DNA of 64,000 nucleotides from an uncultured Dehalococcoidia bacterium (GTDB taxonomy: Bacteria; Chloroflexota; Dehalococcoidia; Lucifugimonadales; UBA1127), in NCBI GenBank assembly GCA_951812285.1, contig OX638292.1, forward strand, positions 1,590,551-1,654,550. The letters run 5' to 3'. The notes below the pieces were generated by a model. That model was given only the letters and a program-made list of their open reading frames with translations. It had not been told where the DNA came from and searched no databases. Position 1 is the stretch's first letter. The number at the start of each line of letters is the position of its first letter. This document shows positions 1 to 64,000 of this stretch, piece by piece. The position numbers and the translations under genes were made by a program.

Positions 1-2
1 CC

Positions 3-278
3 TGCAATTGGCCCGCGAATTATGTCGGCATGGGTTCACCTGTATACGCCGGATTCAACGAGGCTCTTTCCAGCATTGTCTTCGAAGACAATGCTTCCCT
101 CACATATTCAAAGATAGACCCCGCCCACTACGCCGCCCAGAACGGCCCTTTGCCTACTCTCAAGGCCGTCAACGACCCGAAAAAGGGCACCATGGACCGC
201 CTGACCGCAAGACTCACTATGGAAGGGCCGCCTTATGGTTCTCACAATATGACAAACACGCTCGAAAGTCGCAGTTAA
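3..278 (+). CDS. 3' end of an unidentified gene (5'-truncated by window)
   Basis: An open frame enters from the left edge and stops at TAA 276-278, giving about 91 residues. The composition is protein-like (mixed polar and hydrophobic, few Arg runs). The first internal ATG is at 30, but no convincing ribosome-binding site precedes it, so I read it as the tail of a longer gene. I do not recognise a family and see no membrane segment. It ends 32 nt before the start of the next plus-strand gene, so the two may be co-transcribed. Confidence 0.45.
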   Translation, partial: CNWPANYVGMGSPVYAGFNEALSSIVFEDNASLTYSKIDPAHYAAQNGPLPTLKAVNDPKKGTMDRLTARLTMEGPPYGSHNMTNTLESRS

Positions 279-310
279 CGAGCCAATCCCAGCATCATTA
301 GGAGTTCGTG

Positions 311-1846
311 ATGCACCCTGACGACCATTTCAAGCAGAATGAGAAACAACAAGAACTGGAACACGCAACGACACCGTTGGTGCAGAACTTGCCTATCACA
401 CGAAGGAAGCTTGTTGCAGCCATTGTAGCCAGCTTTTTCCCGCTCGGCCTATGGATCGTTGCCGTAGAGAGCCTGCAAGTCTACGTCCTGACCCCGTTGA
501 TTCTAAACATGACCCCTTCCACTCTGCTCATTCTTGTCGTTGTGTCGTGTATGGCTTACGAAGTCCTAATTCGCAACGCAACACCCAGATCAATACCGTT
601 CCTGTGGAAACCCTTAGCCCTACTAGTGGCGTTTGTCGTTGCTTTGCTCCTAATTGGTATCAGCACTGCCATAGTCTCGAACAATGTGCTCTTCCCTTTA
701 TTGAGCCTTCCGCCACTATTCTTTCTTAGCATTGGCGCGTATGAGGGACTACTCTTGTTTCCACAACGGTCACTCCCGCAATTCGACATTCAGCCACCTT
801 CGACACACTCACCACAAGCGCCAAACGGTGCCACCGCATCCAAAGCAACTGCAACCACCTTAACCCGCATCAAAGTTGCTCTCACGATCCTCGCCCTCCT
901 AGTGGCCGTCACCGCTACGTCCACTGCATCCCTCGCTTTTGAACTCAACCGCGCAGCAGACCGCGAGGCACGCCTGCGCACCGACCTTGCCGGCGCCATA
1001 CGAAGCAATGACAGGCTCCAGGACAGGATTGGCCCCATCGACTCCCTTGAAGCGGAGAAAGCCCGTCTAACCAGCGAGGTCGCCCGCCTAACCAACGAAA
1101 TCGCCGACCTCAACACTAAACGCCGCCCTCTCATCCTTCGTACCGAAACCCAAGGCTTTGCATGCACAGGCAGCATGGAGCCCAAGATCACCTGCCTCGA
1201 CACCGCAACCGCACTCCTCAACCCAAGCCAAGACGAGATCGAGATCGGTGCCACTATCGCCTTTTCAGCCAACAGCTGCTGGCCTGATGACGGGGACTAC
1301 CACCTCGCCCACCGCGTCATCGACATTGAAATCCGCGACGGGCAAAACCACTATCTCACCAAAGGCGACGCCGAACCCGAGCCGGACTGCTGGGTGCCAC
1401 ACTTGGCGGTCGACGGCTACATCATCGCCATCCACAAGAACAGCGCCCCGCACAACGCCGGGATGCGAGACACAGTCAACTCAGCAAGGGCAGACTATGA
1501 AGCCGCTATTGAGGTCCTCGAGCCCAAGCTCGCCGCCTACGAAGCCAGTCTGCAACACCTCATGGATTTGCGGGTCCGCGACGGTTGTCCTATACCGGAA
1601 GACATCCACGTAGCCTGCTATGCCCACAAGCAGCAGACAGCCGCATCCATCCAATGGAATATGGCATCCATCCAATACAATACAGATGCAAGGGCCTTCC
1701 AAAACGCGCTCCAAGTCTTCAACGAGGCCGAACGATTCTACGATTGCGTGTACAACAGTGCCGAACGCTTTCCGGACGACCCATCCCGGCTCGGCTTCTG
1801 CCTTCTGCCGCCGCCGCCTAGCTTCCCGGGAATGCCCCTCCCATAA
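311..1846 (+). CDS. Polytopic membrane protein with coiled coil and SipW-like signal peptidase I (S26) domain
   Basis: This 511-residue protein starts at ATG 311, 6 nt after AGGAG; a GTG at 308 is too close to that site. Hydrophobic segments lie near residues 33-55, 57-80, 100-123, 126-150 and 188-212. A heptad-rich coiled coil follows (about 215-272). The next part reads as the S26 peptidase core: ACTGSMEP carries the nucleophile Ser (about 288) and YHLAHRV carries the His (about 334), followed by YLTKGDAEPEPD and a V-x-GYI segment. Ser plus His (no Lys general base) is the arrangement of SipW/ER-type signal peptidases. The roughly 130 C-terminal residues are unassigned. Known family members cleave signal peptides at the outer face of the membrane. 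Here the catalytic domain hangs on a coiled coil after several extra membrane helices, which is unusual. Whether it is active, and on what, is not shown. Confidence 0.7.
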   Translation: MHPDDHFKQNEKQQELEHATTPLVQNLPITRRKLVAAIVASFFPLGLWIVAVESLQVYVLTPLILNMTPSTLLILVVVSCMAYEVLIRNATPRSIPFLWKPLALLVAFVVALLLIGISTAIVSNNVLFPLLSLPPLFFLSIGAYEGLLLFPQRSLPQFDIQPPSTHSPQAPNGATASKATATTLTRIKVALTILALLVAVTATSTASLAFELNRAADREARLRTDLAGAIRSNDRLQDRIGPIDSLEAEKARLTSEVARLTNEIADLNTKRRPLILRTETQGFACTGSMEPKITCLDTATALLNPSQDEIEIGATIAFSANSCWPDDGDYHLAHRVIDIEIRDGQNHYLTKGDAEPEPDCWVPHLAVDGYIIAIHKNSAPHNAGMRDTVNSARADYEAAIEVLEPKLAAYEASLQHLMDLRVRDGCPIPEDIHVACYAHKQQTAASIQWNMASIQYNTDARAFQNALQVFNEAERFYDCVYNSAERFPDDPSRLGFCLLPPPPSFPGMPLP

Positions 1847-2429
1847 TCGGGAGTCACAACGCCGCCTGCAAATCCAACAGGCACAGAGTGCTAGGATATG
1901 CCACACCTCTTTCCGACAAATGCGGCATGCAAGGAGCACAGGGCAGAATTGTCGCTTGGTCCCATATCCGCGCAGGAGGGGGCGCGACGATGGGAGCAAA
2001 CAGAGAGTAATCCCGTGAGACTAGTAGTTGATACGTTGACTGCGTTAGGGCTTTGAGCAATGACGATTGCCTTCGAGGGTGATGGTTCTTCGCCTGATGG
2101 AAACATTCCAAGAATGATTCCTGAATGTGGTCCAGAGTTACGTGAGCAAGAAGTAACAGGCATCGTCAGGAACGCGCTTTCCGGACAAAGTTACGGGTCT
2201 GGTGAATCGCGATGTACTTGCATTTGCCGGTTCAATCCCAAATCTGAGCCAACTTTCCGAGGAAGTGGGGCATAGGAAGACAACAACGAAGACCAACGAT
2301 GGATGACATCCGAGGGAACGCTAATGGCGACATGGGTTTCACGGGCCCTAAGACCGAGCTGTGATTTCCATGCGCTTTGTGACAGCTGCTGTCCGACTGA
2401 GTGTTGTTGGGGTTGTTTGACACGTATTC
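1847..2429. other. Gene-poor stretch
   Basis: No frame here has both a ribosome-binding site and convincing composition. A 71-codon plus-strand frame at 2060-2275 has weak AGGG upstream and no recognisable family; I leave it uncalled. Confidence 0.4.
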
Positions 2430-2891
2430 CTATCGGAATTGTAAGAGCACGGCACCGAGAGCGGCGGCCGACCCTACTAGACCGATAACCATGCTAACTG
2501 CTTGCACCTTAAGCTGACATTCCATCTGGCGCTCCTTGCGGATGATCCGATTCAATCGACGCCTTTCCCTAGTGGAGAGAATCCATTGGGCCTTATTGGT
2601 AAGGTTCCAATGCGGCGAATCCTCCCGCCTGTCCGGTACTTCAATGTGTCTCCTTGTAGCCTCTCTCCATACTTGACGTGTAAGGATTTCATCCACGTCC
2701 TCATATGCGTCCCATTCCATAAAGTCTCTTCGACTCACCAAGTTTTCCAGTTCTGATCGGCTTGTGCCTGACGCCTTCGCTGCACCTACTTGACGCTTGG
2801 TTTCTCGCCTTTCTTCATCCACCCTTCGCAGAGCACGCTTCACCCCCGATTTGTCCCAAATGCTATCCACCAGCCATTTGAGCGATGGCAC
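2430..2891 (-). CDS. Small charged protein with C-terminal membrane anchor
   Basis: This is a 153-residue protein with a GTG start, preceded by a near-perfect AAAGGAGG six bases upstream on the minus strand, which fixes the start. It is rich in Arg/Glu helices (about residues 15-125) and ends with one hydrophobic segment, about 128-150 (VSMVIGLVGSAAALGAVLL). The layout (amphipathic helical body, a W-x-L/ILST segment, an I-R-K-E-R stretch, terminal TM) resembles widespread small uncharacterised tail-anchored bacterial proteins. That resemblance is from memory and gives no function. It is transcribed opposite to the signal-peptidase-like gene. Confidence 0.6.
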   Translation of the reverse strand: MPSLKWLVDSIWDKSGVKRALRRVDEERRETKRQVGAAKASGTSRSELENLVSRRDFMEWDAYEDVDEILTRQVWREATRRHIEVPDRREDSPHWNLTNKAQWILSTRERRRLNRIIRKERQMECQLKVQAVSMVIGLVGSAAALGAVLLQFR

Positions 2892-3338
2892 TGCTAGCCT
2901 CCTTTCGGATGATTCACATTCCGTTCGAATGACGAGATATCTTGAAATCCCGTCTCAGAATAGAGCATCCTGGGAACAGTGTGCCTTCGGAGCAGAGTGC
3001 AGACGTGCTGCTTGGATAACCCAAAGGATAGAACTGCATCAGGAGGGGGTTGTGCACGCTCATCTCTCATCACATTGGCATTCCAGGGGGTCGCTCCCCA
3101 AGCTATTCGACGGTGCCACGCGATTGGTCTGCGAAACACCTAGCCACCTACGAGTCCAGAGCATCGTCACACTCCTGAGCAAGAGGATACGCGGGAACGC
3201 AGCCTCCGTATCCCACCCGGACACTCGCTTAGGCCCACATGGCTCGAAGGCAGACAGTCAGTGCCCACTTTTGGCTGCGGAACTAGCCAGTTCTTCCGCC
3301 GTCCCAACTCGATGAGCCTCGCCGACGCCCGGTGCAAG
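2892..3338. other. Gene-free stretch
   Basis: Short frames on both strands lack ribosome-binding sites and family resemblance. It should contain the promoter for the minus-strand GTG gene that begins at 2891, but I see no clear -35/-10 pair. Confidence 0.35.
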
Positions 3339-3572
3339 TCATCTCCGGAGCTTCAAGCGCAAGCACCAGAACAGGAGCCTGCGGACCAGCATGGCCCCGA
3401 CGCCTAGGCCGAGCCCGTTGAGGCCGAAGACGGCGACGTCGCCGCGCAGGAGCGGCAGTGCCAACAGCGACACGGCTAGCAGCACCACCAGGAGCCGCCA
3501 GCGCCGGCGAACGAAGCCACCGACCCCTGCCGCGACGCGCAGGGCCAGTGAAGCCCATACCATGACCATCAT
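3339..3572 (-). CDS. Small two-helix membrane protein
   Basis: This 77-residue protein starts with tandem ATG codons (3572 and 3569, minus strand) placed after AAAGGAGGATCCC, a strong ribosome-binding site. There are two hydrophobic stretches, about residues 5-20 and 27-43, split by a basic RRRWR turn, and a third weaker one near 57-70. Function unknown. A diverged copy of its central 44 residues lies at 21411-21542 on the plus strand, so this sequence has been duplicated across the window. Both copies sit in otherwise gene-free, GC-rich DNA. Confidence 0.6.
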   Translation of the reverse strand: MMVMVWASLALRVAAGVGGFVRRRWRLLVVLLAVSLLALPLLRGDVAVFGLNGLGLGVGAMLVRRLLFWCLRLKLRR

Positions 3573-4522
3573 GGGATCCTCCTTTCGTGTGTAACCCGTG
3601 CTGCATCACCGACACAGGTCGGCCCGGGCGACGCACGTCGCCCATAGGCGGATACTCCACGCCAGCGGCAGAGCAGGCAGACGGGGGTGCTTCCCGGCTC
3701 CAGGGCCATGCGGAGACCAGGGCAGTGGCCCTACGGCTAGCACACGACGACCAAAGTTGGGCGTGTGCAACATGTGAGAGGGCTGCGCGGGAGTCGCGGC
3801 GCGACCGTGCGCTGGGCGCACGACGGCCAGTGGTGGGGGCGGGTGGGCGGGAAGACTGAGCAGGGAGCAGTAGCGACCGTCGCACGCCAGGGGGCCGGCC
3901 GCAGGGCCGGATGCGGCAGCACGCCGCAGGGCACCACATGGGTGCCGCACACCAGCGGCGAAGAGGCCTGCGAGCGAACAGTGCCCTATGCGGCCGTGGG
4001 TCGGCCGCTCACCGCGGGAGCGTTCGGGCGCATGCTGTGGCCACCCCAGGATGCGCCCCCGACGAGCGCGTCCAGGGCGAACACCTCGCCAGCGCCTCCG
4101 TCGGATCAGAGTCACGGCTCAGGCTCTTCTCTGCGTGCCACTTGGCGGTGGGCTCAACACACCGCCAAGCCGCGTCCCTCATGGCTGGTGACGGGAGAGC
4201 CGAGCTCAATCCCGCGCAGGCCGCCGGGTCAGGGACCAGACCCCCAGGTTTCGCGAGCGGAAACACTGGAAAGCAACTACGCCTTCGAGTGTGGGGGAGA
4301 GCCCAGCAGGAGGCCAGCCCGCCGGCGGGGGTGCGTGGGCGCACCCCGGACCGATCGCGAATTGCCTCGCGGCGCCGGCCCCGGAGACCCTGTTGAGACC
4401 TCCCGTCCCAGGTGGTAGCAGCCCGCGCGCCGCGTGAACGCAAGCACAGGCCGAGGGTCAGGACCCGCCGCCCGCAGCGTGGTACAGTGGCGAACAAGCC
4501 ACACGCATGCGGGAGCGATCCC
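3573..4522. other. GC-rich gene-free stretch
   Basis: Frames are open on several strands because of high GC, but they encode Arg/Pro/Ala-rich low-complexity products without ribosome-binding sites or any recognisable motif. I see no RNA gene or repeat here. Confidence 0.4.
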
Positions 4523-4732
4523 ATGACCTACACGGTTTACAAGAACCGGGTGCACAAGTTCGCGCGTGTCCACCGAAGCACGTGCAACCGCCCAAGGCAG
4601 CACGGCGGCGTGAGCCGCGTGCATCCTCCCACTGGCGAATACTTCGACGGCATCGCAACCAGGGAGTCCGCAGTGCGAGAGGCACGCAGCACGGGATGGA
4701 CAGTCAGGCTCTGCAGTTTCTGCGCACCCTGA
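4523..4732 (+). CDS. Small Cys/His protein, possible zinc-binding fold
   Basis: This is a 69-residue protein starting at ATG 4523, preceded by GGGAG seven bases upstream. It is basic at the N-terminus (TVYKNRVHKFARVHRSTC) and ends CSFCAP. The pattern H-x3-C near residue 15-19, a 'FDGIATRESAVREARSTG' segment, and a terminal C-x2-C is typical of short uncharacterised proteins with a predicted metal site. I infer metal binding only from the spacing of His and Cys. It stands alone in gene-poor DNA, so context gives no clue to its role. Confidence 0.5.
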   Translation: MTYTVYKNRVHKFARVHRSTCNRPRQHGGVSRVHPPTGEYFDGIATRESAVREARSTGWTVRLCSFCAP

Positions 4733-5893
4733 CCGACGTCCCGAGGCCGGAGCACGGGACAAGCCGCGGGGCGGCCCGAGCGCGTCCCGCCCGTGACGGT
4801 GATGCCGCGCCCGGAGGGGCCGCCACCCCGCTACCGTCAGCCACCCCAAGCAGTAGTCCGCCGACCGCCCTCCCCCGCCTCCGCTGCCACCAGGAGTTGG
4901 TAAAAGACGGGCTCCTCCGACCCCGCGTCCTCCGACTCCTCCGGGTGGCGCCGCCCGCGCGCCGCCACCCGCGTCGGCAGTGGCACGGAGCACACCGTGG
5001 CCACCAGAGGACGGCAGCCCGCCCGTAACGGCCCGGCGACCCGCCCACCGATCCGGCCGAGTCCACATTCTATGATCCTGCCACCAGGCGTCTCCCAATT
5101 CACCACAGCGTCTGTTCACCACGACCAGCGGTCCACATCGTCCCATCTCGCACCCGCGGCGCCGCTCCTACCTTCGCCTCCAGCTGCACCTCCACGCCAG
5201 CACCATGACTGCCCCGCCGTCTGGAGAACCGTCAGTGACCGTCCGTGAGCACCCGTCGCGTCCGCCGGGACCGGATCCCGCGTCTCTGCACGTCCCCGCC
5301 CGGTGAGCCCCGACAGTCCGTCATCGGTGCCCGCCTCCCACTCGCCGCGCCCTGGCCGCCTCGACTTCCTCCCTGTACCCCACCTGAATCGCCCGCGTCC
5401 GACGTCCCCGGCCCTCGCCCGGACGCCCGGGCTCGGGCCACCGACCAAGTCGTGCAAAATGCTGTTTTCAGCTAGGGGCCTTGCGCGCACACCGGCCAAA
5501 ACCGGTCTGCAAGTCGTAGCTGCGTTTTGCACAAAGCGGCAACGGGACGACCTGGAAACTCGCCTCGATTGACCCCCCTCGACCACCGCCGGCGCATAGC
5601 TGCGCCAGCTACGACAGGGACGCCGTCTCCTGCTCCCGACTCACCATCCATCTCCTGTACGCGGGTAGCACACCACGGGATCGGGGTGGATCCCCGAATC
5701 TCGGACGGGGGTGCATTCACGCGCTCCCGTCGACGCCTCGCCCAGACTTGTCGCCCTTGGAGGGGAGTGCCTTACATGATTGCGACCTCGCTAGAGCGTT
5801 CCTTCTCTACTTCCTTCGTGACCTGCGCCTGCACGTACTGCCGCCTGCTATGCTTGTCCCATCAGCGAAGGAATTGGGACCGCAGCAACGGGT
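4733..5893. other. GC-rich gene-free stretch with a nested palindrome
   Basis: Over 1.1 kb without a supportable gene. The only clear structure is the nested palindrome at 5452-5532, listed separately. Apparent open frames are composition artefacts: proline/arginine/alanine-rich, no ribosome-binding site. Confidence 0.4.
5452..5532. other. 81-nt nested palindrome (possible recombination site or structured RNA)
   Basis: Four coaxial stems can be paired by eye: outer GTGCAAAAtGC (5452-5462) with GCgTTTTGCAC (5522-5532); AGCTA (5470-5474) with TAGCT (5517-5521); CTTGC (5480-5484) with GCAAG (5509-5513); inner ACCGG (5491-5495) with CCGGT (5502-5506). A side hairpin GCTG-TTTT-CAGC is also possible (5461-5472). 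There is no T-run, so it is not a standard terminator. It does not match the core-site consensus of integron attC. It lies in the region bounded by the serine recombinase, so an attachment or folded single-strand site is one possibility. Confidence 0.55.
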
Positions 5894-6394
5894 CTATCCG
5901 ACGCGGTCCTCAATGTACTGAATGAACTTGTCGCAGAACTGATTCAGGGCATCGCCTGTTATCTCGGCCTTCCATTGCAGAACGGGTTTCCCTCTCGGCG
6001 GTATTGTCTGGTCGCTCACAATCATCCTAATCTCCGAGGGGTCGCGGGAATCGGCGGAAGCTGAGCCGATGCCCTCGAATCGGAATCGGCCATGCGCCAC
6101 TGCATTACGTAGGTGGTAGACAAGCACCTTAAGGCTCACCGTCTTGTCTGGATACTCGTCAATCGATACATCAAATGTGGGCCATCCTTGGTCCCAAAGG
6201 TCCTCAATGCGTGTGTCCAGATCGACCGCAATCTCCGATTCGCGTTCCCAAGGTATGACGATCAACCCAAGTAGCGAATTGAAGAGATGGGTAACCTCGT
6301 GAACGTCCTCCCCAATCCGGCGTGCGTTCCTCATATGGGCTAGATTCTTATTGGAACGCTGAACGATTCCCATCGCCTCATTCCTAGAAAGCAT
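5894..6394 (-). CDS. HEPN-domain protein, pEK499_p136-like
   Basis: This is a 166-residue protein with its start fixed by AAAGGAG five bases before ATG 6394 on the minus strand. It is helical, with an early 'HLFNSLLGLIVIPWE' segment (about 37-50) and then LRNAVAHGRF (about 95-104), a classic R-x4-H HEPN motif (Arg96, His101). HEPN proteins are often RNases in toxin-antitoxin, abortive-infection or other defence systems, and the early LLGLIV-P segment before the RN..H motif recalls the HEPN_pEK499_p136 family (from memory). No nucleotidyltransferase antitoxin is adjacent. An inverted repeat lies directly upstream (6410-6437) and could be an autoregulatory operator. Nuclease activity is inferred only from the motif. 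Confidence 0.7.
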   Translation of the reverse strand: MLSRNEAMGIVQRSNKNLAHMRNARRIGEDVHEVTHLFNSLLGLIVIPWERESEIAVDLDTRIEDLWDQGWPTFDVSIDEYPDKTVSLKVLVYHLRNAVAHGRFRFEGIGSASADSRDPSEIRMIVSDQTIPPRGKPVLQWKAEITGDALNQFCDKFIQYIEDRVG

Positions 6395-6409
6395 GTCAAC
6401 TCCTTTCTA

Positions 6410-6437
6410 ACACTCATTTGTTCGTTTAGGTGAGTGT
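6410..6437. promoter_or_regulatory. Inverted repeat upstream of HEPN gene
   Basis: ACACTCA (6410-6416) and TGAGTGT (6431-6437) form perfect 7-bp arms with a 14-bp spacer, 16 bp upstream of the minus-strand start. The size and place suit a dimeric repressor site; no binding protein can be named. Confidence 0.4.
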
Positions 6438-6636
6438 AGAGCATTTCTAGTTGTCCCAACTACCCACTTCACCCAACGCGCTGCGTGCCATGTGACACTG
6501 CAATGGGCCTTGTATGGGCGCCGCAAGGCCATCGCTCGTCGTCCACGCGAAAGCGTTCAGCGCGAAGATGTCCTATCGTCTTGAGATGTTTAGGAGTAAG
6601 GTGCCCCCCACCTAAGGGCAAGGGAGGAGAAATACC

Positions 6637-6969
6637 ATGAACAACGTAGTGCGTGAGGCCATGATCAGCATCTTGGAGAGACTTGTGGAAAGAAGTGACC
6701 GTGTGTGGAACATACGCTGGAATGAGGCACCGGTCGAGACACATGCTGGCCTTGCCCTAGTACGGGCCGGTCATTTAGCCAAGTTCGATTCTCCGACACA
6801 CTATGGCTACCAGATAACTCTGAGTGGCTTCGCTTACTTGGAAGAGTTGAATCATCCAGCGGGCGCCTGGCTCCGGCGTAACTGGTTCCCTGCGGCTGTC
6901 GCTGGTGCCACATTGCTCGTCGCGACAGTGTCCTCGTTTGCGCAGGTGTGGGTTGCTCTGCGCGTGTGA
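6637..6969 (+). CDS. Winged-helix-like protein with C-terminal membrane anchor
   Basis: This 110-residue protein has its start at ATG 6637 after GGGAGGAG. The N-terminal 75 residues are helical and end in GYQITLSGFAYLEEL, which looks like the wing and last helix of YjcQ/DUF2513-type winged-helix proteins. After a short basic linker (WLRRN) one hydrophobic segment follows, about residues 86-108. A membrane-tethered small winged helix is the simplest reading. It is divergent from the HEPN gene across a 242-bp gap. Whether it binds DNA is unknown. Confidence 0.6.
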   Translation: MNNVVREAMISILERLVERSDRVWNIRWNEAPVETHAGLALVRAGHLAKFDSPTHYGYQITLSGFAYLEELNHPAGAWLRRNWFPAAVAGATLLVATVSSFAQVWVALRV

Positions 6970-7770
6970 CGACCTACATCACCAACGGCACCTGCCAGCG
7001 AATCCTCATCCGCGCGCTGTTGGAGGTTCGTCAGCATGGTCGTCGAGTACACCTGTGTGTCTAACAGGCAGTTCTTGGTGATAATTCTCAACCCCCTCGT
7101 GTGGTGGCGCTCCACCATGAGAAGCCGCTCGCCCTGTTTCATGCAACTGCTTGAGGCTCACGAATGTCATCAGGAACAGCAACAAAACCAGCATCGGTTG
7201 TCAGATAGGGGCTGACAGACCACCCGCGTCGGGGAGCAGTAAGGCCACTAACAGGGCGGGTACGTACACCAGGGCGAAGAGAGGCTACCGCGACTAGGTA
7301 GATTTGGCGCGTGCCTGGCTAGGGGCTAGAGATGTGGATGTGCTGAGGAGACACGAAGGGGAGCCCGTGGTGGAGGGGTCTATGGCTAGCGTTGGACGAG
7401 TCTTCAACTGCGTCGGTTGGCGGTTAGGGCATCGTCAGGTCACAACAGAGGCCCTCCCCCGGAAGGTTCGGACTCGTCAGCCAAGACGATGCTACTAACC
7501 CAGTCTTATACCGGGGGATGTGCAGTTGGGCCTAACCTCGCTGCAAAGCGAGATCTACGCCTTGGCAAACAGCCGCGTAGCAAGAAAGTCCCGCTGCCAA
7601 TTTCAGCAGGTTCCGATTGTGTTGTAGGGGAATTTGGCAAGCTGTAGAATCGAATCGCGCCCACTCCCTGGCGAGGGGGTGGGGTTCACGGAGGGGTCGG
7701 TCAGGGCAGAGGGTGCGTACCGAACCTTGGCCGGTTTCCCAGCCGGGATAAGTACGAGCCGGAGGCATGC
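6970..7770. other. Gene-free stretch
   Basis: Several short frames exist on both strands (for example 7304-7498 plus and 6852-7142 minus). None has a ribosome-binding site, and none resembles a protein I know. No repeat or RNA gene recognised. Confidence 0.35.
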
Positions 7771-8214
7771 ATGCCACCTGTAACAGCGTTCGGATTCATC
7801 TTGGGGGGAATGGTGCTCACATGGGCCGCAAGTTTTGTTCTCCCCCCAGCATTGAAGGAGCGCCAAGGAGATGAGGCGGCTGGAACGGTCGCAGTGGGCG
7901 CGTTTATCTTGGTCGGCTTCGCGATCCTCGGCGCGTGTTCCTTCGGCTTCGGTCTATTTCGCTACGTGGAGATCCTGTTCCTGCTGTTCCAGGACGACCA
8001 AGCGTTTCTCATCTTCGGATTGATGCTGTTGTTTAGCCTACCGTTCGCCTATTGTGGCCACCGCACTAGGGTCATCTGGCGCGAGCGTGTCAATGGAGAG
8101 CGTGCCCTTAGCAACCCGTGGGTCTGGTCAAGCCTGACAGTGGAGTGGGGTCTTCTCTTCTTGCCGGCGCTTCTTGCTCTCATGATGGCCATCGTGAAGT
8201 CAGGGCAACCATAA
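7771..8214 (+). CDS. Four-helix integral membrane protein, unknown function
   Basis: This is a 147-residue protein with GGAGG 5 nt before ATG 7771. Four hydrophobic segments are evident: about 5-25, 38-62, 68-93 (including LIFGLMLLFSLPF) and 118-142. The loop between helices 3 and 4 is basic (HRTRVIWRERVNGER), suggesting it is cytoplasmic. No catalytic motif is visible. It stands alone between two gene-free stretches; function cannot be inferred. Confidence 0.6.
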   Translation: MPPVTAFGFILGGMVLTWAASFVLPPALKERQGDEAAGTVAVGAFILVGFAILGACSFGFGLFRYVEILFLLFQDDQAFLIFGLMLLFSLPFAYCGHRTRVIWRERVNGERALSNPWVWSSLTVEWGLLFLPALLALMMAIVKSGQP

Positions 8215-8532
8215 GCAACGGCCCGCTCACTTTGATTGGCAGTGCAATGATCGACAACCCTTTCCATCGACTGGTATGGCTGTAGTCAGCAGGGCCATGT
8301 CCACCACGGTCCGCGCGAATTCTCCGATGGCTCTCAATTCAAATTTCCTGACCCTTCCTTTGGGAAGAGACAGTTCCCGCGCGCTTAGCCTGCCGAGGAG
8401 TTTTTGTTGCTACCATTTCTTGCCGCCTTGATGTTTAGGCGGATTATATGGTGGAAGCCATTGGAATCCACAGGGTTCCTCTAGAATGCCACACAGTGTT
8501 TCCCAGATAAGCCGGGGCCGCTTCGCAGTGCG
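8215..8532. other. Gene-free stretch
   Basis: No frame with support. It separates the plus-strand membrane protein from the convergent minus-strand HEPN-like gene. No terminator hairpin with a T-tract was recognised. Confidence 0.35.
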
Positions 8533-9081
8533 TTAGAGATTGAAAGTCACCCTGCTCACGATGTCGCCGAATTCATCTCGAATGTATGCTTGCTCGATGC
8601 CCTTCGTGACGTGGTCGCAAACCACTTGGCCCATGCCAGAATCGTCGCTAGGAAAATCTCCACATACTGGGCATCCCATGACCGTTCGTGGGAGGGGAAT
8701 CAATTCGCCAGCGTCGGACAGCTCCTCCCGAAACTGGTGGAACAGTTGCTCCCATTGTTCCAATGTATAGATGTGGTACAAGATCTTCCATTTGTCACCC
8801 ACTCGCACATACACCTTTCGGTGTCCCCGCCGGTCCTCGCTCATACATTGCCCAATGTGGGATGTCAATTCCTCGTTGGTTTGACTCATCGCTAATGGTT
8901 CTTCCATGAACACGGTGCCATACGGCGCGAAGTGAGCTTTGCAATGGGCAAGTTGGTTGCGCAGATCTCTCATTAACTTGTTGTTAGTGTTGCGGCCAAC
9001 CAACTCAAGAAAGGGCTTCAACTCTTCCAATCGAAACTTAACTAACTCTGCCCTCTTTTGCTCGGGCGTCTCATATGTCAT
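8533..9081 (-). CDS. HEPN-like protein with C-terminal Cys/His cluster
   Basis: This 182-residue protein starts at ATG 9081 because AGGAGG lies six bases upstream; the frame is open further upstream, but without a start signal. The motif MRDLRNQLAHCKAHF (about 37-51) holds R-x4-H (Arg41, His46), the HEPN signature, within a helical N-terminal domain. The C-terminal part has CPVC (137-140) and CDH (155-157), a likely zinc site. HEPN proteins are commonly RNases or RNA-binding partners in defence or stress systems; here the assignment rests on one motif. It is the second such gene in the island-like region. The two are not adjacent and do not look like recent paralogs. Confidence 0.5.
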   Translation of the reverse strand: MTYETPEQKRAELVKFRLEELKPFLELVGRNTNNKLMRDLRNQLAHCKAHFAPYGTVFMEEPLAMSQTNEELTSHIGQCMSEDRRGHRKVYVRVGDKWKILYHIYTLEQWEQLFHQFREELSDAGELIPLPRTVMGCPVCGDFPSDDSGMGQVVCDHVTKGIEQAYIRDEFGDIVSRVTFNL

Positions 9082-10378
9082 GTCCTTCCTCCTTGTGACC
9101 AAAGTACTCCTCCCGTTTGATCCGGGTGGCCACACGTCTTCATCCGTCGGGTCGTTCACCCATGGTCCCTGTACCCGCTGAATTCTGCCGCTTTGCACGA
9201 CCGGAAACAGAAACCCGGCCTAGTGCATTCTCCAAAGCTAGTTGACTGTCTTGTGCGAGAACCGTAGCCAGGAGGTCTAACAACCCGTGCAGCATGCTTC
9301 AACCTACAAACTGAGGCGTTGCGGCTGCCTCCAGAATACGGGCTTTGCCTACTCCAAGAGCGGATGAGCCGTGGGCTGATACTCCTTTCTCGGCGGACAG
9401 CGCTGCCGCACCGCAAGCGCGGGGTCTTCGCAACAGCTAACCAGGAAGCTTTGTTCATCGAGCTGACCGAGCCCCTGTAGACCTTCCCCGGTCCGGTCAG
9501 CAAACGTGTGCCGTAGCTTACCGCAATTTCCTTGGTCAACAGAATGCCGTGGCAATCCTCAACTCCCTGGCTTTGTAGGTGGACCATTGAAGGCAGAATG
9601 GATCGCTCTATGGGCATGATGGTACCAAGCTTCCGTCTCATGTTCACACGATAGGCAGCTATTTCCCCCTTGCCAACATCCATCTTGCCACTTGCATCAC
9701 AGGTCAGGTCCAAGGCGGGTACAGGCTGATCAATTCTCGCAAAACGGAACTCTGCAGTGTGGGCTTTTCGTCGTGCCTCGCCTGCGCGCCATTTGGACTC
9801 GGCGGCGGCTTGCCGCACACTGGTGGAGCTCCACGATGACTGGGTGCGAAGGAGTCTTTTGCACGACATTCGACGTTGGGTGTGTTTGCGTACCTACCTT
9901 GGCGGGATTGTTGGTGACCTTCGAACTCCCGACACTCAACGAGTTTCCATGTGCTTTAACCGGTGGCAGGGAGAACCAGATAAGATGAGAGCGGCAAACA
10001 GTGAAGACACCATTCAGGCGACAGACGAGGCGCCGGGGACGGTCGCAATGCATGGGCGCCCGGCCCACGACGCCCGGGAACGGCTGCGACGGGTCTTCAC
10101 CCTCATCTTCACCGCCGTGCTGCACACCAAATTCGGGGGAGCACTTAGGGACGACGTTGTCGGTCTGATGGACGCCCTCTAGCGGTTCCCACGCCCATGC
10201 CATCCAGTTGAGCATATAGTCCCCGGCATGAGCCGAAATCCGGCTCCAACTCAGGTTGACGCGCCCGCGTGCGGGCATTAGGGTGGTAGAAAGAGGATGA
10301 CCCGGCGGTGCTGGACACACCCCGGGCCGTGGCGCCACCTGCGGGGGCAGGTGATGCGAAGGCATTCTAGCATTCGCA
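9082..10378. other. Stretch without a supportable gene
   Basis: Overlapping frames at 9156-9869 (minus) and 9757-10182 (plus) have mixed composition and may be remnants of decayed genes. Neither has a ribosome-binding site or recognisable motif, and the 9156-9869 frame becomes Arg/Ser-rich toward its end. I list none as a gene. Confidence 0.35.
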
Positions 10379-10409
10379 GACCCGCTTTCAACAGGAGGCG
10401 GGTCTTTTT
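10379..10409 (+). terminator. Rho-independent terminator upstream of the recombinase
   Basis: GACCCGC (10379-10385) pairs perfectly with GCGGGTC (10398-10404) across a 12-nt loop and is followed at once by TTTTT (10405-10409). It lies 40 bp before the recombinase start, so it either ends an unrecognised upstream transcript or attenuates the recombinase mRNA. Confidence 0.7.
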
Positions 10410-10448
10410 GGTCTTGGGAACATCAGGCAAAAGCAAAAGGAGCAACAC

Positions 10449-12254
10449 ATGGCAAGAGAACCCTACATCTACCGAGAACCCAACCGGGCGGCCATCTACG
10501 CCCGTGTGTCCGACAAGAGCCAGGCCGAGGAGGACAAGACCTCCCTCGGCGAGCAGACGGCCGACATGGAAGCCCACTGCGAGCGCAGGGGGCTCCGCAT
10601 CGTCGCCCGCTACCAGGAGGTCGGCCGGGGCTGGTCCAAGAAGCGCCCCGAGTTCCAGCGCATGCTGGCCGACGCCAGGGCGGGCCGTTTCGACGTCATC
10701 GTCTGCTGGAAGTCGGACCGCCTGAGCCGGGGCATGTTCCCCGCGGCGGCCCTCATGGAGGTGGTGGAGGCCCACCAGCTCCTTATCGAGTCGGTCATGG
10801 ACGCCATCGACATGAAGACCTTTGGGCTCATGGCCGCCATCGGCAAGATCGAGCTGGACAACTTCCGGGAGCGGGCCGCCCTGGGCAAGCGGGGGGCCGC
10901 CAAGCAGGGCAGGATCTCCACCGGCCGCCCGCCCTACGGCTACCGCGTCGACGCCGACGGCCGGCCTGAGGTCGTCGAGGCCGAGGCCGACGTGGTGCGC
11001 CGCATCTTCCGTGACTATGTCCACCGGGGCCTCGGCGCCGAACGCATCGCCTGGGACCTGACGGACGACGGCGTGCCCACGTCAAGTGGCGGCCGCACCT
11101 GGCACCCCTCTGTGGTGCAGCGGCTCCTGGGCAACCCCGTCTACACGGGCACGTGGGCCTACGGGCGCACCAAGAATATCGCCTCCGACGAGGGGAACCG
11201 GGTCTTCCCACAGCCGGCCGACTCCTGGATCGCGGTGCCGGTGCCGCCCCTGGTGGACGAGGAGACGTGGGAGGGGGCCCAGGCCGCCAAGCGGGCGCGG
11301 TACAGCGCCGCCCGGCGCAACACCAAGGCCCTCTATCTCCTCCAGCACCTCTTGCGGTGCACCGAGTGCGGGCGTAAGTTCCGAGCGGTCTCCCGCTGGC
11401 GCACCCACGCCACCCGGGGCGGCAAGCGGGTCGCCTATGACCTGAAGGTTCCCCTGCGGTACTATGCGTGCACGGGCAGCGCCCTGCGCCTGCGGTGCAG
11501 GGAGAAGCCCACCATCAAGGCGGAGCGCTTGGAGCAGCGCGTCTGGGACGAGGTCAAGGGAGTCCTGCAGGAGCCCAGCGTCATCGTTGCCGGCATCGCG
11601 GCCTTGGGCGAGGATGGCGATGATTCCCTGGCCGAGGAGCAGGCCAAGGTCGAGCGTGACTTGCGGGAGGTGCAGCTGGAGGAGCAACGGCTCGTCCGGC
11701 TCTTCGTCACCGGCAGGGTCACCGAGGAGATGCTGGACCTGCAGCGCAAGTTCATCACCGAGCGGATGGAGCACCTGCACGCCAAGGCAGAGGAGTACCG
11801 TGCCCGCGCGGCGACGGAGGTCATCCGGGAGGAGATGGCTGAGAGAGTGCAGGCGTGGGCCGAGACGGTGGCACAGGGGTTGGACACGCTGTCCGCCGAG
11901 GAACAGCGCGTCGTGCTGCGGGAGGTGGTGGACGAGATCACGGTGGACCGCGACAACAATCTCGTCATCACCATCGCTATCCCGCTGGAACAGGACGAAC
12001 AACAAGTTGCCTCGCAGGAATCACGAGGAGGGGGCAGGAATGACGAGGGGAGGGGCGTGAGTGACACGGAGGTAGGCTGCTCGTCCAACGCCGTGGTTGT
12101 GGGGATGCCCCTCCCCTGGATACCGGCCTTCGCCGGTATGGAGGTGGGGGGTGGCTTCCTCAAATGCGCGGGGCTACTTCTTCTGCTATTACTTCCAGGT
12201 GGTCCATGTAGTTGTGGACTGGGTTTAGAAGGAGGTGGTTGGCGCCTGCGTTGA
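10449..12254 (+). CDS. Large serine recombinase (integrase/resolvase family)
   Basis: This is a 601-residue protein with its start at ATG 10449, six bases after AAAAGGAG. The N-terminal resolvase domain (about 12-150) has IYARVSDKSQ with the nucleophile Ser21 and the conserved Arg19. The recombinase domain follows (about 155-285, starting GRPPYGYR). Then comes a zinc-ribbon, CTEC near 305 with the second Cys pair further on around YYACTG...LRC, and a long coiled coil (about 400-470). Such enzymes integrate and excise mobile elements. The family-like sequence ends near residue 520. The last 80 residues are translated from dispersed-repeat DNA (GMPLPWIPAFAGMEVG is a repeat in frame), and the gene overlaps the 3' end of the convergent monooxygenase by 95 bp. 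The true C-terminus was probably replaced. Confidence 0.88.
   Translation: MAREPYIYREPNRAAIYARVSDKSQAEEDKTSLGEQTADMEAHCERRGLRIVARYQEVGRGWSKKRPEFQRMLADARAGRFDVIVCWKSDRLSRGMFPAAALMEVVEAHQLLIESVMDAIDMKTFGLMAAIGKIELDNFRERAALGKRGAAKQGRISTGRPPYGYRVDADGRPEVVEAEADVVRRIFRDYVHRGLGAERIAWDLTDDGVPTSSGGRTWHPSVVQRLLGNPVYTGTWAYGRTKNIASDEGNRVFPQPADSWIAVPVPPLVDEETWEGAQAAKRARYSAARRNTKALYLLQHLLRCTECGRKFRAVSRWRTHATRGGKRVAYDLKVPLRYYACTGSALRLRCREKPTIKAERLEQRVWDEVKGVLQEPSVIVAGIAALGEDGDDSLAEEQAKVERDLREVQLEEQRLVRLFVTGRVTEEMLDLQRKFITERMEHLHAKAEEYRARAATEVIREEMAERVQAWAETVAQGLDTLSAEEQRVVLREVVDEITVDRDNNLVITIAIPLEQDEQQVASQESRGGGRNDEGRGVSDTEVGCSSNAVVVGMPLPWIPAFAGMEVGGGFLKCAGLLLLLLLPGGPCSCGLGLEGGGWRLR
12025..12145. repeat. 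First dispersed-repeat cluster, at the island edge
   Basis: Half of a type B repeat (GCAGGAATGACG, near 12033) is followed by a complete type A repeat at 12112-12144 (GGATACCGGC-CTTC-GCCGGTAT flanked by CCCCT and GGAGG). This is the leftmost copy in the window, and it lies inside the 3' end of the recombinase gene. Confidence 0.75.
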
Positions 12255-13089
12255 CTAGCTCCGCTAGTTGTTCGGCGATGTAGTTGGCTGGGCCTACTAT
12301 GCTCCATTGCTCGGCGAGGTCTGGGTTGCCGTAGAAGCCGCCTATCCATGAGCGGAGGCCGGCCCAGCCTCGGGCTTCGTCGGTGTCTATGGCGAGGTAG
12401 ACTCGCTTGGTTACGCCGAAGGTGGCGGGGTCCCGGCCTTCTTCTTCCAGCATGTTCATGAGCTCGTTGCGCTCCCGGATGAAGGCCTCGTTGGTGCTGG
12501 AGCCGGCGCCCATCCAGCCGTCGGCGAGGCGGGCGGTGCGCCGGAGGGCGTCGGGGGCTCGAGCGCCGAACCAGAGCGGCGGGTGGGGCTTCTGGACGGG
12601 CTTGGGCTCCATCTTGACGCCGGAGAGGGTCGCATAGGCGCCGTCGAAGTCGGCGGCCTCTTCCGTCCAAAGGGCCTTCATGATGCGGATGCCCTCAGTG
12701 AAGCGGGCGACGCGGCGCTCCTCGGCGAGGCCGTAGGCGGGGTACATGCGGGTGTTGGTGCCGAGGCCGAGGCCGACGGTGAGGCGGCCCTCGCTGAGGT
12801 GGTCGAGGGTGCCGAGGGCCTTGGCGAACTGCACGGGGTTGCGGAGGGTGCTGACGAAGACGGACGCGCCGATGCGGACGCGCTCGGTGAGGGCGGAGAC
12901 GTAGGAGAGGAGCCCGATGGGCTCCAGCGAGGCGATGGTGCCGGTGATCTGCTCGGCGACCCAGAGGTCATCGTAACCGAGGGCCTCGGCGCGGGCGACG
13001 AAGCGGCGCACGAGGGCCATGTCGACCTGGCCGTCGGCGAAGCCCTGGGGGACGGCGATTCCGAGTTTTACTCCGCTTTTTGTTTGCAT
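12160..13089 (-). CDS. LLM-class flavin (F420/FMN) dependent oxidoreductase
   Basis: This is a 309-residue protein starting at ATG 13089 after AAAGGAGG. Luciferase-like monooxygenase features are clear: LGIAVPQGF at the N-terminus, RAEALGYDDLWVAEQ (about 33-47), TERVRIGASVFVSTLRNP (about 68-85), LDHLSEGRLTVGLGLG (about 94-109), MKALWTEE (about 138-145) and the ADGWMGAG segment (about 188-195). The family length is normal. Such enzymes oxidise diverse substrates with FMNH2 or use F420; the substrate cannot be read here. An extended -10 (TGCTACAAT) lies about 24 nt upstream. It is paralogous to the gene at 13582, in the opposite orientation. Confidence 0.87.
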   Translation of the reverse strand: MQTKSGVKLGIAVPQGFADGQVDMALVRRFVARAEALGYDDLWVAEQITGTIASLEPIGLLSYVSALTERVRIGASVFVSTLRNPVQFAKALGTLDHLSEGRLTVGLGLGTNTRMYPAYGLAEERRVARFTEGIRIMKALWTEEAADFDGAYATLSGVKMEPKPVQKPHPPLWFGARAPDALRRTARLADGWMGAGSSTNEAFIRERNELMNMLEEEGRDPATFGVTKRVYLAIDTDEARGWAGLRSWIGGFYGNPDLAEQWSIVGPANYIAEQLAELVNAGANHLLLNPVHNYMDHLEVIAEEVAPRI

Positions 13090-13113
13090 GGGGCCTCCTT
13101 TGTGTCGGGGGTG

Positions 13114-13119
13114 ATTGTA
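13114..13119 (-). promoter_or_regulatory. Extended -10 element of the monooxygenase gene
   Basis: On the minus strand TGCTACAAT sits 25 nt before the start codon: a TG dinucleotide one base before a TACAAT hexamer (13114-13119). No good -35 is visible, as expected for extended -10 promoters. The predicted 5' leader is about 18 nt and holds the AAAGGAGG ribosome-binding site. Confidence 0.45.
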
Positions 13120-13129
13120 GCACGGGGGG

Positions 13130-13560
13130 TTGGGGGTGGTTGGGGGTCGCGGTGGGGGTGGGCGCTGCGGCGCCCCCGTTCGCCCCCTTCGAGAGCCTCA
13201 GGACAGGCTTCGAGCACGTCAGGGGGGACGGCCCCTCCTCCCCGCCCCTCTGGATTCCCCCGCTTTCGCGGGGGCAGGCTCTGCCTTCGCAGGGATGACG
13301 CGGAGGGGTGGGGGAATGACGGTAGCGGGGTTGGGGGACGGCCCGGCCCGACCCCTGGATCCCGGCTTTCGCCGGGATGGAGGTTGGGGGTGGAGATGGC
13401 GGTAGCGGTGGGGGCGGGCGCTGCGGCGCCCCCGTTCGCCCTTCGATTTCCCTCAGGGTGAACGGCCCCTCCCCTGGATCCCGGCTTTCGCCGGGATGGA
13501 GGTTGGGTGGGGGTTGCTGTTGACCGTGCGTGGGTGTGCGGATAGGCTTCTCGTGCTCCC
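13130..13560. repeat. Dispersed-repeat cluster
   Basis: This divergent gap holds type C (CCTTCGAGAGCCTCAGGAC at about 13189, and a short copy at 13442), compound type B at about 13249-13302, and two type A copies (GGATCCCGGC-TTTC-GCCGGGAT) near 13352-13384 and 13471-13503. Type A arms vary between TACCGG and TCCCGG, but both arms change together, which argues for hairpin-level selection or hairpin-dependent copying. Confidence 0.75.
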
Positions 13561-13581
13561 GAATTGGTGTTGGAGACTGGT

Positions 13582-14529
13582 ATGGCGCTGGCTAATGAGG
13601 CGAAGATTGGGATTTCGTTGCCGCAGGCGTTTCCGGACGGGCCGGTGCAGGCGGCGGTGATCTCCCGGTTTGCGCAGCGGGCGGAGGATTTGGGGTACCA
13701 CAGCCTTTGGGTGCAGGACCGGTTCATGGGCCGGACGACGTGGCTGGAGCCGCTGGGGTTGCTGTCGTTTGTGGCGGGGGTTACGTACGACATCCGGCTG
13801 GGGGTGGCGACGATGCCGCTGCCGTGGCACAACCCGGCGCGGCTGGCGAAGTCGTTGGCGTCGCTGGACCAACTGTCCGGTGGGCGGTTGATTGCGGGGC
13901 TGTCGCTCGGTGGATTTTATGTCAACGAAAACATGCCGGGGACGGCGCCGGAGCGTCGGGTGGCGGCGTTCAACGAGGGGCTCGAGGTGATGCAGCGGTT
14001 GTGGACGGAGGAGGACGTCGACCTGGACGGGACGTTCTGGCCGCTGCGGAACGCGACGCTGGACCCGAAGCCGGTGCAGAGCGCGGGCCGGGGGCACATG
14101 CCGATATACCTCGGCGGCGGGAGCGAGGGCGCGATACGTCGGGCCGTGCGGGTGGCGGACGGGTGGATCGGGGCGAGCTCGTCGACGGTCGAGACGTTCC
14201 GGGCGCAGGCGTCGCTCGTGCGGGAGGCGCTGGACGCGTCGGGTCGGGAGCGGTCGACGTTCACGATCGCCAAGCGGCAGTTTCTGGCGCTGGACGACAG
14301 CGTCGAGCGGGCGACGGCGCGGATGCGGCACTGGGCGGAGGTTAGCATCGGGAACGCGGACGTGGGCGAGCGGGTGAGCCTGCGGGGGCCGAGCGGCGAT
14401 GTGGCCGCGGGGCTGCAGGAGATTGTGGACGCGGGGGCGGACCTGGTGGTGCTGAACCCGGTGGACGACGTGCTGGCGCAGGTGGAGCATTTGGCGCTGG
14501 TGATGGGGTTGGAGAACGACGACCGGTAG
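13582..14529 (+). CDS. LLM-class flavin (F420/FMN) dependent oxidoreductase, second paralog
   Basis: This is a 315-residue protein; ATG 13582 is chosen because GGAG lies six to seven bases upstream. It has the same family blocks as the gene at 12160: IGISLPQAFPDGPV, RAEDLGYHSLWVQDRF, YDIRLGVATMPLPWHNPARL, LDQLSGGRLIAGLSLG, MQRLWTEEDVDLDG and VADGWIGASSS. It begins 493 bp from the divergent paralog, with repeats between. Similarity is moderate, so the pair is not a recent duplication and likely has different substrates. SAR202-type Chloroflexota are known for expanded flavin monooxygenases of this class; the match is suggestive only. Confidence 0.87.
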   Translation: MALANEAKIGISLPQAFPDGPVQAAVISRFAQRAEDLGYHSLWVQDRFMGRTTWLEPLGLLSFVAGVTYDIRLGVATMPLPWHNPARLAKSLASLDQLSGGRLIAGLSLGGFYVNENMPGTAPERRVAAFNEGLEVMQRLWTEEDVDLDGTFWPLRNATLDPKPVQSAGRGHMPIYLGGGSEGAIRRAVRVADGWIGASSSTVETFRAQASLVREALDASGRERSTFTIAKRQFLALDDSVERATARMRHWAEVSIGNADVGERVSLRGPSGDVAAGLQEIVDAGADLVVLNPVDDVLAQVEHLALVMGLENDDR

Positions 14530-15110
14530 GGGGTGGGGCCTTCGACGGGCTTAGGGCGCACGGGCCGCCCCGCCCCTGGATTCCCGCTTTCGCGGGAACG
14601 ACGGTGGGAGTGGTGAATGGCGCGGAGGTTGTTGGCAGCGGGCTGCCCCACCCCTGGATACCGGCGTCCGCCGGTATGGAGGTAGCGTTAGGGGATCAGG
14701 GCGAATGGCCCCCTCCGGTGCATCGCTGGATGCGGGATGCGTCGGACTTGGCAGAGAGGACGCCCCCTCGCCCCGCCCCTCTGGATTCCCCCGCTTTCGC
14801 GGGGGCAGGCTCTGCCTGCGCAGGAATGACGCACGGGGTTGTTGAATGGCGTTAGGTTTGTTATTGGCGGGCTGCCCCACCCCTGGATACCGGCCCCGTA
14901 TCGGGGTACGGGACATGCTTCCGCCGGTATGGAGGTAGCGAAAGGGGGCTCAGGGCGGATGGGGGGTGCGGTTCCCGCCGGGGGCGGGACGGTGGGGGCG
15001 CGGTACCTGCCCGCGCGGGAAAAACCGTTGGGGTGGTGGATGGTGCGGAGGTTGTTGGCGGCGGGCTGCCCCCACCCCTGGATACCGGCGTCCGCCGGTA
15101 TGGAGAATTG
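14530..15110. repeat. Dispersed-repeat cluster including a nested insertion
   Basis: Copies include type B at about 14568-14602, type A at 14650-14682, compound type B at 14780-14833, an interrupted type A at 14881-14935, and type A at about 15074-15106. The rest of the gap is unique GC-rich DNA. The interrupted copy is listed separately. Confidence 0.75.
14895..14918. repeat. 24-bp mini-palindrome inserted in the loop of a type A repeat
   Basis: The repeat arms GGATACCGGC and TTCCGCCGGTATGG are intact on each side. Between them lies a 24-bp block with its own dyad (CCCGTATCGGGGTACGGG) ending in CATGC. The same block recurs at 17653 and 20457. Confidence 0.75.
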
Positions 15111-15126
15111 AATGATGGAGGGCGAC

Positions 15127-15618
15127 ATGCCTGATTTGACACCACTTGCGGAGAGTGTTGGGGCACTGTTGAAGGAGCGCGGGGAGAGGGTTGCGGTGGC
15201 CGACTCGTCGGCGGGGGGGCTGACCTCGGCGGCGTTGTTGGCTGTGCCGGGGGCGTCGGCGTACTACCTGGGGGGCATCGTGTCGTACACGGGCGTGTCA
15301 CGGGTGGCGCTGCTGGGGATCTCGGAGGAGGACATGGCACGCGTCGGGATGCGGGCGAGCACGGAGCCGTACGCGGCGCTGGTCGCGTCGACGCTGCGGG
15401 AGAAGATGGGCGCGACGTGGGCGCTGGCGGAGACGGGGGCGAGCGGGCCGACGGGGAATCGCTACGGCGACGATGCGGGGCACGCGTGCTTCGCGGTGTC
15501 GGGGCCGGTGGAGCGGGCGGTGACGCTCGAGACGGGGAGCGCGGACCGGGAGGCGAACATGTGGGCGTTCGTTCGTCGGGCGCTGGAGTTGTTGGAGGAG
15601 TGCGTGCGGGCGGCGTAG
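15127..15618 (+). CDS. CinA C-terminal-like (PncC-type amidase) protein, divergent
   Basis: This 163-residue protein starts at ATG 15127 because GGAGGG lies just upstream. It is a stand-alone CinA C-terminal domain: VAVADSSAGGLTSAALLAVPGAS (about 24-46) corresponds to the ES-x-TGG...VPG block of nicotinamide-nucleotide amidases, followed by YLGGIVSYT (about 48-56) and an ETGASGPTGN segment in place of TGIAGPGG. Canonical PncC removes the amide of NMN in pyridine-nucleotide recycling. Here the signature is altered (DSSAGG rather than ESxTGG), so a different substrate or reduced activity is possible. A more canonical homolog lies at 20656. Confidence 0.75.
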   Translation: MPDLTPLAESVGALLKERGERVAVADSSAGGLTSAALLAVPGASAYYLGGIVSYTGVSRVALLGISEEDMARVGMRASTEPYAALVASTLREKMGATWALAETGASGPTGNRYGDDAGHACFAVSGPVERAVTLETGSADREANMWAFVRRALELLEECVRAA

Positions 15619-16140
15619 GGGGGGCGGGGGTGGCCGTTTACGCTTGGCCTCTTCGAGAGACTCACGGGGAACGGCCCCGCACCGCCTCTCCTCTGGATTC
15701 CTGCCTGCGCAGGAATGACGAGCTGGGGGCGTGGGTATGACTGTAGTCCGCGGCGGGGTTGCCCGCTCCCCTGGATCCCGGCCTCCGCCGGGATGGAGGT
15801 TGGGAGTTGGCTCAGGACGAGCTAAGTGGGCTGCGACGCGTTGGGGTTCCTGCCTGCGCGGCAACGACGGGGGGGTGAGTCTGTGGCTCGACGGAAGTTG
15901 GCTGCGGGGTTGCCCCGCCCATGGACCGCGGCTTTCGCCGGGGTGGAGGTTGGGGAGAGGCACGGCGCGAAGTTAGGGGGCTGCGACGCGTCCGGGTTCC
16001 CGCCGGGGGCGGGACGGGCGATTCTCGAATCGCCCCTACGGACGGCGATACGCGCTGGAATGGAAGGAGCATGCCGGGGCGCCTCGGGGTTCCTGCCTTC
16101 GTGGGAACGGCGGGTTTGCCGCAGGCTCGGGGGCTGTGTA
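15619..16140. repeat. Dispersed-repeat cluster
   Basis: Type C (CTTCGAGAGACTC) near 15650, type B near 15690-15722, type A near 15769-15802, a decayed type A near 15915-15950 (one arm mutated to ACCGCGG) and decayed type B half-copies near 15845 and 16085. No gene is supported in this gap. Confidence 0.65.
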
Positions 16141-16171
16141 CATTAGACGAATCCCGCTAGAGGAGCATCTT

Positions 16172-16654
16172 ATGGTGAGGAGCGAGGCTTCGACCGTCGA
16201 AGAGTATCTGGATGGGCTGTCGCCGGAGAGGCGTGAGGGGTTGAGCGCGGTCCGGAAGGTCGTGCTGGACAACCTGCCGGAGGGGTACGAGGAGATCATG
16301 GACTTCGGCATGATCAGCTACGTCGTGCCGCTGTCGGCGTACCCGAAGACGTACAACAAGCACCCGCTGATGTACGCGGCGCTGGCCGACCAGAAGAACC
16401 ACATGGGCCTGTATTTGATGTGCCTGTACACGCACAACGAGGACATGGGGTGGTTCGAGGAGCGGTACAAGGCCAGCGGGAAGAAGCTGGACATGGGGAA
16501 GTCCTGTGTGCGGTTCAAGAAGCTGGACGACCTGCCGCTGGACCTGGTGGCAGACGTCATCAAGCTGGCGCCGATGGAGAAGTACATCGCGTTCTACGAG
16601 GAGGCTCGGGCGGCGTATGTGCCTCGGAAGCGGCAGAAGGCGGAGGCGAAGTAG
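16172..16654 (+). CDS. DUF1801 (YdhG-like) protein
   Basis: This is a 160-residue protein; ATG 16172 follows AGAGGAG. Family features: a short EEYLDGLSPERREGLSAVRKVV helix, LPEGYEEIMDFGMISYVVPLSAYPKTYNKHPLMYAAL in the body, and a MGKSCVRFKKLDDLP segment followed by a C-terminal helical stretch. DUF1801 proteins adopt an YdhG-like alpha/beta fold; some relatives are annotated as iron-uptake related, but function is not established. It is free-standing between repeat clusters. Confidence 0.8.
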   Translation: MVRSEASTVEEYLDGLSPERREGLSAVRKVVLDNLPEGYEEIMDFGMISYVVPLSAYPKTYNKHPLMYAALADQKNHMGLYLMCLYTHNEDMGWFEERYKASGKKLDMGKSCVRFKKLDDLPLDLVADVIKLAPMEKYIAFYEEARAAYVPRKRQKAEAK

Positions 16655-16916
16655 GGGCGGTTCGTGCGCTTCGAGGGGCTCAGGGTGAGCGGCCTCGCTG
16701 CACCGCCCCTCTGGATTCCTGCCTTCGCAGGAATGACGAGAGTGGGACGCAGGAATGACGGGGGTGGGCGCGGGAACGACAGGTCGGGGGATGCCTGTGG
16801 CGCAGAAGTTGTTCTCGGCGGGGTGGCCGCCTCCCCTGGATACCGGCCTTCGCCGGTATGGAGGTTGGGGATACGCCCTTCGACAGGCTCAGGGTGAACG
16901 GGTTGAGAGGAGTGAG
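16655..16916. repeat. Dispersed-repeat cluster
   Basis: Type C near 16667, type B near 16706-16738, type A near 16835-16867 and a canonical type C (CCTTCGACAGGCTCAGGGTG) near 16879, all in a 260-bp gap between two same-strand genes. Confidence 0.7.
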
Positions 16917-17225
16917 ATGCACATTTTGTTTGTGACGATTCATATGAAGCCGGAGCACCGGGAGGAGTATTTGGCGGAGATGCTGCTGAATGCGAAGGGC
17001 GCTCGGGAGGACGAGCCGGGGTGCCTTCGGTTCGACGTGGTGCAGGACGCGAACGACGCGAACACGATCCACCTGTATGAGGTGTACACGGACGAGGCGG
17101 CGTTCCAGGCGCATACGCAGGCGCCGCACTTCCTTCGGATGCGCGAGACGACGGGGGACTGGCGCGAGGGGCAATCGGTGCACATGGGGAGCAATCTTGC
17201 GCCGTCGGACGAGGAGTGGGCGTAG
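16917..17225 (+). CDS. Antibiotic biosynthesis monooxygenase (ABM) domain protein
   Basis: This is a 102-residue protein starting at ATG 16917, five bases after GAGAGGAG. It is a single ABM ferredoxin-like domain: MHILFVTIHMKPEHREEYLA at the start, REDEPGCLRFDVVQDAND in the middle, then LYEVYTDEAAFQAH and FLRMRETTGDW. Such proteins are cofactor-free quinol-type monooxygenases or small stress enzymes (YgiN/LsrG class). The upstream gap is filled with repeats, so no operon partner is evident. Confidence 0.8.
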   Translation: MHILFVTIHMKPEHREEYLAEMLLNAKGAREDEPGCLRFDVVQDANDANTIHLYEVYTDEAAFQAHTQAPHFLRMRETTGDWREGQSVHMGSNLAPSDEEWA

Positions 17226-17735
17226 GGGGTGAAGGGCTCGGCTATTGCGGGAGACCAGCGGCCCTCCGTTCACGACCTTCGAGGGTTTCAGGGCGAACAG
17301 CCCCACCGCCCCGCCCCACTGGATTCCTGCCTTCGCAGGAATGACGGGGTTGGGGCGGGAGCGACGGGTTTGGAAGACGAGAGGTGAGGTTCCCGCCTGC
17401 GCAGGAATGACGAGGGTGGAGGGAGGCTGTGACGCAGGGGTGATAGGTGGCGGGAATGCCCCGCCCCTGGATACCGGCTTCCGCCGGTATGGAGACACTT
17501 GAGAGGCTGGCACGCGTCGGGGTTCCTGCCTGCGCAGGAACGACGTTGAGGGCGCGGAGGGGGTCTGACGTGAGGTTGCCCCTCGCCCCTGGATACCGGC
17601 TTCCGCCGGTATGGAGACACTTGAGAGGCTGGCACGCGTCGGGGTTCCTGCCCCCGTATCGGGTACGGGGCATGCTTTGCAGGAACGACGGGTCGGGAGC
17701 GGGAATGACTGATTGAGTACCAGAGTCGGAGATAA
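17226..17735. repeat. Dispersed-repeat cluster including a nested insertion
   Basis: Type C near 17274, type B near 17318-17350, half type B near 17390, type A near 17464-17496, type B near 17515-17546, type A near 17587-17619, and the interrupted type B at 17645-17690. The segment TATGGAGACACTTGAGAGGCTGGCACGCGTCGGGGTTCC occurs twice (near 17487 and 17610), so a repeat pair plus its flank was duplicated. Confidence 0.75.
17653..17675. repeat. 23-bp mini-palindrome inserted in the loop of a type B repeat
   Basis: The type B arms GGTTCCTGCC and GCAGGAACGACG flank the same block seen at 14895 (one G shorter), again ending in CATGC. The insertion point, just after the 5' arm, matches that in type A repeats although the host repeat is different. 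Confidence 0.75.
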
Positions 17736-17752
17736 ATTGAGAGGAGAATGGG

Positions 17753-18304
17753 ATGCCACGAGTTAAGTTGCTGACGGAGAAAGAGGATGTTGGGGAGGAG
17801 CAGCACGCGGAGATTGATGCGATTGTGGAGACGCTGAATCGCGTCGGGGGGCCGTTTGGGGTGCTGCTGTACAGCCCGGGGCTGGCGCAGAAGGTGATGG
17901 AGGCGGGCGCGCACGTGCGGCTGCAGTCGACGCTGTCGCAGGTGGAGCGGGAGCTTTGCATCATCGCGGTGTCGCGGGAGAAGGACGCGCGGTACGAGTG
18001 GGCGTCGCACGTGGCGACGGGCCGGCGGCAAGGGATGCGCGAGGAGGCGATCGAGGTCGTGCGGCACCGGCAGGACGTCGGCGAGCTGGAGCAGGACGAG
18101 CAGGACATCATCACCTACGTGCGGCAACTGCTGCAGAACAACAAGGTGGAGCAGGGGCTGTTCGACTCGCTGGTGGAGCGGAAGGGTGTGCGGTGGCTCG
18201 TCGAGTTGACGGGGACGATCGGGCAGTACCAGTACATCTCGGCGATCAACAACGCCTTCGACCTGCAGCCGGCGGAGGACGCCGACCAGCTGCCGGTGCC
18301 GTAG
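17753..18304 (+). CDS. Carboxymuconolactone decarboxylase / AhpD-like family protein
   Basis: This is a 183-residue protein; ATG 17753 follows GAGAGGAGAATGGG. The CMD core is visible as QVERELCIIAVSREKDARYEWASHVATGRRQGM (about 62-94), with the conserved YEW-x-SH and downstream Gly. It lacks the C-x-x-C of peroxiredoxin-coupled AhpD, so it is more like the gamma-CMD side of the family. A helical C-terminal region (about 115-170) completes it. The globin start follows 18 bp after the stop, so the two genes are likely one operon. The substrate is not known. Confidence 0.8.
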   Translation: MPRVKLLTEKEDVGEEQHAEIDAIVETLNRVGGPFGVLLYSPGLAQKVMEAGAHVRLQSTLSQVERELCIIAVSREKDARYEWASHVATGRRQGMREEAIEVVRHRQDVGELEQDEQDIITYVRQLLQNNKVEQGLFDSLVERKGVRWLVELTGTIGQYQYISAINNAFDLQPAEDADQLPVP

Positions 18305-18322
18305 GGGCAGCCGGAGTTGTCG

Positions 18323-18733
18323 ATGGAGGGGCCGCAGGAGCGGTTCGTGCAGGGGCCGCAGCAGTCGGGCACGCTGTACCAGCGCGTCGGGGGGATCGAG
18401 TACTTCAAGGAGCTGGTGGACCGCTTCTACGCGAAGGTGGAGGCGGACCCGGTGCTGCGGCCGCTGTACCCGGAGGATTTGGAGCCTGGGAAGAACCACC
18501 TGACGATGTTCCTGGTGCAGCTCTGGGGCGGGCCTCCGTACTACGCGATGGAGCGCGGTCGTCCGCTGCTGCGGATGCGGCACTTGCCCTTCGCGATTGG
18601 GCAGGCGGAGCGGGACGCGTGGTTCTCGCACATGAGCGCGTGTGTGCTGGAGTCCGATGTGGACCGGGCGGACGCGACGATGCTGATTGATTATTTTGAG
18701 AAGGCGTCGCAGTTCATGATCAATAAGGAGTGA
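18323..18733 (+). CDS. Truncated hemoglobin, group II (trHbO-like)
   Basis: This is a 136-residue protein; ATG 18323 follows GGAG by six bases. The 2-over-2 globin pattern is clear: YFKELVDRFYAKVEADPVLRPLYPEDL holds the B-helix Tyr (about 36), LVQLWGGPP follows, MRHLPFAIG provides the proximal His (about 87), and RDAWFSHM supplies the group II-type Trp (about 100). Group II globins bind O2, NO or peroxide and take part in redox or NO detoxification. It is paired with the CMD-like gene just upstream; a joint oxidative role is plausible but inferred. A terminator follows 40 bp downstream. Confidence 0.87.
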   Translation: MEGPQERFVQGPQQSGTLYQRVGGIEYFKELVDRFYAKVEADPVLRPLYPEDLEPGKNHLTMFLVQLWGGPPYYAMERGRPLLRMRHLPFAIGQAERDAWFSHMSACVLESDVDRADATMLIDYFEKASQFMINKE

Positions 18734-18772
18734 GGGTCGGACGTTCGGGTTAGAGGGTCAACGTGGCGAACG

Positions 18773-18804
18773 GGGGCAACCACAGGGGTTGCCCCTTCGT
18801 TTTT
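18773..18804 (+). terminator. Rho-independent terminator of the CMD-globin operon
   Basis: GGGGCAACC (18773-18781) pairs perfectly with GGTTGCCCC (18787-18795) over a 5-nt loop, followed by TTCGTTTTT. It lies 40 bp after the globin stop. Confidence 0.85.
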
Positions 18805-18839
18805 GGGTGGGGGTGGGGGTGGGGCCAATCGGATTGGTT

Positions 18840-19523
18840 GCGGGCGGCGGGCGCTGCCGCGCCCCCGTTCACCCCCTTCGAGAGCCTCAGGACGGGCTTC
18901 GATTTCCCTCAGGGCGAACGGCCCCACCCTGCCCCTCTGGATTTCCGCCTCCGCAGGAATGGTGTGGTGGGATTGCCGTGAGCGGGGACGCCTCCCCGCG
19001 CCCCTGGATACCGGCTTCCGCCGGTATGGAGACGGTTGGGGGTGGGTCCGGGCTGATGGGGATGCTGTTCGTCGGGGTTCCTGCCTTCGCAGGAACGACG
19101 GGTTGGGGGCGGGAATGACGCGGAGGTGGAGATTGCGGCGAGCGGGGGCGCCTTCCCCGCCCCTGGATACCGGCTTCCGCCGGTATGGAGACGGAGGGGG
19201 TGGGTCACTCGGTATTGCTCCCAGGTGAGATTACCCCACCCGGCGTCCGTTCATACCCTTCGAGAGCCTCAGGACAGGCTTCGATTTCCCTCAGCACGAA
19301 CGGACGCTCCCCACCCCGGGGCTCCCCCATCCCAGCCTTCCCCCCGAGGGGGAAGGGGCCGCTCCCCGCCGCCCCTCTGGATTCCCCCGCTTTCGCGGGG
19401 GCAGGCTCTGCCTTCGCAGGAACGACGGGTTGGGGGCGGGAACGACGCGGAGATGGAGATTGCGGCAAGCGGGGGCGCCTTCCCCGCCCCTGGATACCGG
19501 CCTCCGCCGGTATGGAGACGGGG
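18840..19523. repeat. Dispersed-repeat cluster between convergent genes
   Basis: Two type C copies (near 18876 and 19258) in their long form (CCTTCGAGAGCCTCAGGAC followed by GGCTTCGATTTCCCTCAG), type B near 18935, 19070 and a compound copy near 19374-19427, and type A near 18999-19031, 19160-19192 and 19488-19519. No gene is supported. Confidence 0.75.
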
Positions 19524-20291
19524 TTAGCGAATGGCTATGAGGAAGATGCGGCGGAAGGGGAAGATGGTGCGGCCGTCGGGTTGCTTGGGGTAGTGGGGGG
19601 TTACTCGGGTGGTGTATTCCTCGATGAAGGCGGCGCGTTCGTCGTCGGTGAGGGGGTCGAGGAGGGGGCGGAGGGAGGAGCCGGAGGTCCACGCGACGAT
19701 GGGGTTGTCGCCCTCGAGCTGCTGGTGGTAGGTGGTCTCCCAGATGTTGAGGTAGCCGACGAGGGGCCGGACGATGTCGTAGTACTGCTGCGGGGTGAGC
19801 ACCGGGAGCTCGCGGAGGATGGGGACGACGCGGTCGCGCCATCGGTCGTTGCGGGCGGTGTCGGCCATGCCGACGTGGCTGGGCTCTCGCCAGTTGTTGG
19901 GGACCTGGATGGCGAGGGCGCCGCCGGGCTTCACGGTTTCCACGATGCGCGGGTAGAGGGTGGGGTGGTCGTCCATCCACTGGAAGGCGGCGTTGGAGTA
20001 GACGACGTCGCCGAGAACCTCGGGTTGCCATGTTGTCAGGTCTGCTTCCACCCACTCGATGTCGGAATGCTCGGCCCGGGCGCGAGAGAGCATGTCGGGG
20101 GAGCCGTCAACGCCGATGACGCGGGCGTCGGGCCAGCGTCGCTTGAGGTAGACGGTCGCGGTGCCGGGGCCGCAGCCGAGGTCGTAGACGACCTGCGGGC
20201 GGTCGACGGGGACCTGCGCGAGGAGGTCGAGGGCGGGGCGCAGGCGCTCGTTGCCGAAGGTGAGGTAGACCTCTGAGTTCCAATCCGTCAT
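19524..20291 (-). CDS. tam: Trans-aconitate 2-methyltransferase-like SAM enzyme
   Basis: This is a 255-residue protein. The SAM-binding motif VVYDLGCGPGTATVYLKRR lies at about 34-52 and the acidic strand VIGVDGSPDML at about 58-68. The family signature VYSNAAFQWMDDHPTLYP (about 97-114) matches trans-aconitate methyltransferases, followed by KPGGALAIQVPNNWREPSH. Length is normal. The enzyme methylates trans-aconitate, which otherwise inhibits aconitase. The start lacks a Shine-Dalgarno site; instead TAAAAT lies exactly six bases before ATG, implying a leaderless mRNA. Confidence 0.83.
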   Translation of the reverse strand: MTDWNSEVYLTFGNERLRPALDLLAQVPVDRPQVVYDLGCGPGTATVYLKRRWPDARVIGVDGSPDMLSRARAEHSDIEWVEADLTTWQPEVLGDVVYSNAAFQWMDDHPTLYPRIVETVKPGGALAIQVPNNWREPSHVGMADTARNDRWRDRVVPILRELPVLTPQQYYDIVRPLVGYLNIWETTYHQQLEGDNPIVAWTSGSSLRPLLDPLTDDERAAFIEEYTTRVTPHYPKQPDGRTIFPFRRIFLIAIR

Positions 20292-20297
20292 GTGGGT

Positions 20298-20303
20298 ATT
20301 TTA
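20298..20303 (-). promoter_or_regulatory. -10 element of a leaderless transcript (tam)
   Basis: On the minus strand TAAAAT, then six bases (ACCCAC), then ATG. A transcript starting at the usual distance from the -10 would begin at or next to the A of the start codon. No -35 is obvious. Confidence 0.45.
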
Positions 20304-20339
20304 CGCGGTTCCCGTGCTTGGTGCGCGGGGGGTGCAAGG

Positions 20340-20510
20340 GAATCGCGAAAGGGGTCTGTAGTGGGGATGCCCCGCCCCTGGATACCGGCGTCCGGCGGTA
20401 TGGAGGCGGAGGGGGTTGGTTATTCGACCCTGTTGGTGGTGGGGGTGCCCCCCGGCCCCGTATCGGGGTACGGGGCATGCTTTCGCCGGTATGGAGGTGT
20501 GGGGGATGGA
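20340..20510. repeat. Dispersed-repeat cluster including a nested insertion
   Basis: A type A copy near 20376-20408 has a mutated loop (GTCCGGCGG), and a truncated type A carries the third mini-palindrome (20457-20480). In the latter only CCCGGC of the left arm remains, so the left half decayed after insertion. Confidence 0.65.
20457..20480. repeat. Third copy of the 24-bp mini-palindrome in a type A repeat
   Basis: Identical in layout to 14895-14918 (one base different), followed by the intact right arm TTTCGCCGGTATGGAGG. Confidence 0.7.
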
Positions 20511-20581
20511 GCGGGCGATGGGAGTTGAACCCACGACAACCTGCTTGGAAGGCAGGGGCTCTACCGCTGAGCTACGCCCGC
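20511..20581 (-). tRNA. tRNA-Gly (anticodon TCC)
   Basis: On the minus strand the cloverleaf is complete: acceptor GCGGGCG/CGCCCGC, D stem GCTC/GAGC, anticodon stem CCTGC/GCAGG around CTTCCAA (anticodon TCC, reads GGA), T stem GTGGG/CCCAT with TTCAACT loop. It is 71 nt, CCA is not encoded, and the discriminator is T as usual for tRNA-Gly. Confidence 0.95.
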
Positions 20582-20655
20582 TTGTTGCGACACTCGGCCT
20601 TGGATGGCCGACCATTTCAGTATAGACGGTTGGCGGGGGGATTGCAGGGGCTGGT

Positions 20656-21138
20656 TTAGCGCACCGGGAGGGCGTCCGCGTATTTGGCGAGGAGGGTGAG
20701 GGCGGCGTCGGCTGCGGCGCGGCGGACGTGGTCGCGGTCGCCGGTGAGGTGGAGGGTGCGGACGGTCTCGGTGCCGTCGCGGGCGGATAGGGCGACGAAG
20801 AAGAGGCCGACGGGCTTGGTGTCGGTGGCGCCGCCGGGGCCGGCGATGCCGGTGTCGGCGATGGCGACGTCGGCGCGGAAGAGGGCTCGGGCGCCGCGGG
20901 CCATGGCGAGGGCGACGGGCTCGCTGACGGCGCCGCCGGCGAAGGCGACGTCGGGGACGGCGAGGAGCTCGGACTTGGCGTCGTTGGCGTAGGCGGTGAC
21001 GGCGCCGAGGAAGTAGCGGGACGCGCCGGGGGCGGAGGAGAGGAGGTAGCTGAGGAGGCCGCCCGTCGCGGACTCGCCGACGGCGACGGTGAGGGCGCGG
21101 GCGGCGAGGGTCTCGGCGAGGCGGTTGAGGTCAGGCAT
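20656..21138 (-). CDS. pncC: Nicotinamide-nucleotide amidase (PncC / CinA C-terminal domain)
   Basis: This is a 160-residue protein, a stand-alone CinA C-terminal domain with canonical blocks: VAVGESATGGLLSYLLSSAPGASRYFLGAV (about 18-47), YANDAKSELLAVP (about 50-62), AGGAVSEPVALAMARGAR (about 66-83), and ADTGIAGPGGATDTKPVG (about 94-111). It hydrolyses NMN to nicotinate mononucleotide in NAD salvage. The start has no Shine-Dalgarno; TACAAT lies six bases upstream with TTGCCC as -35, indicating a leaderless transcript. tRNA-Gly lies 74 bp downstream on the same strand. The divergent homolog at 15127 is the other CinA-like gene. Confidence 0.85.
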   Translation of the reverse strand: MPDLNRLAETLAARALTVAVGESATGGLLSYLLSSAPGASRYFLGAVTAYANDAKSELLAVPDVAFAGGAVSEPVALAMARGARALFRADVAIADTGIAGPGGATDTKPVGLFFVALSARDGTETVRTLHLTGDRDHVRRAAADAALTLLAKYADALPVR

Positions 21139-21144
21139 GGGGGT

Positions 21145-21172
21145 ATTGTAGCCGCGTGGTAGGAGTGGGCAA
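21145..21172 (-). promoter_or_regulatory. Promoter of a leaderless transcript (pncC)
   Basis: On the minus strand: -35 TTGCCC (21172-21167), 16-bp spacer, -10 TACAAT (21150-21145), then six bases and ATG at 21138. The geometry places the transcription start at the start codon. Confidence 0.55.
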
Positions 21173-21189
21173 GGGTGGTCCATTGTCGG

Positions 21190-21345
21190 GGGCGCCCCAC
21201 CCCTGGATCCCGGCATCCGCCGGTATGGAGGCTGGGGTGGGTGGTGATTCAGCCTTGTCGGTGGTGGGGATGCCCCGCACCTCCCCTGGATACCGGCCTC
21301 CGCCGGTATGGAGGCTGGGGGAGACCTGGGCGAACGGCCCCACCC
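21190..21345. repeat. Last two type A repeats
   Basis: Type A copies near 21199-21232 (arms GGATCCCGG and CCGGTATGG, so no longer fully self-complementary) and 21281-21313. No copy of any of the three families was found between here and the end of the window. Confidence 0.65.
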
Positions 21346-21410
21346 CTGGTCGTCGTGCGCCCTCTGCAAGGCCCAGGGCTCGTGGTCGCCGCGTGGCCTC
21401 GAGGGCCGCG

Positions 21411-21542
21411 CGCGTCGCGGCGGGAGTCAGCGGGTTCGTCCGCCGGCGTTGGCGGCTCCTGGTGGCGCTTATCGCTGCGGCACTGCTGGCGCTCCCGCTC
21501 CTACGTGGCGACGTCGCTGCCGTCGGCCTGAATGGACTCGGT
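21411..21542 (+). pseudogene. Fragment of a small membrane protein gene, paralog of 3339-3572
   Basis: In one frame this segment encodes RVAAGVSGFVRRRWRLLVAL and continues through ALPLLRGDV to GLNGLG, matching residues of the intact 77-residue protein at 3339-3572 over about 44 positions, with many shared codons. Both ends diverge: there is no ATG or ribosome-binding site in register, and the C-terminal third is replaced. It is best read as a decayed copy. Confidence 0.6.
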
Positions 21543-21826
21543 CGCGAGGCCGAGGGATTGCGGGGACAGGATTGCCGCTGGGGATCGAGGCCCGGGGCAG
21601 CGGCGCGCAATCGGGGAGACTCGGTCGAGGCGCCTCGATATAGATTTGCAGCGGTCCGGGCTGCAATTGGGGGCCACGCTTCGTAGACCGAGGTTTCGGG
21701 ATTCCTGGAGGCGCGTCGAACGCGGAGAGAGAGCCGAGAACGATATTGCCCGTCGACATCGTTGTGGACACGACAGGCGACGACGCTCTGGTCAGGCCGC
21801 CGGCCATGCCGGCGCAAGTGAATGAA

Positions 21827-21862
21827 AAGCGACTGCCCTCCGGGCCCGGGGGGCAGTCGCTT
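21827..21862. repeat. Perfect 12-bp-arm palindrome
   Basis: AAGCGACTGCCC (21827-21838) and GGGCAGTCGCTT (21851-21862) flank a G/C-rich loop that is itself nearly self-complementary. No T-run follows on either strand, so a standard intrinsic terminator is unlikely, though it may end transcripts or block exonucleases at the border of the surface-protein region. Confidence 0.6.
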
Positions 21863-21920
21863 CAAGTACACGGCAGAATGACACGGAGTAACTACCTTTA
21901 CTTGAAAGCTCGCAAGCGTT

Positions 21921-21947
21921 GTATGTATTATTCGCTATAATACATAC
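21921..21947 (+). promoter_or_regulatory. A/T-rich operator-like palindrome with embedded -10
   Basis: GTATGTATTA (21921-21930) and TAATACATAC (21938-21947) are perfect 10-bp arms around a 7-bp centre, in a strongly A/T-rich patch amid GC-rich DNA. The right arm overlaps TATAAT (21936-21941). It lies about 100 bp before the first secreted gene of the surface region. A repressor or activator dimer covering the -10 would fit; no good -35 is present at 17 bp. Confidence 0.5.
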
Positions 21948-22047
21948 ATGTCATTACAGCGGCAGGATGGTTTGCGCCATCGACGCAGCAAACGCGTGAC
22001 GCGGGGACCCCTCTTGCGCCAGGGCGGCTCTCGGCAGGAAGGCTTTG

Positions 22048-22274
22048 ATGAGTAAGGGACCTCGGGCGGTCTTCGGGACCCGTGCACTCCGGGCGAGGCG
22101 CGCCCTCGGGGCGACGGTCATGGTCGTCGTGATGCTGGCCGCGTCGCAGCCAGCTTTGGCGCAGGGGGGGAGTCCCCCGGCGACGCCGCAGACTACGTGA
22201 TCGGGGTCGAGGGGCAGGGTTCGACGGGCACATACAGCATCTACGTCAAGGAGATCACCTGCCCCACCAGCTAA
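22048..22274 (+). pseudogene. Secreted mini-gene broken at a G7 tract
   Basis: ATG 22048 follows AGGAAGG by a few bases and encodes a signal peptide (TVMVVVMLAASQPALAQ). Directly after it lies GGGGGGG (22164-22170), and the frame stops at 22198-22200 after 50 codons. In the neighbouring frame, coding sequence continues as ESPGDAADYVIGVEGQGSTG and YSIYVKEITCPTS to TAA 22272-22274, which looks like the last strands of a PPC-type or related secreted beta domain. One extra G would join the two parts into a 75-residue secreted protein. It could be a deletion remnant, a slippage-switched gene, or a sequencing error in the homopolymer. Confidence 0.5.
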
Positions 22275-22386
22275 AGCGCGTAGCGCGCCCCGGACCCTGG
22301 CAACTTCGCCACGCCGGGCGCGGCGCTCCCCGGGGAGGCCGGGTCGCACAAAGCGTTGACCTGGAGCAAGGGAGAGGAGGCCAAGC

Positions 22387-23133
22387 ATGGGAATTGGGGC
22401 ATTGCCTGCGGTTCTGTGGGCTGTGGGAGGGCTTCTGCTGCTTGCAGCGTGCGCCGGCCCATCGGCTGCGGCGCCTGCGAATCCCGGGCAGCAGACGTTG
22501 CCGGCGCCGGAATCCCCGTTCGACGCCAGGGACCTCCCCCCATCGTCGGCCGCGGTTGCGCCGGCTACGCAGCCGGCGCCGCAGGGACAGGCGCCCGCGC
22601 CCGTGCAGTCGAACGTGGCACCCCAGGGGCAGACAACGTCGAGCAATCAACAATCAGAAGTTCAGACCAAGGGAACAGGCGACAGCTCAAAGCAGACCGA
22701 ATACACGTGGCAGGACGGCGACCGCACAATGACCGTCATGCTCGAAACGGACCTGGCGGTTGGCGAGGAAGTCCCCGGCGCCAAGAGCGTGTATGGCGAT
22801 GCACCCGAAAGCGGCATCGTGCGGGCGGAGGACGTGCCCAGAGGGAGCAAGAGCGATCCCGTCTTCCGGTCGCAATCGGGCGCGCTCATGACCCTGCCCG
22901 GCGGAGTCCTGCTGGTCCTCGACCCGAAATGGAGCGCCAAAGAGATCACCGCCTTTTTCTCCACCAACAACATCAGTGGGGACCGCGTTGAGAAGCTGGG
23001 CTACATAGAGAACGGGTTCTTCGTTGAGACTGCGTCGGGCTTCCCGTCGCTGGACCTGGCCAACGCCCTCGCCACCCAGGACGGCGTCCTGATCTCGAGC
23101 CCCAACTGGTGGACGGAAGTCACCGTGAAATGA
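22387..23133 (+). CDS. Lipoprotein with subtilase propeptide-like C-terminal domain
   Basis: This is a 248-residue protein; ATG 22387 follows GGGAGAGGAGG. The signal ends in LLLLAACAG, a lipobox with Cys22. Residues 23-105 are a Pro/Ala/Gln-rich tether. The C-terminal part (about 165-248) reads LPGGVLLVLDPKWSAKEITA, then FFVETASGFPSLDLANALA and GVLISSPNWW. This resembles the inhibitor-like propeptide of fervidolysin-type and related subtilases (from memory). It has no protease domain of its own, but the next gene, 26 bp on, encodes a protein with two subtilase modules and no obvious propeptide. I infer that it folds or inhibits that protease in trans from the membrane surface. Confidence 0.65.
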   Translation: MGIGALPAVLWAVGGLLLLAACAGPSAAAPANPGQQTLPAPESPFDARDLPPSSAAVAPATQPAPQGQAPAPVQSNVAPQGQTTSSNQQSEVQTKGTGDSSKQTEYTWQDGDRTMTVMLETDLAVGEEVPGAKSVYGDAPESGIVRAEDVPRGSKSDPVFRSQSGALMTLPGGVLLVLDPKWSAKEITAFFSTNNISGDRVEKLGYIENGFFVETASGFPSLDLANALATQDGVLISSPNWWTEVTVK

Positions 23134-23159
23134 ACCCCTATGCTCCCGCGCATTGAGAG

Positions 23160-26100
23160 GTGACTGTTCCGATGTGCGAACTTCAGCTGCCGTTCAGGCT
23201 GTTGTCGATTGGAGGAGCATGCCTGTTCCTCCTGTCGGTTGGACTTGGGAGCGTGTCGGCGCAGAGCGGCACTCCCGGCGCGCCGGTCCTCGACAGCGTC
23301 AGCGCGGGCGACCGGGCGCTGCACGCCGCGTGGAGCGAACCGTCGGACACGGGATCATCCACGATAGCCACCTTCGACCTGCGCTACATCCTCACCACCG
23401 GGGACGAGACGGACGACGCCAACTGGACGGAGGTGGAGGGCGTTTGGCCGGGGGCCGGGGAGCTGGCGCACGCCGTCATCGACCTGAGCAACGGCGATCA
23501 GTACGACGTACAGGTGCGCGCCGTCAACTCGCGCGGCGACGGCGCCTGGTCTGCGACGGTCACGGGCACGCCCGCCGACCACGGGGGCAACCGGTCGTCA
23601 GCAACGGCCTTCACGTTGCAGTCGCCCATGCTGGGCTACATAGCGTCGAGCAGCGACGACGACTACTTCGCATTCACGCTGGACGACGACACCGGGATCT
23701 TCATCTTCACGACCAGCTACATCTCCGGGTTTCTTGCCACCACCGGCGACCTGCGGAACAGCAGCGGCACCGTCATCCGGCCGGATGAGGCAACTCCCGA
23801 CTTCCGGGAGCACGGCGACCAACTGCTCATCTGGGACAGCCTGGCGGCGGGCACCTACTACGTGCGCGTGGAGGCCCCCGAGGCCGGGTACTACACGCTG
23901 CACGCGCAACCCGTACCCGACAGCGCCAGCACGGGCGACGCCATCGGCATGAACCTCGGCGGGCGCGCCAATGGCATCCTGGAGCCCGGTTCCGGGGACG
24001 AGGACTACTTCAGCTTCGTGCTCTCGTCGGCCACCGACGTCATGGTCTGGCTGCCGCGCGCCGGCAACGGGCTCGATCCGCTGGGCACGCTGCTGGACGC
24101 GGAGGGTGCGGAGGTGGCCGGGCACGATGACAGCTTCATCGACGGCGACAGGGGCAGGCACTTCATCATCAGAGAGGAACTCGACGCCGGAGTCTACTTC
24201 CTGAAGGTGAGCGGCGCGCCATCAACGACCTTTGACGTTTGCAAGGGTTACAGACCGGTGGACATCAGACAGCGCTGGGAGAACTGTTACGATACGGAGG
24301 AGAAACCCGCCGCAACGGATTCGGGCCCGTACACCGTCGTCGTGGAGGCCGTGCCGCCGCGGAGCAGCTCACTGTCGTCGTCGGCTGCGCTGCACCTGGG
24401 CGATGGCCAACTGGCCGGCGGGCGGATCGACACCAGGGGTGATTCCGACTATTTCAGCATTACGGTCGACCAACCCACTCATGTGAAAGTTGACGTGGTT
24501 AGTGCAGAAGTAGAGACGGAGATGAGATTCTACGGCACTGACGGCGCCATAGCGCAACGATTCGCGGTGGACACCGACTATCTCCCGGGCGCATTCAAGT
24601 ACAGGCTCCATGCGACGCTGGAGGCCGGCACGAGCCATGTCAAAGTTGCCGCCGAAACCAGGGACATAACCGGGCCGTTCGCCATTCGGGCGACAGTGGA
24701 CAGGGAGTACGCGGACTTCCTCTCCACCTGCACCGGTCTCGCCACTTCGTACTCGGACCCGCTATACGGCTGCCAGTGGAATATGAACAACACCGGCCAG
24801 GATACCGGCCAAGGGGCGGGGACCCCTGGCGAGGACATCAACGTCGAGGAGGTGTGGGACGGCGGCAACCTTGGCGAGGGAATCAACATCGCCATCGTCG
24901 ACGACAGCCTTCACTTCGAGCATGAAGACTTGCGTGACAACGTCAACACCGACAAGAACATAAACTTCACCCAGTATGGAAACATCGCTGAGCGTCACTT
25001 CTACCATGGCACCTCCATGGCGGGGATCATAGCCGCTCGAGACAACGCATTCGGCATGCGGGGCGTGGCTCCCAGAGCAACCATCTACGGCTACAACTTC
25101 CTCCGCAATTCTACATTCGAAAACATGTCCCGCTCCATGCGGGGACACATGAACACTACCAGCGTTTCCAACAACAGCTGGGGGTTCAAGCCCGGGCCAG
25201 GACTGAATCGTCCCCCCCGGATTTGGGAGGTAGCGATTCAGACTGGAGTTAATAGGGGACTTAGGGGAAGGGGAGTCTCCTATGTCTTCTCCGCGGGAAA
25301 CGGCGCGCTGAAGGGGGGCTATTCCAACCTCAGCGGTCTAACAAATCACTACGCGGTCATGGCAGCGTGCTCCGTCAACGACCAGGGAGAATGGCCCGAC
25401 TATTCGGAGCAAGGCCCAAACTTGTGGATCTGCGCTCCCGCCGGCGATGCGTCGGCTGGCCGGCAGGGCGTGGTGTCGACCGACACGTATAACCGCTATA
25501 CCCAAGGCTCCGCGGGAAGCGCAGCCGCCACAGCCACGGTAACTGGGGTAACGGCTCTGGTGCGGAAGGCGAATCCTGCACTGACGTGGCGGGACGTGAA
25601 GTTGGTGCTCGCCGGATCCGCGCGCAAGAATGCCGCCGGCGACTCCGGCTGGACTTCGGGTGCGTTGAAATACGGTTCCTCCACGGAGCGGTATAACTTC
25701 AACCACAAGTACGGCTTTGGCGTGGTCGACGCCAAGGCGGCGGTGGACCTGGCGGAATCGTGGACCAACCTGCCAAGAATGCGGGTCGCCATTGGCGGTT
25801 CAGTCACCGACCTCGACCTGACAATTCCCGACGGAGGCACGGTCAGCCACAATATCACCGTGGGGCCCGGCGTTGGCTTCATCGAGTTCGTAGAGGTCCA
25901 CATTGCTACCAGGCACCCATCCTTCCGGGACCTGAAGGTTGAACTCACGTCGCCTGACGGGTCCACGTCAGTGCTCAGTGTGTCCCATGACTCGGAATCC
26001 AAGTTCCCACTGAACGGCTCGTTTCGCTTCGGGTCGGCAGCCCACCTGGGGGAGGGCGCGGGAGGCCAGTGGACCTTGCGACTCGTCGACGAAGTCACGG

Positions 26101-29100
26101 GCAACTCCGGCTTGCTCAAATCGTGGCGCCTAACGGTGTATGGCCACGTCTCGGGCGATGAGGTGCCCATAGTTTCTTCAATCACTTCTAACAATGCCGA
26201 GCTTGTTGTCGGTTGGACGGCGGTTGGCGACCATTCCGTTACAGCGTACGACGTCAGGTACATCGACAGCGCCGCCACAGACAAGGCCGATGCCAACTGG
26301 ACGGTGGTTGACGATGCTGTGACGGCGGGCACCGGGACGTTGACGTACACAATCTCCGGGCTCACCAACGGCGCCCAGTATGACGTGCAGGTGCGCGCCG
26401 TTCGGGGCGCCACGGACGGGGCGTGGTCGGGGACCGCCGTAGGCACGCCGATGGCCGGGAGCGCCGCAGTGCCCGCCATCCAGGACATCCGCACGGAGGA
26501 CACTGCCCTCAACGTGACATGGAATGCGCCCTCAAGCCCACCAGCACTGACAACCGCGTACGACGTGCGCCATATCCGCAGCGACGCCAGCGACAAGGCC
26601 GACGCCAACTGGACCCTTATAGATGACGCGTGGACCGAGGGAGCCCTCTCCTACACCATCACCGGACTGGCAAACTACGCCGAGTACGACGTGCAGGTGC
26701 GGGCCGTGAGCGCAAACGGCGACGGCGCCTGGTCATCGACGGCTACCGGCCAACCCGCAGAATTCGGAGACTCGGTGGAGACTGCTGGGACGCTGTTGTT
26801 AAACAGCCTCGTGCGCGGCGTCATCAACGTTGTGGGCGACCTGGACGCCTTCAAGGTGGAATTGAGCACAGCAGGGCATTACTCGTTCTACACCACCGGA
26901 AGCACGAATACCATTGGCGTACTGTTGGACGACCAAAGGGAGGAAATAGACCAGAATGACAACGGATTGCTGTCCAGATTCGATACGAACTTCTACATTG
27001 CGGCGGCTCTGGATCCCGGCACCTACTATCTGTTGGTATCCGGATACGGCAACGAAACGGGCAAATATGCGCTGAGGGCGGAGGCTTCGCCAGACAGTTC
27101 GAGCAGGTCGGACGCGGTGCCACTTCCCATCGACGGCACGGCGGAGGAGACGTTTAGCGGCGAATCCGATGAAGACTTTTTCAAACTGCAGTTGACTCAG
27201 AGGACAGACGTGGCTTTGCGCTCAACCGGGAACAGGGACACCGTGGCGGTCCTGACCAACTCCTCTGGCACCGAAATAGCATCAAGCGACGAGGGTTACA
27301 TGGACCCAAGTTGGCACAACTTCCTGATCCTCAAAAGACTCTCCCCCGGTACGTACTATCTCCAGATTCATGAGCACGGCGGAAGAAGCGGACCCTACAG
27401 GGTCCACGCGTCGAGCATCACAGAGCCGGGAAACACCAGCACGGACGCGCAGGAAATCCGATTTGGCGAGCTGACCGGAGGCCGTATCAGTTCCGGGGGC
27501 GAAACGGAATTCTTCACCTTCACCCTGGAAGAGAGAAGAAGAGTAAGGCTTGCCGCAACTGGTCAGCCTTTTCAAGGGTCAAGCCTACAGGTCGTCGCGG
27601 AGCTTCTGGACGGCAACCTCAACTCATTGGAAAGGTTTTGGGCCCATGCGTACACAGGCCTACTCGAGGGGGAGCGAGTCCTCCCGGCTGGCGAATATTT
27701 CCTTAAGATCAGGGGGGCGACCTCAACGGAGAAAGGGGTCTACGTGCTTCGGGCCTACCGAACTGCGGTATCTGCGCGCGAGTCAAACCCCTGTTCCGGG
27801 GACCTCATCGGCCTTTCGGACACCTTTGCCGGCTGCCAGTGGCATCTGATCAACGTAGCCCAACTTGGAGGTCTCGGTGGGCCCGACCTGAACATTGAGA
27901 GTGTTTGGAGCACGTACGACGGGGAGGGCATCAACGTCGTGGTCGTGGACGACGGCCTCGAATTTGGGCATGAGGACCTGACCGCCAATGTTGACAGAGC
28001 CAAGAACCACTCATACGTCGAAGGCAAGTCTGTCTCGGACCTCAACCCGTGGCACGGAACGTCGGTCGCCGGCGTCATCGCCGCCGAGGCCAACGACATA
28101 GGCGTGCGCGGCGTTGCGCCGGGCGCCACCATCTACGGCCATAACCTGCTCCATAACGTCACCGACATGAACCTAGGCTACGCAATGTCCCACGACTTGG
28201 CCACAACCGCCATCAGCAACAATAGCTGGGGCACCCCAGATTTTGGTCTCCCAAGTCCCGCCAATCATTTCTGGAGGGCCGGCGTTGAGAGCGGCATCAC
28301 CAGCGGCTACGGCGGTAAGGGGGTGTTTTACGCCTGGGCCGCTGGCAACGGCGCCTACTACCGTGACTATTCCTCCCTGGACGAGCAAACCAACTTCTAC
28401 GGCGTGACCGCAGTTTGTGCGGTGAATTACAGGGGAAAGCGTTCCTCCTTTTCGGAACCGGGATCCAACCTCTGGGTCTGCGGTCTGTCCAATAACGGGG
28501 CTACATCCGGCTTGCCCGGCATCACCACCACAGCCGTCCGCAACGACTACACCAGCAGGTTTGGCGGGACAAGCTCCGCCACTCCCATGGTCGCCGGTGT
28601 TGCGGCGCTGATGCGGGAGGCCAACGACCAGCTGACGTGGCGCGACATCAAGCTGATCCTTGCGGCCACTGCCCGGAAGGTGGACCCGGACAATACGGGT
28701 TGGACGGAGGGCGCCCTCAAGTACGGTTCGATGTCGGAGCGCTACTCCTTCAACTACGAATATGGATTCGGGCTTGTTGACGCGCAGGCCGCCGTGGACA
28801 CGGCTCTAACCTGGACCAATGCGCCGGCGTTTCGAAAGATCAGTGTCTCTTCCGGCGGTCTGGACTTGCACATCGCCGACACCCAGGGCGGAGTCTATGC
28901 AACGACTGTAACCACGAGCCTCACCGTGGACCCCCACGTGAGCTTCATCGAGCATGTTCAGGTAGACGTCGACCTCCAGCACACCTCGTTCAGGGACCTG
29001 CACATCGAGGTGGAGTCCCCAAGCGGTGTGGTCTCCGTCCTGTCGCCAACCGCGCTAGACGCCATAGGTACTTCTCTTACTGCGCTAGGTGAAAGGTGGA

Positions 29101-32100
29101 ATGGGGAATTCAGTTTCGGTTCAGCCAAGCACCTTGGCGAGAACGGCGCCGGGGAGTGGACGCTGCGGATATCAGACCGCGTCAGAAATGACTCAGGCAC
29201 ACTCCGGTCATGGGGCATCACCCTCTACGGGCATGGGGAGGGGCCGGGCATTCCCGCGATCGATGCCGTGACGGCGGGCGCCCGGAGCGCGACCGTCGCG
29301 TGGTCGGCGCCGACCATCACCGGCAACGCCGCCATCACGTCCTACGACCTGCGCTACCGAAGGGAAGAGCCGGACGCCGAGTGGGTGGAACTCCTGACCA
29401 TCTGGTCATCGGGCACGCTGAGCTACACGCTCTCCGGCCTGGACGGGGAGGCCACGTACGACATTCAGGTACGCGCGAGGAGCGGCACGGTCGTGGGCCC
29501 GTGGTCGAAGGCTGAAGCCGCCGAACCGACGTTGGCGACGCCGACCGCGCCTTCCATCATTGCCGTCGATCCCGGGAACCGCACCCTTGGCGTCACCTGG
29601 ACGCCGCCTCCCGAGGCGGTAGGGGACGAGATCACCGCCTACGACCTGCGGTACATCCTCACCAGCGCCGACGAGTCGGTCGACGCCAACTGGACGGTGC
29701 GCTCCCGCGTGTGGACGTCGGGGCCGCTGCGCTATGCGCAGGGCAGCCTCACCAACGGGTCGGGCTATGACGTGCAGGTGCGGGCGGTCAACAGCGAAGG
29801 CGAGGGGGCGTGGTCCTCCTCCCTCCAGGGAACGCCGGCGGACCGGGTGAACCTCAGGCTGGGGTGGGCCAGTGCCGCCACCACGGTCGACGAGAACGCG
29901 GGGTCGGTCACGCTGCAGGCTGAGCTTGTCGTTGCCGAGTCGGGCATGGTGGAGAGCGGGCTATCCGTTGACGTCGCCGTGACCGCCGATGGCGCCGCGA
30001 ACGCACCATCGGACTATACCGTGCAGCCGACGGCGCTCACCTTCAGCGCGAGTGACTTCACGTCCGCGACGATTCAGGGACAGACCCGCTACATCGCGGT
30101 GAAGGACATCGTCCTGGCCCTGGTGGACGACTCGGTCAACGAAGGCGACGAGCAGGTCACCCTGACGTTGACCTACGATGAGCCGGCCCTGCCGCACCTG
30201 GTGGGCGACCGTGCCACCCTGGCGGTCACCATCCGTGACGACGACCGCGGCCCCATCGCACTATCGTGGGAGAACCCGTCGGTCACCGTCGATGAGGGCG
30301 CCGGGGTGGTGGCCCTGCGCGCGTTGGCCATCACCGGGCAGGACGTCGCGCCTGCCGCCGATTTCACGGTGCAGGCGTCGGTGGCTGCGGTTGAGGGAAC
30401 GGCGGAACGGAGCGTCGACTACTCGCCGCATTCCAGCACGATCGTCTTCAGCGGCAGCTCGTTCAGCCGTACGACGATCGACGGCCAGGGCCGCTATCGC
30501 GCCGCGTACGATGTCGTGATCCCTATCGCGGACGACCTGGACGATGAGCCGGATGAGCAGCTGACGGTGGTCATGGCCTTCGTCAACCCGACGCTGCCGC
30601 ACCTGCAGGGCTCGTCGGCGACGGCGACCGTCACCATCCGTGACAACGACTTCGTTCCCGTCACCATTGGCTGGGACCCGCCGGCGGCCAGCCTGGAAGA
30701 GCATGGGCCCACGGTGACCCTCGGGGCCACGGTCACCACCACCGTGGACAGGATGCCCGAGAGCGGGTTCTCCGTCCTCCTCTCGGCGACAACGGCCGAC
30801 GACACGGCGACCGCCGGGTCCGACTACCGATCGCTGACCCAGGACCTGAGCTTCCAGCAGAGCGACTTTACGCGCACCGACGTGGGCGGCCAGTTCCGCT
30901 TCCAGGCGACCAAGGACGTCACGGTCTCCATCATCGACGACACGGTGGACGAGGGGGACGAGGCCTTCACCGTGGACCTGGCGTACCGCGGGGTCATGCA
31001 CAACCACTACACGGGCGGGAGCGCCGAGGCGACCGTGACCATCGTCGACAACGAGTTGCCGGAGGTGACCCTGGGCTGGGAGGCTGCAACGCTCTCGGTG
31101 GACGAGCCGGCCACACCGGGGAGCACCGTGGCCGTGACGCTAACGGCCGTGGCCAGCACAGTGGAGAACATGCCGCCGGAGCCGGGCTTCACCCTCGACT
31201 ACAGCGTGACGACGGCGGACGGCACGGCGACGGCGACGGCGGACTACGAGGCGCTCCACGAGACCAAGTCCATTCCACGCAGCGACTTCACCGCCGAGAC
31301 GGTGGACGGGCAGACCCGGTACCGGACCACGCTTTCCTACACGGTCACCATCGCGGACGACACCGTGGACGAGGAGGACGAGACCTTCACGGTCCGGCTC
31401 GCCTTCGACGACCCCAACGCGCCGTACCTGATACCCGGGGACATGACGGCGACCATCACCATTGCGGACAACGACCACGTGGCGGTGAGGCTCGGCTGGG
31501 CGGAGACGCGGTTCACCGCGGAAGAGCCCACCACCGTGGGTGACACCACATCGTTGACCCTGACGGCCCGGGCGGTAACGACGAAGGACAAGCAGCCAGA
31601 GGCGGGCTTCGTCATGAACTTCAGCGTCAGCAGCGCCGACGGGACGGCGCAGGAACCCGCGGACTACACCGGGGTCTTCAGCGGGTCGGAGTCCTTTACG
31701 CCGAACGATTTCTCGCGGACCACCCTGAACGGACAGCGGGTGTTCGTGGCGGCAAGGGACTTCACCGTCACCATCGCCCACGACACCCGCGACGAGCCCA
31801 ACGAGACCTTCACCGTCGATCTCGACCTGACCAATGCCAGCCTGCCGCACCTCAGCGCGGGCGCCACCCGCGCCACGATCACCATCACCGACAACGACCA
31901 CGTGCCCGTGGCGCTGAGCTGGGCGCAATCGTCCTTCACGGAGAACGAGGACACCGCTGCCGTCACCCTGACGGCGGAGGTGACCACGACGGTCGACAAG
32001 ATGCCGGAGGCCGGGTTCGTGGCGGCCGTCGCGGTGGAGACGGTGGACGGCAGCGCCACGGCGGGGCCGGACTACGTCCGGCTGTCGACGGCGCACAGCT

Positions 32101-33893
32101 TCCCGCAGAGCGCCTTCAGCCGGGTCGACACGGGTGGGGGGCTGTACCGCTACCAGGCGACCCGCGCGTTCACGGTCAGCCTGCGGGAGGACAACGCCGA
32201 CGAGGAGACGGAGCAGTTTCAGGTCGTGCTGGCCTACAACAACCCCGCCCTGCCCCACCTGACGGGCGGCAGCGCCACCGCCACCATCGCCATCACCGAC
32301 AACGACCACGTGCCCGTGCGCCTCGGCTGGACCGAGACCCAGTTCACCGTGGAGGAGCCCACCACCGTCGGCGACACCACGCCGCTGACCCTGACGGCCC
32401 AGGCGGTGACGACCAAGGACAAGCGGCCCGAGAGCGGGTTCACCTTCGACATCGCCGTGAGCACCGCCGACGGCACCGCCCGGGAGCCGGGCGACTACGA
32501 GAAGCTCACGGAGACGGAGACCATTGACCGCTTCGACTTCTCCCGGCAGTCGGTGGGCGGCCAGTTCCGGTGGGTGGCCGAGGCGAGCTTCACCGTCAAC
32601 GTCAACCACGACACCATCACGCAGGAAACCGAGACCTTCCAGGTGCACCTGGCCTACGCTGGTTCGAGCCAGCCCTACCAGCTGCGGGCGGACACCACGG
32701 CGACGGTCACCGTCACCGATGACGCCGCATCCCTCGCCGACCTGACCACCACCGTCACCGTCGACAGGGGCACGGCAACATTCGGCGATACGCTCACCTA
32801 CGAGTGGTCGGTGACCAACACCGATGCGGCGGACACCACCAACGTCCGCCTCAACGCGACGCTCGACCCGGGGGTGACCTTCACCTCCGCCGGCGTGGAC
32901 CCCCCGTCGACGGGCCAGTGCAGCCAGTCGGGCGGCACGGTGACCTGCACCCTCGGCACGCTGTCACAGTCCGACAGGGTGGACGGCGCCATCGTGGTGG
33001 AGGTTGCCGACAGCGCGTCGGCGGACATCGCGTTCAGGGCGCTGGCGAAGGGCGACCAGCTCGACCGGACGCCGGGCGACAACGACGACGCGGTGGCGAC
33101 GGAGCTCGTTGCGCCGCCGCGGGCGATCGCGGACCTGCGCGCCACCGGGGAGGGCGGCCACATCGACCTGGCGTGGAGCGCCCCGGTCGACAACGGCAGT
33201 CCCATCACCGCCTACACGCTGGAGCGCAAGGACGACGTGAACGACTTCGTGGCGCTGACGGCGCCGGACCCCAACGCCCGCTCCTACCGGGACGAGGGCG
33301 TGGTGAGAGGGACCGAATACACCTATCGCATTCGGGCCGCCAACGCCGACGGCACGGCTGCCTGGTCCAACGAGGCCACGGGGGAGACGCGGGTCATCCC
33401 GCTGCCCGTCTCCGGCGGAGGCGGCGGAGGCGGCGGCGGCGGCTTCGGGCCGGCGCCGAAGGCGCCCAAGTTCGCCGACGGGTTCCGCACCACGAGAACC
33501 TTGCCGGAGAACGCCCGGCCCGGCGCCGCGGTGGGCGCGCCGATACCGGCGTCCCACGTGGACGACCTGGCCATCACCTACGCTCTCAGCGGGGCCGACG
33601 CTGCCTCCTTCACCGTCGACGTGGGGACGGGGCAGATGCGGGTCAAGGAGGGGGTCGAGCTGGAGCTGGGGCGCACGTACACGGTGAACCTGACGGCGAC
33701 GGACGCCGCGGGGTTCGGCGCGGTCATCATCGTCGTCATCGAGGTGTCCGGGGCCGCCCACCACGCCTACGACCTCAACGCCAACGGCGTCATCGATCGC
33801 GTCGAGGTCATCGCCGCCGTCCGCGACTACTTCCAGGGGCTCATCGACAAGCGCGACGTCGTCGAGATCATCAAGCTCTACTTCGCCGGGTAG
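23160..33893 (+). CDS. Giant secreted double subtilase (FN3/PPC/S8/P-domain duplication, Calx-beta, C-terminal tag)
   Basis: This protein has 3577 residues from GTG 23160 (ATG 23172 is possible) and a signal peptide ending near VSAQ. Order: FN3 (38-140), three PPC-like domains (141-515), S8 subtilase (517-865), P-domain (868-1000), two FN3, three PPC-like (1200-1535), second S8 (1541-1880), second P-domain (1884-2025), two FN3, seven Calx-beta repeats (about 2229-3190), DUF11-like (3192-3315), FN3, Gly-rich linker, cadherin-like domain and EF-hand tail (about 3420-3577). S8-2 has Asp1597, His1632 and Ser1805 (GGTSSATPMVAG). S8-1 keeps Asp581, His616 and SAGN, but the Ser position is Ala788 (AGSAAATATVTG). 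S8 plus P-domain is the kexin/proprotein-convertase arrangement. Probably a surface protease whose first module is a pseudo-enzyme. Confidence 0.88.
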   Translation: MTVPMCELQLPFRLLSIGGACLFLLSVGLGSVSAQSGTPGAPVLDSVSAGDRALHAAWSEPSDTGSSTIATFDLRYILTTGDETDDANWTEVEGVWPGAGELAHAVIDLSNGDQYDVQVRAVNSRGDGAWSATVTGTPADHGGNRSSATAFTLQSPMLGYIASSSDDDYFAFTLDDDTGIFIFTTSYISGFLATTGDLRNSSGTVIRPDEATPDFREHGDQLLIWDSLAAGTYYVRVEAPEAGYYTLHAQPVPDSASTGDAIGMNLGGRANGILEPGSGDEDYFSFVLSSATDVMVWLPRAGNGLDPLGTLLDAEGAEVAGHDDSFIDGDRGRHFIIREELDAGVYFLKVSGAPSTTFDVCKGYRPVDIRQRWENCYDTEEKPAATDSGPYTVVVEAVPPRSSSLSSSAALHLGDGQLAGGRIDTRGDSDYFSITVDQPTHVKVDVVSAEVETEMRFYGTDGAIAQRFAVDTDYLPGAFKYRLHATLEAGTSHVKVAAETRDITGPFAIRATVDREYADFLSTCTGLATSYSDPLYGCQWNMNNTGQDTGQGAGTPGEDINVEEVWDGGNLGEGINIAIVDDSLHFEHEDLRDNVNTDKNINFTQYGNIAERHFYHGTSMAGIIAARDNAFGMRGVAPRATIYGYNFLRNSTFENMSRSMRGHMNTTSVSNNSWGFKPGPGLNRPPRIWEVAIQTGVNRGLRGRGVSYVFSAGNGALKGGYSNLSGLTNHYAVMAACSVNDQGEWPDYSEQGPNLWICAPAGDASAGRQGVVSTDTYNRYTQGSAGSAAATATVTGVTALVRKANPALTWRDVKLVLAGSARKNAAGDSGWTSGALKYGSSTERYNFNHKYGFGVVDAKAAVDLAESWTNLPRMRVAIGGSVTDLDLTIPDGGTVSHNITVGPGVGFIEFVEVHIATRHPSFRDLKVELTSPDGSTSVLSVSHDSESKFPLNGSFRFGSAAHLGEGAGGQWTLRLVDEVTGNSGLLKSWRLTVYGHVSGDEVPIVSSITSNNAELVVGWTAVGDHSVTAYDVRYIDSAATDKADANWTVVDDAVTAGTGTLTYTISGLTNGAQYDVQVRAVRGATDGAWSGTAVGTPMAGSAAVPAIQDIRTEDTALNVTWNAPSSPPALTTAYDVRHIRSDASDKADANWTLIDDAWTEGALSYTITGLANYAEYDVQVRAVSANGDGAWSSTATGQPAEFGDSVETAGTLLLNSLVRGVINVVGDLDAFKVELSTAGHYSFYTTGSTNTIGVLLDDQREEIDQNDNGLLSRFDTNFYIAAALDPGTYYLLVSGYGNETGKYALRAEASPDSSSRSDAVPLPIDGTAEETFSGESDEDFFKLQLTQRTDVALRSTGNRDTVAVLTNSSGTEIASSDEGYMDPSWHNFLILKRLSPGTYYLQIHEHGGRSGPYRVHASSITEPGNTSTDAQEIRFGELTGGRISSGGETEFFTFTLEERRRVRLAATGQPFQGSSLQVVAELLDGNLNSLERFWAHAYTGLLEGERVLPAGEYFLKIRGATSTEKGVYVLRAYRTAVSARESNPCSGDLIGLSDTFAGCQWHLINVAQLGGLGGPDLNIESVWSTYDGEGINVVVVDDGLEFGHEDLTANVDRAKNHSYVEGKSVSDLNPWHGTSVAGVIAAEANDIGVRGVAPGATIYGHNLLHNVTDMNLGYAMSHDLATTAISNNSWGTPDFGLPSPANHFWRAGVESGITSGYGGKGVFYAWAAGNGAYYRDYSSLDEQTNFYGVTAVCAVNYRGKRSSFSEPGSNLWVCGLSNNGATSGLPGITTTAVRNDYTSRFGGTSSATPMVAGVAALMREANDQLTWRDIKLILAATARKVDPDNTGWTEGALKYGSMSERYSFNYEYGFGLVDAQAAVDTALTWTNAPAFRKISVSSGGLDLHIADTQGGVYATTVTTSLTVDPHVSFIEHVQVDVDLQHTSFRDLHIEVESPSGVVSVLSPTALDAIGTSLTALGERWNGEFSFGSAKHLGENGAGEWTLRISDRVRNDSGTLRSWGITLYGHGEGPGIPAIDAVTAGARSATVAWSAPTITGNAAITSYDLRYRREEPDAEWVELLTIWSSGTLSYTLSGLDGEATYDIQVRARSGTVVGPWSKAEAAEPTLATPTAPSIIAVDPGNRTLGVTWTPPPEAVGDEITAYDLRYILTSADESVDANWTVRSRVWTSGPLRYAQGSLTNGSGYDVQVRAVNSEGEGAWSSSLQGTPADRVNLRLGWASAATTVDENAGSVTLQAELVVAESGMVESGLSVDVAVTADGAANAPSDYTVQPTALTFSASDFTSATIQGQTRYIAVKDIVLALVDDSVNEGDEQVTLTLTYDEPALPHLVGDRATLAVTIRDDDRGPIALSWENPSVTVDEGAGVVALRALAITGQDVAPAADFTVQASVAAVEGTAERSVDYSPHSSTIVFSGSSFSRTTIDGQGRYRAAYDVVIPIADDLDDEPDEQLTVVMAFVNPTLPHLQGSSATATVTIRDNDFVPVTIGWDPPAASLEEHGPTVTLGATVTTTVDRMPESGFSVLLSATTADDTATAGSDYRSLTQDLSFQQSDFTRTDVGGQFRFQATKDVTVSIIDDTVDEGDEAFTVDLAYRGVMHNHYTGGSAEATVTIVDNELPEVTLGWEAATLSVDEPATPGSTVAVTLTAVASTVENMPPEPGFTLDYSVTTADGTATATADYEALHETKSIPRSDFTAETVDGQTRYRTTLSYTVTIADDTVDEEDETFTVRLAFDDPNAPYLIPGDMTATITIADNDHVAVRLGWAETRFTAEEPTTVGDTTSLTLTARAVTTKDKQPEAGFVMNFSVSSADGTAQEPADYTGVFSGSESFTPNDFSRTTLNGQRVFVAARDFTVTIAHDTRDEPNETFTVDLDLTNASLPHLSAGATRATITITDNDHVPVALSWAQSSFTENEDTAAVTLTAEVTTTVDKMPEAGFVAAVAVETVDGSATAGPDYVRLSTAHSFPQSAFSRVDTGGGLYRYQATRAFTVSLREDNADEETEQFQVVLAYNNPALPHLTGGSATATIAITDNDHVPVRLGWTETQFTVEEPTTVGDTTPLTLTAQAVTTKDKRPESGFTFDIAVSTADGTAREPGDYEKLTETETIDRFDFSRQSVGGQFRWVAEASFTVNVNHDTITQETETFQVHLAYAGSSQPYQLRADTTATVTVTDDAASLADLTTTVTVDRGTATFGDTLTYEWSVTNTDAADTTNVRLNATLDPGVTFTSAGVDPPSTGQCSQSGGTVTCTLGTLSQSDRVDGAIVVEVADSASADIAFRALAKGDQLDRTPGDNDDAVATELVAPPRAIADLRATGEGGHIDLAWSAPVDNGSPITAYTLERKDDVNDFVALTAPDPNARSYRDEGVVRGTEYTYRIRAANADGTAAWSNEATGETRVIPLPVSGGGGGGGGGGFGPAPKAPKFADGFRTTRTLPENARPGAAVGAPIPASHVDDLAITYALSGADAASFTVDVGTGQMRVKEGVELELGRTYTVNLTATDAAGFGAVIIVVIEVSGAAHHAYDLNANGVIDRVEVIAAVRDYFQGLIDKRDVVEIIKLYFAG
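33411..33890 (+). other. C-terminal surface tag, copy 1
   Basis: Gly-rich linker, FGPAPKAPKFADGFRTTR, a cadherin-like domain with YALSGADAASFTVD, then AYDLNANGVIDRVEVI (a canonical EF-hand loop: D-x-N-x-N-G-x-I-x3-E) and DYFQGLIDKRDVVEIIKLYF. Near-identical in layout to the tails at 41978 and 45856. Confidence 0.85.
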
Positions 33894-34281
33894 GACATGA
33901 CGCGCAGCGCTCGCATGGGCGAGGGGGCGCGCTCGCGGTGGGCGTTGGCGTGCGCGCGGCGATCGTCATGGCGCGGCGCCGGGTGGGGTTCGCGCCGGGC
34001 ATGACACAGGCGAGCTAGCGACTCCTCCCCGCATGCGGGCTTGCCCTGCGCCCCGGGCCCCGCGCCGCTCAATTGACCAGACTGGTATTTGCGCCTTCCC
34101 GCAATCCCTCAACTGCTATGCACAGACCCCAATGCCCTCTGTTCCCGCGTGACTGCGCGGTTGCGAACAGATTCAATTGAAAACTTTCGATTGAAAGATT
34201 TCTTACGTATTGACACGTACATGTTAGTACGTATAGCTTACATTTTGGCTATGACAATATCGATGTGTCACCTGGGGGGCG
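33894..34281. other. Intergenic region before the adhesin gene
   Basis: GC-rich at first, becoming A/T-rich from about 34140. The only clear element is the promoter/operator at 34210-34237. No terminator with a T-tract was recognised after the protease gene. Confidence 0.4.
34210..34237 (+). promoter_or_regulatory. Sigma70-like promoter with overlapping dyad, upstream of the adhesin gene
   Basis: TTGACA (34210-34215), 16-bp spacer, TATAGC (34232-34237). The spacer holds ACGTAC (34215-34220) and GTACGT (34227-34232), a perfect 6-bp dyad with 6-bp centre, suitable for a regulator dimer that would block polymerase. Confidence 0.55.
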
Positions 34282-37200
34282 ATGATGGAACTAAACGAGG
34301 GTTCCTGTAGCAGCCCGAATGCGCCTCGATTGCAGCCCAGGGGGGTGGTAAGCCCCGCTCGCGCCCACCCGCCGGGATTTCTCCGTGTTCTCCTCTCATT
34401 GGCAGCCGTCGTGGTGGCGGCGGGGCTGCTGCTTGTGCCCGGGGAGGCGCGCGCACAGACGAATCCTGCTGCCCCCGGAATTGACAATGCGACCGTGGAC
34501 GGAACGTCCCTGATCATTTTCTATAGTGATCTCCTGGACCCCAACTCCACTCCCGCAACGTCCCAATACACTGTGACCGTGGGCGGCACCACCGAGCAAA
34601 CTCCCTCGAGCGTCGTGGTTCGGGCCGCTGAGGTTGAACTGACGCTTGGGACGGCTGTCACCAGCGGCGAAGCAGTGACCGTGACCTACAGGGGGGGGAC
34701 GACCAACGTTCAGAGCCTGTCACACATGACACACGTAGGGGCGCTGACCAACCAGGAAGTGAAGAACTTCACCGACTCGACCAACCACTTGCCGACGTTC
34801 TCGAGCAATGCGGTCACACTCACGGTCGATGAGAACACAGCCACCGGGGGGAACGTCGGGAGCCCAGTCCCCGCAACGGACCCCGACTCGGGCGACACGC
34901 TGACCTACGAACTGCCCGGCCATATCACCTACTTCGACGTTACGGCCGCCACGGGTCAGATAACAGTAGATACGGCCACCCTGGACTTCGAGGGTGGTAC
35001 GACTTCTTACGAATTTGCGCTCTTCGTTCGCGATAGCGAGGGCCCCGATGGAGGGGGCGACAGCATACATGACGACAGCATCAAGGTGACGGTCAACGTC
35101 AACGACGTCAATGAGCCGCCGGCATTTGTGGATGGCCTTACCGCCCCGACGTGGATGGAGGGCACGTCGACCGGTCAACTCCTTGCCGATTATGAGGTGA
35201 CGGACCCTGAGGATGACTCGCTGACATGGACGCTGACCGGCGCCGACGCGTCTCACTTCACCATCAACGCGTCGACAGGCGCTCTCATGTTTCAGGACGA
35301 GCCCGACTTCGAGGACCCCTTGGACGACGGCATGGATAACGTCTACAACATGACCGTTAACGTCCGCGACAGCAAGATCAACACCGCCACAAACAACGGC
35401 AACTCCGACTCCGCGGTAGACTTAAGCTTCGATTTCACAGTCACCGTCACCAACGTCAATGAGGACCCGGACATTACGAGCACTGGGGCCGGTTTCGCAA
35501 CAATCAGCGTCCCGGAGAACACGTCGGACAGCACCGTACTCGCCACCTACACCGCGAGCGACCCCGACGCTGATGACACAGCAGACACGCTTGTCTGGAC
35601 GCTGTCCGGCCCCGATGCCGACCAGCTTGAAATGTTTGGTTCCACCCTGTATTTCAGGGATCCACCCAACTTCGAGGTTCCTACTGACAACGGCGGAAAC
35701 AACGTCTACAACGTGATAGTCAATGTTCGGGATGATGCTGATGCCAATGTCGATGACACATTGAACGTCGCAGTCACCGTGACCAACGTCGACGAGCCTG
35801 GCATGGTGACGCTGCCCGGCACTATCACAGCCGGGATGGCGGCAACTGCGATGTTGAGCGACATAGACGGGGCTGTCAGCAACGTGGCGTGGCAGTGGTC
35901 GCGGTCACCAGCTCCAAGCGGCGCGTTCAACAACATTAGTGGAGCGACCTCAGCCTCCTACACGCCCGTGGCCGCGGACGTGGGCATGCATCTGAAGGTC
36001 ACGGCGATGTACATGGACCCGCAGGGTTCGGGAAAGAGTGCAATCAGCCCAGCGTCGAGTGCGGTGTTGAGGGGGAACCAGGACCCGTCGTTCAGCAACA
36101 TGTCGGCCATGCGGAGCGTGGATGAGAACAGCGCGTCGGGGGTGAACGTTGGGGCTGCAGTGTCGACCACGGATAGCGACGGCGACGCGCTGCAGTACAC
36201 GTTGACCGGCACGGACGCGTCGTCCTTCACCATCGATTCGAACGGCCAGATAAAGACCACGGGGGTCACCTACAACTACGAGTCCAAGAGCAGCTACAGC
36301 GTGACCGTGAACGTGCGCGACAATAAGGACGATGCCGGCAACACCAACTCCATGATAGATGACACCATCGCGGTGACCATCAACATCAACAACGTGGACG
36401 AGCCGGGGACGGTGACCATCTCGGGCTTGGAGGTGGGCGGCGAGACGCTGACGGCGTCGGTGACCGACATCGACGGGACGATCACCGGCCTGTCGTGGCG
36501 GTGGCAACGGCAGGGGAGCGGCAGCAATTTCAACAATATCAGCGGGGCTACCTCCAACACGTATGCGCCCGTGGCTGCGGACGTGGGCAAGAGGCTGAAG
36601 GTTAAGGCGATGTACACGGACCCGCAAGGGTCGGGCAAGAGCGCGGAGGCCGAGACGGGGGCGATCGGCTCAAGCAACTCCGACCCGGCGTTCCCTTCGA
36701 GTGAGACCGGCGCCCGCAGTGTGGCGGAGAACACGGGCGCAAACATGAACATCGGCACGCCGGTGGCGGCCACTGACTCGGACATGGACACGTTGCACTA
36801 CACGCTGGGGGGCACGGATGCGTCGGACTTTGACATCGATGCATCGACAGGCCGGTTGAAGACCAAGTCCGCGCTGGACCATGAGGCCGACGCGAGCTAC
36901 ACGGTGACAGTGAGCGTCAGCGACAACAAGGACGCCGCCGGCGACGCCAACAGCAACGCGGTGGATGACACCGTCACGGTGACCATCACGGTGACGGACG
37001 TCAATGAGGCGCCGGTGATATCGTCGCCTCCGGCGACCAGGAGCATCCCTGAGAACAGCACGGCCGTTTACACGTTTGCGTCGACGGACGTGGACGCTTC
37101 CGACACGCGGTCGTGGTCGGTGGAGAACGCGGACGACGGGGGCCTGTTCACGATCAGCGGGTCGACCGGAGCGCTCTCGTTCACGAGTGCGCCGGACTTC

Positions 37201-40200
37201 GAGACGCCAAGCCAGTCCGGAAGCACCGACAACCGGTACGTGGTGACGGTGAAGATCACCGACGCCGGTGGTTTGAGCGACACGCACGAACTCACTGTCA
37301 CCGTTACGAACATCAACGAGGCGCCCGACATCACGACCGATTCAGGGACATACTTAGCCTTTAACGTCGACGAAAATACGACAACTGACACGGTCATCAA
37401 GACCTACATGGCAACTGACGTGGACGCCGGAAGCGTATTGACGTGGTTGCTGGAAGGCAATGACGCAGGCGACTTCAATATCACGAAGAACGCACAAGGG
37501 CACGGGGATCTGACCTTTGCTAACGTGCCCAACTACGAGATGCCGGCCGACGCCGACACGTTGAATGACTACGACTTAACTGTAAAGGTCCGCGACAATC
37601 ACAGCGGCAATCTCACAGACACGGTGAGTGTCGCAGTCACCGTCGAGGACGTGAACGAGACGCCGGTGGTCAGCGGGACTGCGGAGCCGAGCTTCATGGA
37701 GATCGAGTACGACGCTACCTTACCGGTCCTCACCATCGGCACGTATACGGCCACCGACGATGAAGGGGACACGATGTCGTGGGCCGTGACCGGCACGGAC
37801 GCGGCGCACTTCTCGATCACGTCGACGGGCGTGCTGTCGTTCAGCATCAGACCGGACTTCGAGAACCCGGCTGACCTGGACGACTCCAACATGATGGGCG
37901 CCTCCAACAACGCGTACGATATCGTCGTGGAGGCCACGGACGACAATGCGCAGGGGGGCAAGGGGGGGACGCAAACGGGGACGTACGCCGTCACGGTGAC
38001 GGTGACCAACGTCGACGAGACGCCGGAGATTCCGGCGGGGGTTGATAACGAAAGCTTCGAGGAGATTCAGTTCGACGCTGTTTCCGCAGACCTGGACCTG
38101 ATGACCTACACACCTCGGGACGAGGAGACCTCCGATCTCACCAACCTGTCGTGGTCCCTTGGCGGCACAGACGCTGCCGACTTCGAGATCACGGAGGATT
38201 CCACAAACGGACACGGTACGCTCAGCTTCCGAGAGCGGCCCAACTACGAGGAGCCGACCGACCGCGTGAACACCACAGACGGCCATGTAGCCGGTGACCG
38301 AATGTACGAGGTCATCGTGATGATCAGCGACGGACCGAACACGCGAAAATACCCGCTGACGGTGACGGTCACCAACGTCAACGAGACGCCGATATTCACG
38401 GTAGAAAGCACCGCTTTTCACAGAGACGAGATCGAGTACGACTCGGGGATTACGGCGCAATATCTCTCCACCATCCCGGCCACAGATGAAAACCAGTTCT
38501 TATGGTACGAGTTTGACGTGCGGGACGAGGAGGGGGATGACATCATTTTCACCCTCACCGGGGCCGACGCGGAGGACTTCGTCCTCACAGAGGACACGGC
38601 TTTTATGCCGACGGCAGACGCCGACGAGAGGGCCATCGCCCGCTGGGCTATCGTGCCGAACTATGAGGTGCCGCTGGGTTCTTCAAGTGAGGGGCCGAAT
38701 GCATACGTGTTCACAGTGAATGCATCCGACGGCTTCACCACGCGGGAGCACTCCTTCTTTATCCAGATTATCAACGTCAACGAGCAGCCGTCGTTCACGG
38801 GGACTCCGGAAACGGCGATAACGCTCGACGAGCACGACGCAACCCTCGATGCGAACTTCCAGGAGCCGCCCTACATCTTCCCGACTATCGCGTCATACAC
38901 CGCGCACGATGAGGAGGGCGGGGTCACGTGGTCGCTGACGGGCACGGACGCGGGGGACTTCGAGATCGACAGCGTCGGCGCTGTGACTTTCAAGGAGACG
39001 CCCAGCTTCGAGGACCCCAGGGACTCCGGCGGGAACAACGTGTACGAGTTCAACGTCGTCGTCACCGACGTCAAGAGCGGCTCGACAATGCGCTCGGCCA
39101 TGGAGGCCGTCACCGTGACGGTGCAGGACATCGAGGAGACGGGCGTCATCCAGGTGGACAACGTGACCCCTGCCGTGGGGGAGATGATCACCTTCGCGCT
39201 GACGGACCCGGACGGCGATATCGACACGGACCAACAAGACATCAGCTGGACCCTGAGGGCACAGGAGTCGGGGGTGTGGCAACCCATCACCCTCGGTCCC
39301 TCCGCCTCGACCATGCTGGTGTACACCGTGGATGAGGACGATGCCGGGAAGCCGCTGCGGGCCGAGGTGACATACTACGACCGCCGAAACGCTGACCGCA
39401 ATTTCGTCAACCGGAAATCACTGACGAGCGCTGAGACCCAGGAGGTCCTGGAGGACCCAGCGCCCAACGTGGACCCGCGATTCCGCGAGGGGTCGAGCCA
39501 GTCCATCGAGGAAGGCCCGGCCGGCAGATTCCTGCCGGACCGCATCACCGCCACGGACCGCGACGGCGACTCCCTGACGTACGCCATCGAGCCGTCGCCG
39601 GCTTCCGCGTTCTTCGAAATCAACCCGTCCACCGGGCAGATCGAGATAGTGGAGCCGCTGGACTTCGAAACAGCGGGGCCTGGTGGCATCCTGGTCTTCA
39701 CGGTCACTGTGCACGACGGCAAGGGCTTGGACTCGAACGACATGGTCATCCCCGACACGTCCGTCGACGCGACGACGTCCGCCTCCGTTGTGGTCATCGA
39801 CGTGGAGGAGGAGGGAGTCGTCACGTTCTCGCACCAGGAGCCGGAGGCGGGGACGCAGGTGACGGCGACACTGACGGACGGGGACGGCGGCGTCACCGGC
39901 CAGATGTGGGAGTGGTGGCGGTCGGCGAACGGGTCCGACTGGAGCCCCATCCCCAACACGAACAGCAGCACCTACACGCCCACAGTGGCCGATGAGGACT
40001 TCTACCTGCAGGCCAGGGTCACGTACACGGACAGTCGTGGCCCCGGCAAGCCCGCGGAGGGGATCACGGGCCCGGTGCCGAGCGAGAACCGGCGGCCGCT
40101 GTTCCCGTCGACGGAGGACGGGCGGCGGACAATCGATGAGAACTCGCGCTCGGGGGCGAACATCGGCGCGCCGGTGGCGGCGGAGGACCCGGAGCGGGAC

Positions 40201-42453
40201 CGGCTGACGTACACGCTGACGGGGACGGACGCGGCCGCGTTCACCATCGTGGTGACGACGGGGCAGATCCGGGTCGCGCCGGGGACGACGCTGGACTTCG
40301 AGACGAAGTCGTCGTACAGCGTGACCGTCGAGGTGCACGACGGGCTGGACGGCACGGGGATGACGTCGATTTCGATCGACGACACGCAGAGCGTGACGAT
40401 CACGGTGGAGAACCTGGAGGAGCCGGGGACGGTGACGCTGACCTCGGACACGGGGCGGATACAGGCGCGGGTGCCGGTGACGGCGGCGCTGGAAGACGAC
40501 GACGGGCCGACCAACATCATGTGGCAGTGGGCGCGCTCGCCCAACGGCAGCACGAACTGGTCCTACATTGGCGGGCCGACGACGAGCGACACCTTCACGC
40601 CGGATGACAGCAACGAGGGAGGGTTCATCCGCGCCACGGCGTCGTACAACGACGGCGAGGACTCGGGCAAGTCGGCGGTAAGCGTGCCGTCGCGGGTGGC
40701 CGAGGCTCCGCCGGTGAACTCGGCGCCGGTGTTCCCGTCGACGGAGGACGGCCGTCGCGAGGTGGCGGAGGACGCGGGCGGGAACACGGCGGTGGGCGCG
40801 CCGGTCGAGGCGACCGACTTCAACAACGACTCACTGACGTACTCGCTGAGCGGGACGGACGCGGCGTCGTTCACGATCGACAGCAGCACGGGGCAGATCC
40901 GCGTCGCGACGGATGCGGACCTGGACTTCGAAACCAAGCGGACGCTGCGCGTCACGGTGGAGGTCACCGACGGCCGGGACGACAAGGGCGACGACGACAT
41001 GGACGCGATCGACGACCGGCAGAACGTGACGATCACGCTGACGGACGTGAACGAGGCGCCGGTGGTCACGGGCGATGAGACGCCCAGCGTCGTGGAGAAC
41101 CTGAACCGGGCGGTGGCGACGTACACGGCTGCGGACCCGGAGCGGGACACGCTGACGTGGACGGTGAACGACGACGACAACTTCTGGATCTCGCAGCGGG
41201 GGCAGCTGTACTTCCGCACGCCGCCGAGCTTCGAGGTCAGCCCAAGCTACTCCGTGACGGTGATGGCGGAGGACGAGGGGGGGCTTTCGCACTCGCTGCC
41301 TGTGACCGTCGCGGTGACGGACGTGGAGGAGGACGGCGTCGTGACCGTCACGCCGCTGCGCGGGTGGGAAGGTACGCGATTCGAGGCCGAGTTGGATGAC
41401 GACGACGGCAATATAAGCAACAGGGACTGGCAATGGCAGCGGTCGTCGAACCGCTCAAGCTGGCAGAACATCGCGACCGCGACGTCGAGCAGCTACACCG
41501 CGACGGGGGACGACGTCGAAAAATACCTGCGGGCGACCGTGACGTACACCGACGATCGGGGCAGCAACAAGGATGCGGAGGCTGCGCCGACGGGCCAAAT
41601 TGAAGACATGGCGGACAGACCCTCAACCAACACAGCCCCTGTGTTCACGGAAACGTCTCCGGTTGCGCGCTCCATCGGCCAGGGGACGGCGGCGGGCCGG
41701 AGCATCGGCGCGCCTGTGCGGGCGACGGATGCGGACACGGACGACGTGCTCACGTACTCGCTGGACGGGGCGGACGCCGGCCTCTTTGACATCGACCCGG
41801 CGACTGGCCAGTTGCGCACATGGGAAGTCCTCGACTACAACCCAGATGGAGACAATGAGTACGAAGTGACGGTGAACGTCCACGACGGCTACAACCCCTC
41901 CTACGTTCCCTCGACCGACGTGGACGCCATGATAGACGTGACCATCACGGTGACGCAGGTGGCGCAGCGCTCGTCCAGCGGCGGCGGCGGTGGAGGCGGC
42001 GGCTTCGGGCCGGCTCCCACGGCGCCGAGCTTCGTCGACGGGTTCCGGACGTCGCGGGAGCTGGCGGTGAACGCGCTGGTGGGCGACGCCGTCGGCGAGC
42101 CGGTGGCGGCGACGCACCCCAATGACGACGACGTGACGTATTCGCTGAGCGGGGCGAACGCCACCCTCTTCACGGTCGATGAGCAGACGGGCCAGATTCG
42201 GCTGGGTCAGGCGGTTACGCTGGCGCTGGGGCAGACGTACACCGTCAACGTGACGGCCACGGACAGCACGGGAACGGGCGCGATCATCATCGTGGACATC
42301 TCGGTGACGGAGGCCGGGTTCCATCGCTACGACGCGAACAACAACGGCAGCTTCGAGAAGGAAGAGGTCATCAAGGCTGTTGCCGACTACTTCGCGGGGC
42401 TCATCAGCAAGCAGGATGTGCTGGAGATTGTCATCGCCTACTTTGGGCAATAG
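34282..42453 (+). CDS. Giant secreted cadherin/Ig-like adhesin with C-terminal tag
   Basis: This protein has 2723 residues from ATG 34282, just after GGGGGG. A long N-region precedes the hydrophobic signal (VLLSLAAVVVAAGLLLVPGEARAQ). Next is a SwmB-like domain (about 60-165: NATVDGTSLIIFYSDLLDP and GTAVTSGEAVTVTY). About seventeen cadherin-like repeats follow, each with a D-x-D-x-D type turn and YxLxGxDAxxFxI, interspersed with six Ig-like units that start EPGTV or similar and contain WQWxRS. It ends with Gly-rich linker, cadherin-like domain and EF-hand tail (ANNNGSFEKEEVIKAVADYF). Calcium-stabilised cadherin repeats point to cell-cell or surface adhesion. The anchor-like gene follows 39 bp downstream, suggesting an operon. 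Confidence 0.87.
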   Translation: MMELNEGSCSSPNAPRLQPRGVVSPARAHPPGFLRVLLSLAAVVVAAGLLLVPGEARAQTNPAAPGIDNATVDGTSLIIFYSDLLDPNSTPATSQYTVTVGGTTEQTPSSVVVRAAEVELTLGTAVTSGEAVTVTYRGGTTNVQSLSHMTHVGALTNQEVKNFTDSTNHLPTFSSNAVTLTVDENTATGGNVGSPVPATDPDSGDTLTYELPGHITYFDVTAATGQITVDTATLDFEGGTTSYEFALFVRDSEGPDGGGDSIHDDSIKVTVNVNDVNEPPAFVDGLTAPTWMEGTSTGQLLADYEVTDPEDDSLTWTLTGADASHFTINASTGALMFQDEPDFEDPLDDGMDNVYNMTVNVRDSKINTATNNGNSDSAVDLSFDFTVTVTNVNEDPDITSTGAGFATISVPENTSDSTVLATYTASDPDADDTADTLVWTLSGPDADQLEMFGSTLYFRDPPNFEVPTDNGGNNVYNVIVNVRDDADANVDDTLNVAVTVTNVDEPGMVTLPGTITAGMAATAMLSDIDGAVSNVAWQWSRSPAPSGAFNNISGATSASYTPVAADVGMHLKVTAMYMDPQGSGKSAISPASSAVLRGNQDPSFSNMSAMRSVDENSASGVNVGAAVSTTDSDGDALQYTLTGTDASSFTIDSNGQIKTTGVTYNYESKSSYSVTVNVRDNKDDAGNTNSMIDDTIAVTININNVDEPGTVTISGLEVGGETLTASVTDIDGTITGLSWRWQRQGSGSNFNNISGATSNTYAPVAADVGKRLKVKAMYTDPQGSGKSAEAETGAIGSSNSDPAFPSSETGARSVAENTGANMNIGTPVAATDSDMDTLHYTLGGTDASDFDIDASTGRLKTKSALDHEADASYTVTVSVSDNKDAAGDANSNAVDDTVTVTITVTDVNEAPVISSPPATRSIPENSTAVYTFASTDVDASDTRSWSVENADDGGLFTISGSTGALSFTSAPDFETPSQSGSTDNRYVVTVKITDAGGLSDTHELTVTVTNINEAPDITTDSGTYLAFNVDENTTTDTVIKTYMATDVDAGSVLTWLLEGNDAGDFNITKNAQGHGDLTFANVPNYEMPADADTLNDYDLTVKVRDNHSGNLTDTVSVAVTVEDVNETPVVSGTAEPSFMEIEYDATLPVLTIGTYTATDDEGDTMSWAVTGTDAAHFSITSTGVLSFSIRPDFENPADLDDSNMMGASNNAYDIVVEATDDNAQGGKGGTQTGTYAVTVTVTNVDETPEIPAGVDNESFEEIQFDAVSADLDLMTYTPRDEETSDLTNLSWSLGGTDAADFEITEDSTNGHGTLSFRERPNYEEPTDRVNTTDGHVAGDRMYEVIVMISDGPNTRKYPLTVTVTNVNETPIFTVESTAFHRDEIEYDSGITAQYLSTIPATDENQFLWYEFDVRDEEGDDIIFTLTGADAEDFVLTEDTAFMPTADADERAIARWAIVPNYEVPLGSSSEGPNAYVFTVNASDGFTTREHSFFIQIINVNEQPSFTGTPETAITLDEHDATLDANFQEPPYIFPTIASYTAHDEEGGVTWSLTGTDAGDFEIDSVGAVTFKETPSFEDPRDSGGNNVYEFNVVVTDVKSGSTMRSAMEAVTVTVQDIEETGVIQVDNVTPAVGEMITFALTDPDGDIDTDQQDISWTLRAQESGVWQPITLGPSASTMLVYTVDEDDAGKPLRAEVTYYDRRNADRNFVNRKSLTSAETQEVLEDPAPNVDPRFREGSSQSIEEGPAGRFLPDRITATDRDGDSLTYAIEPSPASAFFEINPSTGQIEIVEPLDFETAGPGGILVFTVTVHDGKGLDSNDMVIPDTSVDATTSASVVVIDVEEEGVVTFSHQEPEAGTQVTATLTDGDGGVTGQMWEWWRSANGSDWSPIPNTNSSTYTPTVADEDFYLQARVTYTDSRGPGKPAEGITGPVPSENRRPLFPSTEDGRRTIDENSRSGANIGAPVAAEDPERDRLTYTLTGTDAAAFTIVVTTGQIRVAPGTTLDFETKSSYSVTVEVHDGLDGTGMTSISIDDTQSVTITVENLEEPGTVTLTSDTGRIQARVPVTAALEDDDGPTNIMWQWARSPNGSTNWSYIGGPTTSDTFTPDDSNEGGFIRATASYNDGEDSGKSAVSVPSRVAEAPPVNSAPVFPSTEDGRREVAEDAGGNTAVGAPVEATDFNNDSLTYSLSGTDAASFTIDSSTGQIRVATDADLDFETKRTLRVTVEVTDGRDDKGDDDMDAIDDRQNVTITLTDVNEAPVVTGDETPSVVENLNRAVATYTAADPERDTLTWTVNDDDNFWISQRGQLYFRTPPSFEVSPSYSVTVMAEDEGGLSHSLPVTVAVTDVEEDGVVTVTPLRGWEGTRFEAELDDDDGNISNRDWQWQRSSNRSSWQNIATATSSSYTATGDDVEKYLRATVTYTDDRGSNKDAEAAPTGQIEDMADRPSTNTAPVFTETSPVARSIGQGTAAGRSIGAPVRATDADTDDVLTYSLDGADAGLFDIDPATGQLRTWEVLDYNPDGDNEYEVTVNVHDGYNPSYVPSTDVDAMIDVTITVTQVAQRSSSGGGGGGGGFGPAPTAPSFVDGFRTSRELAVNALVGDAVGEPVAATHPNDDDVTYSLSGANATLFTVDEQTGQIRLGQAVTLALGQTYTVNVTATDSTGTGAIIIVDISVTEAGFHRYDANNNGSFEKEEVIKAVADYFAGLISKQDVLEIVIAYFGQ
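41978..42450 (+). other. C-terminal surface tag, copy 2
   Basis: Gly run, FGPAPTAPSFVDGFRTSR, cadherin-like domain, RYDANNNGSFEKEEVI and DYFAGLISKQDVLEIVIAYF. The most diverged copy: the IVVIEV strand reads IVDISV and the last helix ends IAYFGQ. The EF-hand loop keeps D, N, N, G and E. Confidence 0.85.
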
Positions 42454-42492
42454 CGCAGGGGGCGCCATGGCACGAATCGACAGGAGGGCAGA

Positions 42493-43320
42493 GTGATCCG
42501 GACCTCGCTGGGAGCGGCCGCGGCGCTGGCCATTGCCGCAGTATTGGGCGCCGCGGCGCTGCTGGGGCAGTCCGGACTCGTGGATGCGCAGTCGCACAGC
42601 GCGACGCGGTCGTTCGCCGTGAGCTGGTCCGCGCCCCGCGCCGAATTTCAGGTCTCGATCAACACCAGCAACCTTGGAGGGTTTGGGCAGGTGGTCGAGA
42701 CACTCCCGGCGGGCTTCACGTACGTCCGCTCAAGCCTCGACAGCTTCCAGGTTGAAGTCGCCGGGCAGGAGGTTGCGTTCAACCTGCTAGGCAATGCCAA
42801 TTTCACCTACGTGGTGACGGTCCCGGCCACAGAGGGGAATTACACCTTCTCGGGCGTCGTCAAGAATGCTGACCTCCAGGAGCGGACAATCGCGGGCCAC
42901 ACCCGGCTGCGGGTCGGGCCGCCGCCGACGCCGGAGCCGACGGCGACGCACACGCCCGTGCCCGCGGACACGCCGACACCGGAGCCGACGGCCACGCCGA
43001 CGCCGGAACCGACGGCCACACCCGAGCCTGAACCCACGCCTACGCCGACGCCGGAACCGACCGCCACGCCCACCCCGGAGCCGACGGCCACGCCGACGCC
43101 GGCGCCTACGGCCACGCCGGCACAGGCGGAAGTCATCGTCGTAACCCCGACGCCGACGCCCTCGCCAGCGCCGACCCCCACCCCGGCGCCTCCGCAGCCG
43201 ACGGCAACGGAGGCGGGTGAGTCCGGCGGAGGGGTGCCGCCACTGCTCTGGCTCATCGCCGTGCTCATCGGCCTCGGCCTCATCCTGGGCATCGCGTCCT
43301 ACATCCGCACGAGGAGCTAG
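42493..43320 (+). CDS. Surface stalk protein: secreted beta domain, Thr/Pro-rich stalk, C-terminal membrane anchor
   Basis: This is a 275-residue protein; GTG 42493 follows AGGAGGG. A signal peptide (about 1-35) is followed by one beta-sandwich-like domain (about 38-140) with [38 protein letters not shown] and [12 protein letters not shown] stalk of repeated TPEPTA units spans about 142-245, then a hydrophobic segment [19 protein letters not shown] (about 250-270) and a short basic tail RTRS. This is a classic outside-facing receptor layout: the stalk lifts the domain off the membrane. It sits between two genes whose products carry the shared C-terminal tag, so it is a candidate docking receptor. 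I recall similar beta domains in archaeal and Chloroflexota surface proteins, without known ligands. Confidence 0.75.
42925..43205 (+). repeat. Short tandem repeats encoding the Thr/Pro stalk
   Basis: Imperfect repeats of a CCGACGCCGGAACCGACGGC-type unit encode TPEPTATP-like octads with drifting spacing. Such arrays commonly change length by slippage or recombination, which would alter stalk height. Confidence 0.7.
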
Positions 43321-43373
43321 GTATTGCTCCACGGGGAACCGCGTCTCGTAGATACCGCTGAAACCGTGTACTT

Positions 43374-46325
43374 GTGCTGATACAGAAGTTGTGTTGTATG
43401 CGCTTGGGCAGGTCGCTTGCAACATACCTAGTATCGGTTGCAGCGCTGAGCCTCGCGGGCGCCCTGGCCTTTCTCATGTCCCTCCCGGCGAGCGCACAGA
43501 GCCCACCCACGTGTCCGGACCCCACCCCAACCGCGGTGGACGTTGACACCATTCCCATCGTGGTCACGTCAACCACTGACGACTACTTCGTGCTGTACGC
43601 CAGCTTCGACGTCGACGGCACGGAGGTGGAGTTTCCCGTCGCCGTAGTCCGCGGAGAGGCGGGTACGACCACGCTGGAGGAGAACGTCGAGGCCTTGCCG
43701 AAGGAGCGCTACCGCGTCGAGAAGTACGAGGTCGCCGACCCCGCCGACGTCGACGGCGACTGCATCGACGACATCACCGAGCTCGACAACCTTGGCAGCA
43801 TGAACCCGGTCAATCCTGCCGTGACTATCGAGTCCGAACACGGCGCTCTCGCCATTCCCGACCTCGAGACCTTCAAGGCACTATCAGTCGAGTCGCAAAA
43901 CTCTGAGACCAAGGTATACATCAAGTTCGTGATATTCGACTTCGGCACAGCACGGCAGCGCCTGTATTTCATGAACACCAACATATACCGGGAGCACGGT
44001 ACTTTTGAACAGTACCTTGATGAAGAATACTCGGTAGAGGGGCGAAGTCCTGAGCTCAACGGCACGCTTGTGTACGATCCGGAACTCGCTCAACGCGACA
44101 ACGCTGAAGGCGTTAATTTCTTCTTCCAGGTGCGCTGTTGCGCGCCGAATCACTTTCAGAACGCGTCGCGGACCCACGCTCTGCTCGCCGCGAGCCTCCC
44201 CATGCTGGAGTTGCCCATGGGCCTGCGTCTTCAGAGCTTCTTGCTTCCTGACTTGCAGCAGGAACTGCCCCTGTACTGGGAATCCCGGATACCCCTCGTG
44301 TTCGATGAGGAGCTCTTCCCGGGAGCCTTGTCCGTGTCGCTGAACGCGGCGGTTGGGTACGGGCTGCTGCGGGTTGTGGAGCCGGACGAGCGTCCCCACC
44401 CCCGCGACGTGGTTGTCTACGAAGCGCTGCCCAACAATCTCCCGCGCGTGGCCGGCATCATCAGCACCGCCACGCAGACGCCGCTGTCGCACGTCAATCT
44501 GCGCGCGGTCCAGGACGCCGTCCCGAACGCGTACATACGAGACGGCCTCGACAACCCACTCATCGCCAACCTTCTGAACAGGTATGTCCGCTACGAGGTC
44601 ACCGAGACTTCGTGGAAGCTGCGCGCCGCCACCCTCGCCGAGGTCGAGGCACACTACGAGTCGTCCCGCCCTTCCAGCACGCAGACGCCGGAGCGCGATC
44701 TCTCGGTCACCGGGATCACGCCGTTGAGCGATATCGGTTTTGAGGACTGGGACGCGTTCGGCGTCAAGGCGGCCAACGTGGCAGAGTTGGCGAAACTGGG
44801 GTTGCCTGACGGTACCGTCCCCGACGGCTTCGCCATCCCCTTCTACTTCTACGACGAGTTCACGAATGAGGCTGTCCTGGAAGAGGAGACCGTCTTCGGA
44901 AAGATGAGCGCCCCGGACGAGGAGAAGATCACGCTGCCGGCCGGGACGACGCTCTCCGAGGCCATCACGGCGATGCTGGCCCATCCGAAATTTCAGTCGG
45001 ACCTGGACATCCAGGAAGAGATGCTCGATGACCTGCGGGACGCCATTGAGGACGCGGAGACGCCGCAGTGGATCATCGACGCGATTGTCGCCATGAACGC
45101 GGAATTCGACAGCATGTTCCCGGGCGGGCAGAACCGGCGCTACCGCTCCAGCACCAACAACGAGGACCTGCCGGGGTTCAACGGAGCGGGACTGTATGAC
45201 TCCAAGTCACAGAAGCCCAGCGAGGACGAAGAGGACCTCGCCAAGTCACTCAAGGAGGTCTACGCCAGCCTCTGGAACTTCCGCGCCTTCACGGAGCGCG
45301 AATTCCACCGCATCGACCACATGGCGGCCGCGATGGGCATCCTGGTCCATCCGAGCTACCAGGACGAGTTGGTGAACGGCGTTGCCGTCAGCTTCGATCC
45401 CCTCCGCGGTCACGACGCCTACTACGTCAACAGCCAGGTCGGCGAGGACCTGGTCACCAACCCCGAGGCCTTCTCGATCCCCGAGGAAATCCTGATCTAC
45501 CAGGACACAGGCTACGTCAAGGTTCTCGCCACGACGAACCTGGCCCAACCGGGGGAGCTGCTATTGAGCAACTCTCAGACCCGCCAACTAAGACGACACC
45601 TGACGACGGTCCATCACCACTTCGAAGGGCTGTACAACCCCCGAGCCGGTCAACCCTTCGCCATGGAGATCGAGTTCAAGATCACCAGCGAGAACAGCCT
45701 CGCCATCAAGCAGGCCCGCCCGTGGGTCTTTGGCGATGCGGCATCGCCCCCGCCGCCACCCCCTCCGCCCCCACCTCCGCCACCTGCACCGTCTCCTACG
45801 CCTTTAGCGTCACCTACGCCTGTAACCCCGCCACCACCCACGCCCACGACGGGAGGCAGCGGCGGAGGGGGTGGTTTCGGCCCAGCCCCTGTCGCGCCGA
45901 AGTTCACCGATGGCTTCCGCACCACGCGAGCCGTCGCGGAGAACGCGCGGCCGCGCGCTGCCGTCGGTGACCCGGTGCTGGCCACCCATCCCGATGGACT
46001 GGCGATCTCCTACTCCCTGAGCGGCACGGACGCGTCACTCTTCGACGTCGACGAGGAGACTGGACAGATCAGCGTTCGGGAGGGGGCGGAGCTCACGCTG
46101 GGGGCCACCTACACCGTAAACCTCACGGCCACAGACAGCTCCGGCTTCGGGGCCATCATCATCGTAGTGATCGAGGTGACGGAAGCCACCTTCAGCCCCT
46201 ACGACCACAACGGCAACCACAGGATCGATCGCGATGAGGTCATCAAGGCGGTGTCGGACTACTTCAAGGGGCTCATCACCAAGCAAACGGTGATAGATCT
46301 CATCAAGCTGTACTTCGCCACGTAG
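43374..46325 (+). CDS. Secreted PEP-utiliser/pyruvate-phosphate-dikinase-like protein with C-terminal tag
   Basis: This protein has 983 residues from GTG 43374; ATG 43398 gives the signal peptide MRLGRSLATYLVSVAALSLA and is equally possible, as no clear ribosome-binding site exists. Near residues 120-140, ADVDGDCIDDITELD is a calcium-loop-like segment. A PEP-utiliser mobile-domain-like block follows, VAGIISTATQTPLSHVNLRA, with the His near 373. Then comes a PPDK N-terminal ATP-grasp-like region: FGVKAANVAELAKLGLPDG (about 458-476), RYRSSTNNEDLPGFNGAGLYDS (about 583-604), and SLWNFRAFTEREFHRI. The order is reversed relative to PPDK, and the TIM barrel is absent. A Pro-rich linker leads to Gly-rich linker, cadherin-like domain and EF-hand tail. 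An ATP-dependent enzyme outside the cell would be odd, so a binding or structural role is likely. Confidence 0.8.
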   Translation: MLIQKLCCMRLGRSLATYLVSVAALSLAGALAFLMSLPASAQSPPTCPDPTPTAVDVDTIPIVVTSTTDDYFVLYASFDVDGTEVEFPVAVVRGEAGTTTLEENVEALPKERYRVEKYEVADPADVDGDCIDDITELDNLGSMNPVNPAVTIESEHGALAIPDLETFKALSVESQNSETKVYIKFVIFDFGTARQRLYFMNTNIYREHGTFEQYLDEEYSVEGRSPELNGTLVYDPELAQRDNAEGVNFFFQVRCCAPNHFQNASRTHALLAASLPMLELPMGLRLQSFLLPDLQQELPLYWESRIPLVFDEELFPGALSVSLNAAVGYGLLRVVEPDERPHPRDVVVYEALPNNLPRVAGIISTATQTPLSHVNLRAVQDAVPNAYIRDGLDNPLIANLLNRYVRYEVTETSWKLRAATLAEVEAHYESSRPSSTQTPERDLSVTGITPLSDIGFEDWDAFGVKAANVAELAKLGLPDGTVPDGFAIPFYFYDEFTNEAVLEEETVFGKMSAPDEEKITLPAGTTLSEAITAMLAHPKFQSDLDIQEEMLDDLRDAIEDAETPQWIIDAIVAMNAEFDSMFPGGQNRRYRSSTNNEDLPGFNGAGLYDSKSQKPSEDEEDLAKSLKEVYASLWNFRAFTEREFHRIDHMAAAMGILVHPSYQDELVNGVAVSFDPLRGHDAYYVNSQVGEDLVTNPEAFSIPEEILIYQDTGYVKVLATTNLAQPGELLLSNSQTRQLRRHLTTVHHHFEGLYNPRAGQPFAMEIEFKITSENSLAIKQARPWVFGDAASPPPPPPPPPPPPPAPSPTPLASPTPVTPPPPTPTTGGSGGGGGFGPAPVAPKFTDGFRTTRAVAENARPRAAVGDPVLATHPDGLAISYSLSGTDASLFDVDEETGQISVREGAELTLGATYTVNLTATDSSGFGAIIIVVIEVTEATFSPYDHNGNHRIDRDEVIKAVSDYFKGLITKQTVIDLIKLYFAT
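45856..46322 (+). other. C-terminal surface tag, copy 3
   Basis: Gly-rich linker, FGPAPVAPKFTDGFRTTR, cadherin-like domain with YSLSGTDASLFDVD, PYDHNGNHRIDRDEVIKAV and DYFKGLITKQTVIDLIKLYF. It is closest to copy 1. Confidence 0.85.
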
Positions 46326-47009
46326 CCGCAGAGCCTGTCCTTCTCTTACACTGGGGCAATTCCCCCAACCGTCCTGCCTGCTCGGGCGAGGCCGTTGTCC
46401 GCGACACGCTCTCCGCCGGTACCCTTCCATTGGCTCAGGCAAGCGTATCTCTTCAATGTATCCCCACCGAGGTTCTGCTGCCATGGCGGCCACTTACACC
46501 TGCCTGCCTTGCACTCGATACTTGGGATTCGAGCAGAGGGCAACCGTCGCAGAAGGAGTCCACCATGCTTACAGACCTGGTCTCTGTCACAACGTCGGAC
46601 GACATTGAAGTCCATGCTCTCGTTGATGTGCACGCTGGCTTCGCTCAGCCGGGATAGCCGTTCCCGCAGAGCCTGGTTTCCTGCAGCAACTCGTCTTTTC
46701 GATTCACAAACCAACCTCGGTTGGGACTTGCCGCGACCGAAGCTCCCTTTGCCTAACACTAGACCAGATGTATTACGAGAAAGTGGGGCCATCCAATTAT
46801 CCCACACAAGCGTCACAATAAATGCCTGTATAGACTCAATGGCTTAACACAAATCTTACACAAGAATGGTACAATTGAATTACAGATGCCCCGCTCGCCG
46901 GGCGGCGTCCGCCTGACACGCGGGGGACAAGCCGAGTCGCGGCACACACCACGGGACGCCGCGACAGCTCCTAACCGGGCCTCCTGCCGATCTGTGGTCA
47001 TCGCGTGGA
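46326..47009. other. Intergenic region with a decayed kinase fragment
   Basis: Contains the minus-strand GAF-kinase remnant at 46550-46672 and an A/T-rich patch near 46795-46880, which is the likely promoter zone for the kinase gene (a TACAAT at 46870-46875, no good -35). Nothing else is supported. Confidence 0.4.
46550..46672 (-). pseudogene. Remnant of a GAF sensor-kinase N-terminus
   Basis: On the minus strand ALRERLSRLSEASVHINESM then DFNVV matches the coiled-coil/GAF junction of the intact downstream kinase (LRRRLSELSDASRLVSESLELDVVL). After NVV the matching frame shifts by one (DVVTETRSV against NVIDNARSL). No further GAF sequence is preserved, so this is a fragment of a decayed paralog. 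Confidence 0.5.
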
Positions 47010-49550
47010 GTGCCCGCCAAGCTGCGGTTGGAATCCATGGCAACGGGGAAGGCTCGTTACAGCAAGGAATCGGGAGAAGAGGAACCGACTGGCCGGCCCT
47101 CTCGATCAGCAAAACGTAGCATTGCGCCACGGCATGACAGTGTGCGGCCCGTGGACGTTGGTGACCTGCTGCATGAGATTGAATCGCTCCGGAGGAGGCT
47201 TTCGGAGCTCAGTGACGCCAGCCGTCTGGTCAGCGAGAGCCTCGAACTCGATGTCGTCCTACGGAATGTCATTGACAACGCACGTTCCCTGACCGGCGCA
47301 CGATATGGGGCCCTCCTGACCTACGAACAGTCAGGGGCCATACAGGACTTCATTACCTCCGGGTTCTCGTCCGCGGAGATCGAGCGACTCGGCGCCTTGC
47401 CCCAGGGTCTGGGACTACTGGGGTACATGAACGAGATACGAGAGCCGCTCAGGCTATCGAACATCTCCGACCATCCCAGATCGGTCGGATTTCCCGAGAA
47501 CCACCCGCCCATGAAGACCTTTCTCGGCATGCCAATCCGCATTCGCGATGAGTACGTCGGCACCATCTACCTGACGGAGAAGGTAGGCGGCGCGGAGTTT
47601 ACGAGCGAAGACCAAGACATCCTAGTGATGTTTGCCTCCCAAGCCGGCGCGGCAATCTCCAACGCACGGAGATACCAGGAGGAACAGCGAGCCAGAGACG
47701 ACCTGGAGGCGCTGGTCAACATATCACCCGTCGGCGTTGTGGTCTTTGACGCCAGGACCGGGCATCTGGTCTCGGCGAACGATGAGACGAGACGACTTGT
47801 GGGCAGGCTTCATACGCCGACCCGTTCTCTTGCCGACGTACTCTCAGTGATGGCCCTGCGAAGGGCGGACGGGAGCAACATTCCGATGGAAGAGCTCCCC
47901 ACCGTGAAGGCGTTGACCCGCGGAGAGACCATCTTCGCCGACGAGGTGGTCATACACCCGCCGGACGGACGGGGGGCGATCACCGCACTTGTAAACGCCA
48001 GGCCGATTCGCCGGGAAGACGGCGACATCGTGTCGGTTGTCGCCACGATTCAGGATATAACGCCATTGGAACAGATGAAGAAGCAACGGGCAGAGTTCCT
48101 GAGCAACGTGAGCCACGAGTTGCGGACGCCGCTAAGCGCCATCAAGGGATCGACGTCCACCCTGCTGAATTCGACGTATCCGTTGGGCGCCGCCGAAACG
48201 CGGCAGTTCATCAGGGTGATCGACGAGCAGTCGGACCATATGCATCGGCTGTTAAACAACCTGGTCGACATGACACAGATCGAGTCCGGGACGCTGTCTG
48301 TGGTCCCCGAACCCAAGGACGTCGGGGACCTGCTTCGCCGGGCGAGAGATGCGCACGTCCATGCAACGGCGGGAGGAAGCATCGTCGAATTTCAACTGGC
48401 GCCGAGTCTTCCCAAGGTGATGGCTGACGAGGCGAGAGTGATGCAGGTCCTCAACCATATGATTGCAAGTGCATCGAGGCACACATCAGGACCAGCCGCT
48501 GTCAGGATTACCGCGGTGGTGGAAGACGTGTACGTTGCCATAACAGTGGCCACCAAGGGCGAAAGCGCGGGAACTCTCAACCCGCCGCTCCAATTGGGGA
48601 GGTTTGCCCGTGCCGGTGATGGGTTGGGTGAGGGAGAAAACGGCAAAGACTTTGGCATTGCTCTCTGCGTGGGCATAGTCGAGGCGCATGGGGGACGCCT
48701 GTCGGTCGAGGAGGGAAGGGAGGGACGTGGCCGCGGCTTCACCTTCACGATACCAGCGGTCGACGAGGCCGTCTCGGTTGAGGGATTGGAGGGGTCTCGG
48801 CACCCGTCAACTCACGGCTCTCGCGAGGGGCAGGCGCGAGTCCTGGGATTCGTTGCGGACCCGGATACGGCCAGGTATGCGCGTGACATACTTTCTCAGG
48901 CTGACTATTTTGTCTCAATGACGGGAGACCTCGAAGAGGCCGAGGGCATAATCGAGACCCAGAAACCCCATGTCATCCTGTTGGAGCCGTTGGCGCGATG
49001 GCCAGAAGGCCTTGAGACATTGGTACACATCTATAGGGTCTCAGGCGTGCCAGTGATCTTCGTGGCCGGGCACGGATGGGACCAGTATATTTCCCGCGCC
49101 TTTGAGCTTGGCGCGTTTGACTACATCTCCAAGCCGTTCACATCGACTGAGCTCCTGGCGCGTGTGGCCGCTGCCCTGCGAAGGTGGTGGGCGGCCGGAC
49201 GGCAAGAGCCTTCGGTGCGCTACCTGCACGGCGATCTTGCCATCGACTTCCTCGAACGCGAGGTGAGTGTCGCCGGCAATCCCGTCCACCTGACAGCAAC
49301 CGAGTACAAGCTCCTTGTCGAGCTCTCGGCGGCTGCGGGACGTGTGACGACACACGATCAGCTGTTGCGAAGGGTCTGGGGGCCGCTCTACTCCGGAGAC
49401 GCTCGACTAGTGCGTACGTACGTCAAGGGATTACGTCACAAGTTAGGCGACGATGCCGCGCACCCCACCTATATCTTCACCGAGCCCGGGGTCGGGTACC
49501 GGATGCCGAAGCCATCAAACGACCAGCGACCCGAGATGGAGGCGCCATGA
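47010..49550 (+). CDS. Single-chain GAF-PAS-histidine kinase-REC-winged-helix regulator with degenerate catalytic sites
   Basis: This protein has 846 residues from GTG 47010 (ATG 47037 possible); there is no signal peptide or TM, so it is cytoplasmic. Order: short coiled coil (52-75), GAF (about 76-225), PAS (235-350), HisKA with VSHELRTPLSAIKG (His369), HATPase-like (about 440-585), REC-like (608-720), OmpR/PhoB winged helix (739-835, LTATEYKLLVELS to GVGYRM). The kinase N-box reads QVLNHMIASASRH: both usual Asn positions are His483 and Ser487, and the Asp-Gly motifs are poorly kept. In REC the phospho-acceptor is Glu659 (VILLEPLA) and the acidic pair is ADPD; Lys708 is conserved. I infer a ligand-sensing DNA-binding regulator derived from a two-component pair. 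degV overlaps its stop. Confidence 0.85.
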   Translation: MPAKLRLESMATGKARYSKESGEEEPTGRPSRSAKRSIAPRHDSVRPVDVGDLLHEIESLRRRLSELSDASRLVSESLELDVVLRNVIDNARSLTGARYGALLTYEQSGAIQDFITSGFSSAEIERLGALPQGLGLLGYMNEIREPLRLSNISDHPRSVGFPENHPPMKTFLGMPIRIRDEYVGTIYLTEKVGGAEFTSEDQDILVMFASQAGAAISNARRYQEEQRARDDLEALVNISPVGVVVFDARTGHLVSANDETRRLVGRLHTPTRSLADVLSVMALRRADGSNIPMEELPTVKALTRGETIFADEVVIHPPDGRGAITALVNARPIRREDGDIVSVVATIQDITPLEQMKKQRAEFLSNVSHELRTPLSAIKGSTSTLLNSTYPLGAAETRQFIRVIDEQSDHMHRLLNNLVDMTQIESGTLSVVPEPKDVGDLLRRARDAHVHATAGGSIVEFQLAPSLPKVMADEARVMQVLNHMIASASRHTSGPAAVRITAVVEDVYVAITVATKGESAGTLNPPLQLGRFARAGDGLGEGENGKDFGIALCVGIVEAHGGRLSVEEGREGRGRGFTFTIPAVDEAVSVEGLEGSRHPSTHGSREGQARVLGFVADPDTARYARDILSQADYFVSMTGDLEEAEGIIETQKPHVILLEPLARWPEGLETLVHIYRVSGVPVIFVAGHGWDQYISRAFELGAFDYISKPFTSTELLARVAAALRRWWAAGRQEPSVRYLHGDLAIDFLEREVSVAGNPVHLTATEYKLLVELSAAAGRVTTHDQLLRRVWGPLYSGDARLVRTYVKGLRHKLGDDAAHPTYIFTEPGVGYRMPKPSNDQRPEMEAP

Positions 49551-50392
49551 CTGTCAGGGTTGTTACCGACAGCACCTCCGGCATCGACCGGAGTACAGCC
49601 GAGGCTATGGGCATCACTGTCGTTGCGCAAAGTGTCCACTTCGGCACCCGCTCCTTCGAAGACGGCGTCACAATCATGCCGGACCAATTCTACGAGATGC
49701 TGTCGAGCAGCGCTGAACTGCCTACAACATCGCAGGCGTCGCCTGGCCGCTTCAAGGAGGCGTATGAAGAGCTGGGCCGGGATGCCGACGGAATCGTTTC
49801 AATCCACATCTCGTCAAAGATCAGCGGCACCTGGAACTCGGCCTTGCAGGGGGCCTCGGAATCGTCTACGGGTTGCCCGATCGAGGTGATTGATTCCCTG
49901 CAAGCCTCCATGGGCCTGGGTCTGGTCGTATTCGAGGCTGCGGCCGCCGCCGGCCGTGGAGCCAATCAGGAGGAGGTCGTGGCGCGGGCGCGAAGCGCAG
50001 CAGGGCGCGCCCGATGCCTGTGCCTGCTAGAGACCCTCAAATACCTTCAGAAGGGCGGGCGTATCGGAAAGGCGCAGGCGCTGTTGGGCTCCGCCCTGAA
50101 GATCAAGCCCATGATCATCGTTCGCGATGGAATGGTGCATCCGTTGGGAAAGGCAAGGACATTCAAGAAAGCCCTGTCCCACCTGAAGGCAGCCGCTCGG
50201 GAGTTCGCGCCGGTCGAGTCATTGGCTGTCACCTACAGCACCACTCCCGACGTTGCGCGCGACGTTGCCAACGATCTGAGGGACCTCTTGCCGGAGGGCG
50301 TTGAGCCACACATCGCCCGATTGGGACCGGCCTTGGGCGTATACGCCGGCCCAGGAGCCATTGAAATCTCGCTGGTCCAAGCCGAAGAGTAA
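49547..50392 (+). CDS. degV: DegV-family fatty-acid-binding protein
   Basis: This is a 281-residue protein. ATG 49547 overlaps the stop of the preceding regulator in ATGA, with GGAGG just upstream, so translation is coupled. Family blocks: VRVVTDSTSGIDRSTAEAMGITVV at the start, TSQASPGRFKEAYEEL (about 63-78), VSIHISSKISGTWNSALQGA (about 84-103), VIDSLQASMGLGLVVFEAA (about 112-130) and TLKYLQKGGRIGKAQALLGS (about 163-182). DegV/FakB proteins present bound fatty acids to a FakA kinase. No fakA is in the window. Coupling to a regulator with sensor domains suggests lipid or membrane-state signalling, which is inference. Confidence 0.88.
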   Translation: MTVRVVTDSTSGIDRSTAEAMGITVVAQSVHFGTRSFEDGVTIMPDQFYEMLSSSAELPTTSQASPGRFKEAYEELGRDADGIVSIHISSKISGTWNSALQGASESSTGCPIEVIDSLQASMGLGLVVFEAAAAAGRGANQEEVVARARSAAGRARCLCLLETLKYLQKGGRIGKAQALLGSALKIKPMIIVRDGMVHPLGKARTFKKALSHLKAAAREFAPVESLAVTYSTTPDVARDVANDLRDLLPEGVEPHIARLGPALGVYAGPGAIEISLVQAEE

Positions 50393-51236
50393 TTCCGGAC
50401 GGACGGCCCGTCGATAGGTCCTGACGCTCACGCGGAGCATCGGGCTCCTCTCTCTCTTCTGACACTGCAGAGTCCGACGGCTGGCAGCCGGACGGAGATC
50501 GCGGAAAACAGGCCAGAATTACGCCATCCGGCGCCACCCTCTCCCCCTGGGTCTCCCTACGATCCAATCTTCATGGAATCCCTCACGGCCAATTGAGGAA
50601 ATCCTCACGGCATTCTCATACGCGGTCTGTACTGTGTTTCATAGGGCAATAGCTCTATCTGGTTGGAGCGGTATGGACGCCGTTGACTCGGTGAATGCCG
50701 CTCTCGACGCAGATAGCTGAGAAAGCCCGACGACCCTGGAGCATGCGTGGCGGGGCTGGTGGATGGGGTAGTGAGAGGCATAGCTCAGGTAGTAACTCCC
50801 CACTGCTTCACTCACATCCAGTTGTCCGTGCCCAGGTCATTTCTGGGTGGGCCCCCCAAGCAGCCAGCAGAGATGTTGCGTATCGGTCGGTCGGGCGCAA
50901 GCCGGTTGACGAGGTCCCGATCCAGGGGCGACGGCTGCTCAGCGACCGGCGGGCTGCGATGCTCACGCCGACCAACGAGGGTCCGGCCCTGACGCAGGGC
51001 CTCCTCCACCACCGCGTCCGGGCATTCGGCTCCGTGTTCTGCGAGGGCATCGGCGAAGAGGGGCTGGCGGGTCTCTCCTCGGTGTCATCGGGAGTGGAGG
51101 CCACCCACGCGGCATACGGGAAGTCGCGGATACGGTAGACGCACCCCTCAGGAAGCATGGGGCGCTCAGTGATCAAGGCCACATTTAAAGCGGAACGGGT
51201 GTTGCAAGAGGCCTGCTCGTGTAGGAGGACTCTGCT
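50393..51236. other. Intergenic region before the Calx-beta giant
   Basis: 844 bp. A 147-codon plus-strand frame at 50695-51138 has no ribosome-binding site and unlikely composition, so it is not called. The operator-like cluster at 50581-50625 is the main visible signal. Confidence 0.4.
50581..50625. promoter_or_regulatory. Direct repeats and palindrome, possible OmpR-type regulator site
   Basis: CCTCACGGC occurs at 50581-50589 and 50603-50611, a 22-bp (two-turn) spacing. Between them TGAGGA-AA-TCCTCA is a palindrome (50594-50607). After the second copy CTCA recurs 11 bp on (CTCACGGCATT, CTCATACGCGG). Eleven-base tandem half-sites are typical of PhoB/OmpR-class winged helices such as the one encoded at 47010. 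Confidence 0.35.
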
Positions 51237-54200
51237 GTGAACCGTTGCGCCAGGGCGGTCGCATACCTGTTCCTTACCATCGCGTCTGCCCTGGCGCTGA
51301 CCGCAGCGAATGTAGCATTCAACGACCAACCGGCCCATGCCCAGGCGAACACCTCCGCAATCACCATTGAGGCCGACCAGGCAAGTGTCTACGAAGGCGG
51401 CCTGGCGACCTTCACACTCACCCGTTACGGGGGCCACGTCGATCCCATGATGGTCCAGGTCAAGACATGGGAGCCCGACTGGGACACCCCCTCTCCCAAT
51501 CCAACCGAGCAGACCCATGACGTCATGTTCGCGGAAGGGTCCCGCCTCGCCACGTTGAGGGTTGCCGCGTATAGGGACACACGGACCGACGCCGCAAACA
51601 CCACATTGAAGGCACAGATACAGGCCGCATCCGATAACAGCTATTCGGTAAGCAACACAGACACGGCGACTGTCGAGGTTGTCGATTTCGGGAGCAGCGC
51701 ACCTCTGCCGGTGCTCAGCATCGCCAACGTCGCGGCGTCCATAACGGAGGGGAGTCCGGCCGAGTTCCGGCTGACCCGCGCCGGCGAAATGGCGCCGGCG
51801 ATCACCGTCGAAATCCGCGTGGAAGACCAGGGCAACCTGCTGCGGGGCGACCTCTGGGACCCGCCGCCAGAGATTCCCACCCAGGTGGACATCGCCGCCA
51901 ACCACGGCGCGGCAACCCTGTCGATTCCCGTCCCCGATGACCTGCGCGACATGCCCTCGGATGACCTGAAGGTCGTTGTGCTTCCGTCATCCGACTACCT
52001 CCTCGGAGAAGGGATCGAGGTGTCGGATTCGATCCGGGTGAATGACAACGACGCGGCGCAGGAGTTGGAGCTCAACTTCGGGAAAGACGGGACCAACGGC
52101 GCCTCCGTGAGCGAGAGCAACGCCGATAAGTTGGCGATCGTCGTCAAACGCCGCCAGCAGGACGCCAACTCCGGCAATTCAGCATTCGTGACCGTCCGGG
52201 TAGAGACCGATCGCGGCGGCGACGACTGGAGACTCGAGGACTGGACCGAGGACACCGGGACGGGCCGCCTGCACAGGGACTACCCGCTGGAGCTCACGGG
52301 CAGCGACCTCGAAGTCAAGGAAGAGCTGAGAGTAACGTTCAACGGCGAGCCTGAAGGCAACTGGAACTACTGGGCATCCATCAGGCCCATCGAGGGCTAC
52401 GCGGGAGGGCAGCTGACCTCCAGCGAGGAGGCGCAGTACTGGACTGTCAAATCGGGGTTTCGCGAGACCGCTGTCAACGCGACCGACAGTGGGTCAAGCA
52501 ATGGCTCCATCTCTATCGATGCCGACGTGACCACGGTGACCGAGGGCCAGAGCGTCCTGCTAACCCTTTACCGGGTCGACGGCCCGATGAGCAAACCCGT
52601 TACTGTCCAGGTCAGGACAAGAGAGCCAAGCCGCAACCCCGGGTCTGGGACGAACCCCAGCACCGAATTCCACGACGTGACGATCCAGCCCTGGGAAGGC
52701 GACGCCGAATTCACTGTCTATCCCTACGTGGACGCGGTCACCGAGACCGGCACCGACGAGCTGATAGCGAATATCGTCAGCATCAACCAGGTCGACGGCG
52801 CCGACCGCTACCTAGAGGGGAGCCCCAACAGGCTCGAAATCGACATCACAGACCCTCCCTCCGGCAGCACCCTGGTCACAGTGGCCGCCAATCCCACTTC
52901 TGTAGTCGAGGGTGGAAGCACTACCGTCACCTTCACCCGGGCCGGCGGAGACACGGCCCAGCCGCTGACCGTGAACATCGGAGTGGTCGACCCGGATGAG
53001 CGCCTCCGGGGCAACCATTGGGACACGGCGCCCGCCATCCCCACCGAGGTGACGTTCCCGGCCAATTCCACCACGCGGACAGTGACCCTGACCTTCCCCG
53101 ACGACCAGCGGGACCTGGAGCTCGCCGGATTGGTTTATGTCCACGTCCTGCCGGGAATGGGCTACTACCTTGGCCAGACCGGGAAGGACGGCACCTTCAC
53201 CACCCTGTCGGTCTCCGACAACGACACGGCCCAGGAACTCACTTTCAAGTGGGGCCAGATAAGCCACGAAAGTGAGCACTGGGAAGCGGGAGAATCCTAC
53301 CTGACCTGTGACCAGGGTCAAGGGAATTGTTCGCCCCTGATCTGTGATGAGGGAGAGGGGAACTGTACCCCCGGCCCGGCGGAAGGGACCTTCTACTATG
53401 AGGACGGCCGCAGTTTCGTAGTCCAACACGAGCTGCAGGAACCCCACCCCGCCCATTTCCTGGTCAGCCGTCGCGCTCAAGACATCGGCAAGACCACAAC
53501 CTTCGTCGTCCGGGTGGAGCACAACCGCGGGTGGGAGAGTCCCCGTCACACCGATTGGTCCGTCGATCCGGAAACGGGAAACCGCTACAAGGAGTTTCCC
53601 CTGACGCTGACGGGAAACCAGAGGCAAGTGGTTGGACGAATCGAGCTGCTCGACAACGGGATCATTGACCACAATCTGTGGCAATACTCCGCTGAGATCA
53701 GGCAGATAGAGGACGCCGCCGACGGAAACGCACTCAGCCCCACTGTCGAGGGCCAGTACTGGACGGTGAGCGGCGACAGGAAGAAGACCATTCGGCCTGA
53801 CCTTGTACTGGGCGTGATTGTCAAGATCGATTCGGTGGCGCCCAAGCCGGTAGCCGAGGGGCAGGCCGTGACCATCACCCTGGAGCGCCAATTTGGAAAT
53901 CCCCTGGAGCCCTACGAGGTCCAGGTGCGCACATGGGAACCGAACCGGAGCGTGGCCGACGGCACCAATCCAACAGACCAGATCCACGATGTGGTATTCC
54001 CCGCGGTCCAGATGACGGACCGGTTTGTGCAATACGTTGATCAGACCCAGACGCTGACCGTCGCCACCTATGACGACTCGGTGTATGAGCCCCGGGATAC
54101 CTTCATGGCCGCTCTCAGCGTTTACTCTGCGTACTCGGATAGAACACTGCTGCTCTCAACTAAGAAAGTAAACATTACGGACGACGACCGCGCCACCATA

Positions 54201-57200
54201 ACGCTCTCGGTGGACGACACCAGCATAGCGGAGGGCGAGACCGCCACCTTCACCCTGACTCGGGGCAACAACACCGCAAACGAGCTGATCGTGGGCGTGT
54301 CGGTGGATGACCCCGGCGGATTCCTGGAGGGCAACTATGCTTCGGAAGCGGTTGCCGTGCCTTCCAACGTCGTGTTTGCGGCGGGCGAAGCGACCAAGGA
54401 GATCGCGATCACGCCCCCCGACGACTGGCGGGACATTCCTGACAACGCCATAACGTTCACGGTGGCTACGGAGCCGGACTACGACATTGTGGGCTCGAGC
54501 TCGTTGACGGTGCAGGTGGCGGACAACGACGTGGCGCCGCAGGTGTCCATCAGCTTCAACCACGCGGAAGTCGATGAGGGCAACGACCTTGTCCTGATGG
54601 TTACCCGTACGGGAGAGGACAAGAACCCCCTGGAAATCCCCGTAACTGTCGGCCCGGTGGGCAATCAACAATACGGCGTATTCGGCATGGACGAGGGCAT
54701 CTCCCAGTTGCGCCTAACATACCGTCAGCCCGACGACAGCTTCCGGGGGCCGGACCACCACTACGAGGCGACCATCCACCCCGGGCGCCCCGAATTCTGG
54801 TTGCCGACGGGCGCCACCACCGTCAACGGCGCCATCCTAGACAACGACCCCTACGTCGTGAGTGTGGAGGCCATTACCCGTGAAGTGGACGAGGGGAACC
54901 TGATCTACTACCGGATCTCCCACAGCGGGCACACCGGGGAGCCCCTCCAAGTAATGGTAGACCACACAGAGACGGGCAATGCGGTGTACGACGGGACTCT
55001 GGGAAACCACACGCACACCATTCCCGCCGGGTCTTCGTCCATCACGCGGGCCTACCTGACCCATCGCAACGACGGCTACGACGGGGCTGCGGAATTCACG
55101 GTCGAGCTGCTGGCCGACGCCGCGTATGAGATCGACGGGGGGAGCTCGTCCGCCACCGTCATGGTCAGGGACAAGGACCCGCTGCCGGTGCTGGGATTCC
55201 CCGACACAGACACCGTAGTCAGCGAAGGCGCCGGTACCGTCGAGATCTGGGTGGATTTGCTCGCGGCCGTGGCCCCTCTCAAGACCGTAACCGTCGATTT
55301 CAGCGTCAACGACCACTTCACGGGCGATGGCCTCAGTGTCACACAGAGTACGGGAACACTCACCTTTGCCCCGGGGGAGACCAGCGCGGCCATCACGGTG
55401 GAAGTCCTGCAGAACTCCATCGCCGGATACAAAGAGCGCTTCCACGTAGTCCTGTCAAACCCCGTCCATGCTGCCCTCCAGGACGGCGCAGCCAACCTCG
55501 TCCATGATGGGGTCATCGAAGACGACGAATCGGTGGTCACGCTGGAGGCCCAGGCGGAGGCCGTCGACGAGGGCAGCGACGTCATCCTGACCCTCACTCG
55601 CACCGGCGATACGACCAATGAGCTCACCGTGTGGCTGCAGGTCGCCAAGACCGCTCCCCAGGCCGACAGCCGCCAGGACACCGTCGTGTTCCCGGCGGAG
55701 GACGCCACGGTGGAGCACACGATAACCACGACGGACGACGAGGAAAGGAACGGCTCTCACACCGTGACCGCCACGCTCCTTGACCCGCCTACCATTGGCG
55801 AGCCCAGGACCTTCTGGGTGGGAAGCCCGTCCAGCGACAGGGTGACGGTGCGGGAAATCTCCTTGGAGACTGTCAACCTCTTGACCCCCACACTACGGGT
55901 GGCCGAGGGAGAATCAATAAGCCTGGAATTGACCAGGTCGGGCGCGAGCCCTCTCACGGTGACCCTGGAAGTGACCGAGACCGGTGACTACACCACCGGC
56001 GCCCTGCCTGAGACCGTATCCTTCGGTTTACAAGAACGACATGTGACAGTCACAATCCCGACCCAGAACGACACCACCGCCGAGGACGTCGGCAAATTGA
56101 CCGTAACACTGGTGGACGGCACAAACTACCGGGCCGGCTGGCCCAACACCCACACCTTCACCATCTACGACGACGACGGCGCGAAGCCCGCAGTCTCGGT
56201 CACCAGGGACCAGGCCTGGGTGAACGAGGGACAGCCGGTGTCCTTCACCGTCAGCCGCAGCACCCCCACGGATGACGCTCTGCAGGCCCGGCTCGAGCTC
56301 AACCGGGTCAGGTACCGGGTGACCCGGGCGGACCTGGACGACCCCACGCGGGGCATCACCACCCCTGAGAACCACATCCACTTCGACACCGAGGAGATCA
56401 CCGTCGATTTCCCGGCCGGAACGCGGACCGTGACCGTCACCCGGCCGACCGACGACGACAGCCTGAACTACGGCAACAGCACGTACCACGCCACGGTCCT
56501 CAACGACGCGGACGACGACTACGTCGCCCTGTACAACGCATCGGCCTTCATATGGGTCCAGGACGATGACATACCCACGGTGACCGGGTCCTCGACAACC
56601 ATCGAACGGTACGCGGGGCACCACCAGACGTTTCTTCCCTTCACCCGCACTGGCGACGATTCCGGCAGGCTGCTGCTGCTGGACGCCGCCTTTACTGGTG
56701 TCGTCCACCAGCCCGCACCGCTGCAGGATGATTCACATACCAGATCCGAAGTAACGGGATGGGGATTCGCGCCGGGGGATTCAACCGGCGTTAGTATCGG
56801 GACGATTGGTGTCCCGGCGGCCCTTGGCCGAAGTGGGACCATCGTGCTGCAGCCCCACTACTGTCCAAATAACCCGTCGGCCTGCGGCTACTACCCCCAA
56901 TACCAGTTGGGGACCCCGTCGAGCATAACTTACCGGTACTACAGCAACTTCATGGGTGTGCGTATCAAGAGGGACAAGGCCTCGGTGAGCGAGGGTGACT
57001 CCGCAACCTTCACCCTGCACCGCCACGGGGGAAAGCCCGACTCCCTGACCCGCCCCCTCGACGTGAAAGTCCTGGTGACCCAGGAGGGCGACTTCATAAC
57101 CGGCGCCGCTCCCCAGACGGTGACCTTCGCCGCCAACCAGTCAACCGCCACGCTCAGCCTACCGACAACCGACGACGGCGTGGACGAGCTCGACGGCGCC

Positions 57201-60200
57201 ATCACCGTCGAACTACTGTTCACCGGAGTGTTGGCGGCCAGTGACAGTTGCCCCTCGCAGGACGACCGCTACTGCTACCGCTTAAGGGAGTACCAGGGCA
57301 CCCCGTGGTACGTGCGCTCCGTGACCACCGCGGTCACCGACGACGACTACGTTCTGCCGGATGTATCCGTCTCCGACGCCTCGGCGGGCGAGGCGGACGG
57401 GACTATCGAATTCACGGTATCGCTGTCGCAGGCCAACAATGAGCGTGCGGCCTCGGTGGACTGGTCCACGGGGGAGGACGGGTCCACAACCGCCGCAACC
57501 AGCGACGTAGACTTCACCGCGGCAAGCGGGACAGTGAACTTCGCCATCGGAGAAACCGAGAAGACCGTCACCGTCACCCTGCTGGACGACCGGGTGGACG
57601 AAACAGACGAGACCTTCAACCTCGTGCTCAGCAACCCGTCGGAGTTGACGCTGGCGGACGACACCGGAATGGGCACCATCCTGGACGATGATCTTGACTA
57701 CGGAATCGCCTTCAGCCAGTCCACTTTCCATACTGAAGAGGGTGATGATGTGGTGGTCTTGCTCCAGCGCCTGGTTTCCCAGGAGTCAGGGGGTGGCATC
57801 TGCTACGTCACCATTGAAGGCGCGTGCTTCAGTGTTGCGACGGTGGGAGACGCAGCCAACACGGCAATAACTGTCAACCTGGACATCACGCAAACGGGAG
57901 ACTTCCTGTCAGGCTCATTGCCCACGACCGTGTCCTTCGCCCAGGGAGTTGCCTCGGTCGAGCTCTCCTTGCCCACGGTGGACGACAGCACGGTGGAGGC
58001 CGACGGCAGCCTGAGCTTCAAGATACTTGAGGGCGCAGGTTACTCCCCTGTGTACATCGGACCGCCGGACTCACACACCCAGGGGGCCCCCTACAGGACC
58101 CTGTATCTCTACGACAACGACCTGACGTTCTCGATAGACGATGTCCACGCCGACGAGTCCGCCGGGCAGCTGGACTTCGCCGTGAGCCTGAACGAGCCCG
58201 CCCCGCAGCAGTTGACCGTCGACGTTGCCACCGCGGACGGCGAAGCCACCTCCCACGGCAACGTGACCGCGACCAGCCTCGGCCAGGACTTCGAGGCGCG
58301 GACTGACACGCTGACCTTCGCGGCCGGGGAGCAAACGAAGACATTCTCCGTGGTCACGCTGGACGACACGATTCAAGAGAAGGACGAGACCTTCACGGTG
58401 AAGCTCAGCACACCTGCTCAGAACCTCAACAGATACAACTCTGCCCGACGTTGGTCGACTCTTACCAGCCTGGCCGATGGCGACGCCGTCGGCACCATCG
58501 TGGACGACGAGGCGGAGCTGGTCGCCAGCATCAGCCGGGCCTACTCCACGGTCGACGAGGGCCACTCCGGCCCGGTCAGGTTCATGGTGGACCTCAGCCA
58601 CCCCACGACGACCACCCACGAGCGGCGACCGGCCGTCGCCTGGGAGGTCACAGCCGGGACCGCCACCGCCGCCGAGGACTACCTGGACACGACGGACAAG
58701 CTCACCTTCCCCGTGGGTGCAACGCGGGGCTTCATCGAGGTAGAGATCGTCGACGACGAGCTGTTCGAGGAGGTGCTGGAGACTTTCACAGTGCAGCTTA
58801 TTCAGCAGGGTACGAGGCTGGTGTTGATCTCACAAACCGATGACGCCTACGAAGCGAGTATCAGGGACAACGAGACGCTGGCCGCGGCCATTACGGCCAA
58901 CGCGGAAAACGTCGCGGAAGGTGAAGCGGCGGTCTTCACGGTGACGCTGACCGGCGGAGTGACCTCGGAAGCGGTCATGGTGCAATTCGAGACGTCGGGG
59001 ACTGCCAGCGCGATGGATGACTATGGCTCACCCACAGGCAACGTGACCTTCAAGCCCGTCGGGACTTCCGGCAACACGGGGACCCTGGAAATACCCGCTG
59101 GAGTGTCCTCCGGCGCCATCACTTTCCCGATCCTTACGGACAGCGTGGATGACGATGACGAGACTCTGAAGGTCGAGCTGTTCAACGTCTCATCCGTCGA
59201 TAGGACGGCTACAGTTTCGGCGGGCCACTCCAGAGCATCGTCAAATATCCTAGACGTGGGTAGGCTGATAGTTTCCGTCCAGGGATCCCCCTCCGTAGAC
59301 GAGGGCTCTTCAGCCACCTTCACCGTGTACATGACCAAGACGAGCGACGTCCCAGTCTCCGTGGATTGGTCTACGCGGCAGGCGGGGGGCACGCTGAGCG
59401 CGGACGAAACGGCGGAGCCCGATAGGGACTACACGGCCGAAACGGGCACGGTGGCCATTCCGGCGGGAAGCTCTTCCGCCACGTTCACAGTTACCACGCT
59501 CGAGGACACGCTGAACGAGGGCAACGAGAAATTCCGTGTGGCGCTGGAAGAGGCCCGAAACGGGAGCAGCACGCCCCACGAGATGCTCCCGCTGGGGGTT
59601 ACCGAAGCCGTAGGCACCATTGTGGACAATGACCCCGCCCCCACCGGACTGACCATCTCATCCGTCTCACACAACGAGGTCGACGAGGACGCGGGGGCGA
59701 CCGACATCACGGTTACAGTGGCCCTGGACGGAACGACTCAGTTTACTGTTGACACGCCGGTGACCGTGGAGATGATCGACCGACCAAACGTCCACAACAA
59801 CGCGACCCTGGGCGTGGACTACACGGCCACCACCGCCAACGTGAAAATCCCGGCCGGCCAATCCAGCGTGACCGCCACCATCACCCTAACCCCGGTGGAC
59901 GACAGCATTTCTGAGGGTGATGAGATCGCCCGTCTGTCGGTCAAGTCCACGGTCTTCGCCAGATCGGTAGGGAAGGGAGTGAAGATCAAGGACAACGACG
60001 TGGAGCCGGGGGAGGTAATTCTGGCCGTGAGCCAGGACAAGGTCAGCGAATCGGCATCCTCCCTGCTGCTGACCGTAACCGGCACCCTGATGGGGTCGGC
60101 CTCCCGCCCGGTCGACACTGTCGTGAGCCTGGAGCTGGCGGACGATACCGCAACGGCGGGACAGGACTACGAGACCGCCACGGCCACGCTGACCATACCT

Positions 60201-63200
60201 GCCGGAGAGATGTCCGCAACGGCGGAGATGACGCTGATTGTGCTGGACGACAATATCGTGGAGGGTGACGAGACCCTGGAAGTCACCGGCGCCGTCCCCG
60301 GAACCATCACGGCACGCCCTGTCGAAATAGTCATCGAAGACGACGACCAGGAGCCCACCAGCATCTCCCTCGTGGTTACGGCCGCGCCTCTCAATGAAGG
60401 CGGCGGCGCAGTGACCGTACCGGTGCAGGCAACCCTCCTGGGAGGCGGGACCCGAAGTGCGGATACGCAGGTGACTCTGAGGGTCGCCGACCTGACTGCA
60501 ACGCTGGGCGACGACTACACGGCGACCTGGGACTCCTCAACCCTGACCATCCCCGCCGGCGAATTTTCTGCCACCGCCAACCTGACGCTGACCCTGGTAG
60601 ATGACACGCTGTACGAGGGCAACGAACACATCGCTGCCCGCGGAGGAAACTCCGATCCGGGCCTTCCGGTCAATGGAGTCCGGCTCACCATATTGGACAA
60701 CGATCCGCAGCCGACCACCGTCATCCTGACCCTGCGCGCCGATACGGTGTCGGAGGGAGACAACATTCACTTCGAGATAATCACTGCGACCCTGCAAGGG
60801 GACAGCACATTGACTGCTGACGTGAACTTCTCAGTCAGCCTAAAGGGCGACACGCAAAGGTCCCAGTCCTACAACGCCGTCTTGATTACCCCCTTACGCA
60901 TCGAGGCGGGCCAGTCCTCGGGGACGGCGGAGCTATGGCTGTCCGGTACGGATGACGACGTCGAGGATGAAGACGAGACCGTAACGATCGACGGCGTGTC
61001 GGACCACCCCGATCTAGACGTGGTCTCGACCCAATTGATAATAGCCAACGACGACACGTCGGGAGTGCGGGTCTCCCCCATGTCGCTCACCATTGAGGAA
61101 GGGAAACAGCAACGGTACGCCGTCTCCCTGGCCACAGAACCCACCGCCGACGTGGTGTTGACCGTCGACGTGCCCGCCAACGCAGGGTTCACCGTGAACC
61201 CGGGAACAGTGACCTTTACGCCCAGCAGTTGGGGAAGGAAGCTCATATTCGTCGAGGGCACCCAAGACGACGACGGCGACGACGAGCCCGCGGCGGAAAT
61301 CACCCATTCGATCAGTTCAACCGACACACTCTACCGGGACCTGACCCCGGCCGGTGTATTGGTGACGATCAGGGACGACGACGATCCCCTGGTGGAGGTC
61401 AGCTTCGGGGCTGCAACCTACGAGGTAGACGAGGGCGGGACCGTGAATGTCACGTTGTCCCTGAGCGTGGACCCGGAGAGGCCGGTGACCATTCCGGTGA
61501 CGGCCACCGAGCAGGACGGGGCCAGCAATGCCGATTACTCCGGCGTGCCCGTTAACGTCACCTTCGCCAGCGGGGAGACGCAAAAGACCGTAACCTTCGC
61601 CGCCACACAGGACGCAGTTAATGACGATGGGGAGTCGGTCAAGCTGGGCTTCGGGACCCTGCCTGACCGGGTGATGGCCGGAACGACCTCGGAAACCACG
61701 GTGACCATTACCGACGACGACGAACCGGAAGTAAAGGTCAGCTTCGCCGCCGCCGTCTACCCCGTAGCCGAGGGCGGGACCGTGGACGTTACCGTAACCC
61801 TGGACGCCGATCCGGAGCGGACGGTGATCATCCCGCTCAAAGTGACCGAACAGAATGGAGCGTCCTCTGACGACTACTCCGGCGTGCCCGCGGATATCAC
61901 GATCAACGCCGGGGAAATGGAAAAGAGCTTCACTTTCACTGCCACCCAGGACGACATCGACGACGACGGGGAGTCGGTGATGCTGAACTTCGACAGTCCG
62001 CTGCCGGCGGGCGTGACCGAAGGCAGTATGGACGAGACGATCGTGGTCATTGGGGACGACGACACTGCCGGGGTGACGATATCGGAGACCTCCCTGGATA
62101 TAGAGGAGGGGGACTCGGACACCTACACCGTGGTGCTGGACAGTGAGCCCGTCGGGGACGTCACGGTGACCATCGACGGAGTCGCTGGAACGGAGGCGTC
62201 GCTCGACAAGACCACCCTGACGTTCAAATCCGGCAACTGGAACACCGCGCGGACGGTGACCGTCACGGCTGAGCAGGACGACGACGCCGTGGACGAAGAG
62301 GAGGTCACCATCACGCATACGGTGACGTCAACTGATGACCCCGACTACGACGGCATCGCCGCCGGCAGCGTGGCCGTGACGGTGACGGACGACGACACCG
62401 CCGGAGTGACAATCTCTGAGACATCCCTGGACTTCAACGAGGGCGAATCGGACACCTACACCGTGGTGCTGGACACCGAGCCTGTGGGTGACGTGACGGT
62501 GACCATCGGAGGCGTCACGGGCACCGACGTGACTCTCAACAACACCACCCTCACGTTCACCACCGGCAACTGGAACACTGCCCTGACGGTGACCGTCACG
62601 GCGGTGCAGGACGACGACGCCGTGGACGAAGAGGAGGTCACCATCACGCATACGGTGACGTCAGCCGACGACGCCGATTACGACGGCGTGAGCGCCGGCA
62701 GCGTGGCCGTGACGGTGACGGACGATGACACCGCCGGAGTGACAATCTCTGAGACATCCCTGGACATCATCGAGGGCGAATCGGACACCTATACGGTGGT
62801 GCTGGACACCGAGCCTGTGGGTGACGTGACGGTGACCATCGGGGGCGTCACGGGCACCGAAGTGACTCTCAACAACACCACCCTCACATTCACCACCGGC
62901 AACTGGAACACCGCGCAGACGGTGACCGTCACGGCGGGGCAGGACGGCGACGGCGTGGATGAAGAGGAGGTCACCATCACGCATACGGTGACCTCCGCAG
63001 ATGACACGGACTATGACGGCATCGCCGCCGGCAGCGTGGTCGTGGCGGTGACGGACGATGATGACGTGCGGGTAAGGGTCAGCTACGGCTCGGCCTCCTA
63101 CACGGTGGCGGAGGGCGACTCCGTCACGGTGAAGGTGGTCCTCGACGCGGATCCCGAAAGGACTGTAGAGGTGCCCATAACAGTCACCCCGCTGGATGGG

Positions 63201-64000
63201 GCCTCGGCAGCGGACTTCTCCGGCGTACCGGCCACCGTCGTCTTCAACGCCGGGGACACCGAGAAGACGTTTAGCTTCAGCGCCACGCAGGACACGGTGG
63301 ACGACGACGGCGAGGGTGTGAGACTCACCTTCGGAACGCTTCCCGAAAGGGTGACTTCCACGGGCCCCTCGCAGGCAGTGGTTTCGATAACGGACGACGA
63401 CGTGCCCAACGTCACCGTCAGCTTCGAGCAGGCCTCCTACACCATCGCAGAGGGCGGCAGCGTCACCGTTAAGGTCGTCCTCGACGCCGACCCGGAGCGC
63501 ACGGTCACTGTTCCTATCACGAAGTCCAACCAGGATGGAGCATCCAACTCCGACTACTCCGGAGTGCCGGCCAGCGTCGTCTTCAGCCCAGGGGACACGG
63601 AGGTAACGTTTGACTTCGACGCCACCGACGACGTGGCTAACGACGACGGCGAGAGCGTCAAGCTCGGCTTCGGAAACCTGCCCAGCGGAGTTTCGGGGGG
63701 TACTACGCGGGAAACCGTGGTGTCGATTACGGACGACGACGTTCCTTCGGTCAACGTCAGTTTCGGGTCGGCGTCGTACACGGTGGCGGAAGGCAACAGC
63801 GTCACGGTGAAGGTGGTCCTGTCAGCAGACCCGGAGCGGACGGTGACCGTTCCCCTGACCACGACCAACCAGGGAGGGGCAACGAGCGCCGACTACTCCG
63901 GGGTGCCTGCCAATGTCGTCTTCAACACCGGGGACACCGAGAAGACGTTTAGCTTCAGCGCTGCGGACGACACCGTGGACGACGATGATGAATCGGTGAA
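51237..64000 (+). CDS. Giant secreted Calx-beta repeat protein (3'-truncated by window)
   Basis: GTG 51237 follows GTAGGAGGA and opens a frame that I followed without a stop to position 64000, at least 4254 codons. The signal peptide (YLFLTIASALALTAANVAF) ends near HAQA. The whole length is beta-rich: more than twenty-five Calx-beta-like units with V-x-EG near the start, a D-D-x-x-x-E-x-x-E-x-x-x-v turn and an I-x-DND or TDDD end. Early units (to about 1000 residues) are diverged and carry W-x-W and Cys-rich inserts; late units are near-identical 111-residue repeats. Calx-beta domains bind calcium and are common in large bacterial adhesins. Whether it ends in the same tag as its upstream neighbours lies beyond the window. 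Confidence 0.85.
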   Translation, partial: MNRCARAVAYLFLTIASALALTAANVAFNDQPAHAQANTSAITIEADQASVYEGGLATFTLTRYGGHVDPMMVQVKTWEPDWDTPSPNPTEQTHDVMFAEGSRLATLRVAAYRDTRTDAANTTLKAQIQAASDNSYSVSNTDTATVEVVDFGSSAPLPVLSIANVAASITEGSPAEFRLTRAGEMAPAITVEIRVEDQGNLLRGDLWDPPPEIPTQVDIAANHGAATLSIPVPDDLRDMPSDDLKVVVLPSSDYLLGEGIEVSDSIRVNDNDAAQELELNFGKDGTNGASVSESNADKLAIVVKRRQQDANSGNSAFVTVRVETDRGGDDWRLEDWTEDTGTGRLHRDYPLELTGSDLEVKEELRVTFNGEPEGNWNYWASIRPIEGYAGGQLTSSEEAQYWTVKSGFRETAVNATDSGSSNGSISIDADVTTVTEGQSVLLTLYRVDGPMSKPVTVQVRTREPSRNPGSGTNPSTEFHDVTIQPWEGDAEFTVYPYVDAVTETGTDELIANIVSINQVDGADRYLEGSPNRLEIDITDPPSGSTLVTVAANPTSVVEGGSTTVTFTRAGGDTAQPLTVNIGVVDPDERLRGNHWDTAPAIPTEVTFPANSTTRTVTLTFPDDQRDLELAGLVYVHVLPGMGYYLGQTGKDGTFTTLSVSDNDTAQELTFKWGQISHESEHWEAGESYLTCDQGQGNCSPLICDEGEGNCTPGPAEGTFYYEDGRSFVVQHELQEPHPAHFLVSRRAQDIGKTTTFVVRVEHNRGWESPRHTDWSVDPETGNRYKEFPLTLTGNQRQVVGRIELLDNGIIDHNLWQYSAEIRQIEDAADGNALSPTVEGQYWTVSGDRKKTIRPDLVLGVIVKIDSVAPKPVAEGQAVTITLERQFGNPLEPYEVQVRTWEPNRSVADGTNPTDQIHDVVFPAVQMTDRFVQYVDQTQTLTVATYDDSVYEPRDTFMAALSVYSAYSDRTLLLSTKKVNITDDDRATITLSVDDTSIAEGETATFTLTRGNNTANELIVGVSVDDPGGFLEGNYASEAVAVPSNVVFAAGEATKEIAITPPDDWRDIPDNAITFTVATEPDYDIVGSSSLTVQVADNDVAPQVSISFNHAEVDEGNDLVLMVTRTGEDKNPLEIPVTVGPVGNQQYGVFGMDEGISQLRLTYRQPDDSFRGPDHHYEATIHPGRPEFWLPTGATTVNGAILDNDPYVVSVEAITREVDEGNLIYYRISHSGHTGEPLQVMVDHTETGNAVYDGTLGNHTHTIPAGSSSITRAYLTHRNDGYDGAAEFTVELLADAAYEIDGGSSSATVMVRDKDPLPVLGFPDTDTVVSEGAGTVEIWVDLLAAVAPLKTVTVDFSVNDHFTGDGLSVTQSTGTLTFAPGETSAAITVEVLQNSIAGYKERFHVVLSNPVHAALQDGAANLVHDGVIEDDESVVTLEAQAEAVDEGSDVILTLTRTGDTTNELTVWLQVAKTAPQADSRQDTVVFPAEDATVEHTITTTDDEERNGSHTVTATLLDPPTIGEPRTFWVGSPSSDRVTVREISLETVNLLTPTLRVAEGESISLELTRSGASPLTVTLEVTETGDYTTGALPETVSFGLQERHVTVTIPTQNDTTAEDVGKLTVTLVDGTNYRAGWPNTHTFTIYDDDGAKPAVSVTRDQAWVNEGQPVSFTVSRSTPTDDALQARLELNRVRYRVTRADLDDPTRGITTPENHIHFDTEEITVDFPAGTRTVTVTRPTDDDSLNYGNSTYHATVLNDADDDYVALYNASAFIWVQDDDIPTVTGSSTTIERYAGHHQTFLPFTRTGDDSGRLLLLDAAFTGVVHQPAPLQDDSHTRSEVTGWGFAPGDSTGVSIGTIGVPAALGRSGTIVLQPHYCPNNPSACGYYPQYQLGTPSSITYRYYSNFMGVRIKRDKASVSEGDSATFTLHRHGGKPDSLTRPLDVKVLVTQEGDFITGAAPQTVTFAANQSTATLSLPTTDDGVDELDGAITVELLFTGVLAASDSCPSQDDRYCYRLREYQGTPWYVRSVTTAVTDDDYVLPDVSVSDASAGEADGTIEFTVSLSQANNERAASVDWSTGEDGSTTAATSDVDFTAASGTVNFAIGETEKTVTVTLLDDRVDETDETFNLVLSNPSELTLADDTGMGTILDDDLDYGIAFSQSTFHTEEGDDVVVLLQRLVSQESGGGICYVTIEGACFSVATVGDAANTAITVNLDITQTGDFLSGSLPTTVSFAQGVASVELSLPTVDDSTVEADGSLSFKILEGAGYSPVYIGPPDSHTQGAPYRTLYLYDNDLTFSIDDVHADESAGQLDFAVSLNEPAPQQLTVDVATADGEATSHGNVTATSLGQDFEARTDTLTFAAGEQTKTFSVVTLDDTIQEKDETFTVKLSTPAQNLNRYNSARRWSTLTSLADGDAVGTIVDDEAELVASISRAYSTVDEGHSGPVRFMVDLSHPTTTTHERRPAVAWEVTAGTATAAEDYLDTTDKLTFPVGATRGFIEVEIVDDELFEEVLETFTVQLIQQGTRLVLISQTDDAYEASIRDNETLAAAITANAENVAEGEAAVFTVTLTGGVTSEAVMVQFETSGTASAMDDYGSPTGNVTFKPVGTSGNTGTLEIPAGVSSGAITFPILTDSVDDDDETLKVELFNVSSVDRTATVSAGHSRASSNILDVGRLIVSVQGSPSVDEGSSATFTVYMTKTSDVPVSVDWSTRQAGGTLSADETAEPDRDYTAETGTVAIPAGSSSATFTVTTLEDTLNEGNEKFRVALEEARNGSSTPHEMLPLGVTEAVGTIVDNDPAPTGLTISSVSHNEVDEDAGATDITVTVALDGTTQFTVDTPVTVEMIDRPNVHNNATLGVDYTATTANVKIPAGQSSVTATITLTPVDDSISEGDEIARLSVKSTVFARSVGKGVKIKDNDVEPGEVILAVSQDKVSESASSLLLTVTGTLMGSASRPVDTVVSLELADDTATAGQDYETATATLTIPAGEMSATAEMTLIVLDDNIVEGDETLEVTGAVPGTITARPVEIVIEDDDQEPTSISLVVTAAPLNEGGGAVTVPVQATLLGGGTRSADTQVTLRVADLTATLGDDYTATWDSSTLTIPAGEFSATANLTLTLVDDTLYEGNEHIAARGGNSDPGLPVNGVRLTILDNDPQPTTVILTLRADTVSEGDNIHFEIITATLQGDSTLTADVNFSVSLKGDTQRSQSYNAVLITPLRIEAGQSSGTAELWLSGTDDDVEDEDETVTIDGVSDHPDLDVVSTQLIIANDDTSGVRVSPMSLTIEEGKQQRYAVSLATEPTADVVLTVDVPANAGFTVNPGTVTFTPSSWGRKLIFVEGTQDDDGDDEPAAEITHSISSTDTLYRDLTPAGVLVTIRDDDDPLVEVSFGAATYEVDEGGTVNVTLSLSVDPERPVTIPVTATEQDGASNADYSGVPVNVTFASGETQKTVTFAATQDAVNDDGESVKLGFGTLPDRVMAGTTSETTVTITDDDEPEVKVSFAAAVYPVAEGGTVDVTVTLDADPERTVIIPLKVTEQNGASSDDYSGVPADITINAGEMEKSFTFTATQDDIDDDGESVMLNFDSPLPAGVTEGSMDETIVVIGDDDTAGVTISETSLDIEEGDSDTYTVVLDSEPVGDVTVTIDGVAGTEASLDKTTLTFKSGNWNTARTVTVTAEQDDDAVDEEEVTITHTVTSTDDPDYDGIAAGSVAVTVTDDDTAGVTISETSLDFNEGESDTYTVVLDTEPVGDVTVTIGGVTGTDVTLNNTTLTFTTGNWNTALTVTVTAVQDDDAVDEEEVTITHTVTSADDADYDGVSAGSVAVTVTDDDTAGVTISETSLDIIEGESDTYTVVLDTEPVGDVTVTIGGVTGTEVTLNNTTLTFTTGNWNTAQTVTVTAGQDGDGVDEEEVTITHTVTSADDTDYDGIAAGSVVVAVTDDDDVRVRVSYGSASYTVAEGDSVTVKVVLDADPERTVEVPITVTPLDGASAADFSGVPATVVFNAGDTEKTFSFSATQDTVDDDGEGVRLTFGTLPERVTSTGPSQAVVSITDDDVPNVTVSFEQASYTIAEGGSVTVKVVLDADPERTVTVPITKSNQDGASNSDYSGVPASVVFSPGDTEVTFDFDATDDVANDDGESVKLGFGNLPSGVSGGTTRETVVSITDDDVPSVNVSFGSASYTVAEGNSVTVKVVLSADPERTVTVPLTTTNQGGATSADYSGVPANVVFNTGDTEKTFSFSAADDTVDDDDESV
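53307..53366 (+). other. Cys-rich insert in the Calx-beta giant
   Basis: Residues about 691-710 read CDQGQGNCSPLICDEGEGNC: the pattern C-D-x-G-x-G-N-C occurs twice, ten residues apart, followed by TPGPAEG. Such paired cysteines could form two disulfide loops or a metal site; Cys is otherwise rare in this protein. Confidence 0.55.
62055..63053 (+). repeat. Three tandem 333-bp repeats in the Calx-beta giant
   Basis: Units at 62055-62387, 62388-62720 and 62721-63053, each 111 codons, begin GACGACGACAC (or a one-base variant) and encode DDTAGVTISETSLD, then EPVGDVTVTI and ITHTVTS. Units 2 and 3 are nearly identical over most of their length; unit 1 is more diverged. Confidence 0.85.
63054..64000 (+). 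repeat. Second tandem repeat class (VSFGSASYTVAEG type)
   Basis: Units of about 340 bp encode VSYGSASYTVAEGDSVTVK or close variants, then DADPERTV, ADFSGVPA and DTEKTFSFSA, starting near 63070, 63410 and 63750. Two diverged members of the same class (near 61395 and 61728) lie before the 333-bp array, so the two classes alternate in blocks. Confidence 0.75.

What the first reader, a model, noticed from the sequence alone, without database searches (positions are those of the whole stretch)
22387..23160. Lipoprotein carrying a subtilase propeptide in trans
Seen: the lipoprotein's last 85 residues (LPGGVLLVLDPKWSAKEITA, FVETASGFPSLDLANAL, SSPNWW) resemble a subtilase inhibitor/propeptide, while the following giant lacks such a region before its S8 modules. 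Known: subtilase propeptides are intramolecular chaperones and inhibitors, nearly always in cis. Inference: here folding or inhibition is done by a membrane-tethered partner, keeping the protease off until released from the surface.
Basis: partly seen in the sequence, partly recalled or inferred. Interest (0 to 1): 0.77.

Follow-up and report, generated by a model that had tools for sequence, protein, structure and literature searches.

The report
Protease folding-helper on separate tethered protein
A bacterium makes giant surface proteases that lack the built-in 'propeptide' such enzymes normally need to fold and stay off, and a separate lipoprotein encoded just upstream carries that missing piece; one known system (Aeromonas ASP/ORF2) works this way, but this is a different, often membrane-anchored family found in several phyla.

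Summary
The 248-aa lipoprotein (22387-23133) ends in a domain predicted to have the subtilase-propeptide fold; the S8 giant 26 nt downstream has none. The domain lies directly upstream of a separate S8 giant at about 27 distinct loci in several phyla, including all three S8 genes of this genome. All 25 trans copies examined end exactly 8 residues after an invariant Pro-Asn, and 21 end in Lys/Arg, the P1 residue of kexin-type proteases; the S8 module's best PDB matches are kexin and furin. So it is very probably a propeptide in trans: steric foldase and product-like inhibitor. The general kind is known (Aeromonas ASP/ORF2); this family is different in sequence, lies upstream and is often lipid- or membrane-anchored. 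Not supported: "kept off until released from the surface"; anchors vary and some copies look soluble. In the window's giant, S8 module 1 has lost its catalytic Ser, so module 2 is the likely client. My docking model was inconclusive; nothing was tested at the bench.

The parts
22387..23133 (+). Lipoprotein / trans-propeptide gene, 248 aa
   Evidence: ORF with RBS-like GGAGAGGAGG upstream and lipobox LAAC; two paralogues in own genome and many homologues
22387..22452 (+). Signal peptide ending in lipobox LAAC (Cys = codon 22)
   Evidence: Sequence and tabulated anchors
22453..22701 (+). Variable, P/S/T/A/Q-rich tether, not conserved between homologues
   Evidence: Alignment A1; 83% PSTAGEDQ residues
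22702..22893 (+). Conserved N-terminal beta extension of the core (YTWQDGDR ... PVFRSQSG)
   Evidence: Alignments A2 and A3; strands in AF2 model
22894..23106 (+). [quoted passage not shown]
   Evidence: AF2 pLDDT >90 over most of it; fused cis homologue; cis-prodomain profile match
23107..23130 (+). C-terminal tail of 8 residues ending in Lys, predicted to occupy the non-prime subsites with Lys at S1
   Evidence: 25 of 25 copies have exactly 8 residues after PN; 21 of 25 end K/R
23160..33893 (+). Giant S8 protein, 3577 aa: FN3, PPC x3, S8-1, P-domain, FN3, PPC, S8-2, P-domain, FN3, Calx-beta etc.; no cis prodomain
   Evidence: Pfam; no core-profile hit with filters off
24807..25688 (+). S8 module 1: catalytic Ser replaced by Ala (GSAGSAAATATVTG) and S1 acidic residues lost; likely pseudoprotease
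   Evidence: Alignment with furin and 22 other modules
27840..28739 (+). S8 module 2: intact Asp/His/Ser, kexin/furin-like, both S1 acidic residues kept; probable client
   Evidence: PDB alignments to kexin and furin

Best explanation
The lipoprotein is the propeptide of the downstream kexin-type subtilase, encoded as a separate gene and exported on its own. Its C-terminal ferredoxin-like domain packs on the newly exported S8 module (most likely module 2) outside the membrane and templates its folding. Its 8-residue tail, ending in Lys, then lies in the active-site cleft like a cleaved product, holding the enzyme inactive until the helper dissociates or is degraded. The lipid anchor plus flexible linker keeps the helper at the membrane where the giant emerges. 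Shown here: fold class (predicted), gene pairing, absence of a cis prodomain, one cis-fused homologue, and the fixed basic C-terminus. Inferred: binding, foldase action, inhibition, and the role of the anchor.
For: Trans gene directly upstream of a separate S8 giant at about 27 distinct loci in Chloroflexota, Acidobacteriota, Binatota and a gammaproteobacterial MAG. All three S8 genes of the own genome are paired. Presence is linked across 393 genomes of the class: 8 with both, 1 core only, 2 S8 only, 382 neither, Fisher P 3e-14 (related genomes are not independent). Fused version immediately N-terminal to S8 (E 2.9e-32, with a model that includes it). The fused domain also weakly matches Pfam Fervidolysin_NPro-like (E 0.005-0.03) and cis prodomains at 91-96% in the larger sets. 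[quoted passage not shown] Fixed tail length 25/25 and K/R end 21/25, fitting kexin-type S1 pockets and the C-terminal Lys of ORF2 at the ASP active site (PMC5638518). Distances of the two partners correlate (Mantel r 0.77, 0 of 20000).
Against: No direct complex: the single-chain pseudo-complex model folded the S8 part poorly. Foldseek of the domain finds only generic ferredoxin-like folds, with PCSK9 at rank 33 and nothing at E<=0.001. Direct profile match to cis prodomains without the pre-noticed L136 is only 21-45% probable, and 2% with a six-sequence subset. Two genomes have the S8 with no detectable partner (G300, G407), and some kexin-like S8 proteins elsewhere start at the S8 domain with no propeptide, so a propeptide may be dispensable. 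Mantel r also reflects shared descent.
Confidence: 0.8

Rival explanations
1. It is only a surface-tethered inhibitor (immunity-like guard) that protects the producing cell from its own giant protease, with no role in folding, like stand-alone I9 proteins.
For: Stand-alone propeptide-like inhibitors without chaperone role exist (PMC6993865); lipid or TM anchor in many copies; basic C-terminus fits product inhibition.
Against: The client lacks any cis propeptide, unlike proteases regulated by stand-alone inhibitors; the tight pairing and the cis-fused homologue point to the propeptide role.
Confidence: 0.12
2. The ferredoxin-like domain is an unrelated accessory, for example a surface assembly or export factor for the giant, and the propeptide likeness is convergence.
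For: Ferredoxin-like folds are common and Foldseek hits are generic; no Pfam hit for the window protein.
Against: Fused homologue sits exactly at the propeptide position; end-to-end profile alignment with cis prodomains including the terminal Pro-Asn region; fixed 8-residue basic tail.
Confidence: 0.05
3. The pairing is a relic: the S8 modules fold without help and the helper is drifting, as in genomes with S8 alone.
For: G300 and G407 have S8 without a detected partner; propeptide-less kexin-like S8 proteins exist in Alphaproteobacteria; module 1 is degenerate.
Against: The core keeps 69% mean column identity in A2 with many invariant positions, while the linker is free to vary; that is strong constraint.
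Confidence: 0.03

Closest known systems
ASP / ORF2 of Aeromonas sobria and homologous operons (Vibrio, Shewanella, Chromobacterium, Pseudoalteromonas); ORF2 = Pfam PF18492
   Same: Kexin-like S8 without cis propeptide, adjacent gene encoding a small chaperone-inhibitor whose C-terminal basic residue reaches the active site (PMC5638518; PDB 3wqb matched by our S8 and, weakly, by a Vibrio ORF2)
   Different: ORF2 is encoded downstream; ours is upstream, often lipid- or TM-anchored with a long linker. No Pfam PF18492 hit in the family and no profile similarity to the one ORF2 relative I could fetch. Client here is a giant multidomain protein.
Fervidolysin-type N-terminal prodomain, Pfam PF22148
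   Same: Same fold class and position relative to S8; the fused homologue L057/L125 hits it weakly (E 0.005-0.03) and matches conventional cis prodomains at 91-96% in the larger sets
   Different: Those are in cis; the window protein itself does not reach the Pfam threshold
Stand-alone I9 inhibitors (Pleurotus POIA1, yeast proteinase B inhibitor, Arabidopsis SPI-1, TgMIC5, Plasmodium SUB1-ProM)
   Same: Propeptide fold as a separate gene product (PMC6993865)
   Different: Eukaryotic; described as inhibitors independent of chaperone activity
Lipase-specific foldase Lif/LipH
   Same: Membrane-anchored steric chaperone for a secreted enzyme (PMC7046727, PMC13381987); similar design of anchor, linker and foldase (design comparison from own knowledge)
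   Different: Unrelated fold and client (own knowledge)

Membership tests
[quoted passage not shown]
   AF2 model, pLDDT >90 over most of the domain; prediction only
Subtilase N-terminal propeptide (I9 / fervidolysin-type) | Homology to domains located directly N-terminal of an S8 domain | tested here: met
   Fused L057/L066/L125; profile alignment to cis prodomains
Subtilase N-terminal propeptide (I9 / fervidolysin-type) | Passes a curated family threshold (PF22148 or I9) | tested here: not met
   No hit for the window protein; the one member that hits PF22148 is the fused one, below cut-off
Subtilase N-terminal propeptide (I9 / fervidolysin-type) | C-terminal tail of suitable length ending in the protease's P1 residue | tested here: met
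   25/25 with 8 residues after PN, 21/25 K/R; furin-type S1 acids kept in module 2 and in many, not all, other modules
Subtilase N-terminal propeptide (I9 / fervidolysin-type) | Binds, folds and inhibits the cognate S8 domain | not testable with these tools
   Pseudo-complex model inconclusive
ORF2 external chaperone (PF18492) | Sequence family PF18492 | tested here: not met
   No hit in 26 members; hhalign to a single Vibrio ORF2 at chance
ORF2 external chaperone (PF18492) | Adjacent to a propeptide-deficient kexin-like S8 | tested here: met
ORF2 external chaperone (PF18492) | Gene lies downstream of the protease | tested here: not met
   Upstream at every adjacent locus of this family

The most novel reading that the evidence does not exclude
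A dedicated, often membrane-tethered foldase-inhibitor family for giant kexin-like surface proteases, formed by splitting a cis propeptide off at its natural cleavage point so that the gene boundary replaces the processing step, and spread between phyla as a two-gene unit; in tandem-module giants one helper serves one live module beside a dead one.
Probability: 0.5. Interest if true: 0.72.

Novelty: new variant of a known kind. Interest (0 to 1): 0.6.

Why it matters
A 2022 survey names ASP as the exception among subtilases to having an N-terminal propeptide (PMC9549277). This would be a second solution, unrelated to ORF2 by sequence, in several phyla of mostly uncultured bacteria, often with a lipid or membrane anchor, and with both split and fused forms. 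It makes cis-to-trans evolution of steric chaperones testable by swapping split and fused versions, and gives annotators a reason to look for a missing propeptide in the neighbouring gene.

Tried and rejected
Direct Pfam, NCBIfam and PDB searches with the lipoprotein: nothing. Viral contigs and plasmids: no homologue. Foldseek against PDB: generic ferredoxin-like hits only. First fusion alignment A4 was discarded because MAFFT placed the cores on the S8 region; A5 corrected it. The single-chain pseudo-complex (L023 lipoprotein core read through three TGA codons into its giant; 1059 aa) gave a good core but an S8 domain of low confidence, so docking cannot be read from it. Profile comparison with a Vibrio ORF2 was at chance but rests on one sequence, so a distant common origin is not excluded. 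The ASP/ORF2 structure paper PMC4409271 is not in the library.

Full report
What is there. The window carries a 248-aa lipoprotein gene (22387-23133) and, 26 nt downstream on the same strand, a 3577-aa S8 giant (23160-33893). The lipoprotein has a signal peptide with lipobox LAAC, a P/S/T/A/Q-rich linker of about 80 residues that is not conserved, and a conserved core from Y106 to the end. The giant has FN3, three PPC repeats, S8-1, P-domain, FN3, PPC, S8-2, P-domain, then FN3 and Calx-beta repeats (and sequence). It has no cis prodomain.

Who else has it. The own genome (2.86 Mb, one contig) has three copies of the lipoprotein and exactly three S8 genes, paired one to one. Homologues occur in other Chloroflexota, in Acidobacteriota, Binatota and a gammaproteobacterial MAG (record titles). 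After removing duplicates, about 27 loci have a separate S8 giant immediately downstream on the same strand. Exceptions: L030 (genome G463) has the helper and the single S8 on different contigs; L031 and the degenerate L047 lie in a genome whose only S8 matches are two pieces with a stop codon in one; L121 is cut by a contig end; L130 was not examined. Among 393 genomes of the class, 8 have both, 1 has core only, 2 (G300, G407) have the S8 only (Fisher P 3e-14, without correction for relatedness).

The fused homologue. In G167 one 2205-aa ORF carries the domain at residues 327-411 (E about 1e-13 with a profile that did not include it) and S8 at 467-754. The refuting outcome, fusion to something else, was not seen.

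Link to ordinary propeptides. The window protein alone has no family hit. The fused domain hits Pfam PF22148 (fervidolysin-type N-prodomain) below cut-off (E 0.005-0.03) and matches cis prodomains of ordinary subtilases by hhalign at 91-96% in the larger sets (30% in the smallest); the trans family matches the fused domain at 98.5%. Direct comparison of trans cores with cis prodomains gave 77% and a score of 31.6 against a shuffled maximum of 15.6, but that set includes L136, which I had noticed through a weak profile hit (E 0.007). Without L136 it is 21-45%, still aligned end to end, and only 2% with a six-sequence subset. So membership rests mainly on the chain through the fused protein.

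Fold. [quoted passage not shown] Foldseek gives only generic ferredoxin-like matches, PCSK9 at rank 33, so fold alone is not proof.

The tail. In all 25 trans copies examined the protein ends exactly 8 residues after an invariant Pro-Asn, and the last residue is Lys or Arg in 21 (background 7.9%; nominal P 7e-20, not corrected for relatedness). No other of the last eight positions shows such enrichment; the next highest has 9 of 25. The S8 modules match kexin and furin best. The two acidic S1 residues of furin are both kept in module 2 of the window and in many other modules, though not in all. In ASP/ORF2 the C-terminal Lys of ORF2 sits at the catalytic centre (PMC5638518). The trans helper therefore ends about where a cis propeptide would be cut. 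That is the most specific support for the mechanism.

Which module. Module 1 of the window's giant has Ala in place of the catalytic Ser and has lost the S1 acids; the paralogue L022 has lost His, Asn and Ser in its module 1; module 1 of L024 keeps the triad but not the S1 acids. Module 2 is intact in all three. The helper is expected to serve module 2.

Anchor. Of 33 copies, 10 have a strict lipobox and a few more a Cys at the right place; others have a TM-like or ordinary signal peptide, and some acidobacterial copies have linkers of only about 11-16 residues. Tethering is common but not general, so the idea that surface release switches the protease on is not supported as the family's function.

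What failed. A single-chain pseudo-complex was folded to test docking, but the S8 part had low confidence and nothing can be read from it.

Verdict. A real, conserved trans propeptide; mechanism by homology and sequence logic, unproven at the bench. It works like ASP/ORF2 but is not a member of the ORF2 family by sequence (PF18492 not hit) or by gene order.

Noticed in passing
24807-25688: S8 module 1 of the giant is a likely pseudoprotease (Ser to Ala, S1 acids lost); the paralogue L022 module 1 has lost His and Ser.
   Followed up: yes
33760-33893 and 42320-42453: The S8 giant and the next giant (34282-42453, cadherin-like repeats) share a similar C-terminal module (YDxNxNG...EVIxAVxDYFxGxIxKxDVxEIxxxYF), resembling a dockerin/EF-hand-like element.
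   Followed up: no
L119 (G300), L120 (G407): S8 giants of the same clade with no cis or neighbouring trans propeptide detected; G300 is in the same genus as the fused G167.
   Followed up: partly
L165, L168, L169: Kexin-like S8 proteins on alphaproteobacterial plasmids start directly at the S8 domain, with no room for a signal peptide or propeptide.
   Followed up: partly
L171:4708-5163: A Vibrio campbellii ASP-like protease is followed by an ORF2 (PF18492) gene, an unannotated example of the known system.
   Followed up: partly
L127 / L094 (G463): Helper and its only S8 giant lie on different contigs of the same genome, compatible with action in trans from an unlinked gene.
   Followed up: partly
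24729-24780 and 27792-27842: A conserved Cys pair (C...DPLYGCQW) just before each S8 module, possibly a disulfide in the mature N-terminal strap.
   Followed up: no

Follow-up and report, generated by a model that had tools for sequence, protein, structure and literature searches.

A degenerate first module beside an intact kexin-type protease in a secreted protein of an uncultured Dehalococcoidia bacterium, and its probable retention in a non-catalytic role

Introduction

The window analysed here, 64,000 nucleotides of DNA from an uncultured Dehalococcoidia bacterium, encodes a large secreted protein with two subtilase (S8) modules in tandem, the first of which has alanine where the catalytic serine is expected. 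This raises the question of what the first module now is, how it came to stand beside an intact one and what it might be kept for. An earlier note, made from the sequence, had read the pair as a pseudo-protease followed by a working protease, and had suggested that the former might bind either the substrate or a lipoprotein propeptide.

Fusion of a protease with a pseudoprotease is already known in the S8 family. As the available text of PMC6636752 describes it, CspBA of C. difficile consists of the protease CspB fused to the pseudoprotease CspA, while CspC is a separate pseudoprotease; in both CspA and CspC two catalytic residues are changed, and the pseudo-domains keep function. The protein in the window resembles CspBA, so far as that text portrays it, in carrying an active and a degenerate S8 domain in one chain. 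It differs in that the order is reversed, with the pseudo unit first, and in being of kexin type with P domains, a large adhesin-like tail and a propeptide in trans that bears a readable mark of specificity. Phylum and setting also differ, kexin-type loss of the first module occurring in two phyla, and we do not claim membership of the Csp group for this protein. Among the matches listed by our literature search on tandem or kexin-type pseudoproteases, Csp was the only bacterial S8 pseudoprotease, which is no proof of absence.

Results

Architecture of the locus

The large protein matches PF00082 and PF01483 twice each in Pfam, together with fn3, PPC, Calx-beta, DUF11 and cadherin-like domains; a signal peptide and a C-terminal EF-hand/dockerin-like tail were recognised by eye. 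An S8 fold followed by a P domain, the arrangement of furin and Kex2 (which we take to be MEROPS S8B), is present by Pfam and by the match of module 1 to furin. The principal features are as follows.

23160..33893, + strand: secreted multi-domain protein of 3577 aa (ORF call, Pfam)
24675..25769, + strand: S8 domain of module 1, pseudo-protease (alignment; predicted with very high confidence, furin Z 51.5)
25782..26147, + strand: P domain of module 1 (Pfam; approximate limits from model strands)
27738..28823, + strand: S8 domain of module 2, intact, with Asp/Asp in S1 (alignment)
28572..28574, + strand: Ser1805, nucleophile of module 2 (motif)
28947..29225, + strand: P domain of module 2 (Pfam, residues 1930-2022)
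22387..23133, + strand: upstream lipoprotein of 248 aa with an LLAAC lipobox, external propeptide-like chaperone (relatives beside proteases, cis fusion in L086, C-terminus compared with S1)

Two other features of the window were recorded. A neighbouring protein of 2723 aa (34282-42453) has ten cadherin matches and other Ig-like repeats in Pfam, and is possibly part of the same surface set as the 3577-aa protein. The pattern YDxNxNxxIDRxEVIxAVxDYF...IKLYFA, dockerin/EF-hand-like by eye, is common to 33768-33893 and the end of the open reading frame at 43374-46325, and this shared C-terminal tail of two large proteins is perhaps a sorting or anchoring signal.

Active sites of the two modules

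The residues on which the reading of module 1 depends are these.

24900..24902, + strand: Asp581, triad Asp, retained (module alignment)
25005..25007, + strand: His616, triad His, retained (module alignment)
25191..25193, + strand: Pro678, S1 position, acid lost (alignment to Kex2/furin)
25299..25301, + strand: Asn714 of SAGN, oxyanion Asn, retained (module alignment)
25332..25334, + strand: Ser725, second S1 position, acid lost (alignment to Kex2/furin)
25521..25523, + strand: Ala788 (codon GCA) replacing the nucleophile Ser (Kex2 and module alignments, codon)
25533..25535, + strand: Ala792 replacing the conserved Pro after the nucleophile (module alignment)

Asp581, His616, Asn714 and the serine block all stand where the earlier note had placed them. 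The block, GSAGSAAATATVTG, reads G-S-A-A-A-T-A, and a phmmer alignment to yeast Kex2 (E 1e-39) pairs Ala788 with the Ser of GGTSAAAP and Ala792 with the conserved Pro; alignment of the family's own modules puts the nucleophile in the same column. With two other dead modules, the first module of the nearest relative (G008, below) and one fragment set aside beforehand, position 787 is Thr and position 788 Ser in 53/53 other modules, and position 792 is Pro in 52/53. The assignment of the nucleophile position to Ala788 is thus borne out by both alignments, and the objection that the note had itself anticipated, that Ser787 might be the nucleophile, fails because Ser787 occupies the conserved Thr column.

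Not remarked upon in the earlier note is the loss of both acidic residues of the S1 pocket, which are replaced by Pro678 and Ser725, positions that we take to be those of furin Asp258 and Asp306 and to be acidic in the S1 pockets of Kex2 and furin. The pair reads Pro/Ser in module 1 of the window, Gly/Ser in that of a paralogue in the same genome and Ala/Asn in that of G008, against Asp/Asp, Asp/Glu and Asp/Asp in the respective second modules. The S1 acids are missing from several live single modules too, so a module cannot be called dead on that ground alone. Module 2, as had been claimed, is intact: it has the Asp/His/Asn/Ser set (D1597, H1632, N1730, S1805) together with acidic S1 residues, and is like furin and Kex2 in fold, P domain, catalytic residues and S1 acids. 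Module 1 departs from furin and Kex2 in lacking both the nucleophile and the S1 acids, and the whole protein in its tandem modules and trans propeptide. Judged by these residues, module 1 is a non-peptidase homologue. Substrate binding by it, one half of the earlier proposal, is possible, and at such a putative site a preference for basic P1 would no longer be expected.

The codon at the nucleophile position is GCA (Ala) in module 1 of the window and GGC (Gly) in that of the paralogue; Ser is encoded by TCA in module 1 of G008 and by AGC in module 2 of the window. These codons fit either one loss in the common ancestor of window and paralogue or two separate losses. Only one genome assembly holds this locus, which could raise the suspicion that Ala788 is a sequencing or assembly error. 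We give that explanation negligible weight and reject it, since the frame is open and carries Thr787Ser, Ser788Ala and Pro792Ala along with the two S1 substitutions, and since some of the same drift is also seen in the paralogue and G008.

Relatives and the pattern of catalytic loss

The source genome (one contig, 2.86 Mb) contains five such modules in three genes, encoding the 3577-aa double protein, a 3202-aa double (the paralogue) and an 1843-aa single-module protein. Module 1 of the paralogue has undergone His to Arg, Asn to Ser and Ser to Gly changes, and its module 2 is intact. The nearest relative of module 1 is found in G008, a double protein from another family of the order (identical with sequence L027; record OX638353.1, uncultured Dehalococcoidia bacterium), whose first module keeps D/H/N/S and has the same Pro-to-Ala change as the window. 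The earlier note had named orthologues with an intact serine as evidence against its reading, and that evidence exists in part, in that module 1 of G008 retains the serine. Since module 1 of G008 keeps all four catalytic residues, death of the first module is not fixed in the clade.

The sets of genomes searched, which overlap, came from the order (250 genomes, 11 matching), the class (393, 11), the phylum (400, 8), one other order (38, 4) and an Acidimicrobiia order (138, 6), with two later sets (72, 8 and 148, 2); one scan of genome contigs gave 34 loci. Four congeners and one further genome of the same family had no match, and extending the sampling to the order of G944 and the class of G946 brought neither additional multi-module proteins nor additional losses. 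In a plasmid collection 5/72,556 records matched, all under 33% identity, and these were left aside. Removal of identical copies and of matches under 270/362 columns left a non-redundant set of 65 modules, window module 1 included, all with E at most 1e-30.

D/H/N/S is kept in 62 of these 65 modules, and the three with catalytic loss are all first in multi-module proteins: those of the window, the paralogue and the Acidimicrobiia protein L044/G942. The last is a triple-module protein in an open frame of 7664 aa, with His to Asp and Ser to Lys in module 1 and no catalytic loss in modules 2 and 3. Of the five multi-module proteins encountered, three have a dead first module, the first modules of G008 and G978 being intact (the modules of G978 lie on two contigs and were taken as one gene). 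The comparison of 3/5 dead first modules with 0/53, counted before the final set of 65 was complete, gives a Fisher p of 0.0003, on rows that are not independent, as the modules of window and paralogue are sisters.

The Pro-to-Ala change after the nucleophile is common to all three first modules of the window, paralogue and G008. Combined with the serine of G008 it resembles P225A of engineered peptide ligases, which would suggest that module 1 retains some other chemistry or an altered form of catalysis. The available text of PMC7921005 offers a precedent, in that P225A makes room at the nucleophile and forms part of subtiligase, which also has a Ser-to-Cys change. We consider this reading very improbable, as module 1 of neither window nor paralogue has Ser or Cys at 788, and as a single module (L040) has Ser with Pro-to-Ala, so that the pair is not special to tandems.

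Three further loci were noted. The single module of L040/L100 (Thermoanaerobaculia) has full catalytic residues together with the Pro-to-Ala change. At L117 (G974 C47) two adjoining separate genes (frames of 1728 and 1713 aa) carry one intact module each, with no propeptide match within 16 kb. The single-module gene L010 (G047) has frame changes before and after the S8 domain, which are probably assembly errors or frameshifts.

Origin of the modules

The first modules of the window, paralogue and G008 group together (bootstrap/SH-aLRT 100/97), and the single-module L029 adjoins this clade without firm support (92/70). Among second modules, that of the window is sister to that of the paralogue (100/99). 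The Acidimicrobiia modules form a clade of their own (100/100), and the loss in their first module is therefore independent.

Two simpler histories were rejected. Simple tandem duplication within the lineage, which would unite seven modules (those of the three doubles and the genome's own single) in one clade, gave p-AU 0.0036 for a group named post hoc, and a separate duplication pairing modules 1 and 2 of the window gave p-AU 6e-8. Rejection of the single clade implies that both module types diverged before the genes took their present form, whether through fusion or through an old duplication.

Constraint and predicted fold of module 1

A redundant module might persist simply as an inert, decaying spacer, its frame maintained solely for the sake of module 2, which a stop would eliminate. 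The state of the first modules lends this some colour: that of the paralogue has lost three of its four catalytic residues, S1 acids and Pro have gone as well, and G008 may be seen as a half-way state. The rates say otherwise. Branch lengths are 0.46 and 0.49 for modules 1 and 2 of the window and 0.47 and 0.45 for those of the paralogue, and neither these nor codon models revealed any rate elevation in the dead modules, which evolve like the active module 2. Conservation in at least 90% of the 53 other modules marks out 58 columns; window module 1 agrees with them at 50 and departs at eight, among which are 787, 788 and 792.

Neutral drift of an in-frame module would bring omega near 1. In a purpose-written GY94 branch model over 352 codon columns, omega = 1 is rejected for module 1 of the window (2dlnL 36.1) and of the paralogue (39.5), with omega about 0.02, a value of which only the direction is safe because dS is saturated in this set at about 3 changes per codon; for the short stem branch N4 omega stopped at its bound of 7.39, so that no meaning can be read into it. 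The Acidimicrobiia modules are less diverged, and there the dead module 1 has an omega of 0.18 against a background of 0.20, and omega = 1 is again rejected (2dlnL 44). These branches may include time before the serine was lost, and part of the purifying selection may then predate the loss.

The predicted structure of module 1 with its P domain, modelled with 30 other sequences as input, has very high confidence both locally and overall. It matches furin 1p8j_B (Z 51.5, rmsd 1.9, 450 aligned) and Kex2 1ot5_A (Z 51.0, rmsd 2.0, 457 aligned), and to a lesser degree the Aeromonas protease ASP, 3wqb_A (Z 40.8, rmsd 2.0, 454 aligned). The conserved columns and the confident fold join the rates in weighing against an inert spacer, which we regard as unlikely. 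Because the dead modules do not evolve faster and neutrality is rejected by the codon models, the fold has probably been kept for a non-catalytic role. The central claim of the earlier note, a pseudo-protease ahead of an intact protease, is supported by sequence, relatives, paralogue and predicted fold alike, and its suggestion that cutting would fall to module 2 agrees with them.

The upstream lipoprotein and the S1 pocket

The lipoprotein at 22387-23133 ends in ...SSPNWWTEVTVK, its last residue being Lys. Relatives occur in 19 of the 34 loci of the contig scan, and no match was found in the available flank of L032, L033, L042, L045, L047, L048 and L051-L059. The gene lies upstream of the protease in the window and downstream in L046, L049 and L050. 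L086 (G319) shows the fused counterpart of this split arrangement: residues 322-411 of one ORF match the propeptide, in cis and directly ahead of an S8 match starting at 434. Because its relatives adjoin proteases and are fused to one in L086, the lipoprotein is best read as a separated propeptide.

The closest precedent is ASP of Aeromonas sobria, for which the available text of PMC5638518 describes a chaperone, ORF2, made from the adjacent gene, with its C-terminal Lys at the catalytic centre in the solved structure. The likeness, within what that text covers, extends to the S8 and P fold, the adjacent chaperone gene and the C-terminal Lys, which in the window fits the S1 pocket of module 2 as far as sequence can tell. 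The window differs in the upstream position of its chaperone gene, and the chaperones have no detectable sequence similarity at E 10. We know of no pseudo-module in ASP. The lipoprotein belongs to no Pfam or NCBIfam family, produced no sequence hit, with E allowed up to 10, against ORF2 or other chains of solved structure, and its model found nothing in Foldseek at E 0.001. Residues 1-145 of that model align with VIA, 3wqb_B (Z 5.9, rmsd 3.4, 91 aligned), and the model aligns with the PC1/3 prodomain 9fid_F (Z 6.2, rmsd 3.2, 72 aligned), both middling among other ferredoxin-like matches.

Across 23 single-module pairs, the lipoprotein ends in Lys or Arg in 18 of the 19 with an acidic S1b (the exception, L035, has Asp/Asp with a Glu end) and in Gln in all four with a non-acidic S1b (L029, L031, L037, L043). 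The count leaves out double and triple proteins, L086, and L060, L118, L122 and L123, in which module or S1 was unread. Fisher's test gives p 0.0006 for the 23 rows and 0.001 for 20 rows after three near-copies were dropped. Independent switches of S1b amount to two pairs on supported branches, the C-terminus having followed in one, and to four pairs on all branches, too few for significance in an independent-pairs sign test. Hence it is suggestive, and not proven by phylogeny, that throughout the family the last residue of the propeptide follows the acidity of S1, and a Lys/Arg or Gln end is a possible specificity code (22387-23133; L006, L007, L010, L027-L050, L121, L124). Such a code offers no account of the lipoproteins of the Acidimicrobiia multi-module systems L044/G942 and L119/G978, whose last residue is Glu. 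One of the S1 positions in module 3 of L044 is occupied by Lys.

For the doubles, the lipoprotein ends in Lys (window), Lys (paralogue) and Arg (G008), which fits the S1 pocket of module 2. Each of the three protease genes in the source genome has one such lipoprotein, and the genome contains no others; all three end in Lys, none in Gln. This bears on the other half of the earlier proposal, that module 1 may bind the lipoprotein propeptide, which can be extended to a permanent attachment tethering the protease to the membrane. Such a tether would gain from the adjoining genes and from a dead site unable to cleave it. The ends suit the second modules (DD, DE, DD) and not the first (PS, GS, AN), the four single modules with a non-acidic S1b pair with Gln, and the lipoprotein also accompanies single-module proteases, which have no pseudo-module. 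The evidence accordingly speaks against binding through the active site of module 1, a C-terminal Lys/Arg suiting the acidic S1 of module 2. Attachment elsewhere on module 1 may occur, and a permanent tether appears improbable.

Discussion

We think it probable that module 1 is a kexin/furin-type S8 and P unit that has lost hydrolysis and is kept folded as a non-catalytic part, and that module 2 is the working, Lys/Arg-specific protease with a propeptide supplied in trans. The lipoprotein would act as that propeptide, helping module 2 to fold and keeping it inactive, by inserting its C-terminal Lys into that module's S1 pocket, on the pattern of ORF2 and ASP; module 2 would then be the unit that cuts after Lys or Arg. 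The ancestors of module 1 may have been proteases whose S1 pocket was non-acidic and whose chaperone was of the Gln type. Sharing its gene with a Lys/Arg-type module in a genome that holds no chaperone of its own type, module 1 could have lost catalysis while its fold stayed useful. Most likely it would serve module 2 as a scaffold or bind a ligand, either a peptide or something at the surface, and the steady constraint upon it argues for a job.

A broader reading is more tentative, and we hold it at somewhat under an even chance: that in kexin-like proteases with a trans propeptide, catalysis is lost time and again from N-terminal modules that share a gene with a second module and lack a chaperone matching their specificity, and that such modules stay under purifying selection as non-cleaving, peptide-binding units, module 1 of the window being a Gln-lineage orphan joined to a Lys/Arg-type partner. 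The first modules that stand beside live second modules form a natural series, from live (G008) through dead (window) to more eroded (paralogue), through which the use of retaining a pseudo-protease can be tested. The correspondence between the end of the propeptide and the S1 pocket is a possible predictor both of the module that a separate propeptide serves and of the residue at which that module cleaves.
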